A stretch of 64,000 nucleotides of DNA. Source: Pseudonocardia sediminis (lineage in GTDB: Bacteria > Actinomycetota > Actinomycetes > Mycobacteriales > Pseudonocardiaceae). This document shows, piece after piece, positions 1-64,000 of this stretch (the first letter of the stretch is position 1; the number at the start of each line of letters is the position of its first letter). A program made the position numbers and the translations under genes. Below the pieces are notes generated by a model. That model searched no databases and was not told where the DNA came from. It was given only the letters and a program-made list of their open reading frames with translations. The stretch spans positions 1,882,001 through 1,946,000 of the forward strand of contig NZ_SHKL01000001.1 in NCBI RefSeq assembly GCF_004217185.1, written 5' to 3'.

Positions 1-468
1 GTCGTGAACGTGATCCGCTCGCCCAGCCCGGCGTCGGCGGTGTGGGCCGCGGCGGCGGTGGTGGACGGGACGTCCGGGTCGACGCCGTGCAACGCGGCGC
101 CGGGGTAGGCGCGGGCCGGCGCGATCGTCGACCACCCCTCGCCGCAACCGAGGTCCGCGATCACCGCTCCGGGGCGGTCGAGGTGCCGGTGCAGGTCGGG
201 GACACCGGCCGACCACGCCCAGCAGGCCGGAGGCCGCCTGCTGCTCCAGCCATTCCCGGGCGTAGCGGGGATCGCAGCCACTGCGGGCGGCGAGCTCGTC
301 CGGTGAGAGCGGGCCGGCCGCGGCCAGCGTCCGGTACCAGCCCAACCGGTCACCCAGGTAGATGGTCAGCACGTCGAACGCTCCGAGGGTGGCCGCGACG
401 ACGCGCTCGGCCACCGCCTCGGCCGTCGCCGGGCCCGTCGCCCCGGTCGTCTCCGCGGTCCCTGTCAT
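1..468 (-). pseudogene. Broken class I SAM-dependent methyltransferase (Rv2258c-like), cut by left edge
   Basis: Reading leftward from an ATG at 468, the first ~85 codons give a winged-helix/dimerisation N-terminus typical of this methyltransferase family (includes YLGDRLGWYRTLAAAGPLS and YAREWLEQQAASG). Near 205-220 this frame loses sense. The next frame continues with PDLHRHLDRPGAVIADLGCG and GEGWSTIA, the SAM-binding motif I, with DLGCGEG encoded at 138-155. Family members normally carry roughly 70-80 residues between these two segments, so an internal deletion with a frameshift has removed the linker. The 3' end lies outside the window. The call as a pseudogene is an inference from the frame change; a sequencing error could explain the shift but not the missing segment. 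Confidence 0.72.
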
Positions 469-576
469 GGCGTGCTCCCGTCCTCGCCGGCGCGTGGAGC
501 CGCCGACCGTGCGCCGGGTCCACGCGCGGGTGCCCGTCAGGGGGAGAAGTTCCCCAACTTCGGGTAGGGCCTAGGG

Positions 577-927
577 TCAGGAGGAGCCGGCCGGTGCCCC
601 GCCCACGCCGATCTCGTTGCCGTCCGGGTCGCGGTAGAGCGCCTTGCGGACGCCGTTGTCGTAGGTCTCGGTCAGCTCCGGCTCGATCCCGCGCCGGGAC
701 ACCGCGGCGACGAAGCCGTCGTAGTCACCGACGAACAGGGTGACCGTGGCGTGCCCGGCGTGCTCGGGCTGCAGCTCGACGTAGACGTGCCGGTGCTCCG
801 ACAGCGTCCAGACGCGCTCGACGTCGTTCGGCTCGAACGACTCGACGTCGCCGAGGAACCGGTCGAACCAGGCGACGGCGCGGGGGAGGTCGCTCACCGC
901 GACACCGGCGAACAGGTCGATCTCCAT
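577..927 (-). CDS. VOC (glyoxalase/bleomycin-resistance fold) family protein
   Basis: A 116-residue protein, the usual length of a single VOC module. It opens with MEIDLFAGVAVSDLPRAVAW, the first beta strand and helix of a VOC half, and closes with the typical ALYRDPDGNEIGV strand that in the family carries a metal-binding glutamate. The ATG at 927 follows a GAGGGAGG ribosome-binding site. It lies 26 bp downstream of the HTH gene at 954-1361 on the same strand and may be co-transcribed. Members act as small-molecule dioxygenases, isomerases or drug-binding proteins; no substrate can be read from the sequence. Confidence 0.8.
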   Translation of the reverse strand: MEIDLFAGVAVSDLPRAVAWFDRFLGDVESFEPNDVERVWTLSEHRHVYVELQPEHAGHATVTLFVGDYDGFVAAVSRRGIEPELTETYDNGVRKALYRDPDGNEIGVGGAPAGSS

Positions 928-953
928 GCGTCCTCCCTCGCGCCGTCACCCGG

Positions 954-1361
<408 letters not shown>

Positions 1362-1375
1362 CGTCGTCCCCTCCC

Positions 1376-1396
1376 GTGTCAGGGTTACCCTGACAC
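1376..1396. promoter_or_regulatory. 21-bp perfect palindrome, probable operator of the HTH gene
   Basis: Two 10-bp arms (GTGTCAGGGT and ACCCTGACAC) surround one central base. It lies 14 bp upstream of the ATG at 1361 and just before its ribosome-binding site, where a repressor would block transcription. The adjacent gene encodes an HTH protein, so autoregulation is a reasonable inference. The binding protein is not known. Confidence 0.6.
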
Positions 1397-1452
1397 ATGG
1401 TGCGGGCAGGGGCATCCGGTTTCCCGCCGGGCACCCGCGTGCCGACGCGGCC

Positions 1453-2322
1453 TCAGGTCCCGATCTCGGTCCGCACGGCGTAGAGCTCGGGGAAGAACGT
1501 CAGCTCGAGGGCCTTGCGCAGGAATCCCACCCCGCTGGACCCGCCGGTCCCGGCCTTGAACCCGATCATCCGTTCCACCGTCTTGAGGTGGCGGAAGCGC
1601 CAGAGCTGGAAGTTCTCCTCCAGGTCGACGAGCTCCTCGCACGCCTCGTAGGCCTCCCAGTTGCCGGCGGCGTCGGAGTAGATCTCGCGGAACACCGGCA
1701 CCAGGTCGGGGGAGAAGACGTGCGCGGTCGTGACGTCGCGGCGCAGCAGCGCGTCCGGGACCGGGTGGCCGTGACGGGCCAGGTAGCGCAGGAACTCGTC
1801 GTAGACGCTCGGTGCCTCCAGCAGCTCGACGAGCTGGGCGCGGGCGCGGGGGTCGTGGTCGAACACCTCCAGCATCGCCGCGTCCTTGTTGCCCAGGGCG
1901 AACTCCACGGCCCGGTACTGGTCGGACTGGAACCCCGACGACGTCCCCAGGAAGCTGCGGAACTCCGAGTACTCCGACGGCGTCAGCGTCGCCAGCACCG
2001 ACCACTGGTCGGTGAGCGTGCGCTGGATGTGCTTGACGCGGGCGAGTCCCTTGAGCGCGGGCCGCAGCTCGTCGGCGGCCAGGTGGGCCTGCACGGCGCG
2101 CAGCTCGTGCAGGACCAGCTTGAGCCACAGTTCCGACGTCTGGTGCTGGACGATGAACAGCAGCTCGTCGTGGTGCTCGGGCCGGCTCACCGGGTGCTGC
2201 GCCGAGAGCAGCTCGTCGAGGTGGAGGTAGGCGCCGTAGGAGAGGTTGACCCGGCCCCCGCGCTCGGTGAAGTCGCGCACGATGCCGTCCTCGATGGGCC
2301 GCGTTCCGGCGCTGTCGCTCAT
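1453..2322 (-). CDS. kynA: Tryptophan 2,3-dioxygenase
   Basis: Haem enzyme that opens the indole ring of L-tryptophan to N-formylkynurenine, the first step of the kynurenine pathway. The 289-residue protein has the family hallmarks: [14 protein letters not shown] near residues 57-70 with the active-site histidine, and [20 protein letters not shown] near residues 245-264, which contains the haem-ligand histidine and the tryptophan-binding loop. The ATG at 2322 (MSDSAGTRP) was chosen over one 33 bases upstream because conservation begins after it. No kynureninase or kynurenine formamidase gene is adjacent, so the rest of the pathway must be elsewhere. Confidence 0.95.
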
Positions 2323-2666
2323 GCCCGGCGACTCTAGGCGGGGTCGGCTCGGCAAGCGGCCGGACGGCCTCCGGCGACGGTTGCGTGTGCACGGTTCGGA
2401 CGGGGGATCACGATGGGGTCACGGCGTCGACCCAGGGTGGTCGGGACATGTGCCGTGTCCCGGACGGGGGCCGTGCGGATTCCACCGATCCAGCGAATAT
2501 CCGAACGGAAAGTAATTCCGTCCACCGATCGTGTCGTGGGTTTGATTCGACCGATTGCGGCTGGATATTGTTCTTTCAGCCGGTACGGGCTCCCCCGCTT
2601 TTGTCAACGTGCCGGCAGGTACGAGCTCGGCTACGGCGGATCTCGAAACTCATCTGGAGAAGAACT
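2323..2666 (+). promoter_or_regulatory. Upstream region of chaplin-like gene with element shared by its paralogue
   Basis: This 344-bp gap is noticeably less GC-rich than its surroundings (for example AATATCCGAACGGAAAGTAA near 2497-2516). It contains CTGGAT at 2561-2566 and CGGTACGGGCTCCCC at 2581-2595. Nearly the same pair with similar spacing (CTGGAT at 47735-47740, CGGCACGGGCTCCCC at 47756-47770) precedes the second chaplin-like gene. Both sit about 80-100 bases before the start codon. A shared promoter or 5' UTR element is inferred; I could not assign -35 and -10 boxes. Confidence 0.5.
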
Positions 2667-3014
2667 GTGCTGAAGAAGGCTGGAATCGTCGTGGCGGCCT
2701 CCGCTGCGTCCCTGCTCGCCCTGAGCCCCCTCGCGTTCGCCGACAGCGGCAACGTCATCGACAAGGACTCGAAGGGCATCGTCTCCGGGCTGAACGGCAA
2801 CAACGCCCAGCTGCCGGTCCAGGCCTGCAACAACAACGTGCCGGTCAACGTGCTCGGCGTCCAGGTCCCCGTCGAGGACGCTGCCGCGGGCAACGGCCTC
2901 ACCGGTGCGGCCGGGATCGCGGGCGAGGGTGCCGCCAAGAGCGGCGACTCGGTCTCCGACCAGTCCGACAACTGCGGCCAGACCGCCGGTGCGGGCGACA
3001 GCATCGGCGAGTGA
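2667..3014 (+). CDS. Chaplin-like small secreted protein (copy 1)
   Basis: A 115-residue protein starting at GTG 2667, with GGAGA six bases upstream. Residues 1-24 form a signal peptide (KK, hydrophobic core, cleavage after PLAFA). The mature part is rich in Asn, Gly and Val, carries VPVNVLGVQVPVEDAAAGNG, and has two cysteines, one in QACNNNVPV and one in SDNCGQ. This resembles chaplins, the surface-active amyloid proteins of actinomycete aerial hyphae, but the cysteines are further apart than in a classical chaplin domain. A close paralogue lies at 47837-48217. Cell-surface location is inferred. The family assignment is by resemblance only. Confidence 0.7.
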   Translation: MLKKAGIVVAASAASLLALSPLAFADSGNVIDKDSKGIVSGLNGNNAQLPVQACNNNVPVNVLGVQVPVEDAAAGNGLTGAAGIAGEGAAKSGDSVSDQSDNCGQTAGAGDSIGE

Positions 3015-3052
3015 ACTGATCTGACCTGATCAGATCGGTTCGAGATCCGCGG

Positions 3053-3086
3053 GAATGCCCCGGAACCGCACGGTTCCGGGGCATTC
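3053..3086 (+). terminator. Rho-independent-type terminator hairpin
   Basis: Perfect 15-bp stem (GAATGCCCCGGAACC / GGTTCCGGGGCATTC) with a 4-base loop, 38 bp after the stop of the chaplin-like gene and followed by a T-rich run (CTCGTGTCCTTTTCTTC). Confidence 0.85.
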
Positions 3087-3119
3087 TCGTGTCCTTTTCT
3101 TCGAATTCGTCACGACGGG

Positions 3120-4100
3120 TCAGGGAAGGTCGACCGTCGTCAGGAGTGCGCGGTGGTCGCTGCCGGGGACGTCGATGATCTCGAGGTCGCGCGCCGTCGG
3201 CCCGCCCGCGGTCAGGACATGGTCGATCTGCGCACCGGTGACGCGCGGTGTGCGCGCGTCCCAGGTGCCGACAAGCCCCGACCCGGTCGCGGCGCCGGTG
3301 TCGCGGCAGCCCCGGGTCCCGTCGCGGAACGCCGAGTGGTCGAGCGTGGCGTTGAAGTCCCCGGCCACGATCGCCGGGCCCCCGGACGAACACCACCGCG
3401 CCAGTGACGCCAGCTCCCGCGGCCAGGACGCGATCTTGTCCGGCGTCGGTGCCGCCGTGTGCACGCCGAGCAGCCGCACCGGTCCGAGCGTGCCGCCGGT
3501 GATCTCCAGCCAGGGGTCCAGGCTCCCGGTGACCGTCCGCGCGCGCAGGTTCCCGAGGCCGGGGGAGGCCAGGACGACGACCCCCTCGATGTCCGGTACG
3601 CCCGGCGCGGCGGCGACCCACGACCGGTATCCCATCTCGGGCACGGCGCCGGTGATCAGGCCCCGGTAGCGCTCCGCGGCCTCCGGCAGGACCACGACGT
3701 CCGGACGTCGCTCGCGCACCAGTGCCGCGAGGGTGGGCACGTCGGCGGCCCCGTCGTAGACGTTGAACGAGAGCAGCGTGAGCGGGCGGCTCCCGGCCGG
3801 GACGGGCGCGTCCCCGTCGCCGAACGCCCGCGGCGCGAGCACGGCGGCCGAGACGACCGCGACCGCGAGCACCGCGACCCGGGCGGCGAGGCCGTGCCCC
3901 CGCCGGAGCGACCGGACGATCCCCACCACGGCGAGCACCGCGACCACGGCGGTGAACAGCGGGCGGAGCGCGATCAGCAGCACGAACGGGAGCCGCCCGT
4001 CGAGGCCCAGCAGGTCCGGGAGCAGGAGCAGGACCGCCGCCGCGACCAGCACGGTCCCGCGGATTCCGGAGCGGACGCGGGACGGTCGTCGAGGTGGCAT
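3120..4100 (-). CDS. Membrane-anchored endonuclease/exonuclease/phosphatase (EEP) family hydrolase
   Basis: A 326-residue protein with about three hydrophobic helices in residues 15-95, then an EEP/DNase I-like domain from about residue 105. Domain motifs are visible in order: LLSFNVYDGA, VVVLPEAAERY with the metal-binding Glu, AGDFNATLDHSAF with the catalytic Asp and Asn, QIDHVL, and GSDHRALLTTV with the terminal Asp-His pair. The active site is therefore complete and probably faces outside the membrane. Members cleave phosphodiesters in nucleic acids, sphingomyelin or phosphoinositides; the substrate here is unknown. It is divergent from the TetR gene at 4211. Confidence 0.85.
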   Translation of the reverse strand: MPPRRPSRVRSGIRGTVLVAAAVLLLLPDLLGLDGRLPFVLLIALRPLFTAVVAVLAVVGIVRSLRRGHGLAARVAVLAVAVVSAAVLAPRAFGDGDAPVPAGSRPLTLLSFNVYDGAADVPTLAALVRERRPDVVVLPEAAERYRGLITGAVPEMGYRSWVAAAPGVPDIEGVVVLASPGLGNLRARTVTGSLDPWLEITGGTLGPVRLLGVHTAAPTPDKIASWPRELASLARWCSSGGPAIVAGDFNATLDHSAFRDGTRGCRDTGAATGSGLVGTWDARTPRVTGAQIDHVLTAGGPTARDLEIIDVPGSDHRALLTTVDLP

Positions 4101-4160
4101 GCGCTGACATTATGTCGCGGCGGGACGGGGTCTCCTGGCGGCCGGCGCATGCGGAGAGCT

Positions 4161-4179
4161 AGTGTCACTCACTGACAAC
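4161..4179. promoter_or_regulatory. Candidate TetR operator
   Basis: The sequence AGTGTCACTCACTGACA contains TGTCA and TGACA half-sites around a 5-base centre, 32 bp upstream of the TetR start at 4211 and between two divergent genes. Position and symmetry suit autorepression of the tetR-MFS operon; the assignment is inferred. Confidence 0.5.
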
Positions 4180-4210
4180 AAGTCGGGTGCGCAGGGGAGG
4201 AACGGCGGCG

Positions 4211-4927
4211 ATGACGAGTACGACGTCCACCCCGCGGGTCCGGACGGCTCCGCCGAAGGCGTCCGGCCGCGGCCGGCGCCCGATGTCGGACCAGTGGCGG
4301 GGCCGGCAACGGCTGATGATCTCCCGCGCCGCGATCCGGCTCTTCCGCGACCGGGGCGTCACCGAGACCGGCGTCGAGCAGATCGCCGAGGTCGTCGGGC
4401 TGTCGGCGCGCACGTTGTTCCGCTACTTCCGCAGCAAGGAGAGCTGCGTCGAGCCGGTGCTGTCGGTGTCGGTGGACGCGTTCGTCGCGACCCTGCGGCG
4501 CTGGCCGGCGGAGCTCTCGCTGGAGGAGCACCTCGTCGCCGACCACCGGAGCTCCGACGACGCCGAGGCCGCCGCGGACAGCGAGGCGGCCCTGGCCGTG
4601 ATCGGGATGTCGCGCGAGGAGCCCGCCCTGCGGGCGATCTGGCTGGTGGTCTACGAACGCGCCGAGCCCGTCCTCGCCGAGGTCCTCGCCGACCATCTCG
4701 ACCGTCCCGCGTCCGACATCGCCGTGCGCGTGCAGGCCGCCGCGCTCAGCGCCGCGCTGCGCATCACCAGCGAGGACCTCGCCGCGTCCCTGGTCGACGG
4801 CACCGGCCCGATCGAGCCCGCCGACCGTCTCGCCCGCCTGTCCTCCGCCGTCCACGCGGCGACGCACGGCGTGCTGGGTGCCGGCGCCACCGACCGCCCC
4901 ACCACCGACCCGACCTCCGGAGAGTGA
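4211..4927 (+). CDS. TetR family transcriptional regulator
   Basis: A 238-residue repressor. The N-terminal HTH is clear: ISRAAIRLFRDRGVTETGVE followed by QIAEVVGLSARTLFRYFRSK, roughly residues 36-75. The C-terminal ligand domain is not diagnostic. The ATG at 4211 was preferred over a GTG at 4187 because GGGGAGGAA lies about 8 bases before it. The stop is 2 bp from the MFS start at 4930, so the two form an operon, the common arrangement in which the regulator responds to a substrate of the pump. Confidence 0.9.
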   Translation: MTSTTSTPRVRTAPPKASGRGRRPMSDQWRGRQRLMISRAAIRLFRDRGVTETGVEQIAEVVGLSARTLFRYFRSKESCVEPVLSVSVDAFVATLRRWPAELSLEEHLVADHRSSDDAEAAADSEAALAVIGMSREEPALRAIWLVVYERAEPVLAEVLADHLDRPASDIAVRVQAAALSAALRITSEDLAASLVDGTGPIEPADRLARLSSAVHAATHGVLGAGATDRPTTDPTSGE

Positions 4928-4929
4928 GC

Positions 4930-6744
4930 ATGTCCTCAGCACCGCCCGAACCGGCCGTGGTCGACGGTGCGCGGACCCGGGCCCTGGTGGCGGTGCTGGC
5001 CTTCGGCGGCATCGTCGTCGCGCTGCAGCAGACCAGCGTGATCCCGTTGATCCCGCAGTTCCCCCGTCTCCTGGACGCCTCGGCCGCCGACACGACCTGG
5101 ATCGTCACCGCCACCCTGCTGGCCGGTGCCGTCGCGACCCCGATGGTCGGGCGGCTGGCCGACATGTTCGGCAAGCGCCGGATGCTCCTGATCTGCCTGG
5201 CGATGCTGGTCGTCGGTTCGGTGACTGGGGCGCTGAGCACCTCGTTGGTCCCGCTCGTGGTCGGCCGCGCGATCCAGGGACTCGCGACCGGGGTGATCCC
5301 GCTGGGCATCAGCCTGATGCGCGACTCCCTGCCGGCCGAGCGGCTCGGCTCGGCCACCGCCTCGATGAGCGCCTCGCTCGGCGTCGGCGGCGCGCTCGGG
5401 CTGCCGCTGGCGGCGCTGATCGCGCAGAGCCTGGACTGGCACATCCTGTTCTGGGCCTCGGCCGGGCTCGGCGTGGCCGTGGTCGGGCTGGTGCTGTGGC
5501 TGGTCCCGGAGTCGCCGCAACGCGCGGGCGGGCGTTTCGACGGGCTCGGTGCGGTGCTGCTGTCGGTGGCGCTGGTGTGCGTGCTGCTCGTGGTGTCGAA
5601 GGGCAACTCGTGGGGCTGGGGCGACCCGCTGACCCTCGGCCTGCTCGTGGCCGGTGTCGTCGCGCTGGGGGCCTGGGGCGCGTGGGAGCTGCGGACCCCG
5701 CAGCCGCTGGTGGACCTGCGGGTGAGTCGGCGTCGCCAGGTGCTGCTGACGAACTGCGCGTCGGCGGTGTTCGGGTTCTCGATGTTCGCGATGTCGCTGG
5801 TCTTCCCGCAGCTGCTGCAGCTGCCGGCCTCGACCGGGTACGGGCTGGGGCAGTCGATCCTGGTCGCGGGACTGGTGCTGGCCCCGGGCGGGCTCTGCAT
5901 GATCGCGATGTCGCCGGTCTCGGCGCGGATCACCAACGCCTCCGGGCCGCGGACGACATTGATGCTCGGCGCCGTCGTCGTCGCGGCCGGGTACGGGGTC
6001 GGGGTGCTGTTCCACTCCGAGGTCTGGCATCTCGTCGCCAGCTCGATCGTGGTCAGCTCCGGCGTCGGCCTGGCCTACGGCGCGATGCCGTCGCTGGTGA
6101 TGGCGGCCGTCCCGGTCACCCAGACCGCCGCGGCGAACAGCCTCAACAACCTGGCCCGCGCGATCGGCACGTCGACCGCGAGCGCCGTCGCCGGCGTGCT
6201 GCTCGCGCAGCTCACGACGTCGGTCGCGGGGATGACGGTGCCGTCGGAGAGCGCGTTCGTCCTGGTGATGGGGCTCGGTGGTGTGACGGCGCTGGTGGCG
6301 CTGGCGATCACCGCGTTCATCCCGCCCCGGAAGGCGCCGGAGGAGACGGCCCCCGCCGTCCCATCCCTGTCGCCGGCGCCGTCGGCCGGGCCGGAGCAGG
6401 CCGGGCCGGCTCCCCGGCCCGCCGCCACCGCAGCGCCGTCGGAGACCGTCCGGCCGCTCGTCGCCGGGACCGTCCGGCGCGGGGGAGTGCCGGTCGTCGG
6501 TGCGGTGCTGACCGTGGTCGACACGGCCGGTTCCGAGCTCGGCCGGGCCCGGTCCGGGGAGGAGGGACGCTTCGCCGTGACGCGTTCGGGTACGGGACGC
6601 TCCCGGCTGCTCGTCGTGCAGTCGCTCGGCGCCGCGCACGCGGAGTTCCTGACCGACGGGGCCGAACACGTCGACCTCGAGCTGGACCGCTTCGCCGGGA
6701 CGGCGGTGCGGGCCGGGCACGACGGCGCCGACCTGGTGCGCTGA
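4930..6744 (+). CDS. MFS drug-efflux transporter (DHA2-like) with C-terminal carboxypeptidase-regulatory-like domain
   Basis: A 604-residue protein. Residues ~15-465 contain about 14 hydrophobic helices with the MFS motif-A region GRLADMFGKRRMLLICL after helix 2, as in multidrug:H+ antiporters of the DHA2 type. A Pro/Ala-rich linker (~466-505) leads to a soluble ~100-residue tail beginning RPLVAGTVRRGGVPVVGAVL and including ELGRARSGEEGRFAV, which looks like a CarboxypepD_reg beta-sandwich. Operonic with the upstream TetR. The tail is unusual for a transporter and probably cytoplasmic if there are 14 helices. The substrate is unknown. Confidence 0.87.
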   Translation: MSSAPPEPAVVDGARTRALVAVLAFGGIVVALQQTSVIPLIPQFPRLLDASAADTTWIVTATLLAGAVATPMVGRLADMFGKRRMLLICLAMLVVGSVTGALSTSLVPLVVGRAIQGLATGVIPLGISLMRDSLPAERLGSATASMSASLGVGGALGLPLAALIAQSLDWHILFWASAGLGVAVVGLVLWLVPESPQRAGGRFDGLGAVLLSVALVCVLLVVSKGNSWGWGDPLTLGLLVAGVVALGAWGAWELRTPQPLVDLRVSRRRQVLLTNCASAVFGFSMFAMSLVFPQLLQLPASTGYGLGQSILVAGLVLAPGGLCMIAMSPVSARITNASGPRTTLMLGAVVVAAGYGVGVLFHSEVWHLVASSIVVSSGVGLAYGAMPSLVMAAVPVTQTAAANSLNNLARAIGTSTASAVAGVLLAQLTTSVAGMTVPSESAFVLVMGLGGVTALVALAITAFIPPRKAPEETAPAVPSLSPAPSAGPEQAGPAPRPAATAAPSETVRPLVAGTVRRGGVPVVGAVLTVVDTAGSELGRARSGEEGRFAVTRSGTGRSRLLVVQSLGAAHAEFLTDGAEHVDLELDRFAGTAVRAGHDGADLVR

Positions 6745-6774
6745 GCGGCCCGCGACTCGGACCGGCGCGGGAGG

Positions 6775-7197
6775 TCAGCCCGGCTGGTCGTTGTCCTTGT
6801 GCGAACCCCAGCCGTGCCAGCGGTCGACCTCGATCCACCCGCTGACCCGGGCGCGCTCGCGGTCCGGGTACGGCGTGCCGAGGTAGTGCCCGGCCAGGCG
6901 GTCGATATCGGTCAGACGCTCGTCGTCGCGCAGGTCGACGATGCGGCCGATCAGGCTGATGTGGGTGTACCAGTCCTCGGAGTCGAGGACCGACAGCGTC
7001 ACCCGCGGGTCGTTGCGGACGTGCTTCACGCGGACCCGCCCGGCGTCCATGTTGACCAGTACGCGGCCGTCGTCCTCCCAGAGGTACCAGGTCGCCACGG
7101 AGACGGGCTGGCCGTCGCGTCGCAGCGTGGTGATCACCGAGGGGTTGGGCTTGCGGAGCATGGCCACGGACTCGGCAGGAAGCGGTGGTGTCGACAT
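6775..7197 (-). CDS. PPOX-class (pyridoxamine oxidase-fold) flavin/F420-binding protein
   Basis: A 140-residue split-barrel protein. Its start (MLRKPNPSVITTLRRDGQPV, just after the N-terminus) and the block VRVKHVRNDPRVTLSVLD match the family of small Rv1155-like F420 or FMN-dependent oxidoreductases. The ending DRERARVSGWIEVDRWHGWG fits the last strand and helix. It converges on the MFS gene with 30 bp between stops. Cofactor choice cannot be decided from the sequence alone. Confidence 0.82.
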   Translation of the reverse strand: MSTPPLPAESVAMLRKPNPSVITTLRRDGQPVSVATWYLWEDDGRVLVNMDAGRVRVKHVRNDPRVTLSVLDSEDWYTHISLIGRIVDLRDDERLTDIDRLAGHYLGTPYPDRERARVSGWIEVDRWHGWGSHKDNDQPG

Positions 7198-7289
7198 CGT
7201 CTCGACGCTACGGCCCCCGTCCCGGTCCCGCCCGGGGAGGACGGGCCGGGGCGGCCGGCCGTGCCGGCCGCCCCGGCGCCCGAGGGGGC

Positions 7290-7466
7290 TCAGTCCTTCT
7301 TGAAGACGTCCTTGATCTTCTCGCCGGCCTGCTTGACGTTGCCCTTGGCCTGGTCGGTCTGGCCCTCCGCCTGGAGGTCCTTGTCGTCGGTGGCCTTCCC
7401 GACGGTCTCCTTGGCCTTGCCCTTGAGCTCCTCGGACTTGTTCTCGATCTTGTCGTCGGCAGCCAT
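7290..7466 (-). CDS. CsbD family stress-response protein
   Basis: A 58-residue charged protein, MAADDKIENKSEELKGKAKE followed by TVGKATDDKDLQAEGQTDQ and ending in KIKDVFKKD. This is the short Lys/Glu/Asp-rich CsbD pattern of general-stress proteins in bacteria. The ATG at 7466 was chosen because AGGAGT lies 5 bases upstream; an in-frame ATG further upstream lacks a site. Function of the family is poorly defined. Confidence 0.9.
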   Translation of the reverse strand: MAADDKIENKSEELKGKAKETVGKATDDKDLQAEGQTDQAKGNVKQAGEKIKDVFKKD

Positions 7467-7621
7467 ACGCACTCCTGAGGTGGACGACACCCGGCGTGTT
7501 CCAGATGCCGGTGATCGACTACCCGTTCCGGGGCGGGCGAACCCGATCGGCGTCCATGATCTTCCGGTGGCGCGGACGACGGACAGGCGTCGCCGGCCAC
7601 GTCGCGGGTACAGGCCCGCGC

Positions 7622-8146
7622 ATGAGCAGACCCACCGGCCGACCCGCGGACCCGCCTCCCGTCCCGTCCGACGCCGCCCGGCCGGTCGGCTCGGGGAAGC
7701 GGGTCCTGCGGATCAACCTGCTCTGCGGGTTCCTGCTGGGCATGGGCGTCGTCGCGTTCGTCGACGAGGCGGTGTTCCACCAGATCCTGCACTGGCACCA
7801 CTTCTACGACCGCGGCACCAGCGCCGCGGGCCTCGTCTCCGACGGCGTCTTCCACGCGTTCAGCTGGTTCGCCACCGTGGCGTCGCTGCTGGTCCTGGCC
7901 CGCTTGCGCGCGGAGGGGTCGCTGCGCCCGCGGTGGGTGACCGGCGGGCTGCTCGTGGGGGCGGGGCTGTTCCAGCTCTACGACGGCCTGGTCCACCACA
8001 AGCTGCTGGGCCTGCACGAGATCCGCTACGGCGTCGACCTGACGCCGTATGACCTCGTCTGGAACGGCGTCGCGGTGGTCCTCCTGGTCGCGGGCCTCGT
8101 CCTGGTCGCGCGGAGCCGGGCCGTCGCCGACCGGCCGCCACGATGA
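7622..8146 (+). CDS. DUF2243 membrane protein
   Basis: A 174-residue protein with four hydrophobic segments. The His-rich stretch VDEAVFHQILHWHHFYDRGT, plus LYDGLVHHKLLGLHEIRYGV, is the signature of DUF2243. The ATG at 7622 follows weak ribosome-binding sequence but begins the family-like N-terminus. It overlaps the CtaG-like gene by four bases (ATGA at 8143-8146), so the two are translationally coupled. The histidines suggest metal or haem handling linked to cytochrome oxidase assembly; this is inference from context. Confidence 0.83.
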   Translation: MSRPTGRPADPPPVPSDAARPVGSGKRVLRINLLCGFLLGMGVVAFVDEAVFHQILHWHHFYDRGTSAAGLVSDGVFHAFSWFATVASLLVLARLRAEGSLRPRWVTGGLLVGAGLFQLYDGLVHHKLLGLHEIRYGVDLTPYDLVWNGVAVVLLVAGLVLVARSRAVADRPPR

Positions 8147-8994
8147 CCGGTCCCGGGTTCACGGTCGCGGTGGGCGTCGTCGCGCTGCTCGCCCTCGCCG
8201 GCTACGCCGCCGGCCTGTGGGCGGCACGCGACCGCGGGCACTGGCCCGCGCGGCGCACCGCGAGCTGGGTGGCCGGGGTCGCCGCGGCGACGGCGGCCGT
8301 CGCCGGTCCACTCGCCGACGGGGCCCACGACGACTTCCGGCTGCACATGGTCGCCCACGTGCTGCTCGGCATGGCGGCGCCGCTGCTGCTCGTCCTCGCC
8401 GCCCCGGTCACGCTGTGCCTGCGCGCACTCCCGGTCCGGGCCGCCCGGGGTGTCTCCGGTGTGCTGCGCTCCCTCCCGGCCCGGGTGCTGACCCACCCGG
8501 TCGTCGCCGCGGCGTCGGCCGTCGGCGGGCTGTGGCTGCTCTACCGGACCGGCCTGTACGCGGCGACGCGGCACGACCCGGTGCTCCACGTGCTGGTGCA
8601 CGCCCACGTGTTCGCGGCCGGATGCCTGTTCACGGTGTCGATCACCGGCCCGGACCCCGCGCCGCACCGGCCGTCGCCGGCGGTGCGCGCCGCGGTCCTG
8701 GTGGCCGCCGTCGCCGCACACGACGTCCTGACCAAGATGATCTACGCGTACCCGCCCGTCGGCGTCGGAGCGGACGAGGCCGGGGTGGCTGCACAGCTGA
8801 TGTACTACGGCGGCGCACCCGTCGAGATCGCGCTCGCCGTGCTGCTGTGCCGGGAGTGGCTCCGCGACCGGCGGGGTCCGATCACCGTGCCGCGTCGGCC
8901 GGCCGGCCGACGCGGCGACCCGCGGACGTCCCGGCGGACACCGCACCGTGATCGCCACGGCGGTCCGGGGCGTGATCGAGTTGCGGCGCAATGA
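8143..8994 (+). CDS. Cytochrome c oxidase assembly protein, CtaG (caa3 type) family
   Basis: A 283-residue polytopic membrane protein with about seven helices. Family landmarks are HMVAHVLLGMAAPLLLVLAA in the second third, HVLVHAHVFAAGCLFTVSIT, and AQLMYYGGAPVEIALAVLLC near the end; the conserved histidines and tyrosines lie in the membrane. CtaG_caa3 proteins assist copper insertion or assembly of haem-copper oxidases. It overlaps the preceding DUF2243 gene by 4 bp. The C-terminal ~35 residues are Arg-rich and poorly conserved-looking, and the true stop could reflect drift. Confidence 0.85.
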   Translation: MTGPGFTVAVGVVALLALAGYAAGLWAARDRGHWPARRTASWVAGVAAATAAVAGPLADGAHDDFRLHMVAHVLLGMAAPLLLVLAAPVTLCLRALPVRAARGVSGVLRSLPARVLTHPVVAAASAVGGLWLLYRTGLYAATRHDPVLHVLVHAHVFAAGCLFTVSITGPDPAPHRPSPAVRAAVLVAAVAAHDVLTKMIYAYPPVGVGADEAGVAAQLMYYGGAPVEIALAVLLCREWLRDRRGPITVPRRPAGRRGDPRTSRRTPHRDRHGGPGRDRVAAQ

Positions 8995-9234
8995 CGACCG
9001 GAATAGCGTCGGAGACGGAATGTCGACGGGACATTTCTGTCCTCGAATCTCGATGCGGCCCATGAAGATCCGACGTCGCCGCATCGAATTCGTCATTCCG
9101 GTCCACGCATTCAGGAATCCCCCCCGTGCGCGCCGTTCTGCGCTGCGCCGGATCCGGGGCCTGATCACCGGCTCGAACTCACGGGCCGCCACCGCATCAC
9201 CGACCGTGGGCCTCTGCCCGCAGGGACGGACGTC

Positions 9235-10254
9235 ATGACGATCGCCAACATCGAAGATCCCGGCGCACTGACCGGGGCACAGGTCCGCAGCAACGGCGGG
9301 GACAAGCTCGGCAAGGTCGACTCGGTCTACTACGACAACGACACCGACAAGCCCGAGTGGGTCGCGGTGAAGAGCGGTCTGTTCGGCACCCACGTGAGCC
9401 TGGTCCCGTTGCAGCAGGGCGACTGGGACGGCAAGGAACTGACGGTGCCGTTCGACAAGGCCGCACTGCAGAACGCGCCGCACCACGACCCCGACTCGGC
9501 GCTCAGCGAGTCCGACGAGCAGGACCTGTACCGGCACTACGGGATGGGCGCGGACGCGTCGTCCACCGGCACCTCGTCCACCGGCACCCCGTCCGCGGGC
9601 ACCGACGCCGGCCGCTCGCCGGTCGACGCCCAGGGCGTCGCACCGACCACCGGTCTCGCCGGCACGGGCGAGACGACCGACCGCGGACCGGGCCGGGAGC
9701 CGCTCCCGGGCGGGCCGAACGAGGCCGCGACCGACGAGGCCCGTCCCGGCCGCTTCACCGACACCGGTGTCCAGGGCAGTGACACCTCCGGGCGCACCAC
9801 CGGGACCACCCCCGGGACCACCGCCGACGACGCGATGACCCGCTCCGAGGAGCAGCTCCGGGTCGGCACCACCACGCGCGAGGCCGGCCGCGCACGGCTG
9901 CGCAAGCACATCGTCACCGAGAACGTGTCGACGACGGTCCCGGTCAGCCACGACGAGGTCACCCTGCAGCGGGAGCCGATCACCGAGGCCGACCGCGGGG
10001 ATGCGCACTCCGGCGCGGACCTGACCGAGGACACCCACGAGGTGACGCTGACCGCCGAGAGCGCCGTCGTCGACAAGGACGTCGTCCCGGTCGAGCGGGT
10101 CCGGATGGGCACCGAGACCGTCACCGAGCAGCAGCAGGTCGACGAGACCGTCCGCAAGGAGGTCATCGACGTCGAGAGCACCGACGGCGTCGACACCACC
10201 GGTGGCCGCTCGACCACCACGGGCAAGCACGCCGCCGACGACGACCGCCGCTGA
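9235..10254 (+). CDS. PRC-barrel and DUF2382 (YsnF/AvaK-type) stress protein
   Basis: A 339-residue hydrophilic protein. Residues ~5-100 are a PRC-barrel (LTGAQVRSNGGDKLGKVDSV, then PEWVAVKSGLFGTHVSLVPL). A low-complexity Thr/Ser/Gly linker covers ~100-205. Residues ~210-325 are DUF2382, with RSEEQLRVGTTTREAGRARL, VPVSHDEVTLQREPI and VERVRMGTETVTEQQQVDET. This fusion is common in actinobacteria and deinococci and is linked to general stress. The 240 bp upstream is comparatively AT-rich and presumably holds the promoter. Confidence 0.9.
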   Translation: MTIANIEDPGALTGAQVRSNGGDKLGKVDSVYYDNDTDKPEWVAVKSGLFGTHVSLVPLQQGDWDGKELTVPFDKAALQNAPHHDPDSALSESDEQDLYRHYGMGADASSTGTSSTGTPSAGTDAGRSPVDAQGVAPTTGLAGTGETTDRGPGREPLPGGPNEAATDEARPGRFTDTGVQGSDTSGRTTGTTPGTTADDAMTRSEEQLRVGTTTREAGRARLRKHIVTENVSTTVPVSHDEVTLQREPITEADRGDAHSGADLTEDTHEVTLTAESAVVDKDVVPVERVRMGTETVTEQQQVDETVRKEVIDVESTDGVDTTGGRSTTTGKHAADDDRR

Positions 10255-10310
10255 CCCGACGCAAGCCTTGCGGTACGCCCGCTTGCGCGCTGACGGGCCA
10301 CCGCCTGCCG

Positions 10311-10348
10311 GACCGGCCGCGGATCCCCTCGGGGGTCCGCGGCCGGTC
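10311..10348 (+). terminator. Strong GC hairpin after DUF2382 gene
   Basis: 18-bp stem with one G.T pair (GACCGGCCGCGGATCCCC against GGGGGTCCGCGGCCGGTC) and a 2-base apex, 57 bp after the stop. There is no T-tract, as is common in high-GC actinobacteria. Confidence 0.7.
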
Positions 10349-10387
10349 GCGTGAGCCGTGCCGGAATGCGTTGGCGAGGATGTAGCG

Positions 10388-11842
10388 GTGCAGCTCGCCC
10401 TCGCCCGTGTCGCCGTCCTCGTCAGCGGGGCGGCGATCCTGATCGTCGAGACCCTCGCGACCCGTCTCGTCGCCCCCTACGTGGGGCTGACGCTGGAGTC
10501 GACGACGGCGGTGATCGGCGTCGCGCTGGCCGGGATCGCGGTCGGGGCCGCGATCGGCGGGAAGCAGGCCGACACGTCCGACCCGCGCCGGGTGGCTGCG
10601 GTGGCGCTGGCCGTGGGCGGTCTCGGGGTCCTCGCGGTGCGCCCGCTGATCCGTCTCATCGGACCGCTGCTCGGCAACGGCGCGAGCGCGGCGATCCTGC
10701 TCGTCATCGTCTCGACGCTGGTCTCGGTCACCGCGCTGGCCGCGGTGACCCCGGCCGTCACCCGGGCCCGCCTGGACGGGATCGACGGCTCCGGCGGGGT
10801 CATCGGGTCACTGTCCGCGCTGGGCACGATCGGGTCCCTGGCCGGCACGTTCCTCACCGGGTTCGTGCTGGTCGCGCTGCTGCCGGTGAGCGCGATCCTG
10901 TTCGTCACCGCGGCCGCGTGCCTGGTGCTGGCCCTCGTCGTCGCGACGACGAGAACCCGGCGGGAGATCGGCACGATCGGGGGTGCCGCGGCCGTGCTGG
11001 CCGCCGCGCTGGTCGTCGTCCCCGGCCGCTGCGACGTCGACACCACCTACTACTGCGCGAGCGTCGTCCCCGGTGACCGGCCGTCCGAACGGGTCCTGGT
11101 CCTGGACGACCTGCGGCACTCGGCGGTCGACCTGGCCGACCCGGCGCACCTGGAGTTCGCCTACACGCTGCGGTTCGCCGACGCGATCGACACGGCGTTC
11201 CCCGCGCGGGCGCCGCTGCGGGCCGTGCACGTCGGCGGCGGCGGGTTCACGATGCCGCGCTGGCTCGCCGCGACCCGCCCGGGCAGCACCTCGACGGTGC
11301 TCGAGCTCGACCGCGGCGTCGTCGAGCTGGGGGAGCGCGAGCTCGGCGTCGGCTCGATCCCCGGGCTGACGACGCGGGTCGGCGACGCCCGGACGGGACT
11401 GTCCGCGCTGCCGGACGCCTCCGCGGACCTCGTCGTCGGCGACGCGTTCGGGGCCCGCTCGGTGCCGTGGCACCTGGCGACGGCCGAGTTCGCCGACGAG
11501 GTGCACCGGGTGCTGCGTCCCGGAGGGCTCTACGTGCTCAACGTGATCGACCACGACCCGCTGGCGCTGCTGCGCGCCGTCACCGCCACCGTCGGCGACC
11601 GCTTCGGCTCGGTCGCGCTGATGGCCCGGCCCGACCAGCTCGCGCCGGGCGGCGGGGGCAACGCGGTGGTCGTCGTCTCCGACCGCGCCGTCGACACGGC
11701 GGCGCTCGCGGCGGCCGCGGCCACGCGGGGCGAGCCGGGTTCGGTGCTGGACCCGGCCGCGACCCGCTCCCTGGCCGGCGACGCCGAGGTCCTCACCGAC
11801 GACCACGCCCCGGTCGACCAGCTCGGGGCACGGGGTCGGTAG
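10388..11842 (+). CDS. Fused membrane/spermidine-synthase-like protein
   Basis: A 484-residue protein starting at GTG 10388, with GAGGA seven bases upstream. Residues 1-205 hold about six hydrophobic helices (SGAAILIVETLATRLVAPYV at the start). Residues ~275-470 form a spermidine-synthase/methyltransferase fold: AVHVGGGGFTMPRWL, then STVLELDRGVVELGERELG, RVGDARTGLSALPDASADLV and VHRVLRPGGLYVLNVIDHD. Such fused proteins are widespread in actinobacteria. Whether it is a true aminopropyltransferase is unclear because a full polyamine site is not evident. Confidence 0.82.
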   Translation: MQLALARVAVLVSGAAILIVETLATRLVAPYVGLTLESTTAVIGVALAGIAVGAAIGGKQADTSDPRRVAAVALAVGGLGVLAVRPLIRLIGPLLGNGASAAILLVIVSTLVSVTALAAVTPAVTRARLDGIDGSGGVIGSLSALGTIGSLAGTFLTGFVLVALLPVSAILFVTAAACLVLALVVATTRTRREIGTIGGAAAVLAAALVVVPGRCDVDTTYYCASVVPGDRPSERVLVLDDLRHSAVDLADPAHLEFAYTLRFADAIDTAFPARAPLRAVHVGGGGFTMPRWLAATRPGSTSTVLELDRGVVELGERELGVGSIPGLTTRVGDARTGLSALPDASADLVVGDAFGARSVPWHLATAEFADEVHRVLRPGGLYVLNVIDHDPLALLRAVTATVGDRFGSVALMARPDQLAPGGGGNAVVVVSDRAVDTAALAAAAATRGEPGSVLDPAATRSLAGDAEVLTDDHAPVDQLGARGR

Positions 11843-12002
11843 CCGGCGAGGTAGCGGGCGCGGTCCTGGGGTCCGCGACGGTCCCCGGTGGCCGTCCGGT
11901 GTCGAGCCGGTCGGGTTCGGCGTCCGGCCACACGGTCAGTTCGCCGGCCGAGGGTCGGCAGCCCCGCAGGGACTCGAGCTCGATCGGGATCTGGACGGGC
12001 AC
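11793..12002 (-). CDS. Possible small protein downstream of GGPP synthase
   Basis: A GTG at 12002 preceded by GAGGGAG opens a 69-residue frame starting MPVQIPIELESLRGCRPSAG. The first ~35 codons have normal GC-biased third positions; the rest is Arg/Pro-rich and its last 50 bp overlap the end of the opposite-strand gene at 10388-11842. It lies directly after the GGPP synthase stop on the same strand. It could be a genuine short gene or chance coding in a high-GC spacer. No family recognised. Confidence 0.3.
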   Translation of the reverse strand: MPVQIPIELESLRGCRPSAGELTVWPDAEPDRLDTGRPPGTVADPRTAPATSPATDPVPRAGRPGRGRR

Positions 12003-12034
12003 AGGTGCTCCCTCGTCGATGGTGCCGGCGGATG

Positions 12035-13120
12035 TCAGTCCCGCCGGTCGGTGCAGCGGTGCGCCAGTGACGTCAGCGCGTCGCGGGCGTGCTCCGGGAC
12101 GTCGGCGCACCCGATCGCGGCGAGGGCGTCGTCCACCCGGGCGGTGATGATCTCCTCGATCCGCTCCGGCGCCCCGGTGTCGCAGATCAGGTCCTGCCAG
12201 GCCGCGACGGCGTCGGCGTCGACGTGGTCGAGGTGGGCGAGCGCGCGCATGGCGCGCCGCTGGGCGGGCCCGGCCCGGTCCCGGGCGACGACGACCAGGC
12301 TCGTCGCGGTGCGGTTGCGTAGGTCGTCCCCGGCCGGCTTGCCGGTGGTCGACGGGTGGCCGAACACGCCGAGGACGTCGTCGCGCAGCTGGAACGCCTC
12401 CCCGACGAGCGCCCCGTAGCGGCTCAGCGGGGCGGTCACCGACGGGTCGCAGCCGGCGAGTGCGGCGCCGAACTCCAGCGGGCGGCGCACCGTGTAGTTG
12501 CCGGACTTGCGCCGGGCGACGTCGAGCACGGACTCCCAGGTCGGCTCGGCGCGCGTGTCGTTGACCAGGTCGGAGAGCTGCCCGACGACCAGCTCGGCAC
12601 GCATCGCGTCGTAGAGCGGCCACGCCCTGGCCAGGTCCGCGTCGTCGAGCCCGCTCTCGCGCAGCATCTGCTCGGCCCACACCAGCAGCAGATCGCCGAA
12701 CAGCGTCGCTGCCGACGCGCCGAACCGTTCCGCCGAGCCGGACAGACCCTGCTCGCGGTGCCAGGCGGACAGCGTGACGTGCAGGGCGGGACGACCGCGC
12801 CGCCGCGGCGAGCCGTCCATCACGTCGTCCTGGACGAGGGCGAAGCAGTGCAGCAGCTCCAGGCTGGCGACCGCACGCATCGCGGCGTCGCTCCCGCCCC
12901 GCCCGCAGGACCACCCCACCAGGGCGAACGTCGAGCGCAGGAGCTTCCCACCGGAGACGTACCCCGGCAGCGCCTCCGCGGCGACACGCGCCTCGGGGCG
13001 CCCGGCGAGCTGGTCGGCGCAACACCGGCGCACGTGGTCGACGGCGTGATCGCGCAGGCGTTCGGTCAGGTCCCCGACGAGGGGACCGCAGGAGACGTCG
13101 TACTGCTGGTCGAGGCTCAT
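12035..13120 (-). CDS. crtE: Geranylgeranyl diphosphate synthase (polyprenyl synthetase)
   Basis: A 361-residue trans-prenyltransferase that condenses isopentenyl diphosphate with allylic diphosphates to make the C20 precursor of carotenoids. The first Asp-rich motif is in LHCFALVQDDVMD (about residues 94-103). The second is in FQLRDDVLGVFGHPSTTGKP (about residues 243-262), followed by AGDDLRNRTATSLVV. The ATG at 13120 gives the usual length; a further upstream start would add an Arg/His-rich non-conserved leader. It is divergent from the Rieske gene at 13400, and their shared 279-bp spacer must hold both promoters. The neighbours support a carotenoid role. Confidence 0.92.
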   Translation of the reverse strand: MSLDQQYDVSCGPLVGDLTERLRDHAVDHVRRCCADQLAGRPEARVAAEALPGYVSGGKLLRSTFALVGWSCGRGGSDAAMRAVASLELLHCFALVQDDVMDGSPRRRGRPALHVTLSAWHREQGLSGSAERFGASAATLFGDLLLVWAEQMLRESGLDDADLARAWPLYDAMRAELVVGQLSDLVNDTRAEPTWESVLDVARRKSGNYTVRRPLEFGAALAGCDPSVTAPLSRYGALVGEAFQLRDDVLGVFGHPSTTGKPAGDDLRNRTATSLVVVARDRAGPAQRRAMRALAHLDHVDADAVAAWQDLICDTGAPERIEEIITARVDDALAAIGCADVPEHARDALTSLAHRCTDRRD

Positions 13121-13399
13121 GCGATGCGTCGATGCGCCGCGGGGCAGGGGGTCGAGGAACGGCCCGCAGGATCGATGATCATGTCTCCTCGCCACGTCCG
13201 TGTCGTGAACCACGCCGGGGACCAGGGCGCCGGTGAACGTCCACGGTGGCACACCGCGGACCCGCGCGCGCGCCGACGCCGGTCGCGTTGCCGCCCACCC
13301 GCGGCCGTGCCACCGTTGAGTGCAACCTGCGACGCCGAGTGCAGGCCGCGCCCCGGGACCCGGGCGCCACCTCGACCGGCGACGATTCGAAGGAGACCC

Positions 13400-14473
13400 A
13401 TGAGGTCAGCAGGGTCCGGTTCCGGCGATCGGCGGGCCGGGACGACGCCGGTGCACCGCTTCGCCCGGACACCATGGGCCGAGCAGGCCCCGACCTACGC
13501 CGAGGCCGACCCGTCCGTCATCGGCGGCGCCCTGGAACGGGCACGCCGCCGGCCGTCGGGGAACTGGTACGTGATCGCCGCGAGCCGCGACGTCGGCCGC
13601 GACCGCCCGGTCGGGCGCACCATCGCCGGGCGCGAGCTGGTCGTCTGGCGCGACCGCGACGGCCGCGCCGCCGTCGGGCCGGGGGCCTGCCCGCACCTGG
13701 GCGCCGACCTGTCCTGCGCCCGGATCGACCGCGGCGACCTGGTCTGCCACTGGCACGGGCTGCGCCTGGACACCAGCGGGGTGCCCGGCTGGTCGCCGAT
13801 GCCGTGCCACGACGACGGCGTCCTGCTGTGGGCGCGGCTCGACATCGTCGGCGGCGAGCAGCCGACCGTCGCGCCGCCGGGCTCGGCGCGTCCCGGGCAC
13901 GCCGGCCGGCTCGACGCCGTCGCCACCGTCGTCGGCGTCTGCGAGCCCGAGGACATCGTCGCGAACCGGCTCGACCCGTGGCACGGCGCGTGGCTGCACC
14001 CGTACTCGTTCGCCCGGCTCCGCGTCGTCGAGACACCGGACCCCGACCGTGACGACCGGTTCCTGGTCGAGGTCGTGTTCCGGCTGGCCGGGCGCTGGGG
14101 CGTCCCCGTGGTGGCCGAGTTCGTCTGCCCGGGCCCGCGCACGGTCGTCATGCGGATCCTGTCCGGCGAGGGCGTCGGCAGCGTGGTGGAGACGCACGCG
14201 ACCCCGCTCGGACCGGGGCCGGACGGCCTGGCCCGCACCGCCGTCGTCGAGGCGGTGATCGCGTCCTCGGACCGGCCCGGTTTCGCCCGCGCGCACCGGG
14301 TCGCGCCCGCGGTGCGCCCGCTGATGCGCCGCGTCGCCACCCGCCTCTGGCGCGACGACATCGCCTACGCCCAGCGCCGCTACCGCCTGCGCACCGCGCC
14401 GGGCTACCGGGGCTCGGCCACACCCGCGGCGTCGTCGGACCCGGTCTCCCGCGGACTGCGGCCCACCGCATGA
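13400..14473 (+). CDS. Rieske [2Fe-2S] protein with DUF5914-like C-terminus
   Basis: A 357-residue protein; the ATG at 13400 has AAGGAGA six bases upstream. A Rieske cluster site is intact: C97-P-H99 and C116-H-W-H119 within SWYV-like and GACPHLGADLSCARI context. The C-terminal ~200 residues have the DUF5914 look (VCEPEDIVANRLDPWHGAWL, then HPYSFARLRVV). It overlaps the CrtU-like gene by four bases (ATGA), so the two proteins are made together and may act as a redox pair in carotenoid modification. No mononuclear iron facial triad is obvious, so its own catalytic role is open. Confidence 0.83.
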   Translation: MRSAGSGSGDRRAGTTPVHRFARTPWAEQAPTYAEADPSVIGGALERARRRPSGNWYVIAASRDVGRDRPVGRTIAGRELVVWRDRDGRAAVGPGACPHLGADLSCARIDRGDLVCHWHGLRLDTSGVPGWSPMPCHDDGVLLWARLDIVGGEQPTVAPPGSARPGHAGRLDAVATVVGVCEPEDIVANRLDPWHGAWLHPYSFARLRVVETPDPDRDDRFLVEVVFRLAGRWGVPVVAEFVCPGPRTVVMRILSGEGVGSVVETHATPLGPGPDGLARTAVVEAVIASSDRPGFARAHRVAPAVRPLMRRVATRLWRDDIAYAQRRYRLRTAPGYRGSATPAASSDPVSRGLRPTA

Positions 14474-16050
14474 TCGACGAGCTGCGCGGACGTGCGGCCC
14501 CGCTGCGGATGCGGCCGCGACGCCTGGTGACCGCCGACCCGACCCTGCCGCACCGCGCGCCCGAGGGCACCGAGGCCGTCGTCGTCGGGGCCGGGGTGGC
14601 GGGCGTGAGCGCTGCGCTCGTGCTGGCCGAACGGGGCGTGCGGGTACGGCTCGTCGAGGCCGCCGACACCCTCGGCGGGCGCCTCGGCGCCTGGCCGCAC
14701 ACGTTGCCCGACGGCACCGAGCAGGTCGTCGAGCACGGGTTCCACGCGTTCTTCCGGCACTACTACACGTGGCGGTCGATCCTGCGCCGGATCGACCCGG
14801 AGCTGGGCTTCCTCGCCCCGGTCGAGGGCTACCCGGTGATCTCGCGGCGCTGGGCGCCCGAGGACCTCGGCTCACTGCCGGCCGCGCCGCCGCTGAACCT
14901 GTTCGCGCTGTTCGCGCGCTCGGCGAGCCTGCGGCTGTCCGACGTCTCGGCGACCGACCCCGAGCTCGGGCAGGCGCTGCTGGCCTACGACCGCACCGAC
15001 ACCACCGAGCGGTTCGACGCGATGTCGGCGGGGGAGTTCCTGCGCGGGCTGGGGATGTCGGAACGGGCCAACTCGATGCTGTTCGAGGCGTTCGCCCGCT
15101 CGTTCTTCTGCGACGAGGAGTCACTCTCGGCGGCCGAGCTGCTGGCGATGTTCCACTACTACTTCCTCGGCAACCCCGAGGGCATCGCGTTCGACGCCCC
15201 GATGACCGACCACCGGACCTGCATCTGGGACCCGCTGTGGCACCGGCTCACCGCGCTCGGCGCGAGCGTCGAGACCGGGTCGCCGGTGCGCTGTCTCACC
15301 CCGGAGGGCGACGGCTGGCGGCTCGACGTCGGCGGCTCCCGGATCCGGACCCGGCACGTCGTGCTCGCGCTCGACCCGGGTGCACTGCGGACGCTCCTGG
15401 CGGCGTCCCCGGCCGCGGCCGCCGCGGCGCCGCGGTTCGCCACCCAGTGCTCGGACCTGGCGGTCGCGCCGCCGTTCACGGTGAGCAGGCTCTGGCTCGA
15501 CCGCGACGTCGACGCCTCCCGTGCGACGTTCAGCGCCGTCAGCGGGGAGGCGCAGCTGGACTCGGTGGCCGTCTACTCGCGACTCGAGGAGCCCTCGGCG
15601 CGCTGGGCACGGCGCACCGGCGGGTCGATCGTGGAGCTGCACTCCTACGCGTGCCGTGCGCCGGACGCCGCGACGTCGACGGCCCGGATGCGGGCCGAGC
15701 TGGCCGTGCTGTGGCCGGAGACGGCGGCGGCCCGGGTGGTGCACGTCCACGAGCGCCGGGAGGCGACGGCGCCGTCGTTCCCGCCCGGCGGGGCCGGGCG
15801 ACGGCCCGGGGTGCGCACCGACGCCCGCGGCGTGCGGGTGGCCGGGGACTTCGTCGACCTGCCTTACGTGGCCGGGCTGATGGAGCGGGCGTCGATGTCC
15901 GGGGTGCTGGCCGCGAACGACGTCCTCGCCGAGGTCGGTGCCGGTCCGGAGGAGATCACGGGCGTCCCGCAGCGCGGGTTGCTGGCCGGCCTGCGGGGTC
16001 CGTCGCGGGGGACCCTGTCGCGGGGGACCCTGTCGCGGGCGGGCCGATGA
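14470..16050 (+). CDS. CrtU-like FAD-dependent carotenoid desaturase/oxidoreductase
   Basis: A 526-residue flavoprotein with the FAD dinucleotide-binding motif VVVGAGVAGVSAALVLAERG at residues ~37-56. The block VVEHGFHAFFRHYYTWRSIL, then RIDPELGFLAPVEGYPVISR, is the family signature of CrtU-type beta-carotene desaturase/methyltransferases that make aromatic end groups such as isorenieratene. The C-terminal FAD motif is in RGVRVAGDFVDLPYVAGLME. The last 95 bp overlap the 3' end of the convergent CrtI-like gene, across a 15-bp tandem repeat. No lycopene cyclase is in the window, so the exact substrate is uncertain. Confidence 0.8.
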   Translation: MIDELRGRAAPLRMRPRRLVTADPTLPHRAPEGTEAVVVGAGVAGVSAALVLAERGVRVRLVEAADTLGGRLGAWPHTLPDGTEQVVEHGFHAFFRHYYTWRSILRRIDPELGFLAPVEGYPVISRRWAPEDLGSLPAAPPLNLFALFARSASLRLSDVSATDPELGQALLAYDRTDTTERFDAMSAGEFLRGLGMSERANSMLFEAFARSFFCDEESLSAAELLAMFHYYFLGNPEGIAFDAPMTDHRTCIWDPLWHRLTALGASVETGSPVRCLTPEGDGWRLDVGGSRIRTRHVVLALDPGALRTLLAASPAAAAAAPRFATQCSDLAVAPPFTVSRLWLDRDVDASRATFSAVSGEAQLDSVAVYSRLEEPSARWARRTGGSIVELHSYACRAPDAATSTARMRAELAVLWPETAAARVVHVHERREATAPSFPPGGAGRRPGVRTDARGVRVAGDFVDLPYVAGLMERASMSGVLAANDVLAEVGAGPEEITGVPQRGLLAGLRGPSRGTLSRGTLSRAGR

Positions 16051-17515
16051 GCCCCGCCGTGACGTCCGCGGACAGCAGCACCAGCGGCAGCCCGCCGCCG
16101 GGGTGCGCCGAGCCGCCGACCAGGTAGAGCCCGGGCACCGGGGACCGGTTGGACGGCCGCAGCAGCGCGGCGCGGGCGCCGTGCGAGGCGGTGCCGTAGA
16201 TCGCGCCGCCGGGGGCTCCGGTCTCGCGTTCGAGGTCGGCCGGGGTGCGGACCTCGCGCCACCGGATGCGCTCCCGCACGTCGGTGCCGCGCTCGGCGAG
16301 GGTGGCCAGGACGTGGTCGGCGTAGCGCTCCGCCCGCCCCGGCTCGTCCCAGTCCACGCCGCGACCGGGATCGTGCGGCGGGGCGTTGACCAGCACGAAC
16401 CATCCCTGCGACTCATCGTCCGGGCGCAGCGCGGGGTCGTCCGGGGCGTGCACGTAGATCGCCGGGTCCTCGATCGGGCGAGGCCGGCGGCCGAGCACGG
16501 CGTCGAACTCGGCCGCGTAGTCGTCGGGGAACCAGACCCGGTGCGCGGGAGCGTCGTCGCGACCGTCGAGGGCGAGCAGCATCGCGAACCCGGACATCGA
16601 CCGCGGCGCGCGGCGCAGGGTCCGGCGGGCCCGGCCGGCCGCCGGGGCGTCGAGGAGGTTCTCGTAGAGGACGGTCGCGTCGGCGTTGCAGACGACCAGG
16701 TCGGCGCGGACCTCCCCGCCGTCGGCGAGGACCACCCCGGCGGCCCGGTTCCCCGACATCCGCACCCGGGTCACCTCGGAGCCCAGGTGCACCTCGACGC
16801 CGAGGTCGCGGCAGCGGGCGAGCAGCGCGTCGGCGATGCCGCGCAGGCCGCCGCGGACGTACCAGGCGCCGTGGTGCTGCTCGATGTAGGCGGTCACCGA
16901 CAGCACGGACGGCGTCCGCCGCGGGTCGGAGCCGGAGTAGGTGGCGTAGCGGGCCAGCCACCGGCGCAGCCGCGGGTCCGGCAGCATCGCGCGGCCGAGC
17001 CCGTCGAGGGTCCGCCACGGCGCGACCAGCGCGATCTCGCTCGGTCGCCGCGCCAGCCGCAGCAGGTCCCCGACCCCGTCGAACGGGCGTCGGAGCACGT
17101 CGTCTTCGACGAGGTCCCAGAGCTTGCGCGAGCGCTCGTGCAGCGCCTGCCACGCCGCGCCGGTCCCGGCGCCGAGGGCGGCGTCCAGCGCGGCCGGGAC
17201 ATGCGCGGGGTCGTGCGGCATGTCCAGCCGGGTGCCGTCGGCGAAGGTGTAGCAACACGCCGGGTCGACCGGCACCACGTCCAGTCCGTCGGGTGGGCCG
17301 CCGGTGGCGGCGAAGAGCTCGTCGAGCACGTGCGGCAGCGTGAGAAGCGACGGTCCGGTGTCGAACGTGAAACCGTCCCGGCTCCGGACGCCGAGCTTGC
17401 CGCCGTGGGTCGGCGAGCGTTCGTGCACCTCGACGCGGTGCCCGGCCGCGGCCAGACGGGCCGCCACCGCCAGCCCGCCGACACCGGCTCCGATGACGAC
17501 GACACGGCTCTCCAT
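15956..17515 (-). CDS. crtI: Phytoene desaturase (CrtI) family oxidoreductase
   Basis: A 519-residue flavoprotein. Residues 5-25 hold the FAD-binding VVIGAGVGGLAVAARLAAAG, followed by HGGKLGVRSRDGFTFDTGPS, the classical CrtI N-terminal block. The C-terminal block PGLYLVGGSAHPGGGLPLVL is the bacterial-type phytoene dehydrogenase signature. CrtI introduces double bases of conjugation into phytoene up to lycopene. The C-terminal tail (Ala-Thr-Gly-Ser-Pro repeats and Arg/Ala-rich end) is an extension created by the tandem repeat at 16002-16039. CrtI-related 3,4-desaturases look alike, so the exact step is not certain. Confidence 0.87.
   Translation of the reverse strand: MESRVVVIGAGVGGLAVAARLAAAGHRVEVHERSPTHGGKLGVRSRDGFTFDTGPSLLTLPHVLDELFAATGGPPDGLDVVPVDPACCYTFADGTRLDMPHDPAHVPAALDAALGAGTGAAWQALHERSRKLWDLVEDDVLRRPFDGVGDLLRLARRPSEIALVAPWRTLDGLGRAMLPDPRLRRWLARYATYSGSDPRRTPSVLSVTAYIEQHHGAWYVRGGLRGIADALLARCRDLGVEVHLGSEVTRVRMSGNRAAGVVLADGGEVRADLVVCNADATVLYENLLDAPAAGRARRTLRRAPRSMSGFAMLLALDGRDDAPAHRVWFPDDYAAEFDAVLGRRPRPIEDPAIYVHAPDDPALRPDDESQGWFVLVNAPPHDPGRGVDWDEPGRAERYADHVLATLAERGTDVRERIRWREVRTPADLERETGAPGGAIYGTASHGARAALLRPSNRSPVPGLYLVGGSAHPGGGLPLVLLSADVTAGLIGPPATGSPATGSPATDPAGRPATRAAGRP
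16002..16039. repeat. 15-bp tandem repeat shared by two convergent gene ends
   Basis: Two full copies and a partial third of GTCGCGGGGGACCCT. The plus strand reads it as Ser-Arg-Gly-Thr-Leu repeats at the end of the CrtU-like protein; the minus strand reads it as Ala-Thr-Gly-Ser-Pro repeats at the end of the CrtI-like protein. The unit is a multiple of three, so expansion keeps both frames. Confidence 0.85.
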
Positions 17516-17680
17516 CCCGGCTACCTACCCCTCCGCGCCCCGCTCCAACCCCCGCCCGTCCGTGCGCGGATCTCCGGCTCCGGAGACGTTGTCCACGCAC
17601 GACCCCCGGGGTGGTCCGGTTGTGACGATCTCGCGCGCGTGTGCAGGGTTCGGGGGCCCGGCCCGGGGTAACCGAGGCGA

Positions 17681-18550
17681 ATGGTTCACCCGGTGCCGGC
17701 GGCACCCCCACCCCATGCGACGCGCCCGGCCGGGGTCGCGGCGACGGTTGCCGGTCGCCTCCGGATCGGTCCGGTCTGGGCGCTCGTGGCGCTCGCGGTA
17801 CTCGTCCAGATCGTCTACCCGCTCATCCCGGAGGCCGGGCGGACCGCCGTCACGGTGCTGTCGGTGGTGGTGTTCGCGGCCGCGTCGCTGGCCGACTGCG
17901 CCCGGGTGCACGGGTACCTCTCGGCGCTCGCGCTGGCCGTCGTCGCCGGTGGGGGAGGCCTGTTCGTCGAGTCGCTCGGGCTGCGCACCGGCTTCCCGTT
18001 CGGCGAGTACCACTACACCGGCACGCTCGGCCCGGAGCTGTTCGGCGTCCCGGTGGTGGTGCCGTTGGCCTGGACGATGATGGCGTGGCCGGCGCTCGTC
18101 GTCGGCCGCACGTTGTGCACCCGGACCGTCCCGGTCGTGCTGACGGCGGGTCTGGCGCTGGCGAGCTGGGACGTCTTCCTGGACGCGCAGATGGTCGCGG
18201 CCGGGCACTGGTACTGGACCCACCCGGACCCCGGCCTGCCGCTGGTCCCCGGCATACCGCTGACGAACTACGCGGGCTGGGTCCTGGTCGCGGTCGTCAT
18301 CTGCGGGGCGCTGCACCTCGCCCTCGGCGGGGGCCCGGACGGGCGACGATCGCGGTCGACCCCGGCGGCCGTGCTCTACCTGTGGACGTACGCGTCCTCG
18401 GTGCTCGCCCACCTCGCGTTCTTCGCACTTCCCGGATCGGCGCTCGTGGGCGGGCTGCTGATGGGCGCGATCGCGATCCCCTATGGACGGAAGGTGACCC
18501 GCGCCACCCGGTCACGGGCGGTCGCCGGTAGTGACACGGAACGTGGTTGA
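17681..18550 (+). CDS. cruF: CruF-like carotenoid hydratase (DUF422)
   Basis: A 289-residue membrane protein with 7-8 hydrophobic helices. The family signature is FPFGEYHYTGTLGPELFGVP followed by VPLAWTMMAWPALV; ALASWDVFLDAQMVAAGHWY and GIPLTNYAGWVLVAVVICG also match. CruF and bisanhydrobacterioruberin hydratases add water to the 1,2 double bond of acyclic carotenoid ends. Its position beside crtI and crtE supports this. It suggests a hydroxylated acyclic or monocyclic end product. No CruG-type glycosyltransferase is adjacent. Confidence 0.85.
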   Translation: MVHPVPAAPPPHATRPAGVAATVAGRLRIGPVWALVALAVLVQIVYPLIPEAGRTAVTVLSVVVFAAASLADCARVHGYLSALALAVVAGGGGLFVESLGLRTGFPFGEYHYTGTLGPELFGVPVVVPLAWTMMAWPALVVGRTLCTRTVPVVLTAGLALASWDVFLDAQMVAAGHWYWTHPDPGLPLVPGIPLTNYAGWVLVAVVICGALHLALGGGPDGRRSRSTPAAVLYLWTYASSVLAHLAFFALPGSALVGGLLMGAIAIPYGRKVTRATRSRAVAGSDTERG

Positions 18551-18565
18551 CGCCACAATGACGCG

Positions 18566-19564
18566 GTGGCCACCGCCCAGGAACCGCCGGACGTGACATG
18601 GCCCGACGGTCTCGTCGACGTCGTCTCGGCGCACCTGTCGTGCGAGGTCGCGACGATCGCCCGGGACGGCACCCCGATCGCCTGGCCGATGGTGCCGCTG
18701 TACCTCCCGGAGCGCGACGAGTTCCTGCTGACGACCTCGATCGGGTTCCCGGCCAAGATCGCGCATCTCGAGCGCGACGCCCGCGTGTCGCTGCTGTTCT
18801 CCGACCCCACCGGCAGCGGGTCCGGTGCCCCGCCGGTGGTGCTGGTGCAGGGCAGCGCGACAGTCGAGCCGGAGGTGCAGACCGCGACCGGCGACCTGCT
18901 CGCGCACTGGGCGCGGGTGCACGCCGTCCAGCCGATGAGCCGTCTGTTCTCCTCGACGCCGCCGACGCGCTGGTTCATGGACTTCTACTACATGCGACGA
19001 CTGATCCGCGTCCGCCCGGAGACGGTGACGTGGTGGCCGGACCGGGACACCGCCCACGCACCCCGGCGCCGGCAGCTCGCCCCGGTGGCGCCCGCCGCCG
19101 CCCCGGTCCCGGCGCCCACGCACGCGACGGTGGGTGACGCGGAGTGGACCGACCTCGTCCGGAACCTGGCCCGCTTCCCGGACGCCGTGCTCAACGCCTA
19201 CGACGACGACGGCCGCCCGGTCGGTCTGCGCGCGTCGCCGCGGGTCGACCACGCCGCGCGGGTGCTGCACTGGCCGGGTCCGGCGGGCGTCGACGTGGCG
19301 GCCGGTCCGGCGTCGGTCCTCTGGCACTCCCACGACGAGACGATGTGGTCGCTGCGCTCGTTCGCCGCACGCGGTGCGATCGCACCCGGCGACGACGGCC
19401 TCGTGTTCACCCCGGGCGGCGTCCTGCCGGGCCTGGGGCTGTCCGGCCCCCTCGGTGACGGCAAGGTGTTCCTCGACGCGCGTCGCCGCGCCGGACGCTA
19501 CCTGTCCCGCCGCGGGCTGCCGCGGCCCCGCATCCCCTGGGACCGGCTCCGTGTCCCGACCTGA
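18566..19564 (+). CDS. PPOX-fold protein with extra C-terminal domain
   Basis: A 332-residue protein starting at GTG 18566. Residues ~10-165 are a PPOX split barrel: CEVATIARDGTPIAWPMVPL, then FPAKIAHLERDARVSLLFSD and VLVQGSATVEPE. Residues ~190-330 form a second segment with FPDAVLNAYDDDGRPVGLRA and LWHSHDETMWSLRSFAARGA that may be a degenerate second barrel. It is only 15 bp after cruF, possibly the same transcript, and overlaps the diguanylate cyclase by 14 bp. Cofactor and substrate unknown. Confidence 0.72.
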   Translation: MATAQEPPDVTWPDGLVDVVSAHLSCEVATIARDGTPIAWPMVPLYLPERDEFLLTTSIGFPAKIAHLERDARVSLLFSDPTGSGSGAPPVVLVQGSATVEPEVQTATGDLLAHWARVHAVQPMSRLFSSTPPTRWFMDFYYMRRLIRVRPETVTWWPDRDTAHAPRRRQLAPVAPAAAPVPAPTHATVGDAEWTDLVRNLARFPDAVLNAYDDDGRPVGLRASPRVDHAARVLHWPGPAGVDVAAGPASVLWHSHDETMWSLRSFAARGAIAPGDDGLVFTPGGVLPGLGLSGPLGDGKVFLDARRRAGRYLSRRGLPRPRIPWDRLRVPT

Positions 19565-20492
19565 CCACCCGCCCCTCCCGGGAGGGGACCCCGCCGCGCG
19601 GGCCGCGGAGCCCGAGCTGCGGCGGGCGCTCGACAGCGCGTTCTCCAACGCCCCGATCGGGATGGCCGTCCTCGCCCCGGACGGCGTGATCACGGTCTGC
19701 AACCCGGCCATGGGCGACCTGCTGGGCCTGCCGCACGACGACCTGACCGGGCGCACGTTCTTCGACGTCACCCACCCCGACGACCTGGCCGAGGCGCAGG
19801 CGAACTGCGGCCTGATGCAGCACGGCGAGACCCGCATCCTGCGGCACGAGTGCCGGTTCCTGCGCTCCGACGGCAGCGTCGTGTGGGTGTCGGTGACGAC
19901 CTCGCGGGTGGAACCGACGCCGGGGAACCCCGCGCACCTGATCATGCACATCGAGGACATCGACGAGCGCAAGGCGCTGGAGTCCGCGCTGACCCACCAG
20001 GCCCGGCACGACCCGCTGACGGGGCTCGCCAACCGCACCCTGCTCGCCGAACGGCTCCAGCAGGCAGGCGGCAACGGTCGTCACTCCCGGCCGATGTGCC
20101 TGATCTACCTCGACCTCAACGGTTTCAAGGCCGTCAACGACCGGTACGGCCACGCGACCGGCGACCAGGTCCTCACGGAGCTGGCCCACCGGATCCGCGG
20201 CGTCGTCCGCCCGCACGACACGGCCGCCCGCCTCGGCGGCGACGAGTTCGCCGTCCTGTGCGTGGACACCGAGCCGCACCACGGCCCGCTGGTCGCGGCC
20301 CGTCTGCGCACCGCGACGTCGCAGCCGTTCGAGATCGGCGGGCACCGCATCGCGCTGAGCGCCGCGGTCGGGGTGAGCACGTCGGCGCACCTGCATCCCC
20401 GCGACGGCAACCCCGAGGATCTTCTGCACGAGGCCGACCAGCGGATGTACGAGGCGAAGTCGGCGGAACGGCGGTCCGGCGCCCGCCGCTGA
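19551..20492 (+). CDS. PAS-GGDEF diguanylate cyclase
   Basis: A 313-residue cytoplasmic protein; the GTG at 19551 gives MSRPDHPPLPGGDP. A PAS domain occupies ~residues 20-145 (FSNAPIGMAVLAPDGVITVC, WVSVTTSRVEP). The GGDEF domain (~150-310) has an intact active motif RLGGDEFAVLC, preceded five residues earlier by RPHD, which fits the RxxD inhibitory c-di-GMP site. It should make cyclic di-GMP and be product-inhibited. No EAL domain is present. The start overlaps the preceding PPOX gene by 14 bp. Confidence 0.9.
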   Translation: MSRPDHPPLPGGDPAARAAEPELRRALDSAFSNAPIGMAVLAPDGVITVCNPAMGDLLGLPHDDLTGRTFFDVTHPDDLAEAQANCGLMQHGETRILRHECRFLRSDGSVVWVSVTTSRVEPTPGNPAHLIMHIEDIDERKALESALTHQARHDPLTGLANRTLLAERLQQAGGNGRHSRPMCLIYLDLNGFKAVNDRYGHATGDQVLTELAHRIRGVVRPHDTAARLGGDEFAVLCVDTEPHHGPLVAARLRTATSQPFEIGGHRIALSAAVGVSTSAHLHPRDGNPEDLLHEADQRMYEAKSAERRSGARR

Positions 20493-20572
20493 GACGACTC
20501 GGACCGTGTCCCCACGTCGAACCCGTCCGCCGCGCCCGAGGTGGCGCTGCGCGCGGGATCGCCGGGGGACCG

Positions 20573-20590
20573 CGCCCGCCCGTGCGGGCG
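20573..20590. terminator. GC hairpin between convergent genes
   Basis: CGCCCGC / GCGGGCG, a 7-bp stem with a 4-base loop, lies between the stops of the diguanylate cyclase and the OsmC gene and could end transcription from either side. No T-tract. Confidence 0.45.
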
Positions 20591-20619
20591 GCGCGGCCCA
20601 CCGGCCGTGGGGTCGCGGG

Positions 20620-21108
20620 TCAGGCGGAGGCGTCCGCCGTCAGCGGGACGCGGGTCCAGTCGTTGACGAACTCCAGGCCGCTGCGCTGGAAGAGCTGCGT
20701 CACCGGGCAGCGGCGCGCGGTCTCGGAGACGAACCGCTCGAACTGCGCCTCGTCGGCGTCGGTCTCGACGGTCGCGCGGACCTCGACGCGGTCGAAGTTC
20801 GCGTTCCCGTCGGCGCCGCCCACGAGGACGGCGGTGTCGAGGTCACCCTGGATGTCGAACGTCCAGGCGCCGAGCGTGATGCCGAGGTCCTTCGCCACGA
20901 GCGCGGCGGTGACCTGGTTGCACGAGGTCAGCGAGCCGAGGGCGTAGAACAGCGGGCTGGGTGCAGCGTCCGCGCCGCCGAACGCCGGGAAGGCGTCGGC
21001 GTGGAAGACGTGCCCGGCGTCGCCGGCAGCGGTGAGCTTCTGGGCGACGCCGGTGCCCTCGCCGTGCACGACGAACGGGACGACGGACTCCTTGGGCCGG
21101 ATGGCCAT
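20620..21108 (-). CDS. OsmC family protein
   Basis: A 162-residue OsmC/Ohr-fold protein. The family cysteine sites are visible as SLTSCNQVTAALVAKDLGIT (first Cys, ~residue 63) and SETARRCPVTQLFQRSG (second Cys, ~residue 133). These paired thiols reduce organic hydroperoxides or take part in sulfur chemistry. The ATG at 21108 follows GAGAGG. A cysteine-type leader peptide lies about 300 bp upstream on the same strand, which suggests control by sulfur status. A C-terminal OsmC-like fragment also closes the nearby ABC operon at 22913-23152. Confidence 0.87.
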   Translation of the reverse strand: MAIRPKESVVPFVVHGEGTGVAQKLTAAGDAGHVFHADAFPAFGGADAAPSPLFYALGSLTSCNQVTAALVAKDLGITLGAWTFDIQGDLDTAVLVGGADGNANFDRVEVRATVETDADEAQFERFVSETARRCPVTQLFQRSGLEFVNDWTRVPLTADASA

Positions 21109-21404
21109 GATGATCTACCTCTCGGGACGGACGGTCACGGTGGACGAACAGGGGTGGGTCCCCGGACGTGGAGCCTTCGGACGTCACCACGTGGGTGGTG
21201 TGCCGCTCGTCCGGGTCCGGGGGTGAACCCGGCCCGCGGTGGCTCCGAACCGGGCGGGTGGGTCGAGGGGTCCGGTTCGCCGATGATCTCGGCTGCATCG
21301 GACAGCCGGGGACGGCTCGGTCGAGCCGTGCCGTGGGACGGCGGGGCGGACTCGCGGCCGGCCCGGGTGCCGCGCGGACGGGCGTCCGGGGGCGGTGGAC
21401 CGGG
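21109..21404 (-). promoter_or_regulatory. 5' leader region of the OsmC gene with hairpins
   Basis: This 296-bp untranslated stretch separates the leader peptide from the OsmC start. It contains a perfect hairpin at 21312-21329 (ACGGCTCG-GT-CGAGCCGT) and a smaller CCGGGT/ACCCGG stem near 21208-21230. These could act as attenuator structures behind the leader peptide. No gene is seen here. Confidence 0.35.
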
Positions 21405-21536
21405 TCAGCGACAGACGTAGCCGGCGATCCGGACCAGGTCGACGTGACGACGCCGGGTCAGACGGTCCCCCGGGGTCGCGGTGACCCGCCCGTGCGGGTC
21501 GGGCGGCAGGTACCGCCTCGGACTCGTCGTCACCAC
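21405..21536 (-). CDS. Putative cysteine-responsive leader peptide upstream of OsmC gene
   Basis: A 43-codon frame ending RRRHVDLVRIAGYVCR and stop. The C-terminal pattern RRHVDLxRxxxxxC is shared with two other peptides in this window (27363-27437 and 29263-29373). It matches the actinobacterial 'putative leader peptide' class found before sulfur genes; related polycysteine uORFs in mycobacteria act as cysteine-sensing attenuators. The penultimate Cys codon fits this. The start is uncertain: GTG 21536, GTG 21533 or a near-cognate CTG at 21461. Too short to be called by length-based gene finders. Confidence 0.65.
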   Translation of the reverse strand: MVTTSPRRYLPPDPHGRVTATPGDRLTRRRHVDLVRIAGYVCR

Positions 21537-21671
21537 CTCAGCCGATCACGTGACGACGGGTCGGGCAAGGGCGCGTCCAGCCGTCGGGAGGGGAGCTCCG
21601 ATGTCCGGACAGAGTGCTCCGCACGGCCGACCCGCCGGTCCGGCGTGCGGACGGGCACGGGTGGGCGCCGC

Positions 21672-21741
21672 CATGATCGGCGGCTCGGACGCGATACGCG
21701 ACAGCTGTGTCGTCGATCGCCGCCGATCCGCTGATCACGTG
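21672..21741. repeat. 70-bp interspersed palindromic repeat, copy C
   Basis: Begins ATGATCGGCGGCTCGG and ends CCGATCCGCTGATCACGTGG. It aligns end to end with the two copies at 22683-22752 and 22787-22856 (shared TGATC ends, GCGAC...TGTCG core). It lies 65 bp upstream of the DUF559 gene. It is the most divergent of the three copies. Confidence 0.6.
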
Positions 21742-21806
21742 GTCGTTCGCGAACGGTTCGCGCCGATCCGGCCCGCTGCGGACACACCAGGGGCCACGAT
21801 CCGGCG

Positions 21807-22676
21807 GTGTCGATCGAGAAGCTGCTCCTGCGTCAGGACGGCGTGATCGCCCGGTCCCAGGCCCGGGAGTGCGGGGTGTCGGTGCGGACGCTGCAGCGAC
21901 GGGTGGCCGCGGGGGAGTGGATGGACCTGCTGCCCGGGGTGTCCCTGGCCGGCGGGCACCCGCTGACCGACCGGGCCCTGGTCCGGGCGGCGTGGTTGTG
22001 GGGAGGTCCGGCGTCCCTGGTCAGCGGGACCGCGGCGGCGTTCTGGCACGGTCTGCTCGACCATGCGCCGCCACGGGTCGGGCTGACCGTTCCGCGGAGG
22101 GCCACCCGGGTCGCGACGCCCGGTGTCCGGTTACGGCGCCGGGACATCGCACCCGAGGACCGGGTCCGGTGCGACGGGATCGGCCTCACCGGCATCGACC
22201 TGACGGTTCTGGAGACCGCGGCGGTGATCGCGGACGGGCCGGCGTTCCTCGACCGGGCGTTGCAGCGCAGGCGCGTCGGCATCGACGGTCTGCACCGTGC
22301 GTACTGCCGGTCGGCGGGCGCCCACGGCATGCGCCGGGCCGGGATGCTGCTGGTGGCGGCGGCCGATCGGGCGGACTCCGCGATCGAGCGCCGGTTGGCG
22401 GACCTGCTCCGGCGGGCGGGGATCACCGGCTTCGTCCTCGGCCACCCGTTCGGCGACCGGCAGATCGACCTGGCCTTCCCCGACGCCCGGCTCGCCGTGG
22501 AGGTCGACGGCTGGGCCTGGCACACCGACACCGCCCGGTTCCGGGCCGACCGTCGCAAGGGCAACGACCTCATGGCAGCGGGTTGGGTCCTGCTGCGCTT
22601 CACCTGGCACGACGTGATGGACGAGCCGGCCGAGACCGTGTCCCGCGTACGGGACGCGCTCGCCCGGGCGGCGTGA
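21807..22676 (+). CDS. DUF559 restriction-endonuclease-like protein with AbiEi-like N-terminus
   Basis: A 289-residue protein. The N-terminus (LLRQDGVIARSQARECGVSV, RTLQRRVAAGEWMDLLPGV) is the winged-helix seen in AbiEi-type antitoxin and DUF559 proteins. The C-terminus (ILFPDARLAVEVDGWAWHTD-like block at ~residues 225-250, then KGNDLMAAGWVLLRFTWHDV) has the Asp/Glu and Gln-less core of Vsr-like PD-(D/E)xK nucleases. No partner toxin gene is present. Three copies of a 70-bp palindromic repeat flank it. A role in DNA cleavage or defence is inferred from the fold, not shown. Confidence 0.78.
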   Translation: MSIEKLLLRQDGVIARSQARECGVSVRTLQRRVAAGEWMDLLPGVSLAGGHPLTDRALVRAAWLWGGPASLVSGTAAAFWHGLLDHAPPRVGLTVPRRATRVATPGVRLRRRDIAPEDRVRCDGIGLTGIDLTVLETAAVIADGPAFLDRALQRRRVGIDGLHRAYCRSAGAHGMRRAGMLLVAAADRADSAIERRLADLLRRAGITGFVLGHPFGDRQIDLAFPDARLAVEVDGWAWHTDTARFRADRRKGNDLMAAGWVLLRFTWHDVMDEPAETVSRVRDALARAA

Positions 22677-22682
22677 ACTCCG

Positions 22683-22752
22683 GGTGATCAGATCCTCGGC
22701 GGTGATCCGCGACGGGGATGTCGTGAATCACCGCCGGAGCGCCGATCACCGG
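22683..22752. repeat. 70-bp interspersed palindromic repeat, copy A
   Basis: Begins GGTGATCAGATCCTCGGCGG and ends CGCCGATCACCGG. The ends are inverted (GGTGATC/GATCACC), and the core GCGACGGGGATGTCG is identical in copy B, 34 bp downstream. It starts 6 bp after the stop of the DUF559 gene. Confidence 0.82.
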
Positions 22753-22786
22753 GACCGTGGGCCCGAACCGGCCCGACCCTCACCGG

Positions 22787-22856
22787 GGTGATCAGAGCTT
22801 CGGCCGTGATCTGCGACGGGGATGTCGCCCATCGCATCCGAACCGCTGATCACCGG
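22787..22856. repeat. 70-bp interspersed palindromic repeat, copy B
   Basis: Begins GGTGATCAGAGCTTCGGCCG and ends CCGCTGATCACCGG. Same length, same terminal inverted GGTGATCA/TGATCACC and same core GCGACGGGGATGTCG as copy A. Confidence 0.82.
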
Positions 22857-22912
22857 GGCGGGGCGGGCCCGTCGTGCGCGGAACGGGCGGCGCGCCGCCG
22901 ACCGGGTCCGGC

Positions 22913-23152
22913 TCAGCCGGAGACGGCCAGCTCGGTGGTGACCGGGGTGGTGTTGCGGAACAGGTCGAGCACCGGGCAGTGCTCGTCGACCGCGGCGTGG
23001 AGCTGCCGGCACCTCTCGGCCGGGGCCGGGCCGTCCGGGGTCACCTCGACACGGACCTCGCCGAAGACGGGGTGGACGCCGTCGTCGAGGCCGGGGTTCG
23101 TCGACGGCGAGGGTGTGGCGCCCCGCACGAGGAGGGGACCGCCGGTGCTCAT
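22913..23152 (-). CDS. OsmC-like C-terminal fragment protein at end of ABC operon
   Basis: A 79-residue protein overlapping the permease stop by 4 bp (ATGA at 23149-23152). Its C-terminus HCPVLDLFRNTTPVTTELAV matches the last cysteine-containing helix and strand of OsmC proteins, but the N-terminal half with the first cysteine is missing. It may be a remnant of a full OsmC gene or a short dedicated protein. Translational coupling suggests it is still expressed with the transporter. It is the last gene of the leftward sulfur operon. Confidence 0.6.
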   Translation of the reverse strand: MSTGGPLLVRGATPSPSTNPGLDDGVHPVFGEVRVEVTPDGPAPAERCRQLHAAVDEHCPVLDLFRNTTPVTTELAVSG

Positions 23153-24084
23153 CCCGCGACCGGCACCGCGGCGGTGTCGGTGGAGCGCGCCGGAGCCTCG
23201 GTGGGCGCGGCGGCCGGGGCGGCGGCACCCCGGCGCTTGCGCAGCTTCGAGAGCAGGCTCGAGTCCGGGCGGTCGGCCAGGGCCGAGGTGAAGCGGTCGA
23301 GGAAGATCGCCACGATGACGACGGCGAGGCCGCCCTCGAACCCGCCCGCGATGTCGAGGTTGGTCACCGCGCTCACCACGACCGACCCGAGGCCCTCGGC
23401 CCCGGCCAGCCCGGCGACGACGACCATCGACAGCGCCAGCATGATCACCTGGTTGATGCCGGCCATGATCGACGGCAGCGCCATAGGCAGCTGCACCTCG
23501 CGCAGGATCTGGCGGGGGTGCGCACCGAACGCGTGCGCGGCCTCCACCACCTCCGGGTCGACGCCGCGGATGCCCAGCTCGGTCAGGCGCACCGCCGGCG
23601 GGATGGAGAAGATCGTCGTCGCGACGACGCCGGGGACCACGCCGATGCCGAAGAAGAACACCGCCGGGATCAGGTAGACGAACACCGGCGTGGTCTGCAT
23701 CAGGTCCAGCAGCGGCCGCAGCGCGGTGCCGACGGCCTTGCTCCGCGCCGCCCAGATGCCCAGCGGCACACCGATCGCGGTCGCGATCAGCGCCGCGACC
23801 AGCACCAGGCCCAGGGTCTCCATGGTCTCCTGCCACAGGTCGAACGAGGAGACCAGCGCGAACCCGACGAGGGTGAACACGGCGAACCCCGCGCCGCGCA
23901 CGAGCAGCGCGACCACGACCAGGATCACCAGCCACACCCACCACGGCGGGCCGGTGAACACGGCGGTGAGGCCGTCCACGACGACGGTGACGACGGCACC
24001 GATGCCGTCGAGCAGGCCACCGGCGACCTGCAGCAGCCAGAGGACGAACGCCTCGACGTAGCTTCCGAGCTCGAACCTGGGCAT
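23149..24084 (-). CDS. OpuA/ProW-type ABC transporter permease
   Basis: A 311-residue inner-membrane permease with about six helices. The EAA loop conserved for docking to the ATPase is VVEAAHAFGAHPRQILREVQ, followed by LPMALPSIMAGINQVIMLAL, typical of the glycine betaine/proline/choline group. The start overlaps the ATPase stop by one base (TGATG at 24084). The last ~35 residues are an Ala/Pro-rich tail outside the conserved domain. It forms a complete importer with the ATPase and binding protein upstream. Confidence 0.9.
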   Translation of the reverse strand: MPRFELGSYVEAFVLWLLQVAGGLLDGIGAVVTVVVDGLTAVFTGPPWWVWLVILVVVALLVRGAGFAVFTLVGFALVSSFDLWQETMETLGLVLVAALIATAIGVPLGIWAARSKAVGTALRPLLDLMQTTPVFVYLIPAVFFFGIGVVPGVVATTIFSIPPAVRLTELGIRGVDPEVVEAAHAFGAHPRQILREVQLPMALPSIMAGINQVIMLALSMVVVAGLAGAEGLGSVVVSAVTNLDIAGGFEGGLAVVIVAIFLDRFTSALADRPDSSLLSKLRKRRGAAAPAAAPTEAPARSTDTAAVPVAG

Positions 24085-25400
24085 CAGCCGTTCCCGTTCC
24101 GGTCGTGGGTGGACGCGGACAGGGCGTCCTTGGCGTCGGAGTGCGTGGACAGCGCGGCGAGGACGGCGCCGCGCGGGACGACGCCGGTCAGGCGACCGTC
24201 GTCGACGACCGCGAGCGGCACGGGGTTGCGCCCGACCGCGTGCAGCAGGTCGATCAGCGGACGGTCCGGCTCGGTCGTGCGGTACTCCTCGACCAGCGCG
24301 GAGCGGTCGATGCTCGTGACCCCGGTGCTCGCCGCGTGGCCCAGCCAGTCGTCGCGGACCACGCCGAGGATCCGATGCTCGTCGTCGACGACGTAGGCGC
24401 CGGTCGCCTCGGCCTTGCCGAGCCGGACGAGCACGTCGGCGGGCTTCTCGTCGAGCGTCACGGTGATCCGCGGCTCGCGGATGACGTCGGTGGCCGTCAG
24501 CACGCGGCTGCGGTCGACGTCGGAGACGAACTCGGCGACGTAGTCGTCGGCGGGCGAGGCCAGGATCTCCGGGCCGGTGCCGACCTGGACCAGGCGGCCG
24601 TCCTTGAGCAGCAGGATCCGGTCGCCGAGGAGCATCGCCTCGTTGAGGTCGTGGGTGATGAACACGATCGTCTTGCGCAGCTCGCGCTGCAGCCGGACCA
24701 GCAGCTTCTGCATGTCGCGGCGGATCAACGGGTCCAGCGCGGAGTACGGCTCGTCCATCAGCAGGACGTCGGTGTCGCTGGCCAGCGCGCGGGCCAGCCC
24801 GACGCGCTGCTGCATGCCGCCGGAGAGCTGGCCGGGGTAGGCGTCGGCACGGTCACCGAGGCCGACCTGCTCCAGCGCCCACTGCGCGGTCCTGCGGCGT
24901 TCGGCGGCGCCGACCCCGCGGATCTGCAGCCCGTACTCGGCGTTCTGCGCGACGGTGCGGTGCGGGAGCAGGGCGAAGTGCTGGAACACCATGCTCATGC
25001 GCTCGTTGCGCAGCGTGCGCAGGTCGGCGTCGCCGAGCGAGCCGAGGTCGCGGCCGTCCACGTCGATCGTTCCCGAGGTGGGCTCGATCAACCGGTTGAG
25101 CAGCCGGACCAGCGTGGACTTGCCGGACCCGGAGAGGCCCATGATCACGAACAGCTCGCCGGGCGCGATGTCGAACGACACGTCGCTCACGGCCAGCGTC
25201 GCGCCGGTGCGGGACTGGATCTCCTTGCGGCCGACCCCCTCACCGGCCAGCTTGACGGCCTCGTCGGCGCCGGACCCGGAGCCGAACACCTTCGTCAGGT
25301 GGTCGACCCGGATCATCGGGGTCTGCGCCTCACCCTGGGCCTGCGCCCTCACGGCGCCCGACGACCCGTTCGTCGCCGTCTTCTCGTCGACCGTGCTCAT
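24084..25400 (-). CDS. OpuA/ProV-type ABC transporter ATPase with CBS domains
   Basis: A 438-residue ATPase. Walker A is GLSGSGKST (~87-95), the signature LSGGMQQR (~190), and Walker B DVLLMDEPYSALDPLIRRDM (~210-229). The insertion AGEGVGRKEIQSRTGATLAV ahead of Walker A is typical of glycine-betaine transporters (OpuAA/ProV). Two CBS modules fill ~300-425 (VVDDEHRILGVVRDDWLGHA, LAVVDDGRLTGVVPRG); in OpuA these sense ionic strength or c-di-AMP. ATG 25400 overlaps the binding-protein stop by 4 bp. The link to sulfur genes suggests a sulfur-containing betaine analogue as substrate (inference). Confidence 0.92.
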   Translation of the reverse strand: MSTVDEKTATNGSSGAVRAQAQGEAQTPMIRVDHLTKVFGSGSGADEAVKLAGEGVGRKEIQSRTGATLAVSDVSFDIAPGELFVIMGLSGSGKSTLVRLLNRLIEPTSGTIDVDGRDLGSLGDADLRTLRNERMSMVFQHFALLPHRTVAQNAEYGLQIRGVGAAERRRTAQWALEQVGLGDRADAYPGQLSGGMQQRVGLARALASDTDVLLMDEPYSALDPLIRRDMQKLLVRLQRELRKTIVFITHDLNEAMLLGDRILLLKDGRLVQVGTGPEILASPADDYVAEFVSDVDRSRVLTATDVIREPRITVTLDEKPADVLVRLGKAEATGAYVVDDEHRILGVVRDDWLGHAASTGVTSIDRSALVEEYRTTEPDRPLIDLLHAVGRNPVPLAVVDDGRLTGVVPRGAVLAALSTHSDAKDALSASTHDRNGNG

Positions 25401-26338
25401 GCCGCTGCCCCTACCCACTTGCGGACGAGCTCGGGGTGGCGGGCGACGTAGTCGCGGGCCACCTCCTCGACGTCCTCGTTGTCCAGGTCGACCCGCTTCA
25501 ACATCTGCTCGACGTCGGGCACCGGCAGCTCGAAGCGCTGCAGCATCGAGACGAACCGCGGGGCCGATGTCTGGAGTTCCTTGCTGGCGGCGGTCCAGGC
25601 CGCGTAGTCCGGCATGGCGCAGGCGCCGTCACCGGTGTCGAAGCAGCCGTCCTTCGCCGGCGTCGGTTCGTCGAGCTTGGTCATCTCGAACTCTTCGAAC
25701 ACGTAGTGCGGGTGGTAGAGGTAGACCAGGATCGGCGAGCGCCGCTCGTAGGCCCGGCGCAGCTCGGCGAGCTGCGCGGCCTCGCTGGACGACACCTGCT
25801 CCAGGTTGAGCTTGTAGCCGGCGAGACGCTTCGTGTTCTGCTCGGTGGTCAGGAAGCTGGGGTCGGAGTCGATCAGCTTGCCGTCCAGCGCCGCCGCGTA
25901 GTCGTTGAGCTGGGTGACGCTCTTCAGGCCGGCCAGCGGCTGGCCCGGCGCCGTCGCGTAGGTCGGCACGTACCAGCCCTGCTCGGCGCCGCCGTAGGTC
26001 TGGTGGACCATCTCGATCTTCTCCGCGGCCTTGGCCGCGAGCTTCTTCTGGTTCGGCATAGCGACCTCGGAGAGCAGGTCGACGTCGCCGCGCTGGGCCC
26101 CGGCCCACGCCGTCGCCGGGCCCACCTGGATGGTCTTGAACTCGCCCACTCCGAGCCCGGGGTGGCCGGCGACGACCTCGGCGAGGATGGCGTTGGTCAG
26201 CTTCGCCGCGCTCCACGGGAACTGTGCGGCCCGGACGGTGACGCTGTCGTTCGCGCCGGACGCGCCGCACGCGGCCAGCGTCGCGACGGCCAGCACCAGC
26301 GCGAGGACCAGGCGCACGGTGCGGAGGGGTGGTTTCAT
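25397..26338 (-). CDS. OpuAC-type substrate-binding lipoprotein
   Basis: A 313-residue protein with a lipoprotein signal peptide ending in the lipobox LAAC (Cys ~24). The mature domain has the OpuAC pattern: VRAAQFPWSAAKLTNAILAE, then VDLLSEVAMPNQ, and SPILVYLYHPHYVFEEFEMT, with aromatic residues (Trp, Tyr, Phe) that in the family form a cage around a quaternary ammonium group. It is 9 bp downstream of tauD. A sulfonium such as dimethylsulfoniopropionate or a taurine derivative would fit both the cage and the sulfur context; this is a hypothesis. Confidence 0.87.
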   Translation of the reverse strand: MKPPLRTVRLVLALVLAVATLAACGASGANDSVTVRAAQFPWSAAKLTNAILAEVVAGHPGLGVGEFKTIQVGPATAWAGAQRGDVDLLSEVAMPNQKKLAAKAAEKIEMVHQTYGGAEQGWYVPTYATAPGQPLAGLKSVTQLNDYAAALDGKLIDSDPSFLTTEQNTKRLAGYKLNLEQVSSSEAAQLAELRRAYERRSPILVYLYHPHYVFEEFEMTKLDEPTPAKDGCFDTGDGACAMPDYAAWTAASKELQTSAPRFVSMLQRFELPVPDVEQMLKRVDLDNEDVEEVARDYVARHPELVRKWVGAAA

Positions 26339-26347
26339 CGGGTGAAC

Positions 26348-27256
26348 CTACTGTCCGAAGTCGGTGGTGCGCAGCACCTCGACGCCGAGGGGACCGTCCC
26401 CGCGCAGCGTTACGCGGTGCATCACGCGCCGCGCGTCGCCGTAGTCGCGGTTCGCGTAGTGCGCCGTCGAGCGGTTGTCCCACATCGCGACGTCGCCCTC
26501 GGCCCACCGGTGCCGGACGATGTGTTCGGGCTTGGTGAGGTGGGCGTAGAACAGGTCCAGCAGGTACCGGCTCTCCGCGTCCGACACCCCGACGATGCGG
26601 GTGGTGAAGCCCGGGTTCACGAACAGCGACTTGCGGCCGGTCTCCGGGTGCACCCGGACCACGGGGTGCACGACCGGCTCCAGCATGGTGACCGTCTCGC
26701 CCTCCCACTCGCTGCCCTGGCCCTGCTGGCGCTGCAGGAGGCGCTCGCCGAAGTCGCGGAAGCCGTCGTGCTCGGCGGAGAGCTCGTCGGCCAGGCGTTG
26801 CACGGCGGGGGAGAGCGAGGCGTAGGCGAGCTCCAGGTCGGCCCAGTTCGTGTCGCCCCCCGAGGGCGGCAACGTGACCGCGCGCAGGATCGAGCCCAGC
26901 GGCGGGCGCTTCATGAACGTGACGTCGGTGTGCCAGACGTCGGAGAAGCCGTCGTCGGCGCTGTCGAGGGCGTAGATCTCGGTGTGCGCGTCGTCGATGC
27001 CGGGGACGACCGGATGCGACGCCGTCAGCTCCCCGAGCCGGTTGCCCAGGCGCACCTGCGCGTCCGGGTCGAGGGTCTGGCCGCGGAAGAACAGCACCTT
27101 GTGCGCCGTGAGCGCGGCACGCACGTCGGCGACGACCGTGTCGTCGGCGGTGGCCAGGTCGAGGCCGTGCACGAGCGCGCCGAAGCCGGGGCCGAGCGGC
27201 TCCAGGTCGAGCGAGCCGGTTCGCGGACCGGAAGCGGACAGGGTGGCGCTGGACAT
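26348..27256 (-). CDS. TauD/TfdA family Fe(II)/2-oxoglutarate dioxygenase
   Basis: A 302-residue oxygenase. The iron ligands are visible as WHTDVTF (~108-114, His-X-Asp) and the distal His near residue 278 in ARRVMHRV; the 2-oxoglutarate-binding Arg follows in the same block. NRSTAHYANRDYGDARR is typical of taurine dioxygenase relatives, which oxidise the carbon next to a sulfonate to release sulfite. ATG 27256 has GAGGAG upstream. It is the first gene after the leader peptide at 27363-27437 and is followed by an ABC importer. The real substrate may be another sulfonate or sulfate ester. Confidence 0.9.
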   Translation of the reverse strand: MSSATLSASGPRTGSLDLEPLGPGFGALVHGLDLATADDTVVADVRAALTAHKVLFFRGQTLDPDAQVRLGNRLGELTASHPVVPGIDDAHTEIYALDSADDGFSDVWHTDVTFMKRPPLGSILRAVTLPPSGGDTNWADLELAYASLSPAVQRLADELSAEHDGFRDFGERLLQRQQGQGSEWEGETVTMLEPVVHPVVRVHPETGRKSLFVNPGFTTRIVGVSDAESRYLLDLFYAHLTKPEHIVRHRWAEGDVAMWDNRSTAHYANRDYGDARRVMHRVTLRGDGPLGVEVLRTTDFGQ

Positions 27257-27362
27257 GGAGGCTCCTCGGACGTGCGGGCAGACGTGACCCGGGTCGGACA
27301 CACGACTCCCGCGGGATCGGACGGGGGAGGGGTCGCCGTCGGCAGGATCCGGACGGCGGGCG

Positions 27363-27437
27363 TCAACGACAGGTGTAGCCCGCGGTCCTCATGAGGTCGA
27401 CGTGACGACGGCACGTCAGGTTCCGGGCGCCGGGCAT
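27363..27437 (-). CDS. Putative cysteine-responsive leader peptide upstream of tauD operon
   Basis: A 24-residue peptide starting MPGARNLT at ATG 27437 and ending CRRHVDLMRTAGYTCR. It sits in the 231-bp gap between the desulfurase-like gene and tauD, all on the minus strand. The RRHVDLxR core and a Cys codon one before the end match the actinobacterial sulfur leader-peptide class. In that class, ribosome stalling at Cys codons under cysteine shortage relieves downstream attenuation. It is therefore a likely internal control point inside the leftward operon. Confidence 0.75.
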   Translation of the reverse strand: MPGARNLTCRRHVDLMRTAGYTCR

Positions 27438-27487
27438 CCGTTGATCCTGTGCAGGCGAGCGCTGTGAGTCAACCCTCGTGGGGTCGA

Positions 27488-28864
27488 TCACGCTGCGCCG
27501 CAGCGTTGCGTACCCACCGGACCGGCCAGGCCGAGCGGGTCGGCGTCGCGCGGGTCCGGGGTCGGCGCCCACCGGCCGTCGACGACGGCGTAGTCCCAGC
27601 GGGGCCCCTCGGCGACGAGCGCGGTCAGGGCGGAGAGGAGACGGTCGACGTCCTCGGCGGTGCTGCCCAGGCCGAGGCTGGCGCGCACGGCGTTCCCGTC
27701 GCCGGCCCCGTCCCCGCCGTCGGCGAGCCGGGCCAGCAGCGGGTGCGCGCAGAAGCGGCCGTCCCGGACCCCGATCCCGTGCTCGGCCGACAGGTACGCC
27801 GCGACCAGCCCGGCCGGGACGCCGTCGACGACGAAGCTCGCGACCGCCACCCGGTCCGGGGAGTCGTTCCAGATGCGCAGCGACGTGACGCCGTCGATCG
27901 CGTCGAGCCCGTCGGTGAGGCGGGTGAGCAGGGCGCGTTCGTGGGCGGGGGCGACCTCGTCCAGCAGGGGTGCGAGGGTCCGGCAGGCCGCCGCGAGCGC
28001 GGCGGCGCCGAGGACGTTCGGGGTGCCGGCCTCGTGCCGGTGCGGAGCGGGCGCCCACGCGGCCTCGGCGGTCGTCCCGTGGATGCCGACGTGGGCGACG
28101 GCACCGCCGCCGGCCAGGTGCGGCGCGGCCTCGTCGAGCCAGTCCCGGCGCCCGACGAGGGCGCCCGTGCCGTAGGGCGCGTAGAGCTTGTGCCCGGACA
28201 GGGCCACGTAGTCCGCGCCCCAGGCGGCGAGGTCGATGCGGCGGTGCGGTGCGGTCTGCGCGGCGTCGACGACGACGCGGGTGCCGTAGGCGTGGGCGAT
28301 GTCGACGACCTGCGCGATCGGGAGCGTCTCGCCGGTGACGTTGGAGGCACCGGTGACGGCGAGCAGCGCGAAGGAGCCGCGGGCCAGCGCGTCGTCGACG
28401 GCGGCGAGCGTCGCGTCGACGCCGGCGCGGGCCGCGATCACCCGCGAACCGGGCCGGGACTGCCAGGGCAGCAGGTTCGCGTGGTGCTCCACGTCGAGGG
28501 TCAGCACCGGGCCGGGGACGCAGGAGGCGAGCAGGTTCAACGAGTCCGTGGTGTGGCGGGTGAACACCGTGACGTCGCCCGGGCGGGCGCCGACGAACTC
28601 CGCGACGGTCGTCCGGGCCGCCTCCAGCACGCGGGTGCACACCTGGGAGGCGTAGCCGGCGCCGCGGTGGACGCTCGCGTACCAGGGAAGCAGGGCGTTC
28701 ACCTCGTCGGCGACGGCCTGCAGGGCGGGCGCGCTCGCGGCGACGTCGAGGTTGGCGTAGCGCACGCAGCGGCCGTCGACGAGCGGGACCTGCAGGTCGG
28801 CTCCGACGACGGAGGGAAGGTCCACGGCGGTCGCGGCGGGGGCGGTGGCAAGGGCGTGGGACAT
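27488..28864 (-). CDS. PLP-dependent aminotransferase class V / cysteine desulfurase-like protein
   Basis: A 458-residue fold-type I PLP enzyme. VVDAAQTAPHRRIDLAAWGA contains the PLP-contacting Asp, and ALSGHKLYAPYGTGALVGRR holds the Schiff-base lysine (~residue 223). RFCAHPLLARL carries a cysteine where SufS-type enzymes have the catalytic loop Cys, though loop identity is uncertain. ATG 28864 follows GAGGAA. A SAM-IV riboswitch lies in its 5' leader. It may release sulfur from cysteine or a related thiol compound. An EgtE-like C-S lyase is an alternative. Confidence 0.83.
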   Translation of the reverse strand: MSHALATAPAATAVDLPSVVGADLQVPLVDGRCVRYANLDVAASAPALQAVADEVNALLPWYASVHRGAGYASQVCTRVLEAARTTVAEFVGARPGDVTVFTRHTTDSLNLLASCVPGPVLTLDVEHHANLLPWQSRPGSRVIAARAGVDATLAAVDDALARGSFALLAVTGASNVTGETLPIAQVVDIAHAYGTRVVVDAAQTAPHRRIDLAAWGADYVALSGHKLYAPYGTGALVGRRDWLDEAAPHLAGGGAVAHVGIHGTTAEAAWAPAPHRHEAGTPNVLGAAALAAACRTLAPLLDEVAPAHERALLTRLTDGLDAIDGVTSLRIWNDSPDRVAVASFVVDGVPAGLVAAYLSAEHGIGVRDGRFCAHPLLARLADGGDGAGDGNAVRASLGLGSTAEDVDRLLSALTALVAEGPRWDYAVVDGRWAPTPDPRDADPLGLAGPVGTQRCGAA

Positions 28865-28891
28865 GGCGGTTCCTCGGGTCGATCAGGACCC

Positions 28892-28924
28892 TCAGACGTG
28901 CCGACGGGTCCGCGCTTGCCGCAC
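28892..28924 (-). other. Micro-ORF ending RTRRHV, degenerate leader peptide candidate
   Basis: Between the SAM-IV aptamer and the start of the desulfurase-like gene lies a GTG-initiated 10-codon frame, MRQARTRRHV and stop. It retains the nucleotide block CCCGTCGGCACGTC that encodes RRHV in the full leader peptides but stops just before DL and the Cys codon. It may be a decayed leader or a conserved RNA element. Translation is unproven. Confidence 0.3.
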
Positions 28925-28943
28925 GCGGGTGTCGCGCCGGCCC

Positions 28944-29021
28944 GGTCCTCACCCGGAGCACCCCACCGCGGAGGAGGGTTGCCGGCCAGCGAGCCGGGGC
29001 TTGACGCTGGCGCTCATGACC
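28944..29021 (-). promoter_or_regulatory. SAM-IV riboswitch
   Basis: Read on the minus strand from 29021, the sequence begins GGTCATGAGCGCCAGCGTCA, continues AGCCCCGGCTCGCTGGCCGG, CAACCCTCC and GCGGTGGGGTG, and ends GGTGAGGACC. This follows the actinobacterial SAM-IV consensus almost base for base, including the closing GGTC/GACC stem. It binds S-adenosylmethionine and normally turns off sulfur genes when SAM is plentiful. It starts within a base or two of the predicted transcription start from the promoter at 29030-29059 and ends 79 bp before the desulfurase-like start. Confidence 0.93.
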
Positions 29022-29029
29022 TGGCGGTG

Positions 29030-29059
29030 AAGTTACGAGCGCGTGATCGCCGATGTCAA
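29030..29059 (-). promoter_or_regulatory. Promoter for the leftward sulfur operon
   Basis: On the minus strand, TTGACA (29059-29054), an 18-bp spacer and TAACTT (29035-29030). It is a near-consensus housekeeping promoter. The expected start, around 29022-29024, coincides with the 5' end of the SAM-IV aptamer, which supports both calls. Confidence 0.75.
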
Positions 29060-29105
29060 GTGCGTGGGGCCGGGGCGTCGCGCATCACGTTCTTCATCGG
29101 AAGTG

Positions 29106-29136
29106 TTGACAGGCGACGGGAGTGGCTACCTAGAGT
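29106..29136 (+). promoter_or_regulatory. Promoter for the rightward sulfur operon
   Basis: TTGACA at 29106-29111 and TAGAGT at 29131-29136 with a 19-bp spacer. The predicted start (~29143) lies about 15 bases before the SAM-I aptamer. The -35 box is perfect but the spacer is one or two bases long. The divergent promoter's -35 box lies 46 bp away. Confidence 0.6.
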
Positions 29137-29157
29137 CGTGTCAGTACCCGATCACGG

Positions 29158-29240
29158 GTGCGCACCATCCAGAGCGGCCGAGAGACCTGGCTCGTCGACG
29201 CCGCAGCAACCCCCCGCATCCCGCGGGTGCGGGTGCTCAC
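29158..29240 (+). promoter_or_regulatory. SAM-I (S-box) riboswitch
   Basis: The core ATCCAGAGCGGCCGAGAGAC, then CTGGCTCGTCGACGCCGCAG and CAACC, follows the S-box consensus (AGAG..GG..GAGGGA..GG..GA..CC..GCAACC). The P1 stem pairs GTGCGCACC (29158-29166) with GGTGCTCAC (29232-29240) with one mismatch. A hairpin CCCGCA...TGCGGG after the CAACC fits P3. It binds SAM and would repress the downstream operon when SAM is high. The leader-peptide start codon lies 22 bp after it, so control may act on translation or on termination. Confidence 0.88.
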
Positions 29241-29262
29241 GCCGGGACCGATGGGGGGATCG

Positions 29263-29373
29263 ATGAACGGAAACGCGGTGCGCGTGCCGTCCGTCGACCG
29301 CGCCTCCTTCCACGGGCGCTGCCGTCGTCACGTGGATCTCCTGCGCGTCACCAGCGCGGCCTGTCCGGCCTGA
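29263..29373 (+). CDS. Putative cysteine-responsive leader peptide behind the SAM-I riboswitch
   Basis: A 36-residue peptide starting MNGNAVRVPSVDRASFHG at ATG 29263, with GGGGGG about 5-10 bases upstream. It ends CRRHVDLLRVTSAACPA. The RRHVDLxR core and a Cys codon near the stop match the two other leader peptides in this window. It lies between the SAM-I aptamer and the first monooxygenase gene (start 29443). The arrangement places a SAM sensor and a probable cysteine sensor in series on one transcript. Confidence 0.75.
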   Translation: MNGNAVRVPSVDRASFHGRCRRHVDLLRVTSAACPA

Positions 29374-29442
29374 CCGCCCCGGACCGGCCCCACCACCCGC
29401 AGTAGGCGGCGCCCCGCGCGCCGCAGGAAGCGGTCACCACCC

Positions 29443-30654
29443 ATGTCCACTTCGGACCACCTTCGTCTCGCCGTCGCGCTGAGCGACGCCGGATGGCACC
29501 CCGCCGCCTGGCGCGAGGCCGACGCCCGCCCCGGTGAGCTGTTCACCGCCCGTTACTGGGCCGACCTCGCGGCGATCGCCGAGCGCGGCCTGCTCGACCT
29601 GATCACGATCGAGGACGGGTTCGGACTGCAGTCGACCGATCACCTCGCGGAGTCCGACCGGCGCACCGACCAGGTGCGCGGGCGGCTCGACGCGCATCTC
29701 GTCGCGGCCCTGCTCGCGCCCCTGACCAGCAGGATCGGACTCGTCCCCACCGTCACCACGACGCACACCGAGCCGTTCCACGTCGCGAACGCGCTCGCCA
29801 CGCTCGACCACGACAGCCTCGGCCGCGCCGGGTGGCGGGTGCAGGTCTCGGCCCGCGCCGACGAGGCGCGCCACCTCGGGCGTCGCGCCCTGCCCGGCGT
29901 CCGCCGCGAGCACCTGGACACCCCGGAGACCGCCCGGGTCGTGCAGGAGCTCTTCGACGAGGCCGCGGACGCCGTCGAGGTCGCGCGCCGGCTCTGGGAC
30001 AGCTGGGAGGACGACGCGGAGATCCGCGACGACGCCACCAACCGCTTCGTCGACCGGGACAAGCTGCACTACATCGACTTCTCCGGGGACCACTTCGACG
30101 TCCGCGGGCCCGCGATCACCCCGCGCCCGCCGCAGGGGCATCCGCTGGTCACCGTGCTCGCGCACCGCGAGGTGCCCTACCGCCTCGCCGCCCGCTCCGC
30201 CGACGTCGTGTTCGTGACCCCGCAGGACGTGGACGACGTCGCGTCGGTGATCGGTGACGTGCGCGCCGCGGAAGCGGCGGTCGGACGAGAGGGGGAGCCG
30301 CTGCGGATCCTCGGCGACCTGGTGGTCCTGCTCGACCACACGCAGGCCGCGGCGCAGGAGCGCCTGGCCCGCCTCGACGCCCGCGACCCGCTGCGCTCCG
30401 ACGCCGCGATCCTCGCCACCACCCCGTCCGACCTGGCCGACCTGCTGGTCGCCTGGCACGAGGCCGGCCTCGACGGCTTCCGCCTGCGCCCGGGCGTCCT
30501 CCCCGACGACCTGAACGCAATCGCCGACGCGCTCGTCCCCGAGCTGCAGCGCCGCGGCGCGTTCCGCACCGCCTACGACGACACCACCCTGCGCGAGCGG
30601 TTCGGGCTCTCCCGCCCGGCCAGTCGCTACGCCACCGCCGGGAGCACCGCATGA
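29443..30654 (+). CDS. LLM class flavin-dependent monooxygenase
   Basis: A 403-residue luciferase-like monooxygenase with a TIM-barrel pattern: YWADLAAIAERGLLDLITIE, then HTEPFHVANALATLDHDSLG and AGWRVQVSARADEARHLG. Family members use FMNH2 from a partner reductase to oxygenate carbon next to sulfur or nitrogen. It overlaps the next monooxygenase by 4 bp (ATGA at 30651-30654). It is the first full gene after the SAM-I and leader-peptide control region. A flavin reductase gene is not present, so reduced flavin must come from elsewhere. Confidence 0.87.
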   Translation: MSTSDHLRLAVALSDAGWHPAAWREADARPGELFTARYWADLAAIAERGLLDLITIEDGFGLQSTDHLAESDRRTDQVRGRLDAHLVAALLAPLTSRIGLVPTVTTTHTEPFHVANALATLDHDSLGRAGWRVQVSARADEARHLGRRALPGVRREHLDTPETARVVQELFDEAADAVEVARRLWDSWEDDAEIRDDATNRFVDRDKLHYIDFSGDHFDVRGPAITPRPPQGHPLVTVLAHREVPYRLAARSADVVFVTPQDVDDVASVIGDVRAAEAAVGREGEPLRILGDLVVLLDHTQAAAQERLARLDARDPLRSDAAILATTPSDLADLLVAWHEAGLDGFRLRPGVLPDDLNAIADALVPELQRRGAFRTAYDDTTLRERFGLSRPASRYATAGSTA

Positions 30655-32027
30655 CCCGCAAGCAGATCATCCTCGGGGCGTACTTCCCCGGCGTGAACCA
30701 CGACACCGTCTGGAGCGACCCCGCCTCCGGGAGCCACATCGACTTCGCCTCGTTCGCGCACTGGGCCCGCACCGCCGAGCGCGGCAAGCTGGACCTGCTG
30801 TTCCTCGCCGAGGGCCTGCGCCTGCGCGACCGCGGGGGCGCGATCTTCGACCAGGACGTCGTCGGGCGTCCGGACACGTTCACCGTGCTCGCCTCGCTGG
30901 CCGCGATCACCTCGCACATCGGCCTGGCCGGGACGATCAACTCCACCTACAACGAGCCCTACGAGCTGGCGCGCAAGTTCGCGACGCTGGACCTGCTCTC
31001 CGGCGGCCGCGCCGCCTGGAACGTCGTGACCAGCTCGGACGCCGACACCGGCGAGAACTTCCGGCGCGGCGGGTTCCTCGGGCACCACCAGCGCTACTCC
31101 CGGGCCCGCGAGACGCTCGAGCTCGTCCGCCGGCTGTGGGACTCCTGGGGTTCCGACGCGGTCGTCGCCGACAAGGACGCCGCCCGGTTCCTGCGCGACG
31201 GCGACGTCGGGGACTTCGCGTTCTCCGGCGAGCAGTTCGACGTCTCCGGCCGGTTCACCACCCCGCGCAGCCCGCAGGGGCACCCGGTGATCCTGCAGGC
31301 CGGGGAGTCGCCGTCCGGCCGGGACTTCGCCGCCGCGCACTCGGACGCGATCTTCTCCCGCTACCAGAAGTTCGACGAGGCCAAGGCGTTCTACGACGAC
31401 GTCAAGTCCCGCGTCGCGAAGGCCGGCCGCAACCCCGACGAGGTGAAGATCCTCCCGTCGGCCGCGGTCGTCCTCGGCGACACCCTCGACGAGGCCCGGG
31501 ACCGCCACGCCGAGATCCACCACCGCCAGGTGGACCCGCAGACCGCGATCGTCCTGGCCGAGATGGTCTGGAACCGCGACCTGTCCCGCGTCGACCCGGA
31601 CGGCCCGGTGCCCGACCTCGACCCCACCCCGGACGCGCCCAAGTGGATCCGCGGGCGTGCTCCGCTGACCCAGGACGCACACGCCACCGCGGCCGCCTGG
31701 CGCGAGCTGGGCCGGGAGAAGAACCTGAGCCTGCGAGAGGTGGTCAAGCACGTGTTCGATCGCGCCGTGTTCGTCGGGACGCCGGAGTCGGTGGCCGACG
31801 AGATCGACCGCTACGTCCGCGACGGGGCCACCGACGGCTTCATCGTCGGCTCGCACGTGAGCCCGTCCGGGCTCGACGAGTTCGTCGACCGGGTCGTGCC
31901 GCGGCTCGTCGACCGCGGGGTGTTCCGCTCGGAGTACGCCGGCGCCACGCTGCGCGACAACCTCGGCCTCGCTCCACCCGCGCGGTTCGGCGAGCCTCGC
32001 CGGCACGACTCGTCGGTGGCGTCGTGA
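30651..32027 (+). CDS. NtaA/SnaA/DszA family FMN-dependent monooxygenase
   Basis: A 458-residue protein of the group that includes nitrilotriacetate monooxygenase NtaA and dibenzothiophene-sulfone monooxygenase DszA. Signature stretches are SGGRAAWNVVTSSDADTGEN (with the NVVTS motif), HQRYSRARETLELVRRLWDS and PQGHPVILQAGESPSGRDFA. These enzymes cleave C-S or C-N bonds with FMNH2 and oxygen. Four-base overlaps with both neighbours (ATGA before, GTGA after) show tight operonic coupling. The actual sulfur substrate is not known; sulfones or S-substituted cysteines are plausible. Confidence 0.9.
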   Translation: MTRKQIILGAYFPGVNHDTVWSDPASGSHIDFASFAHWARTAERGKLDLLFLAEGLRLRDRGGAIFDQDVVGRPDTFTVLASLAAITSHIGLAGTINSTYNEPYELARKFATLDLLSGGRAAWNVVTSSDADTGENFRRGGFLGHHQRYSRARETLELVRRLWDSWGSDAVVADKDAARFLRDGDVGDFAFSGEQFDVSGRFTTPRSPQGHPVILQAGESPSGRDFAAAHSDAIFSRYQKFDEAKAFYDDVKSRVAKAGRNPDEVKILPSAAVVLGDTLDEARDRHAEIHHRQVDPQTAIVLAEMVWNRDLSRVDPDGPVPDLDPTPDAPKWIRGRAPLTQDAHATAAAWRELGREKNLSLREVVKHVFDRAVFVGTPESVADEIDRYVRDGATDGFIVGSHVSPSGLDEFVDRVVPRLVDRGVFRSEYAGATLRDNLGLAPPARFGEPRRHDSSVAS

Positions 32028-33622
32028 AGCGGGGATGCGCCGTCGCGGCCCTCGCCACGACCGCCGCGCTGACGCTGTCCGCGTGCGGCTCGGGCAGCGG
32101 GGGCGCGGGCGCCGACGCGGGCCCGCCCCGTCCCGGCGGGACGCTGACGTTCGCCGTCTCCAGCGACCAGGGATGCGCCGACCCGCAGCAGGTGACCAGC
32201 AACGACTCCGTCTACTCGGTCCGCCAGATCGTCGACTCGCTGACCGACCAGGACCCGGCCACCGGTGACATCAAGCCCTGGCTGGCCACCAGCTGGAAGG
32301 TCAACGCCGACGCCACGTCCTACGACTTCACGCTGCGCCCGGGCGTCACGTTCAGCGACGGGACGACGCTCGACGCGAACGCGGTCAAGGCCAACCTCGA
32401 CCGGGTGCCGAAGATCGGGGCCCGGGGGAGCCTGCCCAAGGGCTACCTCTCCGGCTACCAGGGCACCACGGTGACGAGCCCGACGACGTTCACCGTCCGG
32501 TTCGCCCAGCCCAACGTGCAGTTCCTGCAGGCCACGTCCACGTACAGCCTCGGGATCCTGGCGCCGTCGAGCGTCGCGAAGACCGACGACGAGCGCTGCA
32601 CCGGCGTCATCGGGTCCGGCCCGTTCGTGCTGGAGAGCTACACCAAGAACGACTCCACGGTCCTGACCAAGCGTGCCGGGTACGACTGGGGCTCGTCGCT
32701 GTTCACCCACCCCGGCGAGGCCTACCTCGACCGGGCCGAGTTCCGCGTCGTGCCCGAGTCCGGCGTGCGCACCGGCAGCCTGCAGTCCGGTGAGGTCGAC
32801 GCGATCGCGAGCATCGGCCCGCAGGACGAGGCGCCGTTGAGCGGGGCCGGGGTCGACCTGCCCGCCCGGGCCAACCCCGGCCTGCCGTTCGGGATCGCGT
32901 TCAACCAGGCGAGCCCGCTCGGCAGCGACCCGGCGGTGCGCGAGGCCGTCTCGCTCGGGATCAACCGGCCCGAGGTCGTGAGCGCGGTGTTCACGTCCCA
33001 GACCAAGCCCGCAACCAGCGTCCTGGCCTCCAGCACGCCGGAGTACGTGGACAACAGCGCGCTGCTCGGGTTCGACGCCGCCCGCGCCGGCACCGTGCTC
33101 GACGCCGCCGGATGGCGGGCCGGGCCGGACGGGATCCGGGTGAAGAACGGGCAGAGGCTCACCGTGCCGATCACGTTCGCGAACAACCTCTCGACCGTGA
33201 AGCCCGCGCTGGAGCTGATCCAGCAGCAGCTGCGCGCCGTCGGGATCGACGCCCAGCTCAAGGAGATCCAGATCTCCGACGCGCCGGTGGTCCAGCAGAG
33301 CGGTGACTTCACGGCGTTCTGGGGCAACCTGACCCGCGCCGACCCGGACATCCTGCGCAGCCAGTACTGGACCGGGGGCACGAACTTCTACCGGGTGAAG
33401 CCCGGCCCGCTGGACGCCCTGCTCACCGGTCAGGCCGCGGCCACCGACCCGGCGCAGCGCACGGCACTGGTGGACCAGGCGCAGAAGTCGATGATCACCC
33501 AGCGCCTCAACGTCCCGGTGGTCGAGCTGACCACGACGCTCGGCGTCGGTCCGGCCGCGCACGACGTGGCGTTCGACGCGTCGTCGCGGATCCAGCTCCA
33601 CGACACCTGGAAGTCGGAGTAA
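32024..33622 (+). CDS. Peptide-type ABC transporter substrate-binding lipoprotein (SBP_bac_5)
   Basis: A 532-residue binding protein starting at GTG 32024, which overlaps the preceding stop. The signal peptide ends in the lipobox LSAC (Cys ~20). The mature part follows the DppA/OppA pattern: PGGTLTFAVSSDQGCADPQQ near the start, then KPWLATSWKVNADATSYDFT, LRPGVTFSDGTTLDANAVKA and GSGPFVLESYTKNDS. It delivers peptides, nickel chelates or other bulky ligands to the permeases encoded just downstream. In this setting a sulfur-containing compound is expected. Confidence 0.92.
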   Translation: MKRGCAVAALATTAALTLSACGSGSGGAGADAGPPRPGGTLTFAVSSDQGCADPQQVTSNDSVYSVRQIVDSLTDQDPATGDIKPWLATSWKVNADATSYDFTLRPGVTFSDGTTLDANAVKANLDRVPKIGARGSLPKGYLSGYQGTTVTSPTTFTVRFAQPNVQFLQATSTYSLGILAPSSVAKTDDERCTGVIGSGPFVLESYTKNDSTVLTKRAGYDWGSSLFTHPGEAYLDRAEFRVVPESGVRTGSLQSGEVDAIASIGPQDEAPLSGAGVDLPARANPGLPFGIAFNQASPLGSDPAVREAVSLGINRPEVVSAVFTSQTKPATSVLASSTPEYVDNSALLGFDAARAGTVLDAAGWRAGPDGIRVKNGQRLTVPITFANNLSTVKPALELIQQQLRAVGIDAQLKEIQISDAPVVQQSGDFTAFWGNLTRADPDILRSQYWTGGTNFYRVKPGPLDALLTGQAAATDPAQRTALVDQAQKSMITQRLNVPVVELTTTLGVGPAAHDVAFDASSRIQLHDTWKSE

Positions 33623-33625
33623 CCC

Positions 33626-34567
33626 ATGGCGGTCTATCTCCTGCGGCGCGTCGCGCTCGCCGTCGGCGTCCTGTGGGCGGCGTACACGGTGTCGTTCGTG
33701 GTGCTCTACCTGCTGCCCGGCGACCCCGTCGCGACCATGGCGGCCGGCGGGGACGGTGAGCCGGTCAGCCCGGCCGAGCTGGACGCGCTGCGCGCCCGGT
33801 ACGGGCTCGACCAGCCGCTGATCGTGCAGTACGGGACGAAGCTCTGGGCGGCGCTGCAGGGCGACTTCGGCCGGTCGTTCGCGACCGGGCAGGACGTGAG
33901 CTCGGCGATCGGCGAGGCGCTGCCGTCGACGCTGCAGATGTCGCTGTGCGGGCTGCTGGTCGCGATCGTGTTCGGCTCCGCCGTCGCACTGACCGCGACC
34001 TACACCCGGTCGCGCTGGCTGCGGCAGGTCCTGATGGGTCTGCCGTCGCTGGCGGTGTCGCTGCCGGTGTTCTGGGTCGGGCTGATGCTGGTGCAGCTGT
34101 TCTCGTTCCGGCTGGGGCTGCTGCCCTCGGTCGGTGCCCGCGGGCCGGAGGCGCTGGTGCTGCCGGCGATCACCCTCGGCCTGCCCACCGGCGCGCTGAT
34201 CGCGCAGGTGCTGGCCAAGTCCATGAGCCAGGCCCTCGACGAGCCCTACGTGACGACGGCGCGGGCCAAGGGCGTCGGTGAGGCCGGCGTCCACCTGCGG
34301 CACGCCCTGGGCAACGCCGTGATCCCGGCGCTGACGGTGTTCGGCTACGTCGTCGGGAACCTGCTCGCCGGCTCGGTCGTGGTGGAGACCGTGTTCACCC
34401 GTCCCGGCCTGGGTCGGTTGACCGTGTCCTCGGTCGGGGTGCAGGACATCCCGGTCGTGCAGGGCATCGTCGTGTTCGCCGCGTTCGTCTTCGTGCTGGT
34501 CAACCTCGCCGTCGACCTGATCTATCCCGTGCTCGACCCGCGTATCGCGACCGGAGCTGCACTGTGA
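33626..34567 (+). CDS. Peptide-type ABC transporter permease (DppB-like)
   Basis: A 313-residue membrane protein with six helices. It opens with the DppB-type LLRRVALAVGVLWAAYTVSF and LYLLPGDPVATMA. The EAA-loop region is YVTTARAKGVGEAGVHLRHA, the docking site for the ATPase. It starts 3 bp after the binding-protein gene and overlaps the second permease by 4 bp (ATGA-type overlap with GTG start at 34564). Confidence 0.92.
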   Translation: MAVYLLRRVALAVGVLWAAYTVSFVVLYLLPGDPVATMAAGGDGEPVSPAELDALRARYGLDQPLIVQYGTKLWAALQGDFGRSFATGQDVSSAIGEALPSTLQMSLCGLLVAIVFGSAVALTATYTRSRWLRQVLMGLPSLAVSLPVFWVGLMLVQLFSFRLGLLPSVGARGPEALVLPAITLGLPTGALIAQVLAKSMSQALDEPYVTTARAKGVGEAGVHLRHALGNAVIPALTVFGYVVGNLLAGSVVVETVFTRPGLGRLTVSSVGVQDIPVVQGIVVFAAFVFVLVNLAVDLIYPVLDPRIATGAAL

Positions 34568-35487
34568 CCGAACTCTTGGTTCGTGAGACCTCGCCGCCGG
34601 ACGGGACCACCCCCGGGACGACGGTCGCCGTGCCCGTCCCGGCCACCCCGCGCGAGCGGGCGGCCCGGCTGGGCCGGTTCCTGCGCGTCCGTCCCGGGCT
34701 CGTCGCCTCGGCCGTGTACGTGGTGCTGGTGCTGGTCGCGGCGTTCGCGCCGTCGGTGCTCGCCCCCGGTGACCCGACGATCGGCGTCCCCGGCGACAAG
34801 CTGCTGCCCCCGGGCACCGCCGGACACCTGCTCGGCACCGACTACCTGGGTCGGGACGTCTGGACCCGGGTCGTGCACGGCGCGTCGCTGTCGTTGCAGG
34901 CCACCGTGATCGCGGTCGCCGTCGCGCTCGTCGTCGGCGGTCTGATCGGCCTGCTGGCCGGGTTCGTCGGGCGCTGGGTGGACGAGACGCTGATGCGGTT
35001 CGTCGACGTGCTGCTGGCCATCCCGGCGATCCTGCTGTCGCTGGCGCTGATCACCGCGCTCGGCTTCGGCACGATCAACGTGGCGATCGCGGTGGGCATC
35101 GCGAGCGTCGCGAACTTCGCCCGGGTGATGCGCGCGGAGACGTTGCGGATCCGGCGCTCCACCTACGTCGAGGCGGCCCGCTCGGTCGGCACCCGCTGGT
35201 ACGTGACGCTGCGGCGGCACGTGCTGCCCAACGCCGCCGGGCCGGTCCTGGTGCTGGCCGTGCTGGAGTTCGGCCTGGCGATCCTGGCCGTGTCGTCGCT
35301 GAGCTTCCTCGGCTACGGCGCGCCGCTGCCGACCCCGGAATGGGGCTCGCTGGTGGCCGAGGGCCGCAACTACCTGGCAGGAGCGTGGTGGCTGTGCGCG
35401 ATTCCCGGGTTCGTGATCGCGGCCACCGTGCTGTCGGTGAACCGGATCTCCCGGGCCCTGGACGGGGAGTGGGCGAGGTCGGCATGA
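34564..35487 (+). CDS. Peptide-type ABC transporter permease (DppC-like)
   Basis: A 307-residue permease starting at GTG 34564. The DppC signature LLGTDYLGRDVWTRVVHGAS lies at ~residues 90-109. The EAA loop is STYVEAARSVGTRWYVTLRR. The N-terminal ~40 residues are a Pro/Arg-rich cytoplasmic extension before the first helix. It overlaps the ATPase gene by 4 bp (ATGA at 35484-35487). Confidence 0.92.
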   Translation: MTELLVRETSPPDGTTPGTTVAVPVPATPRERAARLGRFLRVRPGLVASAVYVVLVLVAAFAPSVLAPGDPTIGVPGDKLLPPGTAGHLLGTDYLGRDVWTRVVHGASLSLQATVIAVAVALVVGGLIGLLAGFVGRWVDETLMRFVDVLLAIPAILLSLALITALGFGTINVAIAVGIASVANFARVMRAETLRIRRSTYVEAARSVGTRWYVTLRRHVLPNAAGPVLVLAVLEFGLAILAVSSLSFLGYGAPLPTPEWGSLVAEGRNYLAGAWWLCAIPGFVIAATVLSVNRISRALDGEWARSA

Positions 35488-37196
35488 GTGCCCCGAAGAA
35501 CGCGACGGCGATACTGCAGGTCAGTGACCTGGAGGTGACCTATCGGGCCACCGGCGGGCGAATCCACGCCCTGCGCGGGATCGACCTGGAGGTGGCGCCC
35601 GGCGAGGTCGTCGCCGTGGTGGGGGAGTCGGGGTCGGGCAAGTCGACGCTGGCCCAGGCCGTCGTCGGTCTGCTGCCGGTGAACGGTGCCGTCGGCGCCG
35701 GGACGATCCGGCTCGCCGGCGACGAGCTCACCGGCCTGTCCGAGAAGGCGCTGCGGACGGTCCGCGGCCGGAAGGTCGGGCTGATCCCGCAGGATCCGAC
35801 GGTCTCGCTGAACCCGGTGCAGAAGATCGGCGCCCAGGTCGCCGAGGCGCTGCGCGTGCACGGGCTCGCGGACCGGCGCGGCGCGCGGATCAAGGCCGTC
35901 GAGCTGCTCGAACGCGCCGGGCTCCCGGAGCCGGCGACACGCGCCGGGCAGTACCCGCACGAGCTCTCCGGCGGCATGCGGCAACGCGTGCTGATCGCCG
36001 TCGCGATCGCCGCCGACCCCGGCCTGCTGATCGCCGACGAGCCCACCAGCGCCCTCGACGCCACCGTGCAGCGCCGCATCCTCGACCACCTCGACGCCCT
36101 GCGCGCCGAGACCGGCAGCGCGCTGCTGCTGATCACCCACGACCTCGCCGTCGCCGCCGACCGAGCCGACCGGATCGTCGTCATGTCCGGCGGGCGCATC
36201 GTGGAGCAGGGGCCGGTCGACGAGATCCTGCACCGCGCCCGCGACCCGTACACCCGCGCCCTGATCGGGGCCGCGCCCGGACTGTCCGCGACCGCGGCCG
36301 TCCCGCCCCCACCGCCGAAGGAACCGGACGCGGACTCGCCCTCGGGGCCGATCGCCGAGGTGCGGAACCTGGTCAAGGACTTCCGCCTGCCCCGGGCCGC
36401 CGGGCGGCGCGCGACGCTGCGCGCCGTCGACGACGTCTCGTTCACGATCGGGCGCGGGGAGACCCTGGCGCTGGTCGGGGAGTCCGGGTCGGGCAAGTCG
36501 ACCACCGCGCGGCTGCTGCTGCGCCTGGCCGACCCCACCTCCGGCGAGGTGATCTTCGACGGCGACGACATCACCCGCGTCAAGGGCGACGCCTGGCGGA
36601 GGCTGCGCCGCCGTGCGCAGCTGATCTACCAGAACCCGTACGCCTCGCTGGACCCGCGCTTCACCGTCGAGCAGGTGATCACCGAGCCGCTGCAGGCGTT
36701 CGGTGTCGGCTCGGACGCCGAGCAGCGGGAACGGGCCGCGGAGCTGGTCGGGCGGGTCGCGCTGCCGTCCTCGGTGTTGCAACGCCGGCCGGTGGAGCTC
36801 TCCGGCGGGCAGCGCCAGCGGATCGCGATCGCCCGCGCGCTGGCCCTGTCCCCGGACCTCGTGGTCTGCGACGAGCCGGTCTCCGCGCTCGACGTGTCGG
36901 TGCAGGCCCAGGTGCTGGCGTTGCTCGGGGAGCTGCAGGCGCAGGGCGGGCTGAGCTACCTGTTCATCTCGCACGACCTGGCCGTCGTCCGGCGGATCGC
37001 GCACCGCGTCGGGGTCATGCGTGACGGCAGGCTTCTCGAGCTGCGGCCCACCGAAGAGCTGTTCGACGCCCCCCGCGAGGAGTACACGCGCGACCTGCTG
37101 GCCGCGATCGCCGGTCGGGGTCACTCGGTGTCGAGGGCGGCGGTGTCGAGGGCGGCGGTGTCGACGGCGGCGGTGTCGGAGGTGGTGGGCGGATGA
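35484..37196 (+). CDS. Fused dual ATPase of peptide-type ABC transporter (DppD-DppF)
   Basis: A 570-residue protein with two complete nucleotide-binding domains. Domain 1 has Walker A GESGSGKST (~47), signature LSGGMRQR (~165) and Walker B LLIADEPTSALDATVQRR. Domain 2 starts at ~residue 290, with Walker A GESGSGKST (~332), LSGGQRQRIAIARALAL (~438) and VVCDEPVSALDVSVQAQ. Thus both halves of the transporter motor are in one chain. The C-terminal ~17 residues are Ala/Val/Ser repeats encoded by the 15-bp tandem repeat at 37128-37185. It overlaps the following monooxygenase by 4 bp. Confidence 0.93.
   Translation: MSAPKNATAILQVSDLEVTYRATGGRIHALRGIDLEVAPGEVVAVVGESGSGKSTLAQAVVGLLPVNGAVGAGTIRLAGDELTGLSEKALRTVRGRKVGLIPQDPTVSLNPVQKIGAQVAEALRVHGLADRRGARIKAVELLERAGLPEPATRAGQYPHELSGGMRQRVLIAVAIAADPGLLIADEPTSALDATVQRRILDHLDALRAETGSALLLITHDLAVAADRADRIVVMSGGRIVEQGPVDEILHRARDPYTRALIGAAPGLSATAAVPPPPPKEPDADSPSGPIAEVRNLVKDFRLPRAAGRRATLRAVDDVSFTIGRGETLALVGESGSGKSTTARLLLRLADPTSGEVIFDGDDITRVKGDAWRRLRRRAQLIYQNPYASLDPRFTVEQVITEPLQAFGVGSDAEQRERAAELVGRVALPSSVLQRRPVELSGGQRQRIAIARALALSPDLVVCDEPVSALDVSVQAQVLALLGELQAQGGLSYLFISHDLAVVRRIAHRVGVMRDGRLLELRPTEELFDAPREEYTRDLLAAIAGRGHSVSRAAVSRAAVSTAAVSEVVGG
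37128..37185. repeat. 15-bp tandem repeat at the 3' end of the ATPase gene
   Basis: Three near-perfect copies of GTGTCGAGGGCGGCG and a decayed fourth. They encode Val-Ser-Arg-Ala-Ala units at the extreme C-terminus. The unit is in frame, so copy number can vary without truncation. Confidence 0.85.
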
Positions 37197-38431
37197 CGAT
37201 CCCGCTGTCGGTCCTGGACCTCTCGCCGGTGCCCGCCGGCGGCACCCCGGGCGACGCCCTGCGGAACTCGATCGATCTCGCCCGCGCCGCGGAGCGGTCC
37301 GGCTACCAACGGTTCTGGGTGGCCGAGCACCACCTGAACACCGGCGTCGCGTCGTCGTCGACGCCCGTGCTGGTCGGTCTGATCGCCGCCGCGACCGAGC
37401 GGATCCGGGTCGGGTCCGGCGCGGTGCAGATGCCGAACACGCGACCGCTGCAGGTCGCCGAGCAGTTCGGCACGGTCGCCGCCGTGCACCCCGGACGGGT
37501 CGACATCGGCCTCGGCCGGTTCGACCTGCACAAGATCCTGCGCCTGATCGAGAAGGGCCGGGCCGCCGCCGCGTCCGACGGGGGCGGACCGCCGCCGCAG
37601 ACCCCGGCCCCGCGGGTGGTCGACGGGCTGCTGGTGCCCTCGCCCGGCCGTGTCGCCGGTGACCTCTCCCTGTTCGGCGCGCTCGGTGCGCTGCTCGGTT
37701 TCCACGCCGAGGACCCGCCGCCGGACTACCGCGAGCAGGTCGTCGACGTGCTGTCCTACTTCGACGGCACGGCGGTGCGCCCGGACGGGCAGCCGCTGCA
37801 CGTCCTGCCGGCCGAGGGCGCCGACGTCGAGTTCGTCGTGCTCGGCTCCAGCCCGGGGACCAGCGCGAACGTCGCCGGCGAGCTGGGACTGCCGTTCGCC
37901 GCGAGCTACCACACGGTGCCGCACGCCGTCCTGGACGCGGTCGCGGCCTACCGCGCCGCGTTCCGCCCGGGCCGCGTGCCGCGCCCGCACGTGTTGATCT
38001 CCGCCGACGTCGTCGTCGCACCGGACGACGACACCGCCCGGGAGCTCGCCGCCCCCTACGGCCAGTGGGTGCTCGACATCCGCACCGGCCGCGGCGCACG
38101 CCCGTACGTCACGCCGTCGGAGGCGAGGGCCCGTGAGTGGTCCGACGCCGAGCGGGCGGGGGTCGCCGACCGGATCAGCACCCAGTTCGTCGGCTCACCC
38201 GCCACCGTCGCCGACCAGCTGGAGACCCTCGCCCGCGCGACCGGCGCCGACGAGCTCCTGATCACCACGATCACGACCGAGCACTCCGACCGGATCCGCA
38301 GCCACGAGCTCCTGGCCCGCGAGTGGGCCGCCCGCTCCGCCACGGGTGCACCGGCAGGGGCGCCCGCCGGGGCGCCTACCGGGCCGCCCGCCGACGGGTC
38401 TCCGGTGATCGACGCCCACGCCCACGGCTGA
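37193..38431 (+). CDS. LLM class flavin-dependent oxidoreductase
   Basis: A 412-residue luciferase-like protein of the MsnO8 type: LSVLDLSPVPAGGTPGDALR at the start, then YQRFWVAEHHLNTGVASSST and SGAVQMPNTRPLQVAEQFGT. The C-terminal tail is a Gly-Ala-Pro repeat and His-rich end (DAHAHG). It is the last gene of the rightward sulfur operon, coupled to the ATPase by an ATGA overlap. A third flavin monooxygenase in one operon suggests sequential or alternative oxidation of imported organosulfur compounds. Confidence 0.88.
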   Translation: MTIPLSVLDLSPVPAGGTPGDALRNSIDLARAAERSGYQRFWVAEHHLNTGVASSSTPVLVGLIAAATERIRVGSGAVQMPNTRPLQVAEQFGTVAAVHPGRVDIGLGRFDLHKILRLIEKGRAAAASDGGGPPPQTPAPRVVDGLLVPSPGRVAGDLSLFGALGALLGFHAEDPPPDYREQVVDVLSYFDGTAVRPDGQPLHVLPAEGADVEFVVLGSSPGTSANVAGELGLPFAASYHTVPHAVLDAVAAYRAAFRPGRVPRPHVLISADVVVAPDDDTARELAAPYGQWVLDIRTGRGARPYVTPSEARAREWSDAERAGVADRISTQFVGSPATVADQLETLARATGADELLITTITTEHSDRIRSHELLAREWAARSATGAPAGAPAGAPTGPPADGSPVIDAHAHG

Positions 38432-38940
38432 GCGCGGGTCCGGACGTCCCGCTCCGGACCCTCACGACGGCGCCCGCCGGTCCACGTGCCGTGCCGTACG
38501 GTGCCGCGCCGCGCGCCGTCGCTCCGGTCGCGCCCGCGGCTGGAGCCGTCTCTCCACAGCCGAGACGGACCCGACAGGGATGGATCGCCGGATCGCCTCC
38601 GCCGGTGGCCGTCTCGACCGCCGGTTGCCGCGTACCGGGCTTCCGTCTCGTGCCGGACCCCTCTCTCCGGACAATGCTTCACGAACAAGCACGTCTCGTG
38701 AGGCATTTTCGTCGCGGCGGTCCTCGACCGGATCGTCGGGCGAGGTGGAGGTGCCCCAGGCCTCGCGGACGTCGTGGTCGTCCGGGGAGTCCGGCGCCGT
38801 CGGATCGGTCGGGACCGGTAGCGGCTCCACGGCCCGGACGGTCCGGCCTTTCCGGAGGGCCGTGCACCGTCGTGACGACGTCACCACCGGAGGTCCACCG
38901 GTACCCTCCCGGCACGAGCAGACGACGTGCGGAGGCCACC
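38432..38940 (+). other. 509-bp intergenic region without a convincing gene
   Basis: Open frames here are Arg/Pro/Ser-rich and lack ribosome-binding sites or family motifs on both strands. The region contains the terminator-like hairpin at 38675-38709. GGAGG at its right end serves the small gene at 38941. The rest shows nothing recognisable. Confidence 0.5.
38675..38709 (+). terminator. Terminator-like hairpin with T-tract
   Basis: TGCTTCACGA pairs with TCGTGAGGCA (one G.T pair) around an 11-base loop and is followed by TTTT. It lies 244 bp after the last sulfur-operon gene and could end that transcript. Confidence 0.55.
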
Positions 38941-39177
38941 ATGGCAGTTCAGGCGAACGCGACACCGCACCCGGAGCCGGACGAGGAACTCCCACCTCTT
39001 CCGCCTCAGCGCACCACACTGGAGCTGCCGGACGACGAGATCCCGGATCTCGCCGAGGCGGAGGTGCCGCCGCTGCCCTCGGACGAGATCCCCTCCCTGC
39101 AGGAACGGCCCGATCCTGACGCGCCGCGAGGTCCCGGTGACGAGCCGTCGGTGGAGCGCGACGCCGCGACCGAGTAG
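38941..39177 (+). CDS. Small acidic Pro/Glu/Asp-rich protein, unknown
   Basis: A 78-residue protein starting MAVQANATPHPEPDEELPPL; GGAGG lies 6 bases before the ATG. It contains repeated short motifs of Leu-Pro-x-Asp-Glu-Ile-Pro (LPDDEIPDLAEAEVPPLPSD, EIPSLQERP), spaced about 20 residues apart, suggesting a linear-motif or partner-binding protein. No membrane segment or signal peptide. Not a family I recognise; third-position GC bias supports that it is coding. Confidence 0.6.
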   Translation: MAVQANATPHPEPDEELPPLPPQRTTLELPDDEIPDLAEAEVPPLPSDEIPSLQERPDPDAPRGPGDEPSVERDAATE

Positions 39178-39227
39178 GCGGCCGGGCACGGCCCTCCCGC
39201 CGGTCTGCCGCCGTCCATCGAGCGCGT

Positions 39228-40613
39228 TCAGACCGCAGGCGTGCTGAACAGGCCGTCGAGGTTCGCGATGCGCACGCCGGATTGGGTCACCTCGCCAGGT
39301 GGTGTGTCGCGTCGCGGTGCCGGGATGTCGATCATCGGTGCCGGCCGCCGTCGTGGGGTTCGGGTGGGGTCGATCCATGCCGGTGGGAGGAACTCGGGTA
39401 GTCCATCCCGGATGCGGACGTCCCATCCGGGATGGTGGATCAGCCGATGGTGTTGCCGGCAGAGCATGACCAGGTTGTCGATCTTCGTGTCGCCGTGTTC
39501 TTCCCACGGGATGACGTGGTGGACCTCGCACCATGACGGCGGCCGGTCGCATCCGGGGTGGGCGCAGCCGCGGTCGCGGGCGATGACCGCGCGGCGGAGA
39601 CCGTCGGGGATGGTGCGGGTGGCGCGTCCGACGTCGAGGGGCTGACCCTTCCCGTCGAACACGATGGGGATGACAGCCGAGTCGCAGGCCATCATTCGCA
39701 GGGTTTCTGTGGAGGTGCGTCCGCCGAAGTCGAGCATCCCGGTCTTCGCGCGCTTCTCCAGGTCCTCCAGCGCGATGATCACCGAGATCTGCGGGCGACG
39801 CCCACCGGTCTCGGGCACCAGCCCTGCGGGCCCGTGAGCCAGGGCGAACGCGCACACCTCGGCCAGGGCCTCGGCCTGGCGTTGAGCGGGCTCGCGGGTC
39901 TCGTCCGAGGAGGTGGGCTTGGACTTGGCGTCGATCACCGCGGCGATGGTGTCGAACATGGCAGCGTCGTCGAAACGCCCGGTGATCTTGCCGCCGGGCC
40001 GGTTCCGGTGACGGACGATCCGCAACTCGTTGACCTCGGGCTCCGGCCGGTCGTCGTCGGGCTCCGGGCCGTCTTGATCGAGCTTCTCGACCAGGGCAGT
40101 CGCCCACACCTGCAGCTCGTTCGGCGTGTATTCGGAGGTCTTCGCGCCGATCTGAACTTCCGCAGCGGCCCACACCTCGGGGGTGAGCCGCTCGGCGGCG
40201 CGGGTCGCGAGGACCTTCGCCACGACCTCGACATGGCGCAGGCTCGTTCGCCCGGCGTCGAACACCTCCGCGGTGGCGGGCAGACGCGGCGGCAGCTGAG
40301 CGCCGTCCAGGGCGGTCTTGCCGACCACGTTCTCCGCGGCCATCACGTGCCGGCGGGCCTCGAACCGCTCCCAGCCGAGGAGGTCGGCGAGGGCGGCGGA
40401 GCTGGTCTTGTAGCCGCGGGAGGTGAACACGTCGCGCCGCTCGGCACTCGCGAGGACCTCGACGGAGAGGTGGTCGAGGCGCCGGCGGGCGGCCTCGCAG
40501 GCGATCAGGACGGTGATCTGTTCGGTGTCACTCGCGCCCAGGGTGGCGGCGCGGAGTTCTTCGACGGCCTCGATGAGGCGGTCGTGCGCTGCGGCGACCC
40601 GGCCGGTGGACAT
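39228..40613 (-). CDS. DUF222 / HNH endonuclease (13E12 repeat family)
   Basis: A 461-residue protein. The N-terminal two-thirds is DUF222 (ACEAARRRLDHLSVEVLASA, then RRDVFTSRGYKTSSAALADL). The C-terminal HNH nuclease motif is CEVHHVIPWEEHGDTKIDNL, then VMLCRQHHRLIHH, at about residues 358-392, with the catalytic histidine and metal ligands intact. Such genes are multi-copy in actinobacteria and related to the mycobacterial 13E12 repeat. An exact LexA box lies 15 bp upstream of the start. DNA-damage-induced expression is therefore expected. Confidence 0.92.
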   Translation of the reverse strand: MSTGRVAAAHDRLIEAVEELRAATLGASDTEQITVLIACEAARRRLDHLSVEVLASAERRDVFTSRGYKTSSAALADLLGWERFEARRHVMAAENVVGKTALDGAQLPPRLPATAEVFDAGRTSLRHVEVVAKVLATRAAERLTPEVWAAAEVQIGAKTSEYTPNELQVWATALVEKLDQDGPEPDDDRPEPEVNELRIVRHRNRPGGKITGRFDDAAMFDTIAAVIDAKSKPTSSDETREPAQRQAEALAEVCAFALAHGPAGLVPETGGRRPQISVIIALEDLEKRAKTGMLDFGGRTSTETLRMMACDSAVIPIVFDGKGQPLDVGRATRTIPDGLRRAVIARDRGCAHPGCDRPPSWCEVHHVIPWEEHGDTKIDNLVMLCRQHHRLIHHPGWDVRIRDGLPEFLPPAWIDPTRTPRRRPAPMIDIPAPRRDTPPGEVTQSGVRIANLDGLFSTPAV

Positions 40614-40627
40614 GCCTCCATCGTACT

Positions 40628-40641
40628 CGAACGCATGTTCG
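40628..40641. promoter_or_regulatory. LexA (SOS) box
   Basis: CGAACGCATGTTCG matches the actinobacterial LexA consensus CGAAC-N4-GTTCG exactly. It ends 15 bp before the ATG of the DUF222-HNH gene at 40613. Some mycobacterial 13E12 genes are known members of the SOS regulon. Confidence 0.88.
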
Positions 40642-41163
40642 TATCAAGGACTGTCGTCGCAGCTCAGAGGCCACTCGGCGCACCCGCTCCCCGATCCGTC
40701 GGCACGGCGCTCGGGCGACGGAGGGATGGTCGTCGACCGGCCCCTGCACTCCGGGGCCGCCGAGTGCAGGACGATCACGAACGGCTCGTCCGCAGAGGTC
40801 ACGACGCCGTGTCCGAGCGTCGTCGCGCCGACGCCGACACACCGGAGTACGGGGCCCGGCCACGCGCGCCGACCGTGCACCCGGCGGCCGGCCCGACGAA
40901 CGAGCACGACGAGTTCGTGCCCGGCGGCGGGAGCGGTCATCAGCTGTCCGCCGCGCTCCGGCGGGACCGATGACGGCGCCGTCCGGCCGTGGGTGGAGGC
41001 TGAAGTGGTCGTGACGGGGACGATCCCCTGTGACACACCCGTTTCGGTTAGATGGGTGGTGATGGCGGTCGCGCGGCCGACCCGGTTTCATGAGGGGGTC
41101 GTCTCCGCGTCGGCCCTAACGACGTGGTGACTCGGGGCGCGCGAGCGGGACGGACGGTGTGGG
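40642..41163 (+). other. 522-bp intergenic region between divergent genes
   Basis: It must hold promoters for the HNH gene and the hybrid kinase. Frames on both strands are Arg/Pro/Thr-rich and show no family motif. A relatively AT-rich patch (CCGTTTCGGTTAGATGGGTG near 41039-41058) is the likeliest promoter area for the kinase gene, but I cannot assign boxes. Confidence 0.45.
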
Positions 41164-44100
41164 GTGGTGGACAGCCCGGTGACCGCACGCGCCGCGACGC
41201 TGCCGCCGGACCTGAGGGTCCGGCTGCCCGGCAGCGAGATGGACGCGCTGATGGCGGCCTGCGACTGGGCGTCGGGCCCGCTGGGCCCGCCCGAGCAGTG
41301 GCCCGCCGACCTGCGGGCGACGGCCGGGCTGTGCCTGAACTCCCGCTTCGGGATGCTGCTCGTCTGGGGCCCGGAACTGACGATGATCTACAACGACGCC
41401 TACGCGCAGATGCTGGGGGACAAGCACCCGGCCGCGCTCGGGCGTCCGCTCTCGGAGGTCTGGTCGGACGTGTGGCCGGTGATCGCGGACATGGTGGACG
41501 CGGTCGTCGAACGCGGTGAGGTCGTCTACCACGAGAACCTGCAGCTGATGATGCAACGGAACGGGTTCGAGGAGGAGGCCTACTTCACGTTCTGCTACCA
41601 CCCGGTCCTACGCGCCGACGGCAGCGTCGGCGGCGTCGTCGACACGGCCACCGAGACCACCGCACAGGTGCTCTCCGCCCGGCGGCTCGCGGCCCTGCAG
41701 GATCTCGCGCGGATCCCCGCGGCCCGGATCGGTGGCGCACGCCCGGTGTGCGACTCGGTCGCCGACGTCCTCGCCCTGTTCCGCGCCGACCTGCCCTTCG
41801 GGGCGATCTACCTGCGCGACGAGGCCGGCGGGGCGACGCTGGCGGCGAGTTTCGGCGACGAGCGGGAGGCGCTGCCGTCCCACCTCGCCGCCGACATCGA
41901 CACGCCGGCCGGGCCGGACGCGGTCGTGCTGCCGCTGGGTGCGTCCGGGCCCGACCCGATCGGGACCGTCGTCCTGGGCGTGAGCCCGCACCTGCTCCTC
42001 GACGACGCCTACCGCTCGTTCCTGGACCTGGTCGCCGGGCAGGTCGCGTCCGCGATCTCCGACGCCGAGGCCTACGAGGCCCAGCGGCGGCGGATGCAGC
42101 AGATGGCCGACCTCGAACGGGCCCGGACCGACTTCTTCACCGGCGTCAGCCACGAGCTCCGCACCCCGCTCGCGCTGATCGCCGGGCCCGCCGCGGACAG
42201 CCTGGCCGACACCGGCGAGCCGCTGACGCCGACGCACCGCCAGCGGCTGGAGCTGGTGCACCGCAACACCGGCCGGCTGAGCCGTCTGGTCGACACGCTG
42301 CTCGACTTCGCCCGGATCGAGGACGGCGGGCTGACCCCGGACCTGGCGGTGGTCGACCCCGGGGAGCTGACCCGGGACGTCGCCGGTTCCTTCGCCCCGG
42401 CGGTGCACCGCGCGGGGCTGGGGCTGGTCGTCGACAGCCCGGACGTCGGAGCGGTGCGCCTGGACCCGGACATGTGGGAGAAGATCGTCCTGAACCTGCT
42501 GTCGAACGCGGTGAAGTTCACCGTGGCCGGCGGCGTGACGGTCCGTCTCACCCGCACCGACGGCGTCCTGGAGCTGCGCGTCGACGACAGCGGGATCGGC
42601 ATCCCGGCCGACGAGCTGCCGCACCTGTTCCGCCGGTTCCACCGGGTGCGCGGGACGGGTGGCCGGTCCGCCGAGGGCAGCGGGATCGGGCTCGCCCTGG
42701 TCTCCGAGCTCGCGGCGCTGCACGGCGGCGCCGCGGACGTCACGAGCGAGCCGGGGGAGGGCAGCACGTTCACGGTGCGGGTCCCGGTCGACGCGGTCGT
42801 GGCTCCGGCGCGCACGGCCCGGCCACGTTCAGTGGGCCGGTTCCTCGACGAGGCCCTGCAGTGGACGCCGCTCTCGGACGAGGACCCCGGGCGCGACCCC
42901 GCCACCCCCTCCGCGGAGCGGGACGGCGGCGCCCACCGGGTGACCGGGACCGAGCGCCCGACGGTGCTCGTCGCCGACGACAACCACGACATGCGCCTCT
43001 ACCTCGCCGGTCTGCTCGCACCGCACTACGAGGTGGTCGCGGTGCCCGACGGCGTCGCCGCCCTGGAGCACGTCCGGGCCGAGGTGCCCGATCTGGTCCT
43101 GGCTGACGTCGTCATGCCCCGCCTCGACGGCCTCGACCTGCTGTCCGCGCTGCGCGCCGACCCCGCGACGGCGACGGTGCCGGTCATCCTGCTCTCGGCC
43201 CGGGCCGGTGACGACGCGGCCGTCGAGGGGCTCGACGCCGGTGCCGACGACTACCTCGCGAAGCCGTTCTCGGCAACGGAGCTGCTGGCGCGGGTGCGGA
43301 CGAACCTGGCGCTGGCCCGCGCCCGGGCCGGGGAGTCCGAACGCCTGCGGAGCCTCGCGGAGGCCACGGTCGAGGCCTACGACGCACCCACCGCCGAGGC
43401 GGCCGTCGCCCTGGTCGCGGACACGTCGCGTCGCCTGTCCGGGGCGCGGCGGGTCGTCGTGGAGCTCCGTGACGAGGCGGGCGCCGCCGTCGAGTCGGTG
43501 TCGGACGAGCACCGCGGCAGCGCGGGGCGGGGCTCGGAGTGCGCCCCGCGGACCTTCCCCGTCGTGTCCGGTTCCGGTGTCGTGATCGGCGAGCTGCGCG
43601 CCGCCGCACCGGAGGGGCGGTGCTTCACCGCGGCCGACGACGCCGTGCTGTCCCAGATGGTGGAGACCCTGGCGTCGGTGGTCGAACGCGACCGCCTGCT
43701 GCGCGAGCAGACGACGGTCGCGCTGACCCTGCAGCGCTCGATCCTGGGTCCGATCCGGCTCCCGGACGGGTTCTCCGCGCGCTACGAGCCGGCCGCGGGG
43801 ACCCTCGAGGTCGGCGGTGACTGGTACGACGTGGTCGGCCTGCCCGGCGGGCGGCTGGGAGTCGTCGTCGGCGACGTCGTCGGCCGCGGGCTCGGGGCCG
43901 CCGCCGTCATGGGCCAGCTGCGCAGCGCCGGACGTGCCCTGTTGCTGGAGGGTCGCGGACCCGGCGAGGTGCTGACCACGCTGGACGCCTTCGCGTCCCT
44001 GACCGACGGGGCGAAGTGCAGCACGGTGTTCTGCGCGGTCGTCGACCCGTCGTCGGGGACCGTGCGCTACTCCAGCGCCGGGCACCTGCCCGCGATCGTC

Positions 44101-44478
44101 GTCGCGGCCGACGGGACGCACGGGTTCCTCGACGACGCCCTCGCCGTGCCGCTGGCGGTGATCGAGGGCGTGCACCGGCCGGAGGCCGTCACGTCGCTGG
44201 AAGCCGGGGCCACCCTGCTGCTCTACACCGACGGCCTCGTCGAGCGCCGGGGGGAGGACGTCGACGCCGGGATCGACCGCGCCGTCGCGACGGTCGTCGC
44301 CCACCGGCACCGGCCCGTCGCCGGCGTCGTCGACGCCCTGGGCGAGGCGTTGATCGCCGACGGCCACGACGACGACGTCGCCGTCCTGGCCTACCGCCAC
44401 GTCCTGCCGGGAACGTGTGAGCCCGAGCCGTGCCGGGAAGTCCCGGAGACGTCCGTGTTTGGCGGGGCCCCGCGATGA
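41164..44478 (+). CDS. Hybrid sensor: PAS - GAF - histidine kinase - receiver - SpoIIE-type phosphatase
   Basis: An 1104-residue signalling protein. A PAS-like domain (~20-165) has RFGMLLVWGPELTMIYNDAY; a GAF domain spans ~175-310. HisKA follows with the phospho-acceptor in FFTGVSHELRTPLALIAGPA (~325-344). The HATPase has N-box NLLSNAVKF (~446) and GSGIGLALVSELAALHGG. A receiver (~600-715) has VLVADDNHDM and phospho-Asp in LADVVMPRLDG. A second GAF-like region leads to a PP2C/SpoIIE phosphatase (~855-1085; GGDWYDVVGLPGGRLGVVVG, LLYTDGLVERRG). No membrane helices. The start is GTG 41164 or the next GTG. The neighbouring RsbW-like kinase suggests control of an alternative sigma factor by partner switching. 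Confidence 0.9.
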   Translation: MVDSPVTARAATLPPDLRVRLPGSEMDALMAACDWASGPLGPPEQWPADLRATAGLCLNSRFGMLLVWGPELTMIYNDAYAQMLGDKHPAALGRPLSEVWSDVWPVIADMVDAVVERGEVVYHENLQLMMQRNGFEEEAYFTFCYHPVLRADGSVGGVVDTATETTAQVLSARRLAALQDLARIPAARIGGARPVCDSVADVLALFRADLPFGAIYLRDEAGGATLAASFGDEREALPSHLAADIDTPAGPDAVVLPLGASGPDPIGTVVLGVSPHLLLDDAYRSFLDLVAGQVASAISDAEAYEAQRRRMQQMADLERARTDFFTGVSHELRTPLALIAGPAADSLADTGEPLTPTHRQRLELVHRNTGRLSRLVDTLLDFARIEDGGLTPDLAVVDPGELTRDVAGSFAPAVHRAGLGLVVDSPDVGAVRLDPDMWEKIVLNLLSNAVKFTVAGGVTVRLTRTDGVLELRVDDSGIGIPADELPHLFRRFHRVRGTGGRSAEGSGIGLALVSELAALHGGAADVTSEPGEGSTFTVRVPVDAVVAPARTARPRSVGRFLDEALQWTPLSDEDPGRDPATPSAERDGGAHRVTGTERPTVLVADDNHDMRLYLAGLLAPHYEVVAVPDGVAALEHVRAEVPDLVLADVVMPRLDGLDLLSALRADPATATVPVILLSARAGDDAAVEGLDAGADDYLAKPFSATELLARVRTNLALARARAGESERLRSLAEATVEAYDAPTAEAAVALVADTSRRLSGARRVVVELRDEAGAAVESVSDEHRGSAGRGSECAPRTFPVVSGSGVVIGELRAAAPEGRCFTAADDAVLSQMVETLASVVERDRLLREQTTVALTLQRSILGPIRLPDGFSARYEPAAGTLEVGGDWYDVVGLPGGRLGVVVGDVVGRGLGAAAVMGQLRSAGRALLLEGRGPGEVLTTLDAFASLTDGAKCSTVFCAVVDPSSGTVRYSSAGHLPAIVVAADGTHGFLDDALAVPLAVIEGVHRPEAVTSLEAGATLLLYTDGLVERRGEDVDAGIDRAVATVVAHRHRPVAGVVDALGEALIADGHDDDVAVLAYRHVLPGTCEPEPCREVPETSVFGGAPR

Positions 44479-44521
44479 GCATGCGGACCGGACCGACGAC
44501 TGCGAGCCACCGGGGAGGGGC

Positions 44522-44908
44522 GTGAGCGACATGTGCCGTGCCTACGAGCCGGTGCCGGGCTCCTGCGGGCTCGTCCGGCGCGACGTGACCGCGTTCCTGT
44601 CCGAGATGCACCTCGACGTGGAGACGGTCGAGTCGGCGGTGCTGGTCGCGAACGAGCTGGCGAGCAACGCGATCGAGCACGCCCGGACGCCGTTCCGGAT
44701 CGCCGTCTCGCTGCTCGCCGACCGTCTGCGGATCGAGGTCACCGACGGGTCGAGGGAGCAGCCGGTCCTCCGGCCCCACGATCCCGGCGCGATGCGAGGA
44801 CGGGGACTGCAGATGGTCGACCGTCTGGCGACGGTGTGGAGCTACGAGATCGGCCCCGAGGGCAAGACCGTCGTCGCCGAGATGGGCCTGGCCGGCGTAC
44901 CGGTCTGA
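44522..44908 (+). CDS. RsbW/SpoIIAB-like ATP-binding anti-sigma kinase
   Basis: A 128-residue protein starting at GTG 44522, preceded by GGGGAGGGG. It is a stand-alone GHKL ATPase: LVANELASNAIEHARTPFRI is the N-box, and GRGLQMVDRLATVWSYEI the G-box region. Such proteins bind sigma factors or phosphorylate anti-anti-sigma proteins. It lies 43 bp after the SpoIIE-phosphatase protein. The two enzymes act in opposite directions on an STAS protein, which must be encoded elsewhere. Confidence 0.88.
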   Translation: MSDMCRAYEPVPGSCGLVRRDVTAFLSEMHLDVETVESAVLVANELASNAIEHARTPFRIAVSLLADRLRIEVTDGSREQPVLRPHDPGAMRGRGLQMVDRLATVWSYEIGPEGKTVVAEMGLAGVPV

Positions 44909-44923
44909 GAACGGTGCGGAGGG

Positions 44924-45340
44924 TCAGTCCCGTCGGGCGTCGTAGGCCCGGCGGGCCTCGGTCACCCGGGCCACCGACGACTCCAGCAGCTCGGTCAGCC
45001 CGTGCAGGCGGTCCGCGACCTGCTGGCCGAGCCCGGTCAGGGAGTACTCGACGCGGGGCGGGATCGTCGTGTGCACCTCGCGCAGCACCAGGCCGTCGCG
45101 CTCCAGGGTCTGCAGCGTCTGGGACAGCATCTTCTCGCTGACGCCCTCGACACGACGGCGCAGCGCGTTGAACCGGAAGTCGCTCTCGCGCAGCGCGAGC
45201 AGCGCCAGGATGCCCCACTTGCTGCCGACGTCCTCCAGCGTCGCCCGGGACGGGCAGTCGCGCGCGAACACCGAGGCGACCCACTCGTCCGTCACGTCGC
45301 CACAGGCGTCCGCGGCCGGTCCGATCGGTGCTGTGCTCAC
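44924..45340 (-). CDS. HxlR family transcriptional regulator
   Basis: A 138-residue winged-helix regulator starting at GTG 45340 (MSTAPIGPAADACGD). The HxlR signature CPSRATLEDVGSKWGILALL is at ~residues 28-47, with an N-terminal cysteine as in redox-sensing members; the recognition part is RVEGVSEKMLSQTLQTLERD. It is divergent from a QorB-like quinone reductase. The same pairing (ytfH-ytfG) is known in enterobacteria, so it probably represses itself and the reductase and responds to quinones or electrophiles. Confidence 0.88.
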   Translation of the reverse strand: MSTAPIGPAADACGDVTDEWVASVFARDCPSRATLEDVGSKWGILALLALRESDFRFNALRRRVEGVSEKMLSQTLQTLERDGLVLREVHTTIPPRVEYSLTGLGQQVADRLHGLTELLESSVARVTEARRAYDARRD

Positions 45341-45367
45341 GCTCTCACGGTACCGCACCCACGAAAC

Positions 45368-45381
45368 ACAAAGCGCTGTGT
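45368..45381. promoter_or_regulatory. Candidate HxlR operator between divergent genes
   Basis: ACAAAGC/GCTGTGT, a 14-bp palindrome with one mismatched pair, lies between the two divergent starts and next to an AT-rich stretch (TAATAGTTAGTGCTAT) that may be the reductase promoter. Confidence 0.45.
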
Positions 45382-45435
45382 AATAGTTAGTGCTATCCGA
45401 CAGCAACCAGCAAGGTCGAAGCAGGGGAGCGCGTC

Positions 45436-46290
45436 ATGACCACCTACGCCGTCACCGGAGCCACCGGACACCTCGGTGCCCTCGTCGTGGAGAACCTGAT
45501 CGAGCGCGGCGTCCCGGCCGCGGACGTCGTCGCCGTCGTGCGGACGCCGTCGAAGGCCGAGGCCCTCGTCACCCGCGGCGCGACCGTCCGGGAGGGCGAC
45601 TACTCGCGCCCCGAGACGCTGCCGGCGGCGCTGGCCGGCGTCGACGTGCTGCTGCTGGTCTCCGGCAGCGAGGTCGGGCAGCGCGTCGCCCAGCACGGGG
45701 CGGTGATCGACGCCGCCGTCGCCGCGGGGGTCGGGCGGATCGTCTACACCTCCGTCCTGCGCGCCGACACCACGCCGCTGGTCCTCGCGCCCGAGCACAA
45801 GGCCACCGAGGAGCTGCTGCGCGCGTCGGGGATCCCGTTCACGATCCTGCGCAACGGCTGGTACACCGAGAACTACACCGGGCGGATCGGCGAGTACCTC
45901 TCCCGCGGAGTGATCGTCGGGGCCGCCGGGGACGGGCGCGTCGCCGCCGCCACCCGGGCCGACTACGCCGCCGCGGCCGTCGAGGCCCTGGTCGGCGACG
46001 GGCACGCCGGTGCGGTCTACGAGCTGGCCGGTGCGCCGTTCACGCTCAAGGAGCTCGCCGCCGAGATCGCCGCGGCGACCGGTACCGAGGTCGTCTACTC
46101 CGACGTCACCGTCGCCGAGCTCGTGGGGATCCTTCAGGGCGCCGGCCTGGACGAGGGCACGGCCGGTTTCGTCGCCGCCCTGGACGAGGCCACCGCCCGC
46201 GGTGACCTCGACGCCTCCGACGCCGACCTCACCCGGTTGATCGGCCGCCCGGCGACCCTGCTCGCCGACGCGGTCCGCGCCGCCGTCTGA
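45436..46290 (+). CDS. NmrA-like/QorB-type NAD(P)H:quinone oxidoreductase
   Basis: A 284-residue Rossmann protein. The NAD(P)-binding motif is YAVTGATGHLGALVVENLIE (~4-23). RIVYTSVLRADTTPLVLAPE and FTILRNGWYTENYTG match QorB/YtfG, which reduces quinones using NADPH; the Tyr-based SDR catalytic triad is absent, as usual for this atypical group. ATG 45436 follows GGGGAG. Divergent HxlR gene suggests quinone- or electrophile-inducible expression. A strong hairpin follows the stop. Confidence 0.88.
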   Translation: MTTYAVTGATGHLGALVVENLIERGVPAADVVAVVRTPSKAEALVTRGATVREGDYSRPETLPAALAGVDVLLLVSGSEVGQRVAQHGAVIDAAVAAGVGRIVYTSVLRADTTPLVLAPEHKATEELLRASGIPFTILRNGWYTENYTGRIGEYLSRGVIVGAAGDGRVAAATRADYAAAAVEALVGDGHAGAVYELAGAPFTLKELAAEIAAATGTEVVYSDVTVAELVGILQGAGLDEGTAGFVAALDEATARGDLDASDADLTRLIGRPATLLADAVRAAV

Positions 46291-46298
46291 GTCCCGGA

Positions 46299-46330
46299 CC
46301 TGCAGGGACCGTCGAGACGGTCCCTGCAGG
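46299..46330 (+). terminator. Terminator hairpin after quinone reductase
   Basis: Perfect 15-bp stem CCTGCAGGGACCGTC / GACGGTCCCTGCAGG with a 2-base apex, 8 bp after the stop. It could serve both the reductase and the convergent DUF5995 gene. Confidence 0.8.
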
Positions 46331-46345
46331 CCGCCTGAGGCGGGG

Positions 46346-47104
46346 TCAGGGGAGGCGCGGCGCCATCAGGATCATCCAGCCCAGGAGGTGGGCGGTCTCG
46401 TCGAGGCGTTCGTGCTCCTCGTCGTAGGCCTCCCGGTAGGCGGGGCCACCACCGTCGAGGTCGGGGTCGTAGTGCTCCCACACGCGTTCCGCGGCCTTCC
46501 AGGCCAGGTTCCGGGTCACTCGGACCAGCAGGTTCGACGCCCTGTTGCCGAACGTGTCCACCGGGCCCCCGTCGTCGCCGTCGGCGAGGAAGGCGTCGAA
46601 GTCCTCGCGGAGCAGGTCCATCTCCTCGGCGAAGATCTCGTTGACCTGGTCGTAGTCGGCCCGGCGGTCGGGCGTCGGTGGGTAGGTCTTCCACGTCTCG
46701 AGCAGGGCGAAGGCCAGGTCGAAGTTGACGTGGGCGTTGACGCCGGCGGCGGCGAAGTTGGCGTGCTCGACGTCGTCGCGCCGGCGGTCGAACAGGACGT
46801 TCCAGCAGGTCGGGGGATTGAGGTCGCGGCCCTCGTAGGAACGGATGGCCGCCAGGTAGCGGCGGGCGAACTCCAGGTCCAGCAGGGTGAGGAAGTCCGG
46901 GTCGCGGAAGGTGCGGTCCTTCTCCCCGGCGACGGTCTCCAGCACGTTGATCGTGATGAGTCGGTAGAGCCGCGAGAAGCAGGAGATCCCGTCCCGCTGC
47001 GGCCGTTCGATGTCCGCCGCCGAACGGTCGCGGATCACGGTGAGGACGTCGACGACGTCCTGCAGCGACGAGACGTCGTCGAAATCGCTGAGGTCGTGCG
47101 CCAT
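46346..47104 (-). CDS. DUF5995 family protein
   Basis: A 252-residue soluble protein starting MAHDLSDFDDVSSLQDVVDV at ATG 47104, with GAAGGG upstream. RYLAAIRSYEGRDLNPPTCW and FAAAGVNAHVNFDLAFALLE, with conserved His and Asn, are the features of DUF5995. It is all-helical by appearance and has no signal peptide. Function unknown. It is divergent from the ANTAR protein gene. Confidence 0.75.
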   Translation of the reverse strand: MAHDLSDFDDVSSLQDVVDVLTVIRDRSAADIERPQRDGISCFSRLYRLITINVLETVAGEKDRTFRDPDFLTLLDLEFARRYLAAIRSYEGRDLNPPTCWNVLFDRRRDDVEHANFAAAGVNAHVNFDLAFALLETWKTYPPTPDRRADYDQVNEIFAEEMDLLREDFDAFLADGDDGGPVDTFGNRASNLLVRVTRNLAWKAAERVWEHYDPDLDGGGPAYREAYDEEHERLDETAHLLGWMILMAPRLP

Positions 47105-47237
47105 CGCGGTGCCCTTCGTCGCCCGCCACGACCTCGCCTCCGTCGGACCGGGCGTTACCGGTCGAACCGTTCGCATGCCGGGATACGAATGTCTTCCCAC
47201 GTTGCCCGACCACCACCGAGCACGCGGAGGGTCAGCC

Positions 47238-47546
47238 ATGCCCCAGCACGCCCCGTCCCTGACCGAGGACCAGCTCCGGGAGCCGCCCGCGGTCCATCTG
47301 GCGACCGGGATGATCGCGGCCGAGCTCGACCTGAGCTGCGCGGACGCCTTCGAGCGGCTGCACGAACGCGCCCTCGGCGACGGGTCCCTGGCCGTCGTCG
47401 CCCAGAAGGTGGTGAGCCGTGAGATCCCCGCGTCCTGTGACGACGTGCCACGGCCGGACCCGCGTTCGGTTGCGGCCCGCCGTGGTCGCTGGTCGATCCA
47501 CAACGCCGACGACCTCGTGAGCCGCGTGGGTGCCGGTCGCCCCTGA
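47238..47546 (+). CDS. ANTAR-domain protein (possible antitermination regulator)
   Basis: A 102-residue protein starting at ATG 47238 with GGAGG upstream. HLATGMIAAELDLSCADAFE, then RLHERALGDGSLAVVAQKVV, is the three-helix ANTAR RNA-binding domain that recognises tandem hairpins and prevents termination. The usual GAF sensor part is missing, so it is a stand-alone ANTAR protein. The C-terminus (Arg/Pro-rich) is unstructured in appearance. RNA targets unknown. Confidence 0.8.
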   Translation: MPQHAPSLTEDQLREPPAVHLATGMIAAELDLSCADAFERLHERALGDGSLAVVAQKVVSREIPASCDDVPRPDPRSVAARRGRWSIHNADDLVSRVGAGRP

Positions 47547-47836
47547 CGACCGCGCCGGGGATCGCGCGGATTCTCCGTGGACGTGCCGGGAAGTCCGAAT
47601 TCCTTTACGATTCGGCGTGACGGCCATTCACCGCAATTCGTGATAAGTGAGAAGAACCCCCGATCGGGGCGTAACCTCACGCATAGTGATGTCGTCGCCC
47701 GATGGTGGTAGATGATTTGGCGGCGGTCCCGGTTCTGGATAAATTCGTCCGCAGTCGGCACGGGCTCCCCTTCCATTGTGCCGTCACGGACGAGGCCCCT
47801 TCGGGTGGACTCGCGACCCCCAGGAGATCCACTGTG
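47547..47836 (+). promoter_or_regulatory. Upstream region of chaplin-like gene copy 2
   Basis: It has lower GC than its surroundings. It contains a 12-bp palindrome CCCCGATCGGGG at 47658-47669, followed at once by CGTAAC (47670-47675), which equals the -35 box reported for BldN-type sigma factors of chaplin genes; no good -10 box follows. The pair CTGGAT (47735-47740) and CGGCACGGGCTCCCC (47756-47770) is shared with the upstream region of copy 1. An AGGAG at 47822-47826 serves as ribosome-binding site. Confidence 0.5.
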
Positions 47837-48217
47837 ATGAAGAAGGCCGGAATCGTCGCCGTCGGCGCCCTCGCGTCCCTGCTGGCGGTCAGCCCGCTCG
47901 CGTTCGCGGGCGAGGGTGGCCACGCGGACAAGGGCGGCCACCACGGCGCCGGGAACGTCATCGACAAGGACTCGAAGGGCGCGCTGCTCAGCGGCCTGAG
48001 CGGGAACAACGTCAACGTCCCGATCCAGATCTGCAACAACAACGTCCCGGTCAACGTCGCCGGCGTGCAGGTCCCGGTCGAGGACGCCGCCGCGGGCAAC
48101 GGCCTGACCGGCGCGCTCGGCATCCTGGGCGAGGCCAAGGCCAAGAGCGGCGACTCGGTCACCGCGCAGCCCGACAACTGCGGCCAGACCTCGGGTGCGG
48201 GCGACTCGATCGGCTGA
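47837..48217 (+). CDS. Chaplin-like small secreted protein (copy 2)
   Basis: A 126-residue paralogue of the protein at 2667-3014. The start is ATG 47837 or the GTG directly before it. A signal peptide (MKKAGIVAVGALASLLAVSP, cleavage after AFA) precedes a His/Gly-rich insert (GEGGHADKGGHHGAG) absent from copy 1. Then comes the shared core GNVIDKDSKG, with CNNNVPVNVAGVQVPVEDAA and PDNCGQTSGAGDSIG. Two cysteines are conserved. Surface localisation and a role in hydrophobic or amyloid coats are inferred from the resemblance to chaplins. The His-rich insert could bind metal. Confidence 0.72.
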   Translation: MKKAGIVAVGALASLLAVSPLAFAGEGGHADKGGHHGAGNVIDKDSKGALLSGLSGNNVNVPIQICNNNVPVNVAGVQVPVEDAAAGNGLTGALGILGEAKAKSGDSVTAQPDNCGQTSGAGDSIG

Positions 48218-48234
48218 TCGGTTTCCTCTGCTCA

Positions 48235-48274
48235 CGAACGGGCCCCGGGATCTGCGGATTCCGGGGCCCGTTCG
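48235..48274 (+). terminator. Terminator hairpin after chaplin-like gene 2
   Basis: CGAACGGGCCCCGG pairs perfectly with CCGGGGCCCGTTCG around a 12-base loop, 17 bp after the stop. Confidence 0.8.
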
Positions 48275-48276
48275 CG

Positions 48277-48583
48277 TCAGGAAACGGTTCGTCGGGTGAG
48301 GTGTGCGAACTTCGCCACCGCGCCGGGCGTGACCGGTGTGAAGAAGTTGACGAGCGTGCCGTCGGGGTCGCGGACGATCAGCGAGCGATTGCCCCACGGC
48401 ATCGTCGTCGGTGACGTGACGACGTCGGTCCCCCCGGCGAGGCGGGCGTGTGTCTCGTCCACGTCGTCGACGAGGAACTCCACGACGACCGAACGGTTCT
48501 CCCCGGCCCGTGCCCGCTCCGGGCGCGAACACCCCGACGGTGCGGGGGTGGCCGATCGCGAGCGTGGCCGGTACGGCGGTCAT
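48277..48583 (-). pseudogene. Frameshifted, 5'-truncated VOC family gene
   Basis: The 3' part on the minus strand reads SRPERARAGENRSVVVEFLV, then DDVDETHARLAGGTDVVTSP and RDPDGTLVNFFTPVTP, a typical VOC second half. Upstream of ~48530 this frame loses its start, while another frame gives MTAVPATLAIGHPRTVGVFA, the strand that normally precedes it. So a single frameshift lies around 48512-48535. The first alpha/beta part of the fold is also missing or unrecognisable. Neighbouring genes are also broken. Confidence 0.6.
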
Positions 48584-48605
48584 CGCCTCGCTCCCGGCTA
48601 CCGGA

Positions 48606-48849
48606 ATGCCGCTGATGCTGACCGACGACGAGGCGCCCGCCGTGCTGCTCGGCCGTTCGACGTGCCCGCCGGGTTCGACCCGACCGGGCGGGTCCTGGAC
48701 GGGCTGGTCGAGGTGCGCTTGCGGCCGTTCGTCGTCGACTCCCCGCACGAGCTGTGTACGACCTGCTCTCCCTCGCCGATCGGCTCCGCGCCGGGGCCGG
48801 TCACCCCCCCGGATGCGTACGGATGATCGGGAACGGGCACAGGGTCTGA
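48606..48849 (+). pseudogene. Decayed gene fragment of unknown family
   Basis: Three successive plus-strand frames carry good codon bias and join into one protein: MPLMLTDDEAPAVLLG, then RFDVPAGFDPTGRVLDGLVE and VRLRPFVVDSPHEL, then YDLLSLADRLRAGAGHPPG to a stop at 48847. Two frameshifts (near 48655 and 48752) break it. It ends 18 bp before the SDR gene. I do not recognise the family. The overlap of its 5' side with the opposite-strand VOC remnant makes the left boundary uncertain. Confidence 0.4.
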
Positions 48850-48986
48850 GGAGAGGGAGGTGCTGTCATGACGACACTCGCCGTCATCGGAGCAGGGCGC
48901 GGTCTCGGGGCCGCCGTCGCACGACGGTTCGGACGCGAGGGGTTCGACGTCGCGCTGATCTCGCGCAACGAGGCGAGGGCGCAGGC

Positions 48987-48992
48987 CCTAGC
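48987..48992. repeat. Left target-site duplication CCTAGC
   Basis: Directly abuts the left IS end; identical to 50063-50068. It also supplies the stop codon of the transposase gene. Confidence 0.93.
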
Positions 48993-49956
48993 TGTAACTC
49001 CCAGCAGCGTTGTTGACGCGGGTGATGGGTGGGTTGCCGCCGATGGCGGTGTGGCAGCGGTGGTGGTTGTAGGTGTGTAGCCAGGTCGGTAGTGCCGCGG
49101 CGCGGTCGTCGTTGCTGGTGAAGGGTCGTTGGTAGGCCCATTCCTCGGCCAGGGTCCGGTTGAACCGCTCGGCTTTGCCGTTGGTCTGGGGTCGGTAGCG
49201 GCGGGTGAACCGGGCCTGTGCACCGATCTCGGCGAGTGCTTCGCGCCAGGCCCTCGAGCGGCGGTAGGCCAGGGCGTTGTCGGTCATGACCCGTTCGATG
49301 TGGGTGATGCCGTGGTCGTGGAAGAAGGTGGTGGCGCGGCGCAGGAACGCGGCGCAGGTGGTGGCTTGTTCGTCGGGATGGATCTCGGCGTAGGCCAGGC
49401 GGGTGTGGTCGTCGATCGCGGCGTGGATGTAGTCGTAGCCGACCCGGGTTCCGTAGCGGGCTCGGCGGTGTTCGATGCTGTCGCGCCCGTGGGCTCGCCA
49501 GCCGCCTCCGTCGCGGAGCCGGCCGAGTTTCTTGACGTCGACGTGGACGAGTTCGCCGGGGCGGTCGCGTTCGTAGCGGCGGATGAGTTGCCCGGTGGGG
49601 CGGTCCATCCAGGCCAGGCGCGATAGCCCGTGCCGGACCAGGACGGCGTGCACGGTCGAGGCCGGTAGCCCGGTCAGGGGCGCGATCCGGTGCGGGCCCA
49701 GTTTGCGTTCGCGACGCAGGGCCAGGACTCGGGCTTCGGCCTCGGGGGTGGTCCGCGACGGGATGTGGTGGGCGTGGCTGGGCCGGTCGATCAGTCCGGT
49801 CGGGCCTTCGGCGCGGTAGCGGGCCCACCACTTGTAGCCGGTGGCGCGGGAGATCCCGAGCTCGGCGGCGACGTGGGCGACCGGGCGCCCGGACAGGACA
49901 CGCTCGATCAGAACGGTGCGTCCGTGCACGGTCAGACGGGCATTACGGTGGGCCAC
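48988..49956 (-). CDS. IS481 family transposase
   Basis: A 322-residue transposase starting MAHRNARLTVHGRTVLIERV at GTG 49956, chosen because GGAGG lies 5-6 bases before it; an ATG at 49992 is in frame but lies at the IS end without a ribosome-binding site. The N-terminal HTH is GRPVAHVAAELGISRATGYK. The DDE catalytic core is visible: HVDVKKLGR (first Asp), MTDNALAYRR (second Asp) and TNGKAERFNRTLAEEWAYQR (Glu). The TAG stop lies partly outside the element, in the CTAG of the target duplication. Confidence 0.93.
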   Translation of the reverse strand: MAHRNARLTVHGRTVLIERVLSGRPVAHVAAELGISRATGYKWWARYRAEGPTGLIDRPSHAHHIPSRTTPEAEARVLALRRERKLGPHRIAPLTGLPASTVHAVLVRHGLSRLAWMDRPTGQLIRRYERDRPGELVHVDVKKLGRLRDGGGWRAHGRDSIEHRRARYGTRVGYDYIHAAIDDHTRLAYAEIHPDEQATTCAAFLRRATTFFHDHGITHIERVMTDNALAYRRSRAWREALAEIGAQARFTRRYRPQTNGKAERFNRTLAEEWAYQRPFTSNDDRAAALPTWLHTYNHHRCHTAIGGNPPITRVNNAAGSYS

Positions 49957-50062
49957 GGAGACCTCCGGGTGGCTGGGTATGAGCGTCGACAACTCACACC
50001 TCGCCCGGAGGTCTCCCTGGTTTCAAGCCGCCACGCCGTCAACAACGGTCATGGGCACTACA
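48993..50062. mobile_element. Complete IS481-family insertion sequence, 1070 bp
   Basis: Both ends begin TGTA when read inward, and the 26-bp terminal inverted repeats (48993-49018 and 50037-50062) match at 20 positions, including an identical CGTTGTTGACG. The element is flanked by the direct repeat CCTAGC. Target NCTAGN with a 6-bp duplication is the known preference of IS481. It carries a single intact transposase gene on the minus strand. Confidence 0.93.
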
Positions 50063-50068
50063 CCTAGC
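50063..50068. repeat. Right target-site duplication CCTAGC
   Basis: Directly abuts the right IS end; identical to 48987-48992. Confidence 0.93.
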
Positions 50069-50616
50069 CGCGGACCTCGGTGCCGAGGGGGTCTCCGCGC
50101 ACGGGTTCGCCGCGGACGTCCGCCGTCCGGACGAGCTCACCGCGACGCTGGAGACCGTGGCCGAGACCGTCGGCCCGATCGAGGTGCTGCAGTACAGCCC
50201 GATCCCGCAGAAGAACTTCATGCGACCGGTGCTGGAGACGACGCCGGCCGATCTCGTCGGCCCCGTCGAGTTCTCGATCTACGGGCCGGTCGCCGCCGTG
50301 CACCAGGTGCTGCCGGGGATGCGGTTCCTGGGCACCGGGACGATCCTGTTCGTCAACGGCGGCAGCGCCGTGCGTCCGGCCGGGCGCGTGACCGGGACGT
50401 CGATCGCGTTCGCCGGCCAGGCCGCCTACGCGCAGATCCTGCACGACGAGGTCGCCGCCGACGGCGTGCACGTCGCGCAGCTGATCATCCCCGGCGCGAT
50501 CGAACCCGGTCACCCGCGAAAGGACCCGGAGGTCCTCGCCGAGACGCTGTGGGGCCTGCACCGCGACCGGAAGGGCTTCCGCACGTTCGCCGAGGACCTC
50601 GACGCCTGAGTCCGGC

Positions 50617-51209
50617 CTATCCGAGTCGCTCGAGGACGAACGCGAGCGAGCGGTCGAAAGCGTCCCGGGCGGCCTGCGGGTCGTCGCGCCACAGGTGGTC
50701 GGCGCCCGTTCCGGCACCTCCGCGACGCCGGCCGAGGTCAGCCCGAGCAGGGCCGCCAAGTGCCCGCCCGCCGACTCGCCCCACAGCGCGGTGCGACCGG
50801 CGTCGAGGCCGAACTCCCCGGCCGCCTCGTGCAGCCAGGACAGCGCCGCGGCGACGTCGTCGAGCTGCGCGGGGAACGTCGACTCCCCGCTGAGCCGGTA
50901 GTCGACCGAGGCGACGGCGAGCCCGGCGGCGGTCAGCCGCGCGAACGGCGACGGGTCCCACCCGGCGTAGGCGGGCCCGAACGAGCCGCGGGAGCCGAGG
51001 CGCCAGCCGCCGCCGTGCAGGAACAGCACCAGCGGGACCGGGCCGGTGGTCGCGGGCCGGTGCAGGTCCAGCAGGAGCGGGCGGTGACCCGGGACGACCG
51101 CGTACTCGACGGCCCGCCAGGTCCGGGAGCCGTCGTCCGCGGTCGAGGGCGCGGGCACCGGTGCCGGGCCGGGCCCGGCCGGGACGACGTTAGTCGGCGA
51201 GGCGGACAT
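50617..51209 (-). pseudogene. Alpha/beta hydrolase gene with internal deletion and frameshift
   Basis: From ATG 51209 the protein reads as a BD-FAE/esterase-type hydrolase: LVLFLHGGGWRLGSRGSFGP with the oxyanion HGGG, and TALWGESAGGHLAALLGLTS with the nucleophile Ser. After ~50712 the frame fails. The next frame supplies GADHLWRDDPQAARDAFDRS and LAFVLERLG, the C-terminal helix with the catalytic His, ending at 50617. The ~100 residues between, which should hold the catalytic Asp, are missing. The start overlaps the cupin stop by 20 bp. Confidence 0.8.
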
Positions 51210-51732
51210 CGAAGTGGAACTCGTTGCGGTACTCGCGCGCCGCGGCGCCGAGCCGCTCCGGGGCCGGGACGACGGGCGGGATCGGCGGGACCCGGGAGTC
51301 GGTGCGCTCCCCGGCGGCGGAGAAGAACCGTTCGAACCCGCCGGTGTTCACCCCGAGCGCCTTCGCCCGGTGCGACTCGACCCGGAACGTGTGCCTGCGC
51401 CCGGCCGGGACGTAGCCGAAGTCGCCGGGGGTGAGCAGCCTGTCGAGACGCTGTCCGTCGGCGTCCTCGACGATCACGCGGACCTTGCCGTCGAGCACGA
51501 AGAAGATCTCGTGGACGTCGGCGTGCGAGTGCACCGGGATCGCCTCGCCCTGCGGGGCCTCCATGGTGAACACGCCGAACTGGCCGTCGGTCTCGTCGCC
51601 GCTGAGCAGCACCGTGAACAGCTGGTCGAACAGGTGGCTGCGCTCGCCCTCCCCGGCGGAGAGGAAGTAGGGGACCGGCTTGCCGGGCAGTGCGAAGTGC
51701 GAGCCGCCGGGGGTGGCGAACTCTGCGGTCAT
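51190..51732 (-). CDS. Cupin protein, quercetin 2,3-dioxygenase-like
   Basis: A 180-residue cupin. Motif 1 is PVHSHADVHEIFFVLDGKVR with the metal-binding His-X-His and Glu; motif 2 is GDFGYVPAGRRHTFRVE with the second His. This supports a single metal-binding beta-barrel. ATG 51732 has GGAGG upstream. It is divergent from an IclR regulator, so that regulator may control it and the broken hydrolase downstream. The substrate may be a flavonoid or other aromatic. Confidence 0.82.
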   Translation of the reverse strand: MTAEFATPGGSHFALPGKPVPYFLSAGEGERSHLFDQLFTVLLSGDETDGQFGVFTMEAPQGEAIPVHSHADVHEIFFVLDGKVRVIVEDADGQRLDRLLTPGDFGYVPAGRRHTFRVESHRAKALGVNTGGFERFFSAAGERTDSRVPPIPPVVPAPERLGAAAREYRNEFHFDVRLAD

Positions 51733-51800
51733 GGTGGTCCTCCGGTGACGACGGGCGGTCCCGCCCAGGATGGTCCGCCCGGGTGCCCGTGTCAGCCGGT

Positions 51801-51817
51801 GGTCCATTGAGTGGGCC
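51801..51817. promoter_or_regulatory. Candidate IclR operator
   Basis: GGTCCATTGAGTGGGCC has near-symmetric arms (GGTCCA / TGGGCC) around five bases. It lies midway between the divergent cupin and IclR genes. Symmetry is imperfect. Confidence 0.35.
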
Positions 51818-51833
51818 TGCCAGACTCCCCGCC

Positions 51834-52610
51834 ATGGACGCGCCCGTGGGACCCGGCGACCCGCCTCGCCGTGGGCGGCGTCCGCCGAGCGGAGACCCGG
51901 TGGTCACCCGCGCCCTGTCCGTGCTCGCCGCGTTCGACTCCGGGCACCGCGTGCTCGGCCCGGCGGAGCTGAGCCGGCGCACCGGGATGCCACGCAGCAC
52001 GGTCGCGCGGCTGGTGGCGCGGCTCGTCGAGTGGGGCGCCCTGGAACGCGACGGCACCGGCCGGTACGTGGTCGGGCTGCGGCTGTTCGAGGTGGCGTCG
52101 CTGGCCCCGCGCAGCCACGGCCTGCGCGAGGTGGCCCTGCCCTACCTGGAGGACCTGCACGAGGTCTCGCGCCAGCACGTCCTGCTCGCGGTCCGCGACG
52201 GCGGCGAGGCCCTGCTCGTCGAGCGCCTGTCCACGCACGGCGCGGTCGAGATCGACTACCGGGTCGGCGGCCGGATGCCGCTGCACGACACCGGCGTCGG
52301 GCTCGTGCTCCTCGCCGGGGCGGAGGCGGACGTCCGCGACGAGCAGCTCGACCGGCTCGGCCCGCCCGCGGCGGACACCCTGCGGCTCCGGCTCGCGCAG
52401 GTGCACCGCCTGGGTGTGGCGGTGTTCGACCGGGACCGGCCGGTGCCGGTGTCCTCGGTCGCGGCGCCGGTCCACGACCACACCGGTGCGGTCACCGCGG
52501 CCGTCTCGGTCGTCGTCCCGGCGCGGGAGGCGAACCCGCAGGCCTACGAGCAGGTCGTCCGCGCCGCGGCCCGCGCGATCTCCCGCGGGATGGGGAACCC
52601 GCGACCGTAG
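51834..52610 (+). CDS. IclR family transcriptional regulator
   Basis: A 258-residue regulator starting MDAPVGPGDPPRRGRR at ATG 51834. The winged-helix HTH is VLGPAELSRRTGMPRSTVAR (~38-60). The C-terminal effector domain shows EALLVERLSTHGAVEIDYRV, then GGRMPLHDTGVGLVLLAGAE and SVAAPVHDHTGAVTAAVSVV. IclR proteins usually regulate catabolic genes for aromatic or short organic acids. Divergent from the cupin gene; the likely target is that gene plus the esterase remnant. Confidence 0.9.
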   Translation: MDAPVGPGDPPRRGRRPPSGDPVVTRALSVLAAFDSGHRVLGPAELSRRTGMPRSTVARLVARLVEWGALERDGTGRYVVGLRLFEVASLAPRSHGLREVALPYLEDLHEVSRQHVLLAVRDGGEALLVERLSTHGAVEIDYRVGGRMPLHDTGVGLVLLAGAEADVRDEQLDRLGPPAADTLRLRLAQVHRLGVAVFDRDRPVPVSSVAAPVHDHTGAVTAAVSVVVPAREANPQAYEQVVRAAARAISRGMGNPRP

Positions 52611-52695
52611 GCGCCGCTCCCCGTGAACGACCGTGACTCTCGTGGCGTCACGCGCGACGAAGGCCGCGGTCGTGGCGGGCGGGAGCGTCGGCGGG

Positions 52696-53844
52696 TCACG
52701 TCAGGTCGGTGTCCAGGACCGCGCGGGCGGCGGCGACGGTCTCGGCGGTGATGCCGGGGCGGGTGTGCAGGCGCCCGACGCGGACGACGTCATGCACGAT
52801 CTGGTGTGCGGCGTGCACGAGCAGCGCGGTGTGGACCCCGTCGAGGCCGGGGCGGCGCTCCTGCAGTGCCGCCGACCAGCGGGCGACGTCGGTGCGGACG
52901 GCGGCGTCGTTCTCCCGGCGGGCGTCCGCGGGCAGGTTGATGTCCTCGGTCGCGTAGACCCCGAAGAGCTCGCGCTCCGCGGCGGCGAGGGCGGTGTAGT
53001 CGCGCAGCAGGGTGTCGATGTCACCGGCGTCCGGGAGCCGGGAGTGCGCGCGCCGGTAGGCGGCGACGAGCATCCCGGACTTGGTGGGGAAGTGGTGGTA
53101 GATGCTCGGCCCGGCCATGCCCGCCGCGGCCCCGATGTCGTCGACGCTGACCGCGGCGTAGCCGTGCCGGTGGAACAGCCCGATCGCGGTGTCGAGCAGC
53201 TGGTCGCCACGGCCGGGCTCGGTGGCGGGCACGGGCCGGGGGACGGGCCCGGGCGGGGCGGAGATCTCGAGATCGGCCGCGCACACCGCGGCGGACGCCC
53301 GCACCAGCGCGTCGCGGTAGCGCTCGTGCGCCAGCGGTACCGGGTGCGTCGACGGGCTCGCGAGCACCGCGAACGCGGCCGTGGACAGGACCTGCACCCG
53401 GCCGTCGTCGAGGTCGGGGCGGGCGGCCGCGACGTGCCCGGCGAACGCCGCGGCCAGGGCACGGAAGCGGGCCAGCGCGGGGGCGCGCTCGTCGTCGTCG
53501 AGGTGGCGCATCTCGCGCTGCAGCAGCACCCAGACGTCGCGGCGGCGCAAGGCGGCCTCGGCCAGGCGGTCCAGTGCCTCGGCCAGGGACCGGGCGTCGG
53601 ACAGTGCGGCGTCGACGTGGTCGAGCCCGGTGGTGATCGCGCCGTCGAGCAGGGCGTTCTTGTTGCGGTAGTGCCGGTAGACCGCCGGTGCGGTGACGCC
53701 GACCCCGGCCGCGACGTCGGCGAGCGAGACGCCGTGGAAGCCGAGCCGGTGGAAGTGCGCGGCGGCGGCCTCGGCGAGCTCGCGGCGTCGCTCGTCTGCG
53801 GGCTTGCGGGTGCGTTCGCGCCCGGTCGAACCGGTGCTCCGCAT
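52696..53844 (-). CDS. Tandem (double) TetR regulator, Mce3R-like architecture
   Basis: A 382-residue protein made of two TetR units. HTH 1 is FHGVSLADVAAGVGVTAPAV followed by YRHYRNKNALL (~35-65). HTH 2 is YAAVSVDDIGAAAGMAGPSI followed by YHHFPTKSGML (~227-257). Each HTH is followed by its own helical ligand-binding region. Most TetR proteins have one unit; the mycobacterial lipid/steroid regulator Mce3R has this fused form. It is divergent from an acyl-CoA operon, and a perfect 18-bp palindrome lies between. It probably represses that operon and is released by an acyl-CoA. Confidence 0.9.
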   Translation of the reverse strand: MRSTGSTGRERTRKPADERRRELAEAAAAHFHRLGFHGVSLADVAAGVGVTAPAVYRHYRNKNALLDGAITTGLDHVDAALSDARSLAEALDRLAEAALRRRDVWVLLQREMRHLDDDERAPALARFRALAAAFAGHVAAARPDLDDGRVQVLSTAAFAVLASPSTHPVPLAHERYRDALVRASAAVCAADLEISAPPGPVPRPVPATEPGRGDQLLDTAIGLFHRHGYAAVSVDDIGAAAGMAGPSIYHHFPTKSGMLVAAYRRAHSRLPDAGDIDTLLRDYTALAAAERELFGVYATEDINLPADARRENDAAVRTDVARWSAALQERRPGLDGVHTALLVHAAHQIVHDVVRVGRLHTRPGITAETVAAARAVLDTDLT

Positions 53845-53916
53845 CGTCACCCCAACCCTCGCCGACCAACCGCCGACGATCACCGTATCCGCCGGACCGC
53901 GGCAGGAACATCTTGC

Positions 53917-53934
53917 CTAGTGAATATTCACTAG
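53917..53934. promoter_or_regulatory. Operator for the tandem TetR regulator
   Basis: CTAGTGAATATTCACTAG is a perfect 18-bp palindrome. It sits 73 bp upstream of the regulator start and 63 bp upstream of the ligase start, within an AT-rich patch likely to hold the promoters. This symmetry is typical of TetR operators in actinobacterial acyl-CoA pathways. Confidence 0.75.
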
Positions 53935-53997
53935 ATACTGTCACGGCGCGCCGGGGGACGGAACCACCGGTGACCTCCGAACCCCGGGAGCTGGTCG

Positions 53998-55659
53998 ATG
54001 ACGACGGACCCGAGTACCCACGACCCGGCGACGCTCTATCGCCGGGCCGGCTACCGCGCCACCGGACTGTGGACCGACGACACCCTGGCCGGGCTCGTGC
54101 CCGGCGCCGCCGCCCGGCACCCGGACCGGGAGCTGTTCCTGTTCGAGGGCCGGCGCGTGTCCTACGGCGAGTTCGACCGCTGGACGCGCGCCGTCGCGGC
54201 CGACCTGGTCACCCGCGGCGTGCGGCGCGGCGACCGGGTGCTGGTCCAGCTCCCGAACTGCCTGGAGGCACTCGTCCTGCAGGTCGCGGCGTTCCGCGCG
54301 GGGGCGGTCGACGTCCCGGTCGTGCCGATCTACCGGCAGCACGAGATGCGCCAGATCCTCGCCGACGCCCGTCCCGCGGTCGTCTGCTCCGTGGCCGCGA
54401 TGGGCGACCGCGCCCCGGCCGAGGAGATCGACACCCTGCTCGACGAGCTCGGGCAGCGCCCGCTCGTGCGCTACGTCGTCGGCGGCGAGCGGCCCGGGTG
54501 GGACGCGGTCCCGGAGGCGGCCGACACCGACGTCGCGCTGCCGGAGCCGGGCACACCCGACGAGCCGGCGCTGCTGCTCTACACCTCCGGCACGACGTCC
54601 GCGCCGAAGGGCGCGCTGCTCAGCGCCCGTGCCGTGTTCGCGCACATGGTCAACTTCAAGGACATCCTCGGAGCGGGCGAGGACACCGTCACCCTGGCCG
54701 CGACGCCGTTGTCGCACCTCGGCGGGTTCGTCGCGGCCGTGGTGTTCCCGGCCTTCCTCGGCGGCCGGTCGGTGATCATGCCCGGCTGGCGCCCGGACGA
54801 GGCGATGCAGGTGATCGAGGACGAGAAGGTCACGCTGATGATGGGCGCGACCGTGTTCCTCGCCGACATGGTGGCGCGCTACGAGACCGCCCCGCCCGGC
54901 GAGCACCGCCTCGGCATCTACGCCGCGGCCGGTGCCGCGGTCGCACCCGAGCTGATCGACCGGGCGTCGGCGGTCGGGCTGCAGGTCGCCCGCGCCTACG
55001 GCATGACCGAGACGGCCGGGGTGTGCGCCGCCGCGTCGTCGCGTGACCCCCTCGAACGGCGTAGGGCGTGGGACGGGCGGCTGCTGCGGGGGATGGAGAT
55101 CCAGGTCGTCGACGACGAGCGCAACCTCGTCCCGCCCGGCACGGTCGGGCAGTTCCGGATCCGCGGCCCGCAGATGCTCACCGGCTACACCGACCCGGCG
55201 CTGACGGCCGAGCAGATCGACGCCGACGGCTGGTTCTATCCCGGCGACGCCGGCCGCGTGGACGCCGACGGCTGGGTCCAGATGGTCGGGCGGACGAAGG
55301 ACATCGTGAACCGCGGCGGCGAGAAGTTCTCCACGATGGATATCGAGATGGCGATCGCCTCCCACCCCGGCGTCGCCCGCGTCGCCGTCACCGCCGTCGC
55401 CGAGGAGCGTCTCGGCGAGGCCGTCGGCGCGTGGGTCGTCCTCGACGACGCCACCCGCGCCGGGGGCGCGGAACCGCTCGTCGAGCACCTGCACACCCGC
55501 GGCCTCGCGAAACAGAAGATCCCCACGCAGTGGCACGTCGTCGCCGAGATCCCCGCGACGGCCAGCGGCAAGATCCAGAAGCACCGCCTCGCCGCGCTCG
55601 ACGACATCGAGTCCTGGGACACCGCGCCCACCCGCACGAACGAGAGGTCCAGCGCATGA
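53998..55659 (+). CDS. AMP-binding acyl-CoA ligase/synthetase
   Basis: A 553-residue ANL-superfamily enzyme that activates a carboxylic acid as an acyl-adenylate and transfers it to CoA. The ATP-binding motif LLLYTSGTTSAPKGAL is at ~192-207. The A5 block is RAYGMTETAGVCAAASS, the hinge block DGWFYPGDAGRVDADGWVQM then VGRTKDIVNRGGEKF, and the C-terminal catalytic Lys is in PATASGKIQKHRL. ATG 53998 has GGGAG upstream. It is the first gene of a five-gene operon with 4-bp overlaps. The carboxylate substrate is unknown. Confidence 0.93.
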   Translation: MTTDPSTHDPATLYRRAGYRATGLWTDDTLAGLVPGAAARHPDRELFLFEGRRVSYGEFDRWTRAVAADLVTRGVRRGDRVLVQLPNCLEALVLQVAAFRAGAVDVPVVPIYRQHEMRQILADARPAVVCSVAAMGDRAPAEEIDTLLDELGQRPLVRYVVGGERPGWDAVPEAADTDVALPEPGTPDEPALLLYTSGTTSAPKGALLSARAVFAHMVNFKDILGAGEDTVTLAATPLSHLGGFVAAVVFPAFLGGRSVIMPGWRPDEAMQVIEDEKVTLMMGATVFLADMVARYETAPPGEHRLGIYAAAGAAVAPELIDRASAVGLQVARAYGMTETAGVCAAASSRDPLERRRAWDGRLLRGMEIQVVDDERNLVPPGTVGQFRIRGPQMLTGYTDPALTAEQIDADGWFYPGDAGRVDADGWVQMVGRTKDIVNRGGEKFSTMDIEMAIASHPGVARVAVTAVAEERLGEAVGAWVVLDDATRAGGAEPLVEHLHTRGLAKQKIPTQWHVVAEIPATASGKIQKHRLAALDDIESWDTAPTRTNERSSA

Positions 55660-56411
55660 GCGAGAACATCACCACGACGGTGCACGAGGGCGTCGGCACG
55701 ATCACCTTCGACCGCCCGGACCGGCGCAACGCCCTGAGCGTCGCGATGCTGACCGACCTGTCCGACGCCCTCGACGCCTGGGCCCACGACGACGCCGTCG
55801 CCGCGGTCGTGATCACCGGCGGCGAGGACATGTTCTGCGCCGGGCTGGACCTGGACCTGCAGTCCGGGTTCACCGAGGAGACCCGCGCGGTCTACTCCGA
55901 GGCGTGCCTGCGCGCCTACGGCGCCCTGCTCGACTACCGCAAGCCGACGATCGCCGCCGTCGGCGGCCCGGCCCTGGGCGGCGGACTCGACATCGCGGTG
56001 TTCGCCGACATCCGGATCGCCGCACCGAACGCGGTGCTCGGGTACGCGCAGATCAAGTTCGGTCTGACCCCGTACTTCTCGCCGCTGTGGAAGATCGTCG
56101 GGCTGAGCCAGGCGAAGCTGCTGACGTTCTCCGGCGACCGGATCGACGCCGACGAGGCGCTGCGGATCGGGCTGGTCGACCGGCTCTCCGCCGAGAACGG
56201 CGTGGTCGACGCGGCGACGGCGCTCGCGACGTCGATCGCCGGGACCGGCACCCGGTCGGCGGTCAACAACAAGGAGATGGCGCGTCGCTCGCCGGCGATG
56301 GACCCGATCAGCGCCCTGACCTACGAGACGCTCGCCTACCGCGAGGTGATCTGGCATCCGGACGTCGTGGAGCGGATCACCGAGGCCTACCGCCGCATCA
56401 AGGACAAGTGA
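55656..56411 (+). CDS. Enoyl-CoA hydratase/isomerase family protein (first copy)
   Basis: A 251-residue crotonase-fold enzyme. The CoA-binding oxyanion strand is VVITGGEDMFCAGLDLDLQS (~48-67), and the second oxyanion region AAVGGPALGGGLDIAVFADI (~101-120). At the positions where hydratases carry the two catalytic glutamates, this protein has Asp (GLDIAVF) and a Phe/Thr-rich stretch (FGLTPYFSPL), so it may be a hydrolase, isomerase or lyase rather than a simple hydratase. It overlaps the ligase by 4 bp. Confidence 0.88.
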   Translation: MSENITTTVHEGVGTITFDRPDRRNALSVAMLTDLSDALDAWAHDDAVAAVVITGGEDMFCAGLDLDLQSGFTEETRAVYSEACLRAYGALLDYRKPTIAAVGGPALGGGLDIAVFADIRIAAPNAVLGYAQIKFGLTPYFSPLWKIVGLSQAKLLTFSGDRIDADEALRIGLVDRLSAENGVVDAATALATSIAGTGTRSAVNNKEMARRSPAMDPISALTYETLAYREVIWHPDVVERITEAYRRIKDK

Positions 56412-56896
56412 TGACCGACCTCCGTCCCGTCCAGACCACCGCGTTCCTGCAGGACTTCGCCGACCGCTGGCTGGCGGCCTGGAACTCGCACGACACCGAG
56501 CAGGTCTTCGCGCTGCTCGCCGACGACATCACCTGGGACGACCGGGTGTTCTGGCCCGAGGTGATCCACGGCCGGGGCGACCTGCGCGCCTACATGGACA
56601 AGATCTGGCAGGCGATGCCGGACGTCGAGTGGACCGAGATCGAGCGGTTCTTCAGCCCCGACTCCACCCGCGGCCTGGTGCTGTTCGAGCAGACCGGCGG
56701 CGCCCCGGCCGCCTTCGGCACCGACCGCCGGTTCCGCTCGCACGGCTGCGACATCTTCCTCGCCTTCCGCGACGGGAAGCTCTCGCACTACCTCGGCGCC
56801 TACGACATCGTCGGCATGCTCGAGCAGCTCGGCGCGATCCCGCCGCGCGGGTCCCGGACCGGGAGCGGGTACGTGATGTCGCTGGCGAAGCGGTGA
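56411..56896 (+). CDS. SnoaL-like / NTF2-fold protein
   Basis: A 161-residue protein of the NTF2/SnoaL superfamily: FADRWLAAWNSHDTEQVFAL, then LADDITWDDRVFWPEVIHGR and GDLRAYMDKIWQAMPDVEWT. The pocket-forming Asp and His residues in SHGCDIFLAFRDGKLSHY suggest an isomerase, hydratase or ligand-binding role. The start overlaps the preceding stop by one base (TGATG at 56409-56413), and the end overlaps the SDR start. Such proteins often assist unusual steps in polyketide or steroid metabolism. Confidence 0.82.
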   Translation: MTDLRPVQTTAFLQDFADRWLAAWNSHDTEQVFALLADDITWDDRVFWPEVIHGRGDLRAYMDKIWQAMPDVEWTEIERFFSPDSTRGLVLFEQTGGAPAAFGTDRRFRSHGCDIFLAFRDGKLSHYLGAYDIVGMLEQLGAIPPRGSRTGSGYVMSLAKR

Positions 56897-57774
56897 CCCT
56901 GGACTTCACCGGCCAGGTCGTGATCGTCACCGGTGCCGGGCGCGGGCTGGGGCGGCGCTACGCGCTCGACCTCGGCGCGGCCGGGGCACGGGTGGTCGTG
57001 CACGCCCGGCGGTCCGATGCGGCCGGCGGGGTCGTCACCGCGATCCGCGCGGCGGGCGGTGAGGCCGTCGCCGCGGTCGCGGACGCGCGCGACGGGGAGG
57101 TGCTCGCGTCGGTGGCGCTGCGGGAGTTCGGGCGGCTCGACGCCCTCCTGTGCAACGCCGGGATCACCCGTGACCGGTCGTTCGCCAGGACGACGCCCGA
57201 GGACTGGGCCGAGGTCCTCGACGTCCACCTCGGTGGCGCCTACGCCGCCTGCGCCGCGGTGTGGCCGCACCTGACCGGGCAGGGTTCCGGCGCGATCGTG
57301 CTCACCACCTCCGGGGCGGGCCTGCACGGCAACTTCGGCCAGGCCGGCTACGCCGCGGCCAAGGCCGGGGTGATCGGGCTGGCGAAGTCGCTGGCGATCG
57401 AGGGCGAGCGCAAGGGTGTGCGCGTCAACGCCGTCGCCCCGATGGCGCTGACCGACATGACCCGCGACGTCTTCGGCGACGGCCCGCCGTCCACTCTCGC
57501 CCCGGAGGCCGTCTCGCCGGTGGTGCTCGCCCTGGCGCACCCGTCCTGCCCGCTGACCGGGGAGGTCGTCGAGACCGGTGGCGGGTGGGCGTCGCTGCTG
57601 CGCTGGGAGCGTTCCGCCGGCGTCCGGTTCCCGGCCGGCGAGCTCAGCCCGGGATCCGTCGCCGCCCGCTGGCCCGACATCGCCCGCTTCGACCGCACCG
57701 CCGACCACCCGCGCACCACGGCCGACTCCCTCGCCGCGGCCTGCGCGGCCGCATCCTCCGGAGGAACACCATGA
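56893..57774 (+). CDS. SDR family NAD(P)-dependent oxidoreductase
   Basis: A 293-residue short-chain dehydrogenase starting at GTG 56893 (GTGA overlap). The cofactor motif is VVIVTGAGRGLGRRYALDLG (~8-27), the NAG motif is in LLCNAGITRDRSFARTTPED, and the catalytic site is AIVLTTSGAGLHGNFGQAGY with Ser, then YAAAKAGVIGLAKSLA with Tyr-X3-Lys. It resembles the (3R)-hydroxyacyl-CoA dehydrogenase part of multifunctional enzyme type 2. The ~35 C-terminal residues extend past the usual SDR end. It fits the oxidation step after hydration in a beta-oxidation-like pathway. Confidence 0.9.
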   Translation: MTLDFTGQVVIVTGAGRGLGRRYALDLGAAGARVVVHARRSDAAGGVVTAIRAAGGEAVAAVADARDGEVLASVALREFGRLDALLCNAGITRDRSFARTTPEDWAEVLDVHLGGAYAACAAVWPHLTGQGSGAIVLTTSGAGLHGNFGQAGYAAAKAGVIGLAKSLAIEGERKGVRVNAVAPMALTDMTRDVFGDGPPSTLAPEAVSPVVLALAHPSCPLTGEVVETGGGWASLLRWERSAGVRFPAGELSPGSVAARWPDIARFDRTADHPRTTADSLAAACAAASSGGTP

Positions 57775-58568
57775 CCGCACCGCAGTACCTGATCACCTCC
57801 GTCGAGAACGGGGTCGGGATCATGCAGCTCGACCACCCCCGCAAGCGCAACGCGCTGGGCTGGGAGCTGCACGAGCAGATCATCGCCGCGTTCGAGGCGT
57901 GGGCCTACGACGACGACGTCGCCGCCGTGCTGATGATCGGCAACGAGGACTACTTCTGCTCCGGCTGGGCGCTCGACGTCCTGCAGGGGACCTCCGGCGA
58001 GGAGCGCACCCGCTTCACCGACCTCGCGCACAAGCTGATGGTCACCATCTACGACTTCCGCAAGCCCACCGTCGCCGCGGTCGCCGGCGTCGCGCCCGGC
58101 TACGGCATGGACCTGGCCAACATGTGCGACATCACGATCGCCTCGGAGAACGCCGCGTTCGGGTCGACGCAGGTCAAGTACGCGATGAACGGCTTCTACC
58201 ACGGCATGCTGGCCAAGACGAACACCCAGCGCGCCCGGCGGATGTTCTTCACCGGCGACCCGATCGACGCCCACGAGGCCGTTCGCTGCGGGCTGGCCGA
58301 CGAGGTCGTCCCGGTCGGGACGCTGCGCGAGAGTGCGCTGCGCCTGGCCGGGCAGATCGCCGAGCACGGGTCCGAGCTGACCACCGTGCTCAAGGAGGTG
58401 GCGCTGCGGGCGTCGAACATGGACCACGTCGGCGCCACCGCCTACGAGCTGCGCGTGACCCGCGACCTCCTCGGCCGGGAGATCTTCACCCGTCGCATCG
58501 CCGAGGGCCTCGAGCACCTGCGTTCGGGCACCAGCAGGGCGACCGAGCGCCTGAACGCGGAGTCCTGA
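57771..58568 (+). CDS. Enoyl-CoA hydratase/isomerase family protein (second copy)
   Basis: A 265-residue crotonase-fold protein, last in the operon (ATGA overlap with the SDR; GGAGG upstream). Oxyanion-hole segments are MIGNEDYFCSGWALDVLQGT (~48-67) and VAAVAGVAPGYGMDLANMCD (~98-117). As in the first copy, the usual Glu pair is not evident: GYGMDLANM has Asp and the second region reads FGSTQVKYAMNGFYHG. The two crotonase proteins are clearly different and probably catalyse different steps. Confidence 0.88.
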   Translation: MTAPQYLITSVENGVGIMQLDHPRKRNALGWELHEQIIAAFEAWAYDDDVAAVLMIGNEDYFCSGWALDVLQGTSGEERTRFTDLAHKLMVTIYDFRKPTVAAVAGVAPGYGMDLANMCDITIASENAAFGSTQVKYAMNGFYHGMLAKTNTQRARRMFFTGDPIDAHEAVRCGLADEVVPVGTLRESALRLAGQIAEHGSELTTVLKEVALRASNMDHVGATAYELRVTRDLLGREIFTRRIAEGLEHLRSGTSRATERLNAES

Positions 58569-58576
58569 GCCGGGCG

Positions 58577-59812
58577 TCAGGCCATCCCCGAGGCGGAGAG
58601 CGGGTCGTAGCCCCCGGTGCGGAACAGGTCGTGGAGCTGACGGCGGCGGACGCCGATGTTGCTGCCCTCGATGACGGGGTAGGCGAGCGCCTCGTGCAGG
58701 TGACGCAGGATCGGGAAGTTGCGGTCGTAGGCCTCGACCCCGACCAGCTTGATCAGGTCGTTGATCACCTCGACGCCGGTCTCGGAGCCGAAGATCTTGG
58801 CGTGCAGTGCCATCTCCAGCCCGGCCGGGTGCTGCGACAGCGCCGCGTCGAGGGCCCGCCAGGACAGCAGCCGGACGGCCTCGATCCTGCCCTTGGCGTC
58901 GGCGAGGACGTCGGAGACGGCCCGGTGCTCGATGATCGCGACGTCGCCGCCGCGCTTCTCGGTGCGGGCGAACCGGAAGGCGATGTCGAACGCCTGGCGC
59001 ATCGCCGCGACCGCGAACGTGCCGATCGACGCACCGCTGCCGACGAACGCGTTGCGGGTCAGCGCGACGCCCTGGCCCTCCTCGCCGAGGAGGTTGGCCT
59101 TCGGCACCCGCACGTCGACGAGCCGGACGCGGGCGGTCATGCAGCCGGCCAGGCCGGGCAGGTCGTAGTACTCCTCGACCTCGATGTGCCCGGCGAGGTG
59201 CTCGCGCTCGGCGACGACCAGCGAGACGCCGCCGGGGGCGCGGCAGACGATCGTCATGACGTCCGGGCCGTCGCCGTCCCAGCCGGGCAGGTGTGACGCC
59301 CACGCCTTGCGTCCGTTGATCACGTACTCGTCGCCGTCGGGGACGGCGGTGGTGCGGGTGCCCTCGGCCGGGGGAGCGGCGTCGAAGTTCGCCGAGCCAC
59401 CGGGCTCGGAGTAGGCCATCGCCGCGACGGGGGCGCCGCGCTCGGCCAGGAACGGTGCGACGAAGCGCGCGATCTGCTCGGGCGTGCCGGCCTCGTAGAC
59501 CGGGGCCAGGGCGATCAGCGGCCCGGCCATGGAGATCACGAAGTCCGGGCTGTGCGCGGCCCACTCCTCGATCAGGATCGCCGCGTCGACGCCGTTGCCG
59601 GCGGCGCCGCCGAACGGGACCGGGATGAAGCCCTTCAGGAACCCGGCCTCGACGGCCTTCTCGAACGCCGGCCGGGCGAGCAGTGCCCGGCGCAGCGGGT
59701 CCGGTTCGGCGCGTACCGCGTCGGCGAGGTCGCGCAGGTGCGCCTCGGCGAACTGGCGGGAACCGTGCTTGAGCTGCTCCTGCTCGGGGGACAGGTCGAA
59801 CGAGACGGTCAC
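58577..59812 (-). CDS. Acyl-CoA dehydrogenase family protein
   Basis: A 411-residue flavoenzyme starting at GTG 59812, with GAGGAG upstream. Typical segments are IALAPVYEAGTPEQIARFVA, then MAYSEPGGSANFDAAP (FAD/substrate loop) and GEEGQGVALTRNAFVGSGAS; near the C-terminus, LIKLVGVEAYDRNFPILRHL, then HEALAYPVIEGSNIGVRRRQ fits helix regions near the active site. It introduces an alpha-beta double bond into an acyl-CoA. It converges on the acyl-CoA operon with 8 bp between stops, so it probably serves the same pathway from a separate promoter. Confidence 0.9.
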   Translation of the reverse strand: MTVSFDLSPEQEQLKHGSRQFAEAHLRDLADAVRAEPDPLRRALLARPAFEKAVEAGFLKGFIPVPFGGAAGNGVDAAILIEEWAAHSPDFVISMAGPLIALAPVYEAGTPEQIARFVAPFLAERGAPVAAMAYSEPGGSANFDAAPPAEGTRTTAVPDGDEYVINGRKAWASHLPGWDGDGPDVMTIVCRAPGGVSLVVAEREHLAGHIEVEEYYDLPGLAGCMTARVRLVDVRVPKANLLGEEGQGVALTRNAFVGSGASIGTFAVAAMRQAFDIAFRFARTEKRGGDVAIIEHRAVSDVLADAKGRIEAVRLLSWRALDAALSQHPAGLEMALHAKIFGSETGVEVINDLIKLVGVEAYDRNFPILRHLHEALAYPVIEGSNIGVRRRQLHDLFRTGGYDPLSASGMA

Positions 59813-59908
59813 GCGGGCTCCTCGTGGTCCGGGTCCGGGCGTGGTGGCCGGATCGGTGGTGGCGAGGATTCCGCCTCCGGCGGGCGCCGTCTTGTCCCTG
59901 CGTGCTGC

Positions 59909-60853
59909 TCAGCTGTGCATTCCGCGCGGCGACGCCCCGTCGCGGACCTCGCTCGGGGTGCACCCGAACTCACGCCGGAACGCACGGCTGAACGACGCCG
60001 GATCGTCGAACCCCAGCGACGCCGCGATCGCGGTGACGGTGCCGGGGGTGACGGGGTCGGCGAGCAGCACCGCGCAGCACTCCAGCCGCATCCGGCGGAC
60101 CGTGGCCGCGAAGGGCCGCTCGGCTCCGGCGAACGTCGCGTGCAGGGTCCGGGCGGAGATGCCGAAGCGGCGGCAGACGCCGGCCACGGTCAGTGACGGG
60201 TCGCCGAGACGGCGCCGTACGTCGCGCAGGATCTCGGCACGCAGCGTCTCGCGGGGGTCCTCGACGGCCCGGCCCGCCGTCGTGGCCGTCACCGCGGACG
60301 CCAGCGCCTGCTCCAGCTCGGCGGTCGCGGCCGGGCCGGTGGAGCCGTCGACCTCCCAGAGGGTCGACAGCATGGACGCGACGACGGCGCCCGCGCCGGT
60401 GGCCTCGAAGCACCGGCCCACCTGCGGCCGGGCCCCGCCGAGCCGGGCGTCGAGCAACGCGTGCGGGAGCCGGTAGGACACCATCCGCCAGGGCCCGTCG
60501 AAGTCGAACCAGTACGGCTCCGTCGTGTCGACGATCGTGAACCGGCCCGGTCCGACGACCGACTCGGTTCCGCCCTGGCGGGTGCGGCAATGGCCCTCCA
60601 CCTGCAGGTTGACGAAGTAGAAGGCACCGTCGGTGCGGGCCACCTCCCGCGGGCCGTGGGCGGTCTCCTGCGGCTGCGAGGCGATCAGCGCCCGCTCGAC
60701 GTCGTGCAGGGTCCGGGTCTCGACCCGTGCGGCGAAACCGGCGCCGGGTGTGGTGCGGCGCGGGGTGAGCGGCACGAAGGCCCGGCAGATGACCTCGTGC
60801 CAGTAGCCGAACTGGTCCGGCTCGGGCCGCGAGGCCACGTCCCATACCGCCAT
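59909..60853 (-). CDS. AraC family transcriptional regulator
   Basis: A 314-residue activator. The N-terminal ~190 residues resemble the AraC-binding-like (AraC_N/feruloyl-regulator) domain: FGYWHEVICRAFVPLTPRRT, then GPGRFTIVDTTEPYWFDFDG. The C-terminal double HTH is DPSLTVAGVCRRFGISARTL, then HATFAGAERPFAATVRRMRL and AIAASLGFDDPASFSRAFRR. It lies 96 bp upstream of the acyl-CoA dehydrogenase start on the same strand, so it probably activates that gene. Confidence 0.9.
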   Translation of the reverse strand: MAVWDVASRPEPDQFGYWHEVICRAFVPLTPRRTTPGAGFAARVETRTLHDVERALIASQPQETAHGPREVARTDGAFYFVNLQVEGHCRTRQGGTESVVGPGRFTIVDTTEPYWFDFDGPWRMVSYRLPHALLDARLGGARPQVGRCFEATGAGAVVASMLSTLWEVDGSTGPAATAELEQALASAVTATTAGRAVEDPRETLRAEILRDVRRRLGDPSLTVAGVCRRFGISARTLHATFAGAERPFAATVRRMRLECCAVLLADPVTPGTVTAIAASLGFDDPASFSRAFRREFGCTPSEVRDGASPRGMHS

Positions 60854-60929
60854 CGGCGACCTCCCCGGGCGACGTCCGCGCGCTGATCGACGGTATCGGC
60901 ATCCGGGGGCCGTGTGACCGGCCGTTCGG

Positions 60930-61106
60930 CTACCGGCGGCGGCGCTGGCGGGCGTCGAGGGCCTGACGGGCCTGCCGGAGATGGGCCCGGGCCTCGTCGG
61001 AGGTCATCACCCCGGCCGCGATGAGGGGGAGCAGGCGGGCCGGGAGCGCCTCGACCAGCTCGCGGTGCTCGTCGAGTCCCAGTTCGTCGTCGCGGTCGTC
61101 GGTCAC
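60930..61106 (-). CDS. Small charged protein, unknown
   Basis: A 58-residue protein starting at GTG 61106: MTDDRDDELGLDEHRELVEA, then LPARLLPLIAAGVMTSDEAR and an Arg-rich end. It is predicted helical; the segment VMTSDEARAHLRQAR looks like a SHOCT- or EF-hand-less short helix motif but I cannot assign a family. It is divergent from the truncated haemoglobin gene across a palindrome. Confidence 0.55.
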   Translation of the reverse strand: MTDDRDDELGLDEHRELVEALPARLLPLIAAGVMTSDEARAHLRQARQALDARQRRRR

Positions 61107-61130
61107 CGGGCCGTTCCGATCATCTTGGTT

Positions 61131-61151
61131 GTGCGCAATTGACTTGCGCAC
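61131..61151. promoter_or_regulatory. 21-bp inverted repeat between divergent genes
   Basis: GTGCGCAA and TTGCGCAC are perfect 8-bp arms around TTGAC. It is placed 24 bp upstream of the small gene at 60930-61106 and 89 bp upstream of the haemoglobin gene. It is a likely operator. The binding protein is unknown. Confidence 0.6.
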
Positions 61152-61240
61152 TCCTGATCGGGAAGGTGGTGTGGACCACACCCGTGGTCGGCGACCCGAA
61201 CGCCACCGTTCCCACCACGACGAAGTGGAGCTCGATCCTG

Positions 61241-61633
61241 ATGGCTGACGAGACCCTGTACGACCGGCTGGGTGGCATCTACGCCATCGCAGGTGCCGTG
61301 GACGTCCTCGTGGACCGCCTGTTCGCGAACGTCTCGGTCAACGCGAACCCCGCGGTGCACGCGCACCACGGCGACCCGGCGAACGCGGCCGGCTACAAGT
61401 TCCTGGTCACGGCCTGGTCGGTCGAGGCGGCGGGTGGGCCGAAGTGCTACCCGGGCCTGGACATGAGCAAGGCCCACGAGACGATGGAGATCACCCCGGA
61501 GCAGTTCGACGCGGTCAAGCTGGAGATCGCCTCGACGCTGAACTTCCTGGGCGTGCCCGCACAGGAGCACTCCGAGTTCGTGGACATCATCGAGAGCTAC
61601 CGCCCCCAGGTCGTGACGAAGGCCGCCGCCTGA
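61241..61633 (+). CDS. glbN: Group I truncated haemoglobin (trHbN-like)
   Basis: A 130-residue 2-on-2 globin. It starts MADETLYDRLGGIYAIAGAV at ATG 61241, with GGAG about 10 bases upstream, the usual N-terminus of this group. PKCYPGLDMSKAHETMEITP contains the Tyr and the proximal haem-binding His (F8 in KAHETM). Members scavenge nitric oxide or handle oxygen. The gene stands alone downstream of a palindrome. A reductase partner is not adjacent. Confidence 0.88.
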   Translation: MADETLYDRLGGIYAIAGAVDVLVDRLFANVSVNANPAVHAHHGDPANAAGYKFLVTAWSVEAAGGPKCYPGLDMSKAHETMEITPEQFDAVKLEIASTLNFLGVPAQEHSEFVDIIESYRPQVVTKAAA

Positions 61634-62029
61634 GGTCACCGGTCCGTCCGGCCGGGGTCGAGGGGCGTCACGCGCAGCACGCCTGTCATTCGCGCCCCGG
61701 CCGGATCCGGTTCGGCCGGCATACGCCCGTCGATACGACGGAAAACGCTCGGTGCAATTCTTCGCTATCGATCAACAGGTATTCGGATCGCGGTATCGGA
61801 CGGTTCGAGAGCGGTCGCGACGTTGTTCGGTGACATCGCCATCGATAAACCCCGATGTCCGGTTTTCACTCGATCCGGTCGTACCTCCCGGAGCGGGCGT
61901 GTCGTTGAGACCTGCAGGCGACGCGCCATCGGGGGGCGTCGGCCAGTGTCCGACGTCCGCCGTCTCCGCCCGGGAGCTCGGGGGCACGGGGTCGGGCCAT
62001 CCGGAGAGATACCGAGCGGAGAGACGCCA
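61634..62029 (+). promoter_or_regulatory. 396-bp leader region of ferritin-like gene
   Basis: It is markedly AT-richer around 61738-61870 (for example GTGCAATTCTTCGCTATCGA) than the rest of the window, as expected for a regulated promoter region. No open frame with a ribosome-binding site or family motif was found. GGAGAG at 62018-62023 is the ribosome-binding site of the next gene. Confidence 0.5.
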
Positions 62030-62983
62030 GTGTTCGAAGGCTTCAACCAGAAGTTCATCAAGAACGCCATCGACCGGAGTGCGGAGAACCAGCTCGACCG
62101 CCGCCGCTTCCTGCGCGCCGCGGGCATGACCGGCGTCGGTGTGGCCGGCCTGGGCGTCCTGGGCGCGACCGCGGGCACCGCGTTCGCGACCGACGAGGAG
62201 GCCGCCGGCGGGCCGTCGGACGCCGCAGTGCTGAACTTCGCGCTGAACCTGGAGTACCTCGAGGCCGAGTTCTACCTCCGCGCGCTGACCGGCGAAGGCC
62301 TCAAGGACAACCAGATCGACGGCGCCGGCACCCTCGGTGAGGTCACCGGCGGCTACAAGGTCAAGTTCGAGACCGAGCTGGGCAAGCAGTACGCCGCCGA
62401 GATCGCCGCGGACGAGAACGCCCACGTCGACTTCCTGCGCAAGGCCCTGGGTGACGCGAAGGTCGCCCGCCCGGCCATCGACCTGCAGGACGCCTTCACC
62501 GCCGCCGCCACCGCGGCCGGCGTGATCAAGCAGGGCGAGAAGTTCGACCCGTTCGCCGACGAGACCAGCTTCCTGCTGGGCGCCTTCATCTTCGAGGACG
62601 TCGGGGTCACCGCCTACAAGGGCGCGTCGCCGCTGATCGCGAACAAGACGTTCCTGGAGGCCGCGGCCGGCATCCTGGCCGTCGAGGCCTACCACGCGGG
62701 CCTGGTCCGCACGCTGCTGCTGATCGGTGGCGCCGCCGAGACCGTCAACAAGATCTCGGACGCGCGTGACTCCCTCGACGGCCCGTCCGACCTGGACCAG
62801 GGCATCACCGACGAGTTCGGCGACGCGAACATCGTGCCGGCCGACGAGAACTCGATCGCGTTCTCGCGTACCCCCGGCCAGGTGCTGAACATCGCGTACC
62901 TGAACCCGGCGCAGGTCAAGAAGGGCGGCTTCTTCCCGGCGGGCGTCAACGGCGAGGTCAACACCTCCGACGCCAACGGCTGA
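62030..62983 (+). CDS. Tat-exported ferritin-like domain protein
   Basis: A 317-residue protein starting at GTG 62030, with GGAGAG seven bases upstream. Residues ~20-55 are a twin-arginine signal: [20 protein letters not shown], then [11 protein letters not shown]. The mature part is a four-helix ferritin-like fold: [20 protein letters not shown] with Glu and Tyr, [17 protein letters not shown] with Glu-X2-His, and [20 protein letters not shown] with Glu-X2-His. These are the expected di-iron ligands. Related desiccation-associated proteins occur in bacteria. A TatA gene follows. Confidence 0.88.
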
Positions 62984-62996
62984 GTCCCTCCCCTCG

Positions 62997-63042
62997 GCGG
63001 CGGGCGGCTCCGGAACCACTGCGGTGACGGAGCCGCCCGCCT
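62997..63042 (+). terminator. Terminator hairpin after ferritin-like gene
   Basis: GCGGGCGGCTCCG (63000-63012) pairs with CGGAGCCGCCCGC (63028-63040), a 13-bp perfect stem around a 15-base loop, 16 bp after the stop. Confidence 0.78.
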
Positions 63043-63114
63043 CCGCTGCTCGACCCCGACACGACGACCGCGGCCGGAGCCACCGGGGACCGCGGACCGG
63101 AAGGTGGAACACCC

Positions 63115-63354
63115 ATGGGTGCCATGAGCCCGACGCACTGGCTGATCGTCCTCGCCGTGCTCCTGCTGCTGTTCGGCGCGAAGAAGCTGCCGGAGATGGC
63201 CCGGTCCGTCGGGCAGTCCGCCCGCGTGTTCAAGGGCGAGATGAAGGGCCTCAAGGACGACGAGGCCGCCGCCGAGCAGGCCGCGGCGCCGAAGGCGGTC
63301 GAGCCGGGAACCCCCGTCGTCGTCGAGCCCGCGCCGTCGTCCACGACCCGCTGA
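63115..63354 (+). CDS. tatA: TatA/E family twin-arginine translocase subunit
   Basis: A 79-residue protein. One N-terminal transmembrane helix (HWLIVLAVLLLLFGAKKLPE) contains the TatA hinge motif FGAKKLPE, followed by an amphipathic helix (MARSVGQSARVFKGEMKGLK) and an acidic Pro-rich tail. TatA forms the pore for folded proteins. ATG 63115 was chosen because GGAAGGTGG lies upstream; a second ATG is 9 bases later. The gene directly upstream encodes a Tat substrate, suggesting a dedicated exporter subunit. No tatB or tatC is present here. Confidence 0.93.
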   Translation: MGAMSPTHWLIVLAVLLLLFGAKKLPEMARSVGQSARVFKGEMKGLKDDEAAAEQAAAPKAVEPGTPVVVEPAPSSTTR

Positions 63355-63358
63355 CGCA

Positions 63359-63378
63359 CGGCCGGCCGGGGCCGGCCG
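63359..63378. terminator. GC hairpin after tatA
   Basis: CGGCCGGCC pairs perfectly with GGCCGGCCG around 2 bases, 4 bp after the tatA stop. No T-tract. Confidence 0.5.
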
Positions 63379-63475
63379 CACGAGTCTCTCGTCACGCCGG
63401 GTGAACGTTTCCCCCTGCGGCGCACGTATCACCCTCCGTGGAGAGGACCGACGGGTCCGGTGACACGGAGGTGCT

Positions 63476-64000
63476 ATGACAGCGCGCGACCAACTGCCCG
63501 ACCGAGCGGCGAAGCGACTCGCCCGTCGCGACGTCCACGGACACGAGGTCCCGTCGCCGCGACGCCCGTCGTCGCCGCAGTCGTCGCCCCCGGCCCTGGA
63601 GCCGTCGTCGCGGTCCTCGCCGGACCGGCCGGATCCCCGGCGCAGCGCGACCCCGCGCGTGTCGGTCGTGGTGCCGGCCCGCAACGAGGCCCGCAACCTC
63701 GAGGTCGTGCTCCCGGCCCTCGCCGCGCAGCCCGTGGTGACCGAGGTCGTGGTCGTCGACGGCCACTCGGTGGACGGCACGCTCGACACCGCGGCGCGGG
63801 TGATGCCGGATGCCACGCTCGTCACCCAGACCCGCCGCGGCAAGGGCAACGCGCTGGCCTGCGGTTTCGCCGCCGTCACCGGTGACGTGATCGTCATGTT
63901 CGACGCGGACGGCTCCGCCGACGCGGGGGAGATCCCGGCCTTCGTCGCCGCCCTGGTCGCCGGCGCCGACGTCGCCAAGGGCAGCCGGTTCGCCCCCGGT
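63476..64000 (+). CDS. Family 2 glycosyltransferase, cut by right edge
   Basis: ATG 63476 follows ACGGAGG by four bases. The first ~60 residues are a Ser/Pro/Arg-rich cytoplasmic segment. The GT-A fold starts at RVSVVVPARNEARNLEVVLP; the block TEVVVVDGHSVDGTLDTAAR has the nucleotide-binding Asp, and VIVMFDADGSADAGEIPAFV holds the metal-binding DxD. TRRGKGNALACGFAAV is typical of dolichol-phosphate-mannose-type or polysaccharide GT2 enzymes. The protein runs on beyond base 64000, so length and membrane segments are unknown. Confidence 0.85.
   Translation, partial: MTARDQLPDRAAKRLARRDVHGHEVPSPRRPSSPQSSPPALEPSSRSSPDRPDPRRSATPRVSVVVPARNEARNLEVVLPALAAQPVVTEVVVVDGHSVDGTLDTAARVMPDATLVTQTRRGKGNALACGFAAVTGDVIVMFDADGSADAGEIPAFVAALVAGADVAKGSRFAPG

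Follow-up and report, generated by a model that had tools for sequence, protein, structure and literature searches.

An Rfam cmscan of the window (the whole 64-kb stretch of DNA analysed here) returned exactly two matches, a SAM-IV aptamer on the minus strand and a SAM-I match on the plus strand, which are divergently oriented and separated by a gap of 140 bp (Table 1). Both score above the Rfam gathering thresholds of their families, in agreement with a sequence-only reading of this DNA that had placed a SAM-IV and a SAM-I riboswitch back to back about 140 bp apart. That reading had the presence and the strand of each aptamer right and their limits wrong: SAM-IV, put at 28944-29021, extends through a 3' hairpin and tail to 28907, and SAM-I, put at 29158-29240, is given by Rfam as 29162-29257. 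When 28800-29460 was rescanned permissively against Rfam (E <= 1), the same two aptamers and no others were obtained. The proposal that each aptamer is served by its own near-consensus promoter also holds, as the pattern TTGACAN{17,19}TANNNT matches only twice in the 64 kb, at these two predicted promoters, versus a mean of 0.01 matches in 100 dinucleotide shuffles, none of which reached two. A generic sigma-70 scan, which requires a spacing of 16-18 nt and at least 4/6 matches to TATAAT, picked up neither promoter. A search of 28700-29500 for intrinsic terminator-like sites found none.

Table 1. Features of the divergent control region and of the two operons (positions are those of the window)
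Feature	Position	Strand	Basis
OpuAC-type binding protein, ABC ATPase with CBS-like domain, permease	23149-26338	-	domain scan
TauD/TfdA-type dioxygenase	26348-27301	-	PF02668; longest ORF, real start possibly more internal
Second leader ORF, MPGARNLTCRRHVDLMRTAGYTCR, between the aminotransferase and TauD genes	27363-27437	-	NF042934, 25.4 bits (cut-off 27)
Class-V aminotransferase, first minus-arm gene	27488-28864	-	PF00266
Putative SAM-IV expression platform, inverted repeat GGGTC...GACCC just before SD GAGG	28865-28906	-	by eye
SAM-IV aptamer	28907-29021	-	RF00634, 99.1 bits (gathering 38), full model, positions 1-116
Predicted minus-arm promoter, TTGACA-N18-TAACTT	29030-29059	-	pattern search
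Predicted plus-arm promoter, TTGACA-N19-TAGAGT	29106-29136	+	pattern search
P4-less SAM-I-type aptamer	29162-29257	+	RF00162, 49.5 bits (gathering 44.4), full model
Leader ORF, 36 aa, MNGNAVRVPSVDRASFHGRCRRHVDLLRVTSAACPA, last Cys codon TGT	29263-29373	+	NF042934, 24.8 bits (cut-off 27)
Two luciferase-type (flavin-dependent) monooxygenases, first plus-arm genes	29443-32027	+	PF00296 twice
ABC transporter (SBP_bac_5, two permeases, double ATPase) and third luciferase-type monooxygenase	31136-38431	+	domain scan

The two aptamers had been described as unrelated. This is incorrect because Rfam places RF00162 and RF00634 in one clan, CL00012, with a SAM-binding core and pocket in common; the earlier reading of the sequence is right, and its class contrast is overstated. 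The architecture around the aptamers is more interesting than the mixed pairing itself. What had been overlooked is that a Cys-type leader ORF, not an enzyme gene, lies directly behind the plus-strand switch, and that a second leader ORF lies within the minus-strand operon.

The minus-strand aptamer is the only SAM-IV match in the entire 6.6-Mb genome to which the window belongs (hereafter the own genome). Its Rfam alignment contains the P5 hairpin and, past P1, the 3' tail strand of PK-2; by eye, CCGCG of P3 is a possible pairing partner for the tail GCGCGG. The inverted repeat of the expression platform adjoins the SD, which suggests translational control of this arm. Within this platform, GGACCC of the aptamer tail is a possible competitor for GGGTCC, and similar GGGTCC/GGACC-like arms beside the SD were seen by eye in four other loci (L040, L046, L049 and L051). 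As for the aminotransferase that follows, its subtype, cysteine desulfurase, is a guess. A third leader ORF (21405-21485, minus strand, its start read as GTG) ends RRHVDLVRIAGYVCR and is found upstream of an OsmC-type gene (approximately 20620-21108, minus strand), at a site with no SAM aptamer.

The plus-strand RNA has the P1 helix, P2 with its internal loop, P3 and the L2-J3 pseudoknot of SAM-I. P4 is a feature of SAM-I, P5 and PK-2 are features of SAM-IV, and this RNA has none of the three; its Rfam alignment has 2 nt in place of 18 positions at P4. We refer to it as a P4-less SAM-I-type aptamer of the clan because P4 is absent, and for the same reason, the lack of a canonical SAM-I helix, its binding of SAM is an assumption. 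The SAM-I/IV variant (RF01725) gave no match at E <= 0.001 in 40 genomes.

Forty short RNAs of this type, from 21 of 40 genomes of the genus Pseudonocardia that were searched, were aligned (alignment A1), and 32 of them pass the RF00162 gathering threshold. The cells of P2 are paired at 100% and 95.8%, those of P3 at 97.5% and those of the pseudoknot at 100%. All five pseudoknot pairs form in 40/40 RNAs, with two-sided changes at two of them (UA six times and GC twice; AU once), and the pseudoknot is separated from P1 by only 2-4 nt. Within P1, the inner five pairs form in 39-40 of the 40 RNAs and the outer three in 8, 23 and 10; the outer three would cover the remainder of the SD, and solely the inner 5 bp are reliable. 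Of the A1 cells, 91.5% are paired overall, versus 48.1% in a slid control (-3 columns). The covariation score of the whole structure is 0.061, above that of all shuffles and barely above the 0.058 of the slid control.

The 3' strand of P1, GATGGGGG (29250-29257), is at the same time the SD of the leader ORF. An aptamer helix thus overlaps the SD of the next ORF, as in a translational riboswitch, and that next ORF is the leader. Its ATG begins five bases past the P1 strand, its peptide ends RRHVDLLRVTSAACPA, and 69 nt separate its stop codon from the start of the first monooxygenase gene. Farther downstream, the binding-protein gene lies inside a long ORF (31136-33622) and has a more internal start. 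The plus-strand leader also matches, weakly, a family of Cys-rich leader peptides in NCBIfam. Both window peptides fall below the NF042934 cut-off. Ten further leaders were scanned with this model: four passed, including the SAM-I-gated L021 and L059, and two, both outside the genus (L072 and L062), had no match at all. Of the nine scanned leaders from Pseudonocardia, all have an NF042934 match at E <= 1, and three score above the cut-off.

Searching the first 40 genomes of the genus with RF00162 yielded 78 matches, 38 long (66-87 bits) and 40 short (31-61 bits), and all of the short sites and six of the long ones were compared. The leader motif is present behind 36 of the 40 short sites as scored by script and behind 37 as scored by eye (L052 added). 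In 37 of the 40 the leader ORF begins with a start codon 3-7 nt past P1, and the P1 3' strand of these short sites ends AGG, GAG or GGG after GATGG. None of the six long, high-scoring sites examined has a leader; a large ORF follows there immediately. A model free of leader sequence (R1) was then run over the whole genus (62 genomes, E <= 1e-9), giving 72 short sites spread over 38 genomes. Among the 32 sites that had not been used for building R1, a leader was found in 22 by script and in 27 by eye, those in L195, L199, L205, L208 and L212 having been added by hand, which brings the genus total to 58/72 by script and 64/72 by eye. The leaders recognised by eye have a variant motif (RRRVVDF in L052, RRHVDY in L199, RRVVDL in L212) or a different start, the script having chosen another one in L195 and the start lying 10-11 nt past P1 in L205 and L208. 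Eight of the 72 sites lack a leader by either count: L022, L031, L036, L214 (its leader-like ORF about 50 nt past P1 was excluded from the count) and four sites with a large ORF of 313-424 codons 4-5 nt past P1, namely the first site of L191, the plus site of L196, L197 and the minus site of L206. L197 is one of the four close divergent pairs described below.

The motif is also tied to position. In both strands of the loci of the first 40 sites (307,870 bases), R[RLH]H[VL]D[LF] matches 43 times; 34 of these matches have a SAM-I P1 on their own strand and lie at most 130 nt 3' of it. The second SAM-I of a tandem accounts for two of the nine others (L022, L026). Of the seven left, six fall on the other strand, and the match in L005 is the leader-only ORF of L015. 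Given their position, their conservation and the held-out sites, we reject a chance origin of the leader ORFs. Gated leaders are followed chiefly by monooxygenase, ABC-transporter and oxidoreductase genes, together with some that have no clear role in sulfur metabolism (GNAT, DUF1684). The distance from the leader stop to the start of the following gene is 42-142 nt, with no overlap, in 15 loci examined. Tandem short SAM-I sites on one strand, about 0.75-1.3 kb apart, occur in L022, L026 and L191; the leader lies behind the second aptamer and not the first in L022 and L191, and behind both in L026.

The conserved C-terminal end of the leader reads RRHVDLxRxxxAxC, with UGU as its last Cys codon. 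R-x-H-V-D-L keeps its first Arg, its His and its Asp in all 36 leaders aligned, with varied codons; this Arg is encoded by CGC, CGG, CGT or CGA. The last conserved Cys is TGT in 33/33 leaders of the first set, and a Cys seven residues before it, where present, is TGC in 17/17. The codon table omits the four of the 40 sites in which the motif is absent (L022, L031, L036 and L052); L025 stops before the Cys position, and L028 and L041 have Gly and Ser there. As background, the large coding-like ORFs of the same loci have 103 TGC versus 6 TGT codons (6/109), and the TGT:TGC ratio in the window genes is 1:33. The 22 further sites positive by script were scored as 20 TGT and two TGC; the TGC of L201 directly precedes a TGT, and L203 is a real exception. 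The leaders contain one or few Cys codons and no run of them.

The own genome has four SAM-I matches. The strongest (75 bits) is immediately upstream of a large ORF that looks like thrC by eye, and the gene behind the long SAM-I sites is tentatively labelled thrC. For S. lividans, a SAM riboswitch is listed upstream of threonine genes (PMC8079986, accessible part). The remaining three own-genome matches are short, and a leader ORF lies behind each. The RRHVDL pattern has 13 matches in this genome versus three with the reversed control, and 10 of the 13 are leader-like by reading frame (L011, L012 and L017 are not). Seven of these leaders have no SAM-I, and their last Cys is also TGT. The nearest coding-like ORFs behind these riboswitch-free leaders are a sulfite/nitrite-reductase-type gene (L016), a Cys/Met PLP enzyme (L007), an OsmC gene (L008), a TauD gene (L009), luciferase-type monooxygenases (L013 and L015) and one ORF without a Pfam match (L006). 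A second divergent region, L005/L015 at about 4.4995 Mb, has a short SAM-I with a leader on one arm and, on the L015 arm, a leader-only ORF upstream of a luciferase-type gene.

Two candidate links between leader and operon found no support. In the first, prompted by CUCCUGCG / CGCAGGA in the window, leader codons would pair with the SD of the downstream gene; the duplexes were no better than those of codon-shuffled leaders, the share of shuffles that were equal or better being 0.14-0.95 among the 35 of 40 sites with a pickable next gene, for some of which the rule-picked start is possibly wrong. The second was a conserved hairpin, located either at the stop codon of the leader or upstream of the gene; the folds of 15 leader-gene intervals differ and show no obvious common hairpin. 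Minimum-energy folds of the two window leaders were not better than those of shuffles (z 0.62 and -0.41); single-sequence folding is uninformative for such GC-rich RNA with pseudoknots.

The same divergent pair was looked for in relatives, as had been suggested earlier. SAM-IV occurs in 46 of the 62 genus genomes, and in four of the 62 (G000, G332, G331 and G706) it forms a close divergent pair with SAM-I (< 250 bp); the SAM-IV of G706 is weak (65 bits), and its pair has no leader. Looser divergent pairs, 0.7-3 kb apart, are present in six more genomes (G318, G693, G330, G696, G326 and G298), and a SAM-I sits between the pair in G702. No close pair was seen in 42 of the 46 SAM-IV genomes, many of whose assemblies are fragmented. 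An orthologue of the aminotransferase lies on the SAM-IV side in L040, L045, L046, L049, L051, L193, L196 and L200; L039 (G331) has a luciferase-type gene on the SAM-IV side and a DAO-type gene on the SAM-I side. Divergent SAM-I/SAM-I pairs exist too, in G692, G702 and G653, which together with the 42 genomes lacking a close pair does not sustain the view of mixed classes as a distinctive regulatory design. The SAM-IV/SAM-I pair is a recurrent arrangement of a minority of genomes. Divergent SAM-I/SAM-I pairs 119-175 bp apart were noted in L091, L206 and L196, L091 being outside the genus.

We consider it fairly probable that the window contains two operons, both probably sulfur-related and both repressed by SAM, the plus arm through a SAM-gated leader followed by a second sensor. 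SAM bound to SAM-IV would act on the minus arm, repressing the operon of the class-V aminotransferase, with translation initiation as the probable step. On the plus arm, the SAM-bound aptamer would stabilise P1 and hide the SD, and translation of the leader would stop; at low SAM the leader would be translated. The conserved leader end would then act as the second sensor, most likely of cysteine supply, and ribosome pausing or coupling at the leader would decide expression of the monooxygenase/ABC-transporter operon, with Rho-dependent termination or translational coupling as leading candidates for this step. The parts of this scheme differ in standing. The predicted aptamers and promoters, the identity of P1 with the SD, the assignment of this SD to the leader and the conservation of the leader are supported by comparison, and the step in which SAM would shut off leader translation has good comparative support. 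SAM binding by the plus-strand RNA and the resulting occlusion of the SD are presumed; that the leader senses cysteine or a related signal is a likely reading, and the way in which it would control the operon is conjectural. Cysteine is suggested as the second signal by the family of the leader, by its codon signal and by part of the downstream genes, and the sulfur context includes the leader-only copies upstream of the sulfite/nitrite-reductase-type gene and the Cys/Met PLP enzyme. We further propose, tentatively and with slightly more doubt than conviction, that a genus-wide module may exist in which a P4-less SAM switch gates a cysteine-sensing peptide (one invariant rare UGU, conserved nascent chain) and the operon is on only when SAM and cysteine are both low.

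Other explanations deserve consideration. The leader might be a mere relay of translation that blocks Rho or ferries ribosomes and senses nothing, comparable to uPPE2 of the M. tuberculosis B12 switch. Riboswitch uORFs have indeed been tied to termination-reinitiation or Rho in the accessible parts of two reports (PMC11260477, PMC12810186), and neither the SD-pairing test nor the folds of 15 loci revealed a cysteine-dependent structure. However, the C-terminal sequence and one UGU are conserved in the genus and in the seven riboswitch-free own-genome leaders, and such conservation exceeds what a bare relay needs; moreover, at least 42 nt, with no overlap, lie between leader stop and next start in the 15 loci. 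We regard a mere relay as rather unlikely. More doubtful still is direct action of the SAM-I-type RNA on the operon, by transcription termination or at the RBS of an enzyme gene, with the short ORF incidental or a defunct leader. This arrangement would resemble that of other families, in which such switches stand directly before large ORFs (L063, L067, L069, L075 and L092; enzyme- or transporter-like by eye), and that of the few genus sites of this kind (first site of L191, plus site of L196, minus site of L206, and L197). Against it, the region is without a terminator-like site, the start 3-7 nt past P1 opens the leader in 37/40 sites with the next gene beginning 42-142 nt past the leader stop (15 loci), and the peptide end is conserved despite synonymous codon change.

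The sequence-only reading had itself favoured a functional design in which one metabolite runs both arms through two unrelated aptamer classes. Even though close divergent pairs recur in 4/62 genomes and looser ones in six more, both aptamers are of one clan, 42/46 SAM-IV genomes have no close pair, and the partner genes vary, as in L039; we find this design very improbable.

In M. tuberculosis, the B12 riboswitches of metE and ppe2 have uORFs, and the pe20 Mbox has the uORF rv1805A (PMC11260477, PMC12810186). As far as the accessible text of these sources goes, these are likewise actinobacterial translational OFF riboswitches that control or interact with a small upstream ORF; there, however, the ligands are B12 and Mg2+, and the uORFs are described neither as Cys-type leaders nor as a module repeated across operons. 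A Xanthomonas SAM-I riboswitch additionally senses uncharged initiator tRNA (PMC7270179) and is similar, in the accessible text, in being a translational switch with a second, aminoacylation-related signal; the tRNA binds the expression platform directly, whereas in Pseudonocardia a translated leader would be the second sensor. The SAM-II switch of Sinorhizobium metA hides an SD away from the true gene start (PMC9373788), and so, as in our case, a SAM switch covers an SD that does not adjoin the true start of the gene. It differs in its aptamer class and in its in-frame downstream AUG start, and a Cys-type leader is not mentioned in the part of that source available. For S. lividans, SAM-IV upstream of a cysteine-desulfurase gene has already been listed (PMC8079986, accessible part).

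The Cys-rich leader peptide families NF042934, NF042933 and NF042936, like the Pseudonocardia leaders, consist of short ORFs of actinobacteria in which Cys codons lie close to the stop. Polycysteine uORFs were reportedly described in M. smegmatis by Canestrari in 2020. Leaders of cys operons in actinobacteria are also short ORFs with Cys codons near the stop (PMC1262725, accessible part). The Pseudonocardia leaders differ in having one or few Cys codons, a conserved RRHVDL block, a last Cys that is UGU only (first set) and a SAM riboswitch in front. A literature search, in which most subscription papers were outside reach, found no SAM riboswitch with a Cys-type leader as the first regulated ORF. 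SAM riboswitch and Cys-type leader are each known. If the proposed reading is true, two points of one pathway would be combined on a single transcript, in a natural two-input series circuit (aptamer, then ribosome) with a new SAM-aptamer architecture, the riboswitch-uORF theme of M. tuberculosis would be widened, and dozens of natural variants would be on offer for tests. With a last Cys codon that is UGU in genomes that otherwise use UGC, codon-specific or nascent-chain sensing can be put to a direct test.

Beyond the genus, R1 was run on 394 genomes of the class with stricter filters and gave 27 rows of at least 61 bits. A leader-like ORF follows P1 in six of these 27 strong matches: L059 and the first site of L088 (family f8), L061 and L062 (other genera of the own family), and L066 and L072 (family f49). 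In many of the others (for example, in family f18) P1 is directly followed by a large ORF, and a few show nothing clear. The ORFs of L066 and L072 end in another block, DCMRxxSxxC, with the last Cys again TGT; NCBIfam does not recognise the L072 peptide. A set of 80 orthologues of the first monooxygenase, from which the own genome is possibly missing, has SAM-I directly upstream in one case (L108, P. sp. KRD291) and a leader-like motif, by a loose regular expression, upstream in 10, L108 included. Judged from this loose expression, the leader may be older and the aptamer a later addition. At one of these orthologues, in Rhodococcus aetherivorans (L157), the luciferase-type gene is followed after about 3 kb by a strong P4-less SAM-I match (87.5 bits, 7080-7167) that is truncated at the end of the locus.
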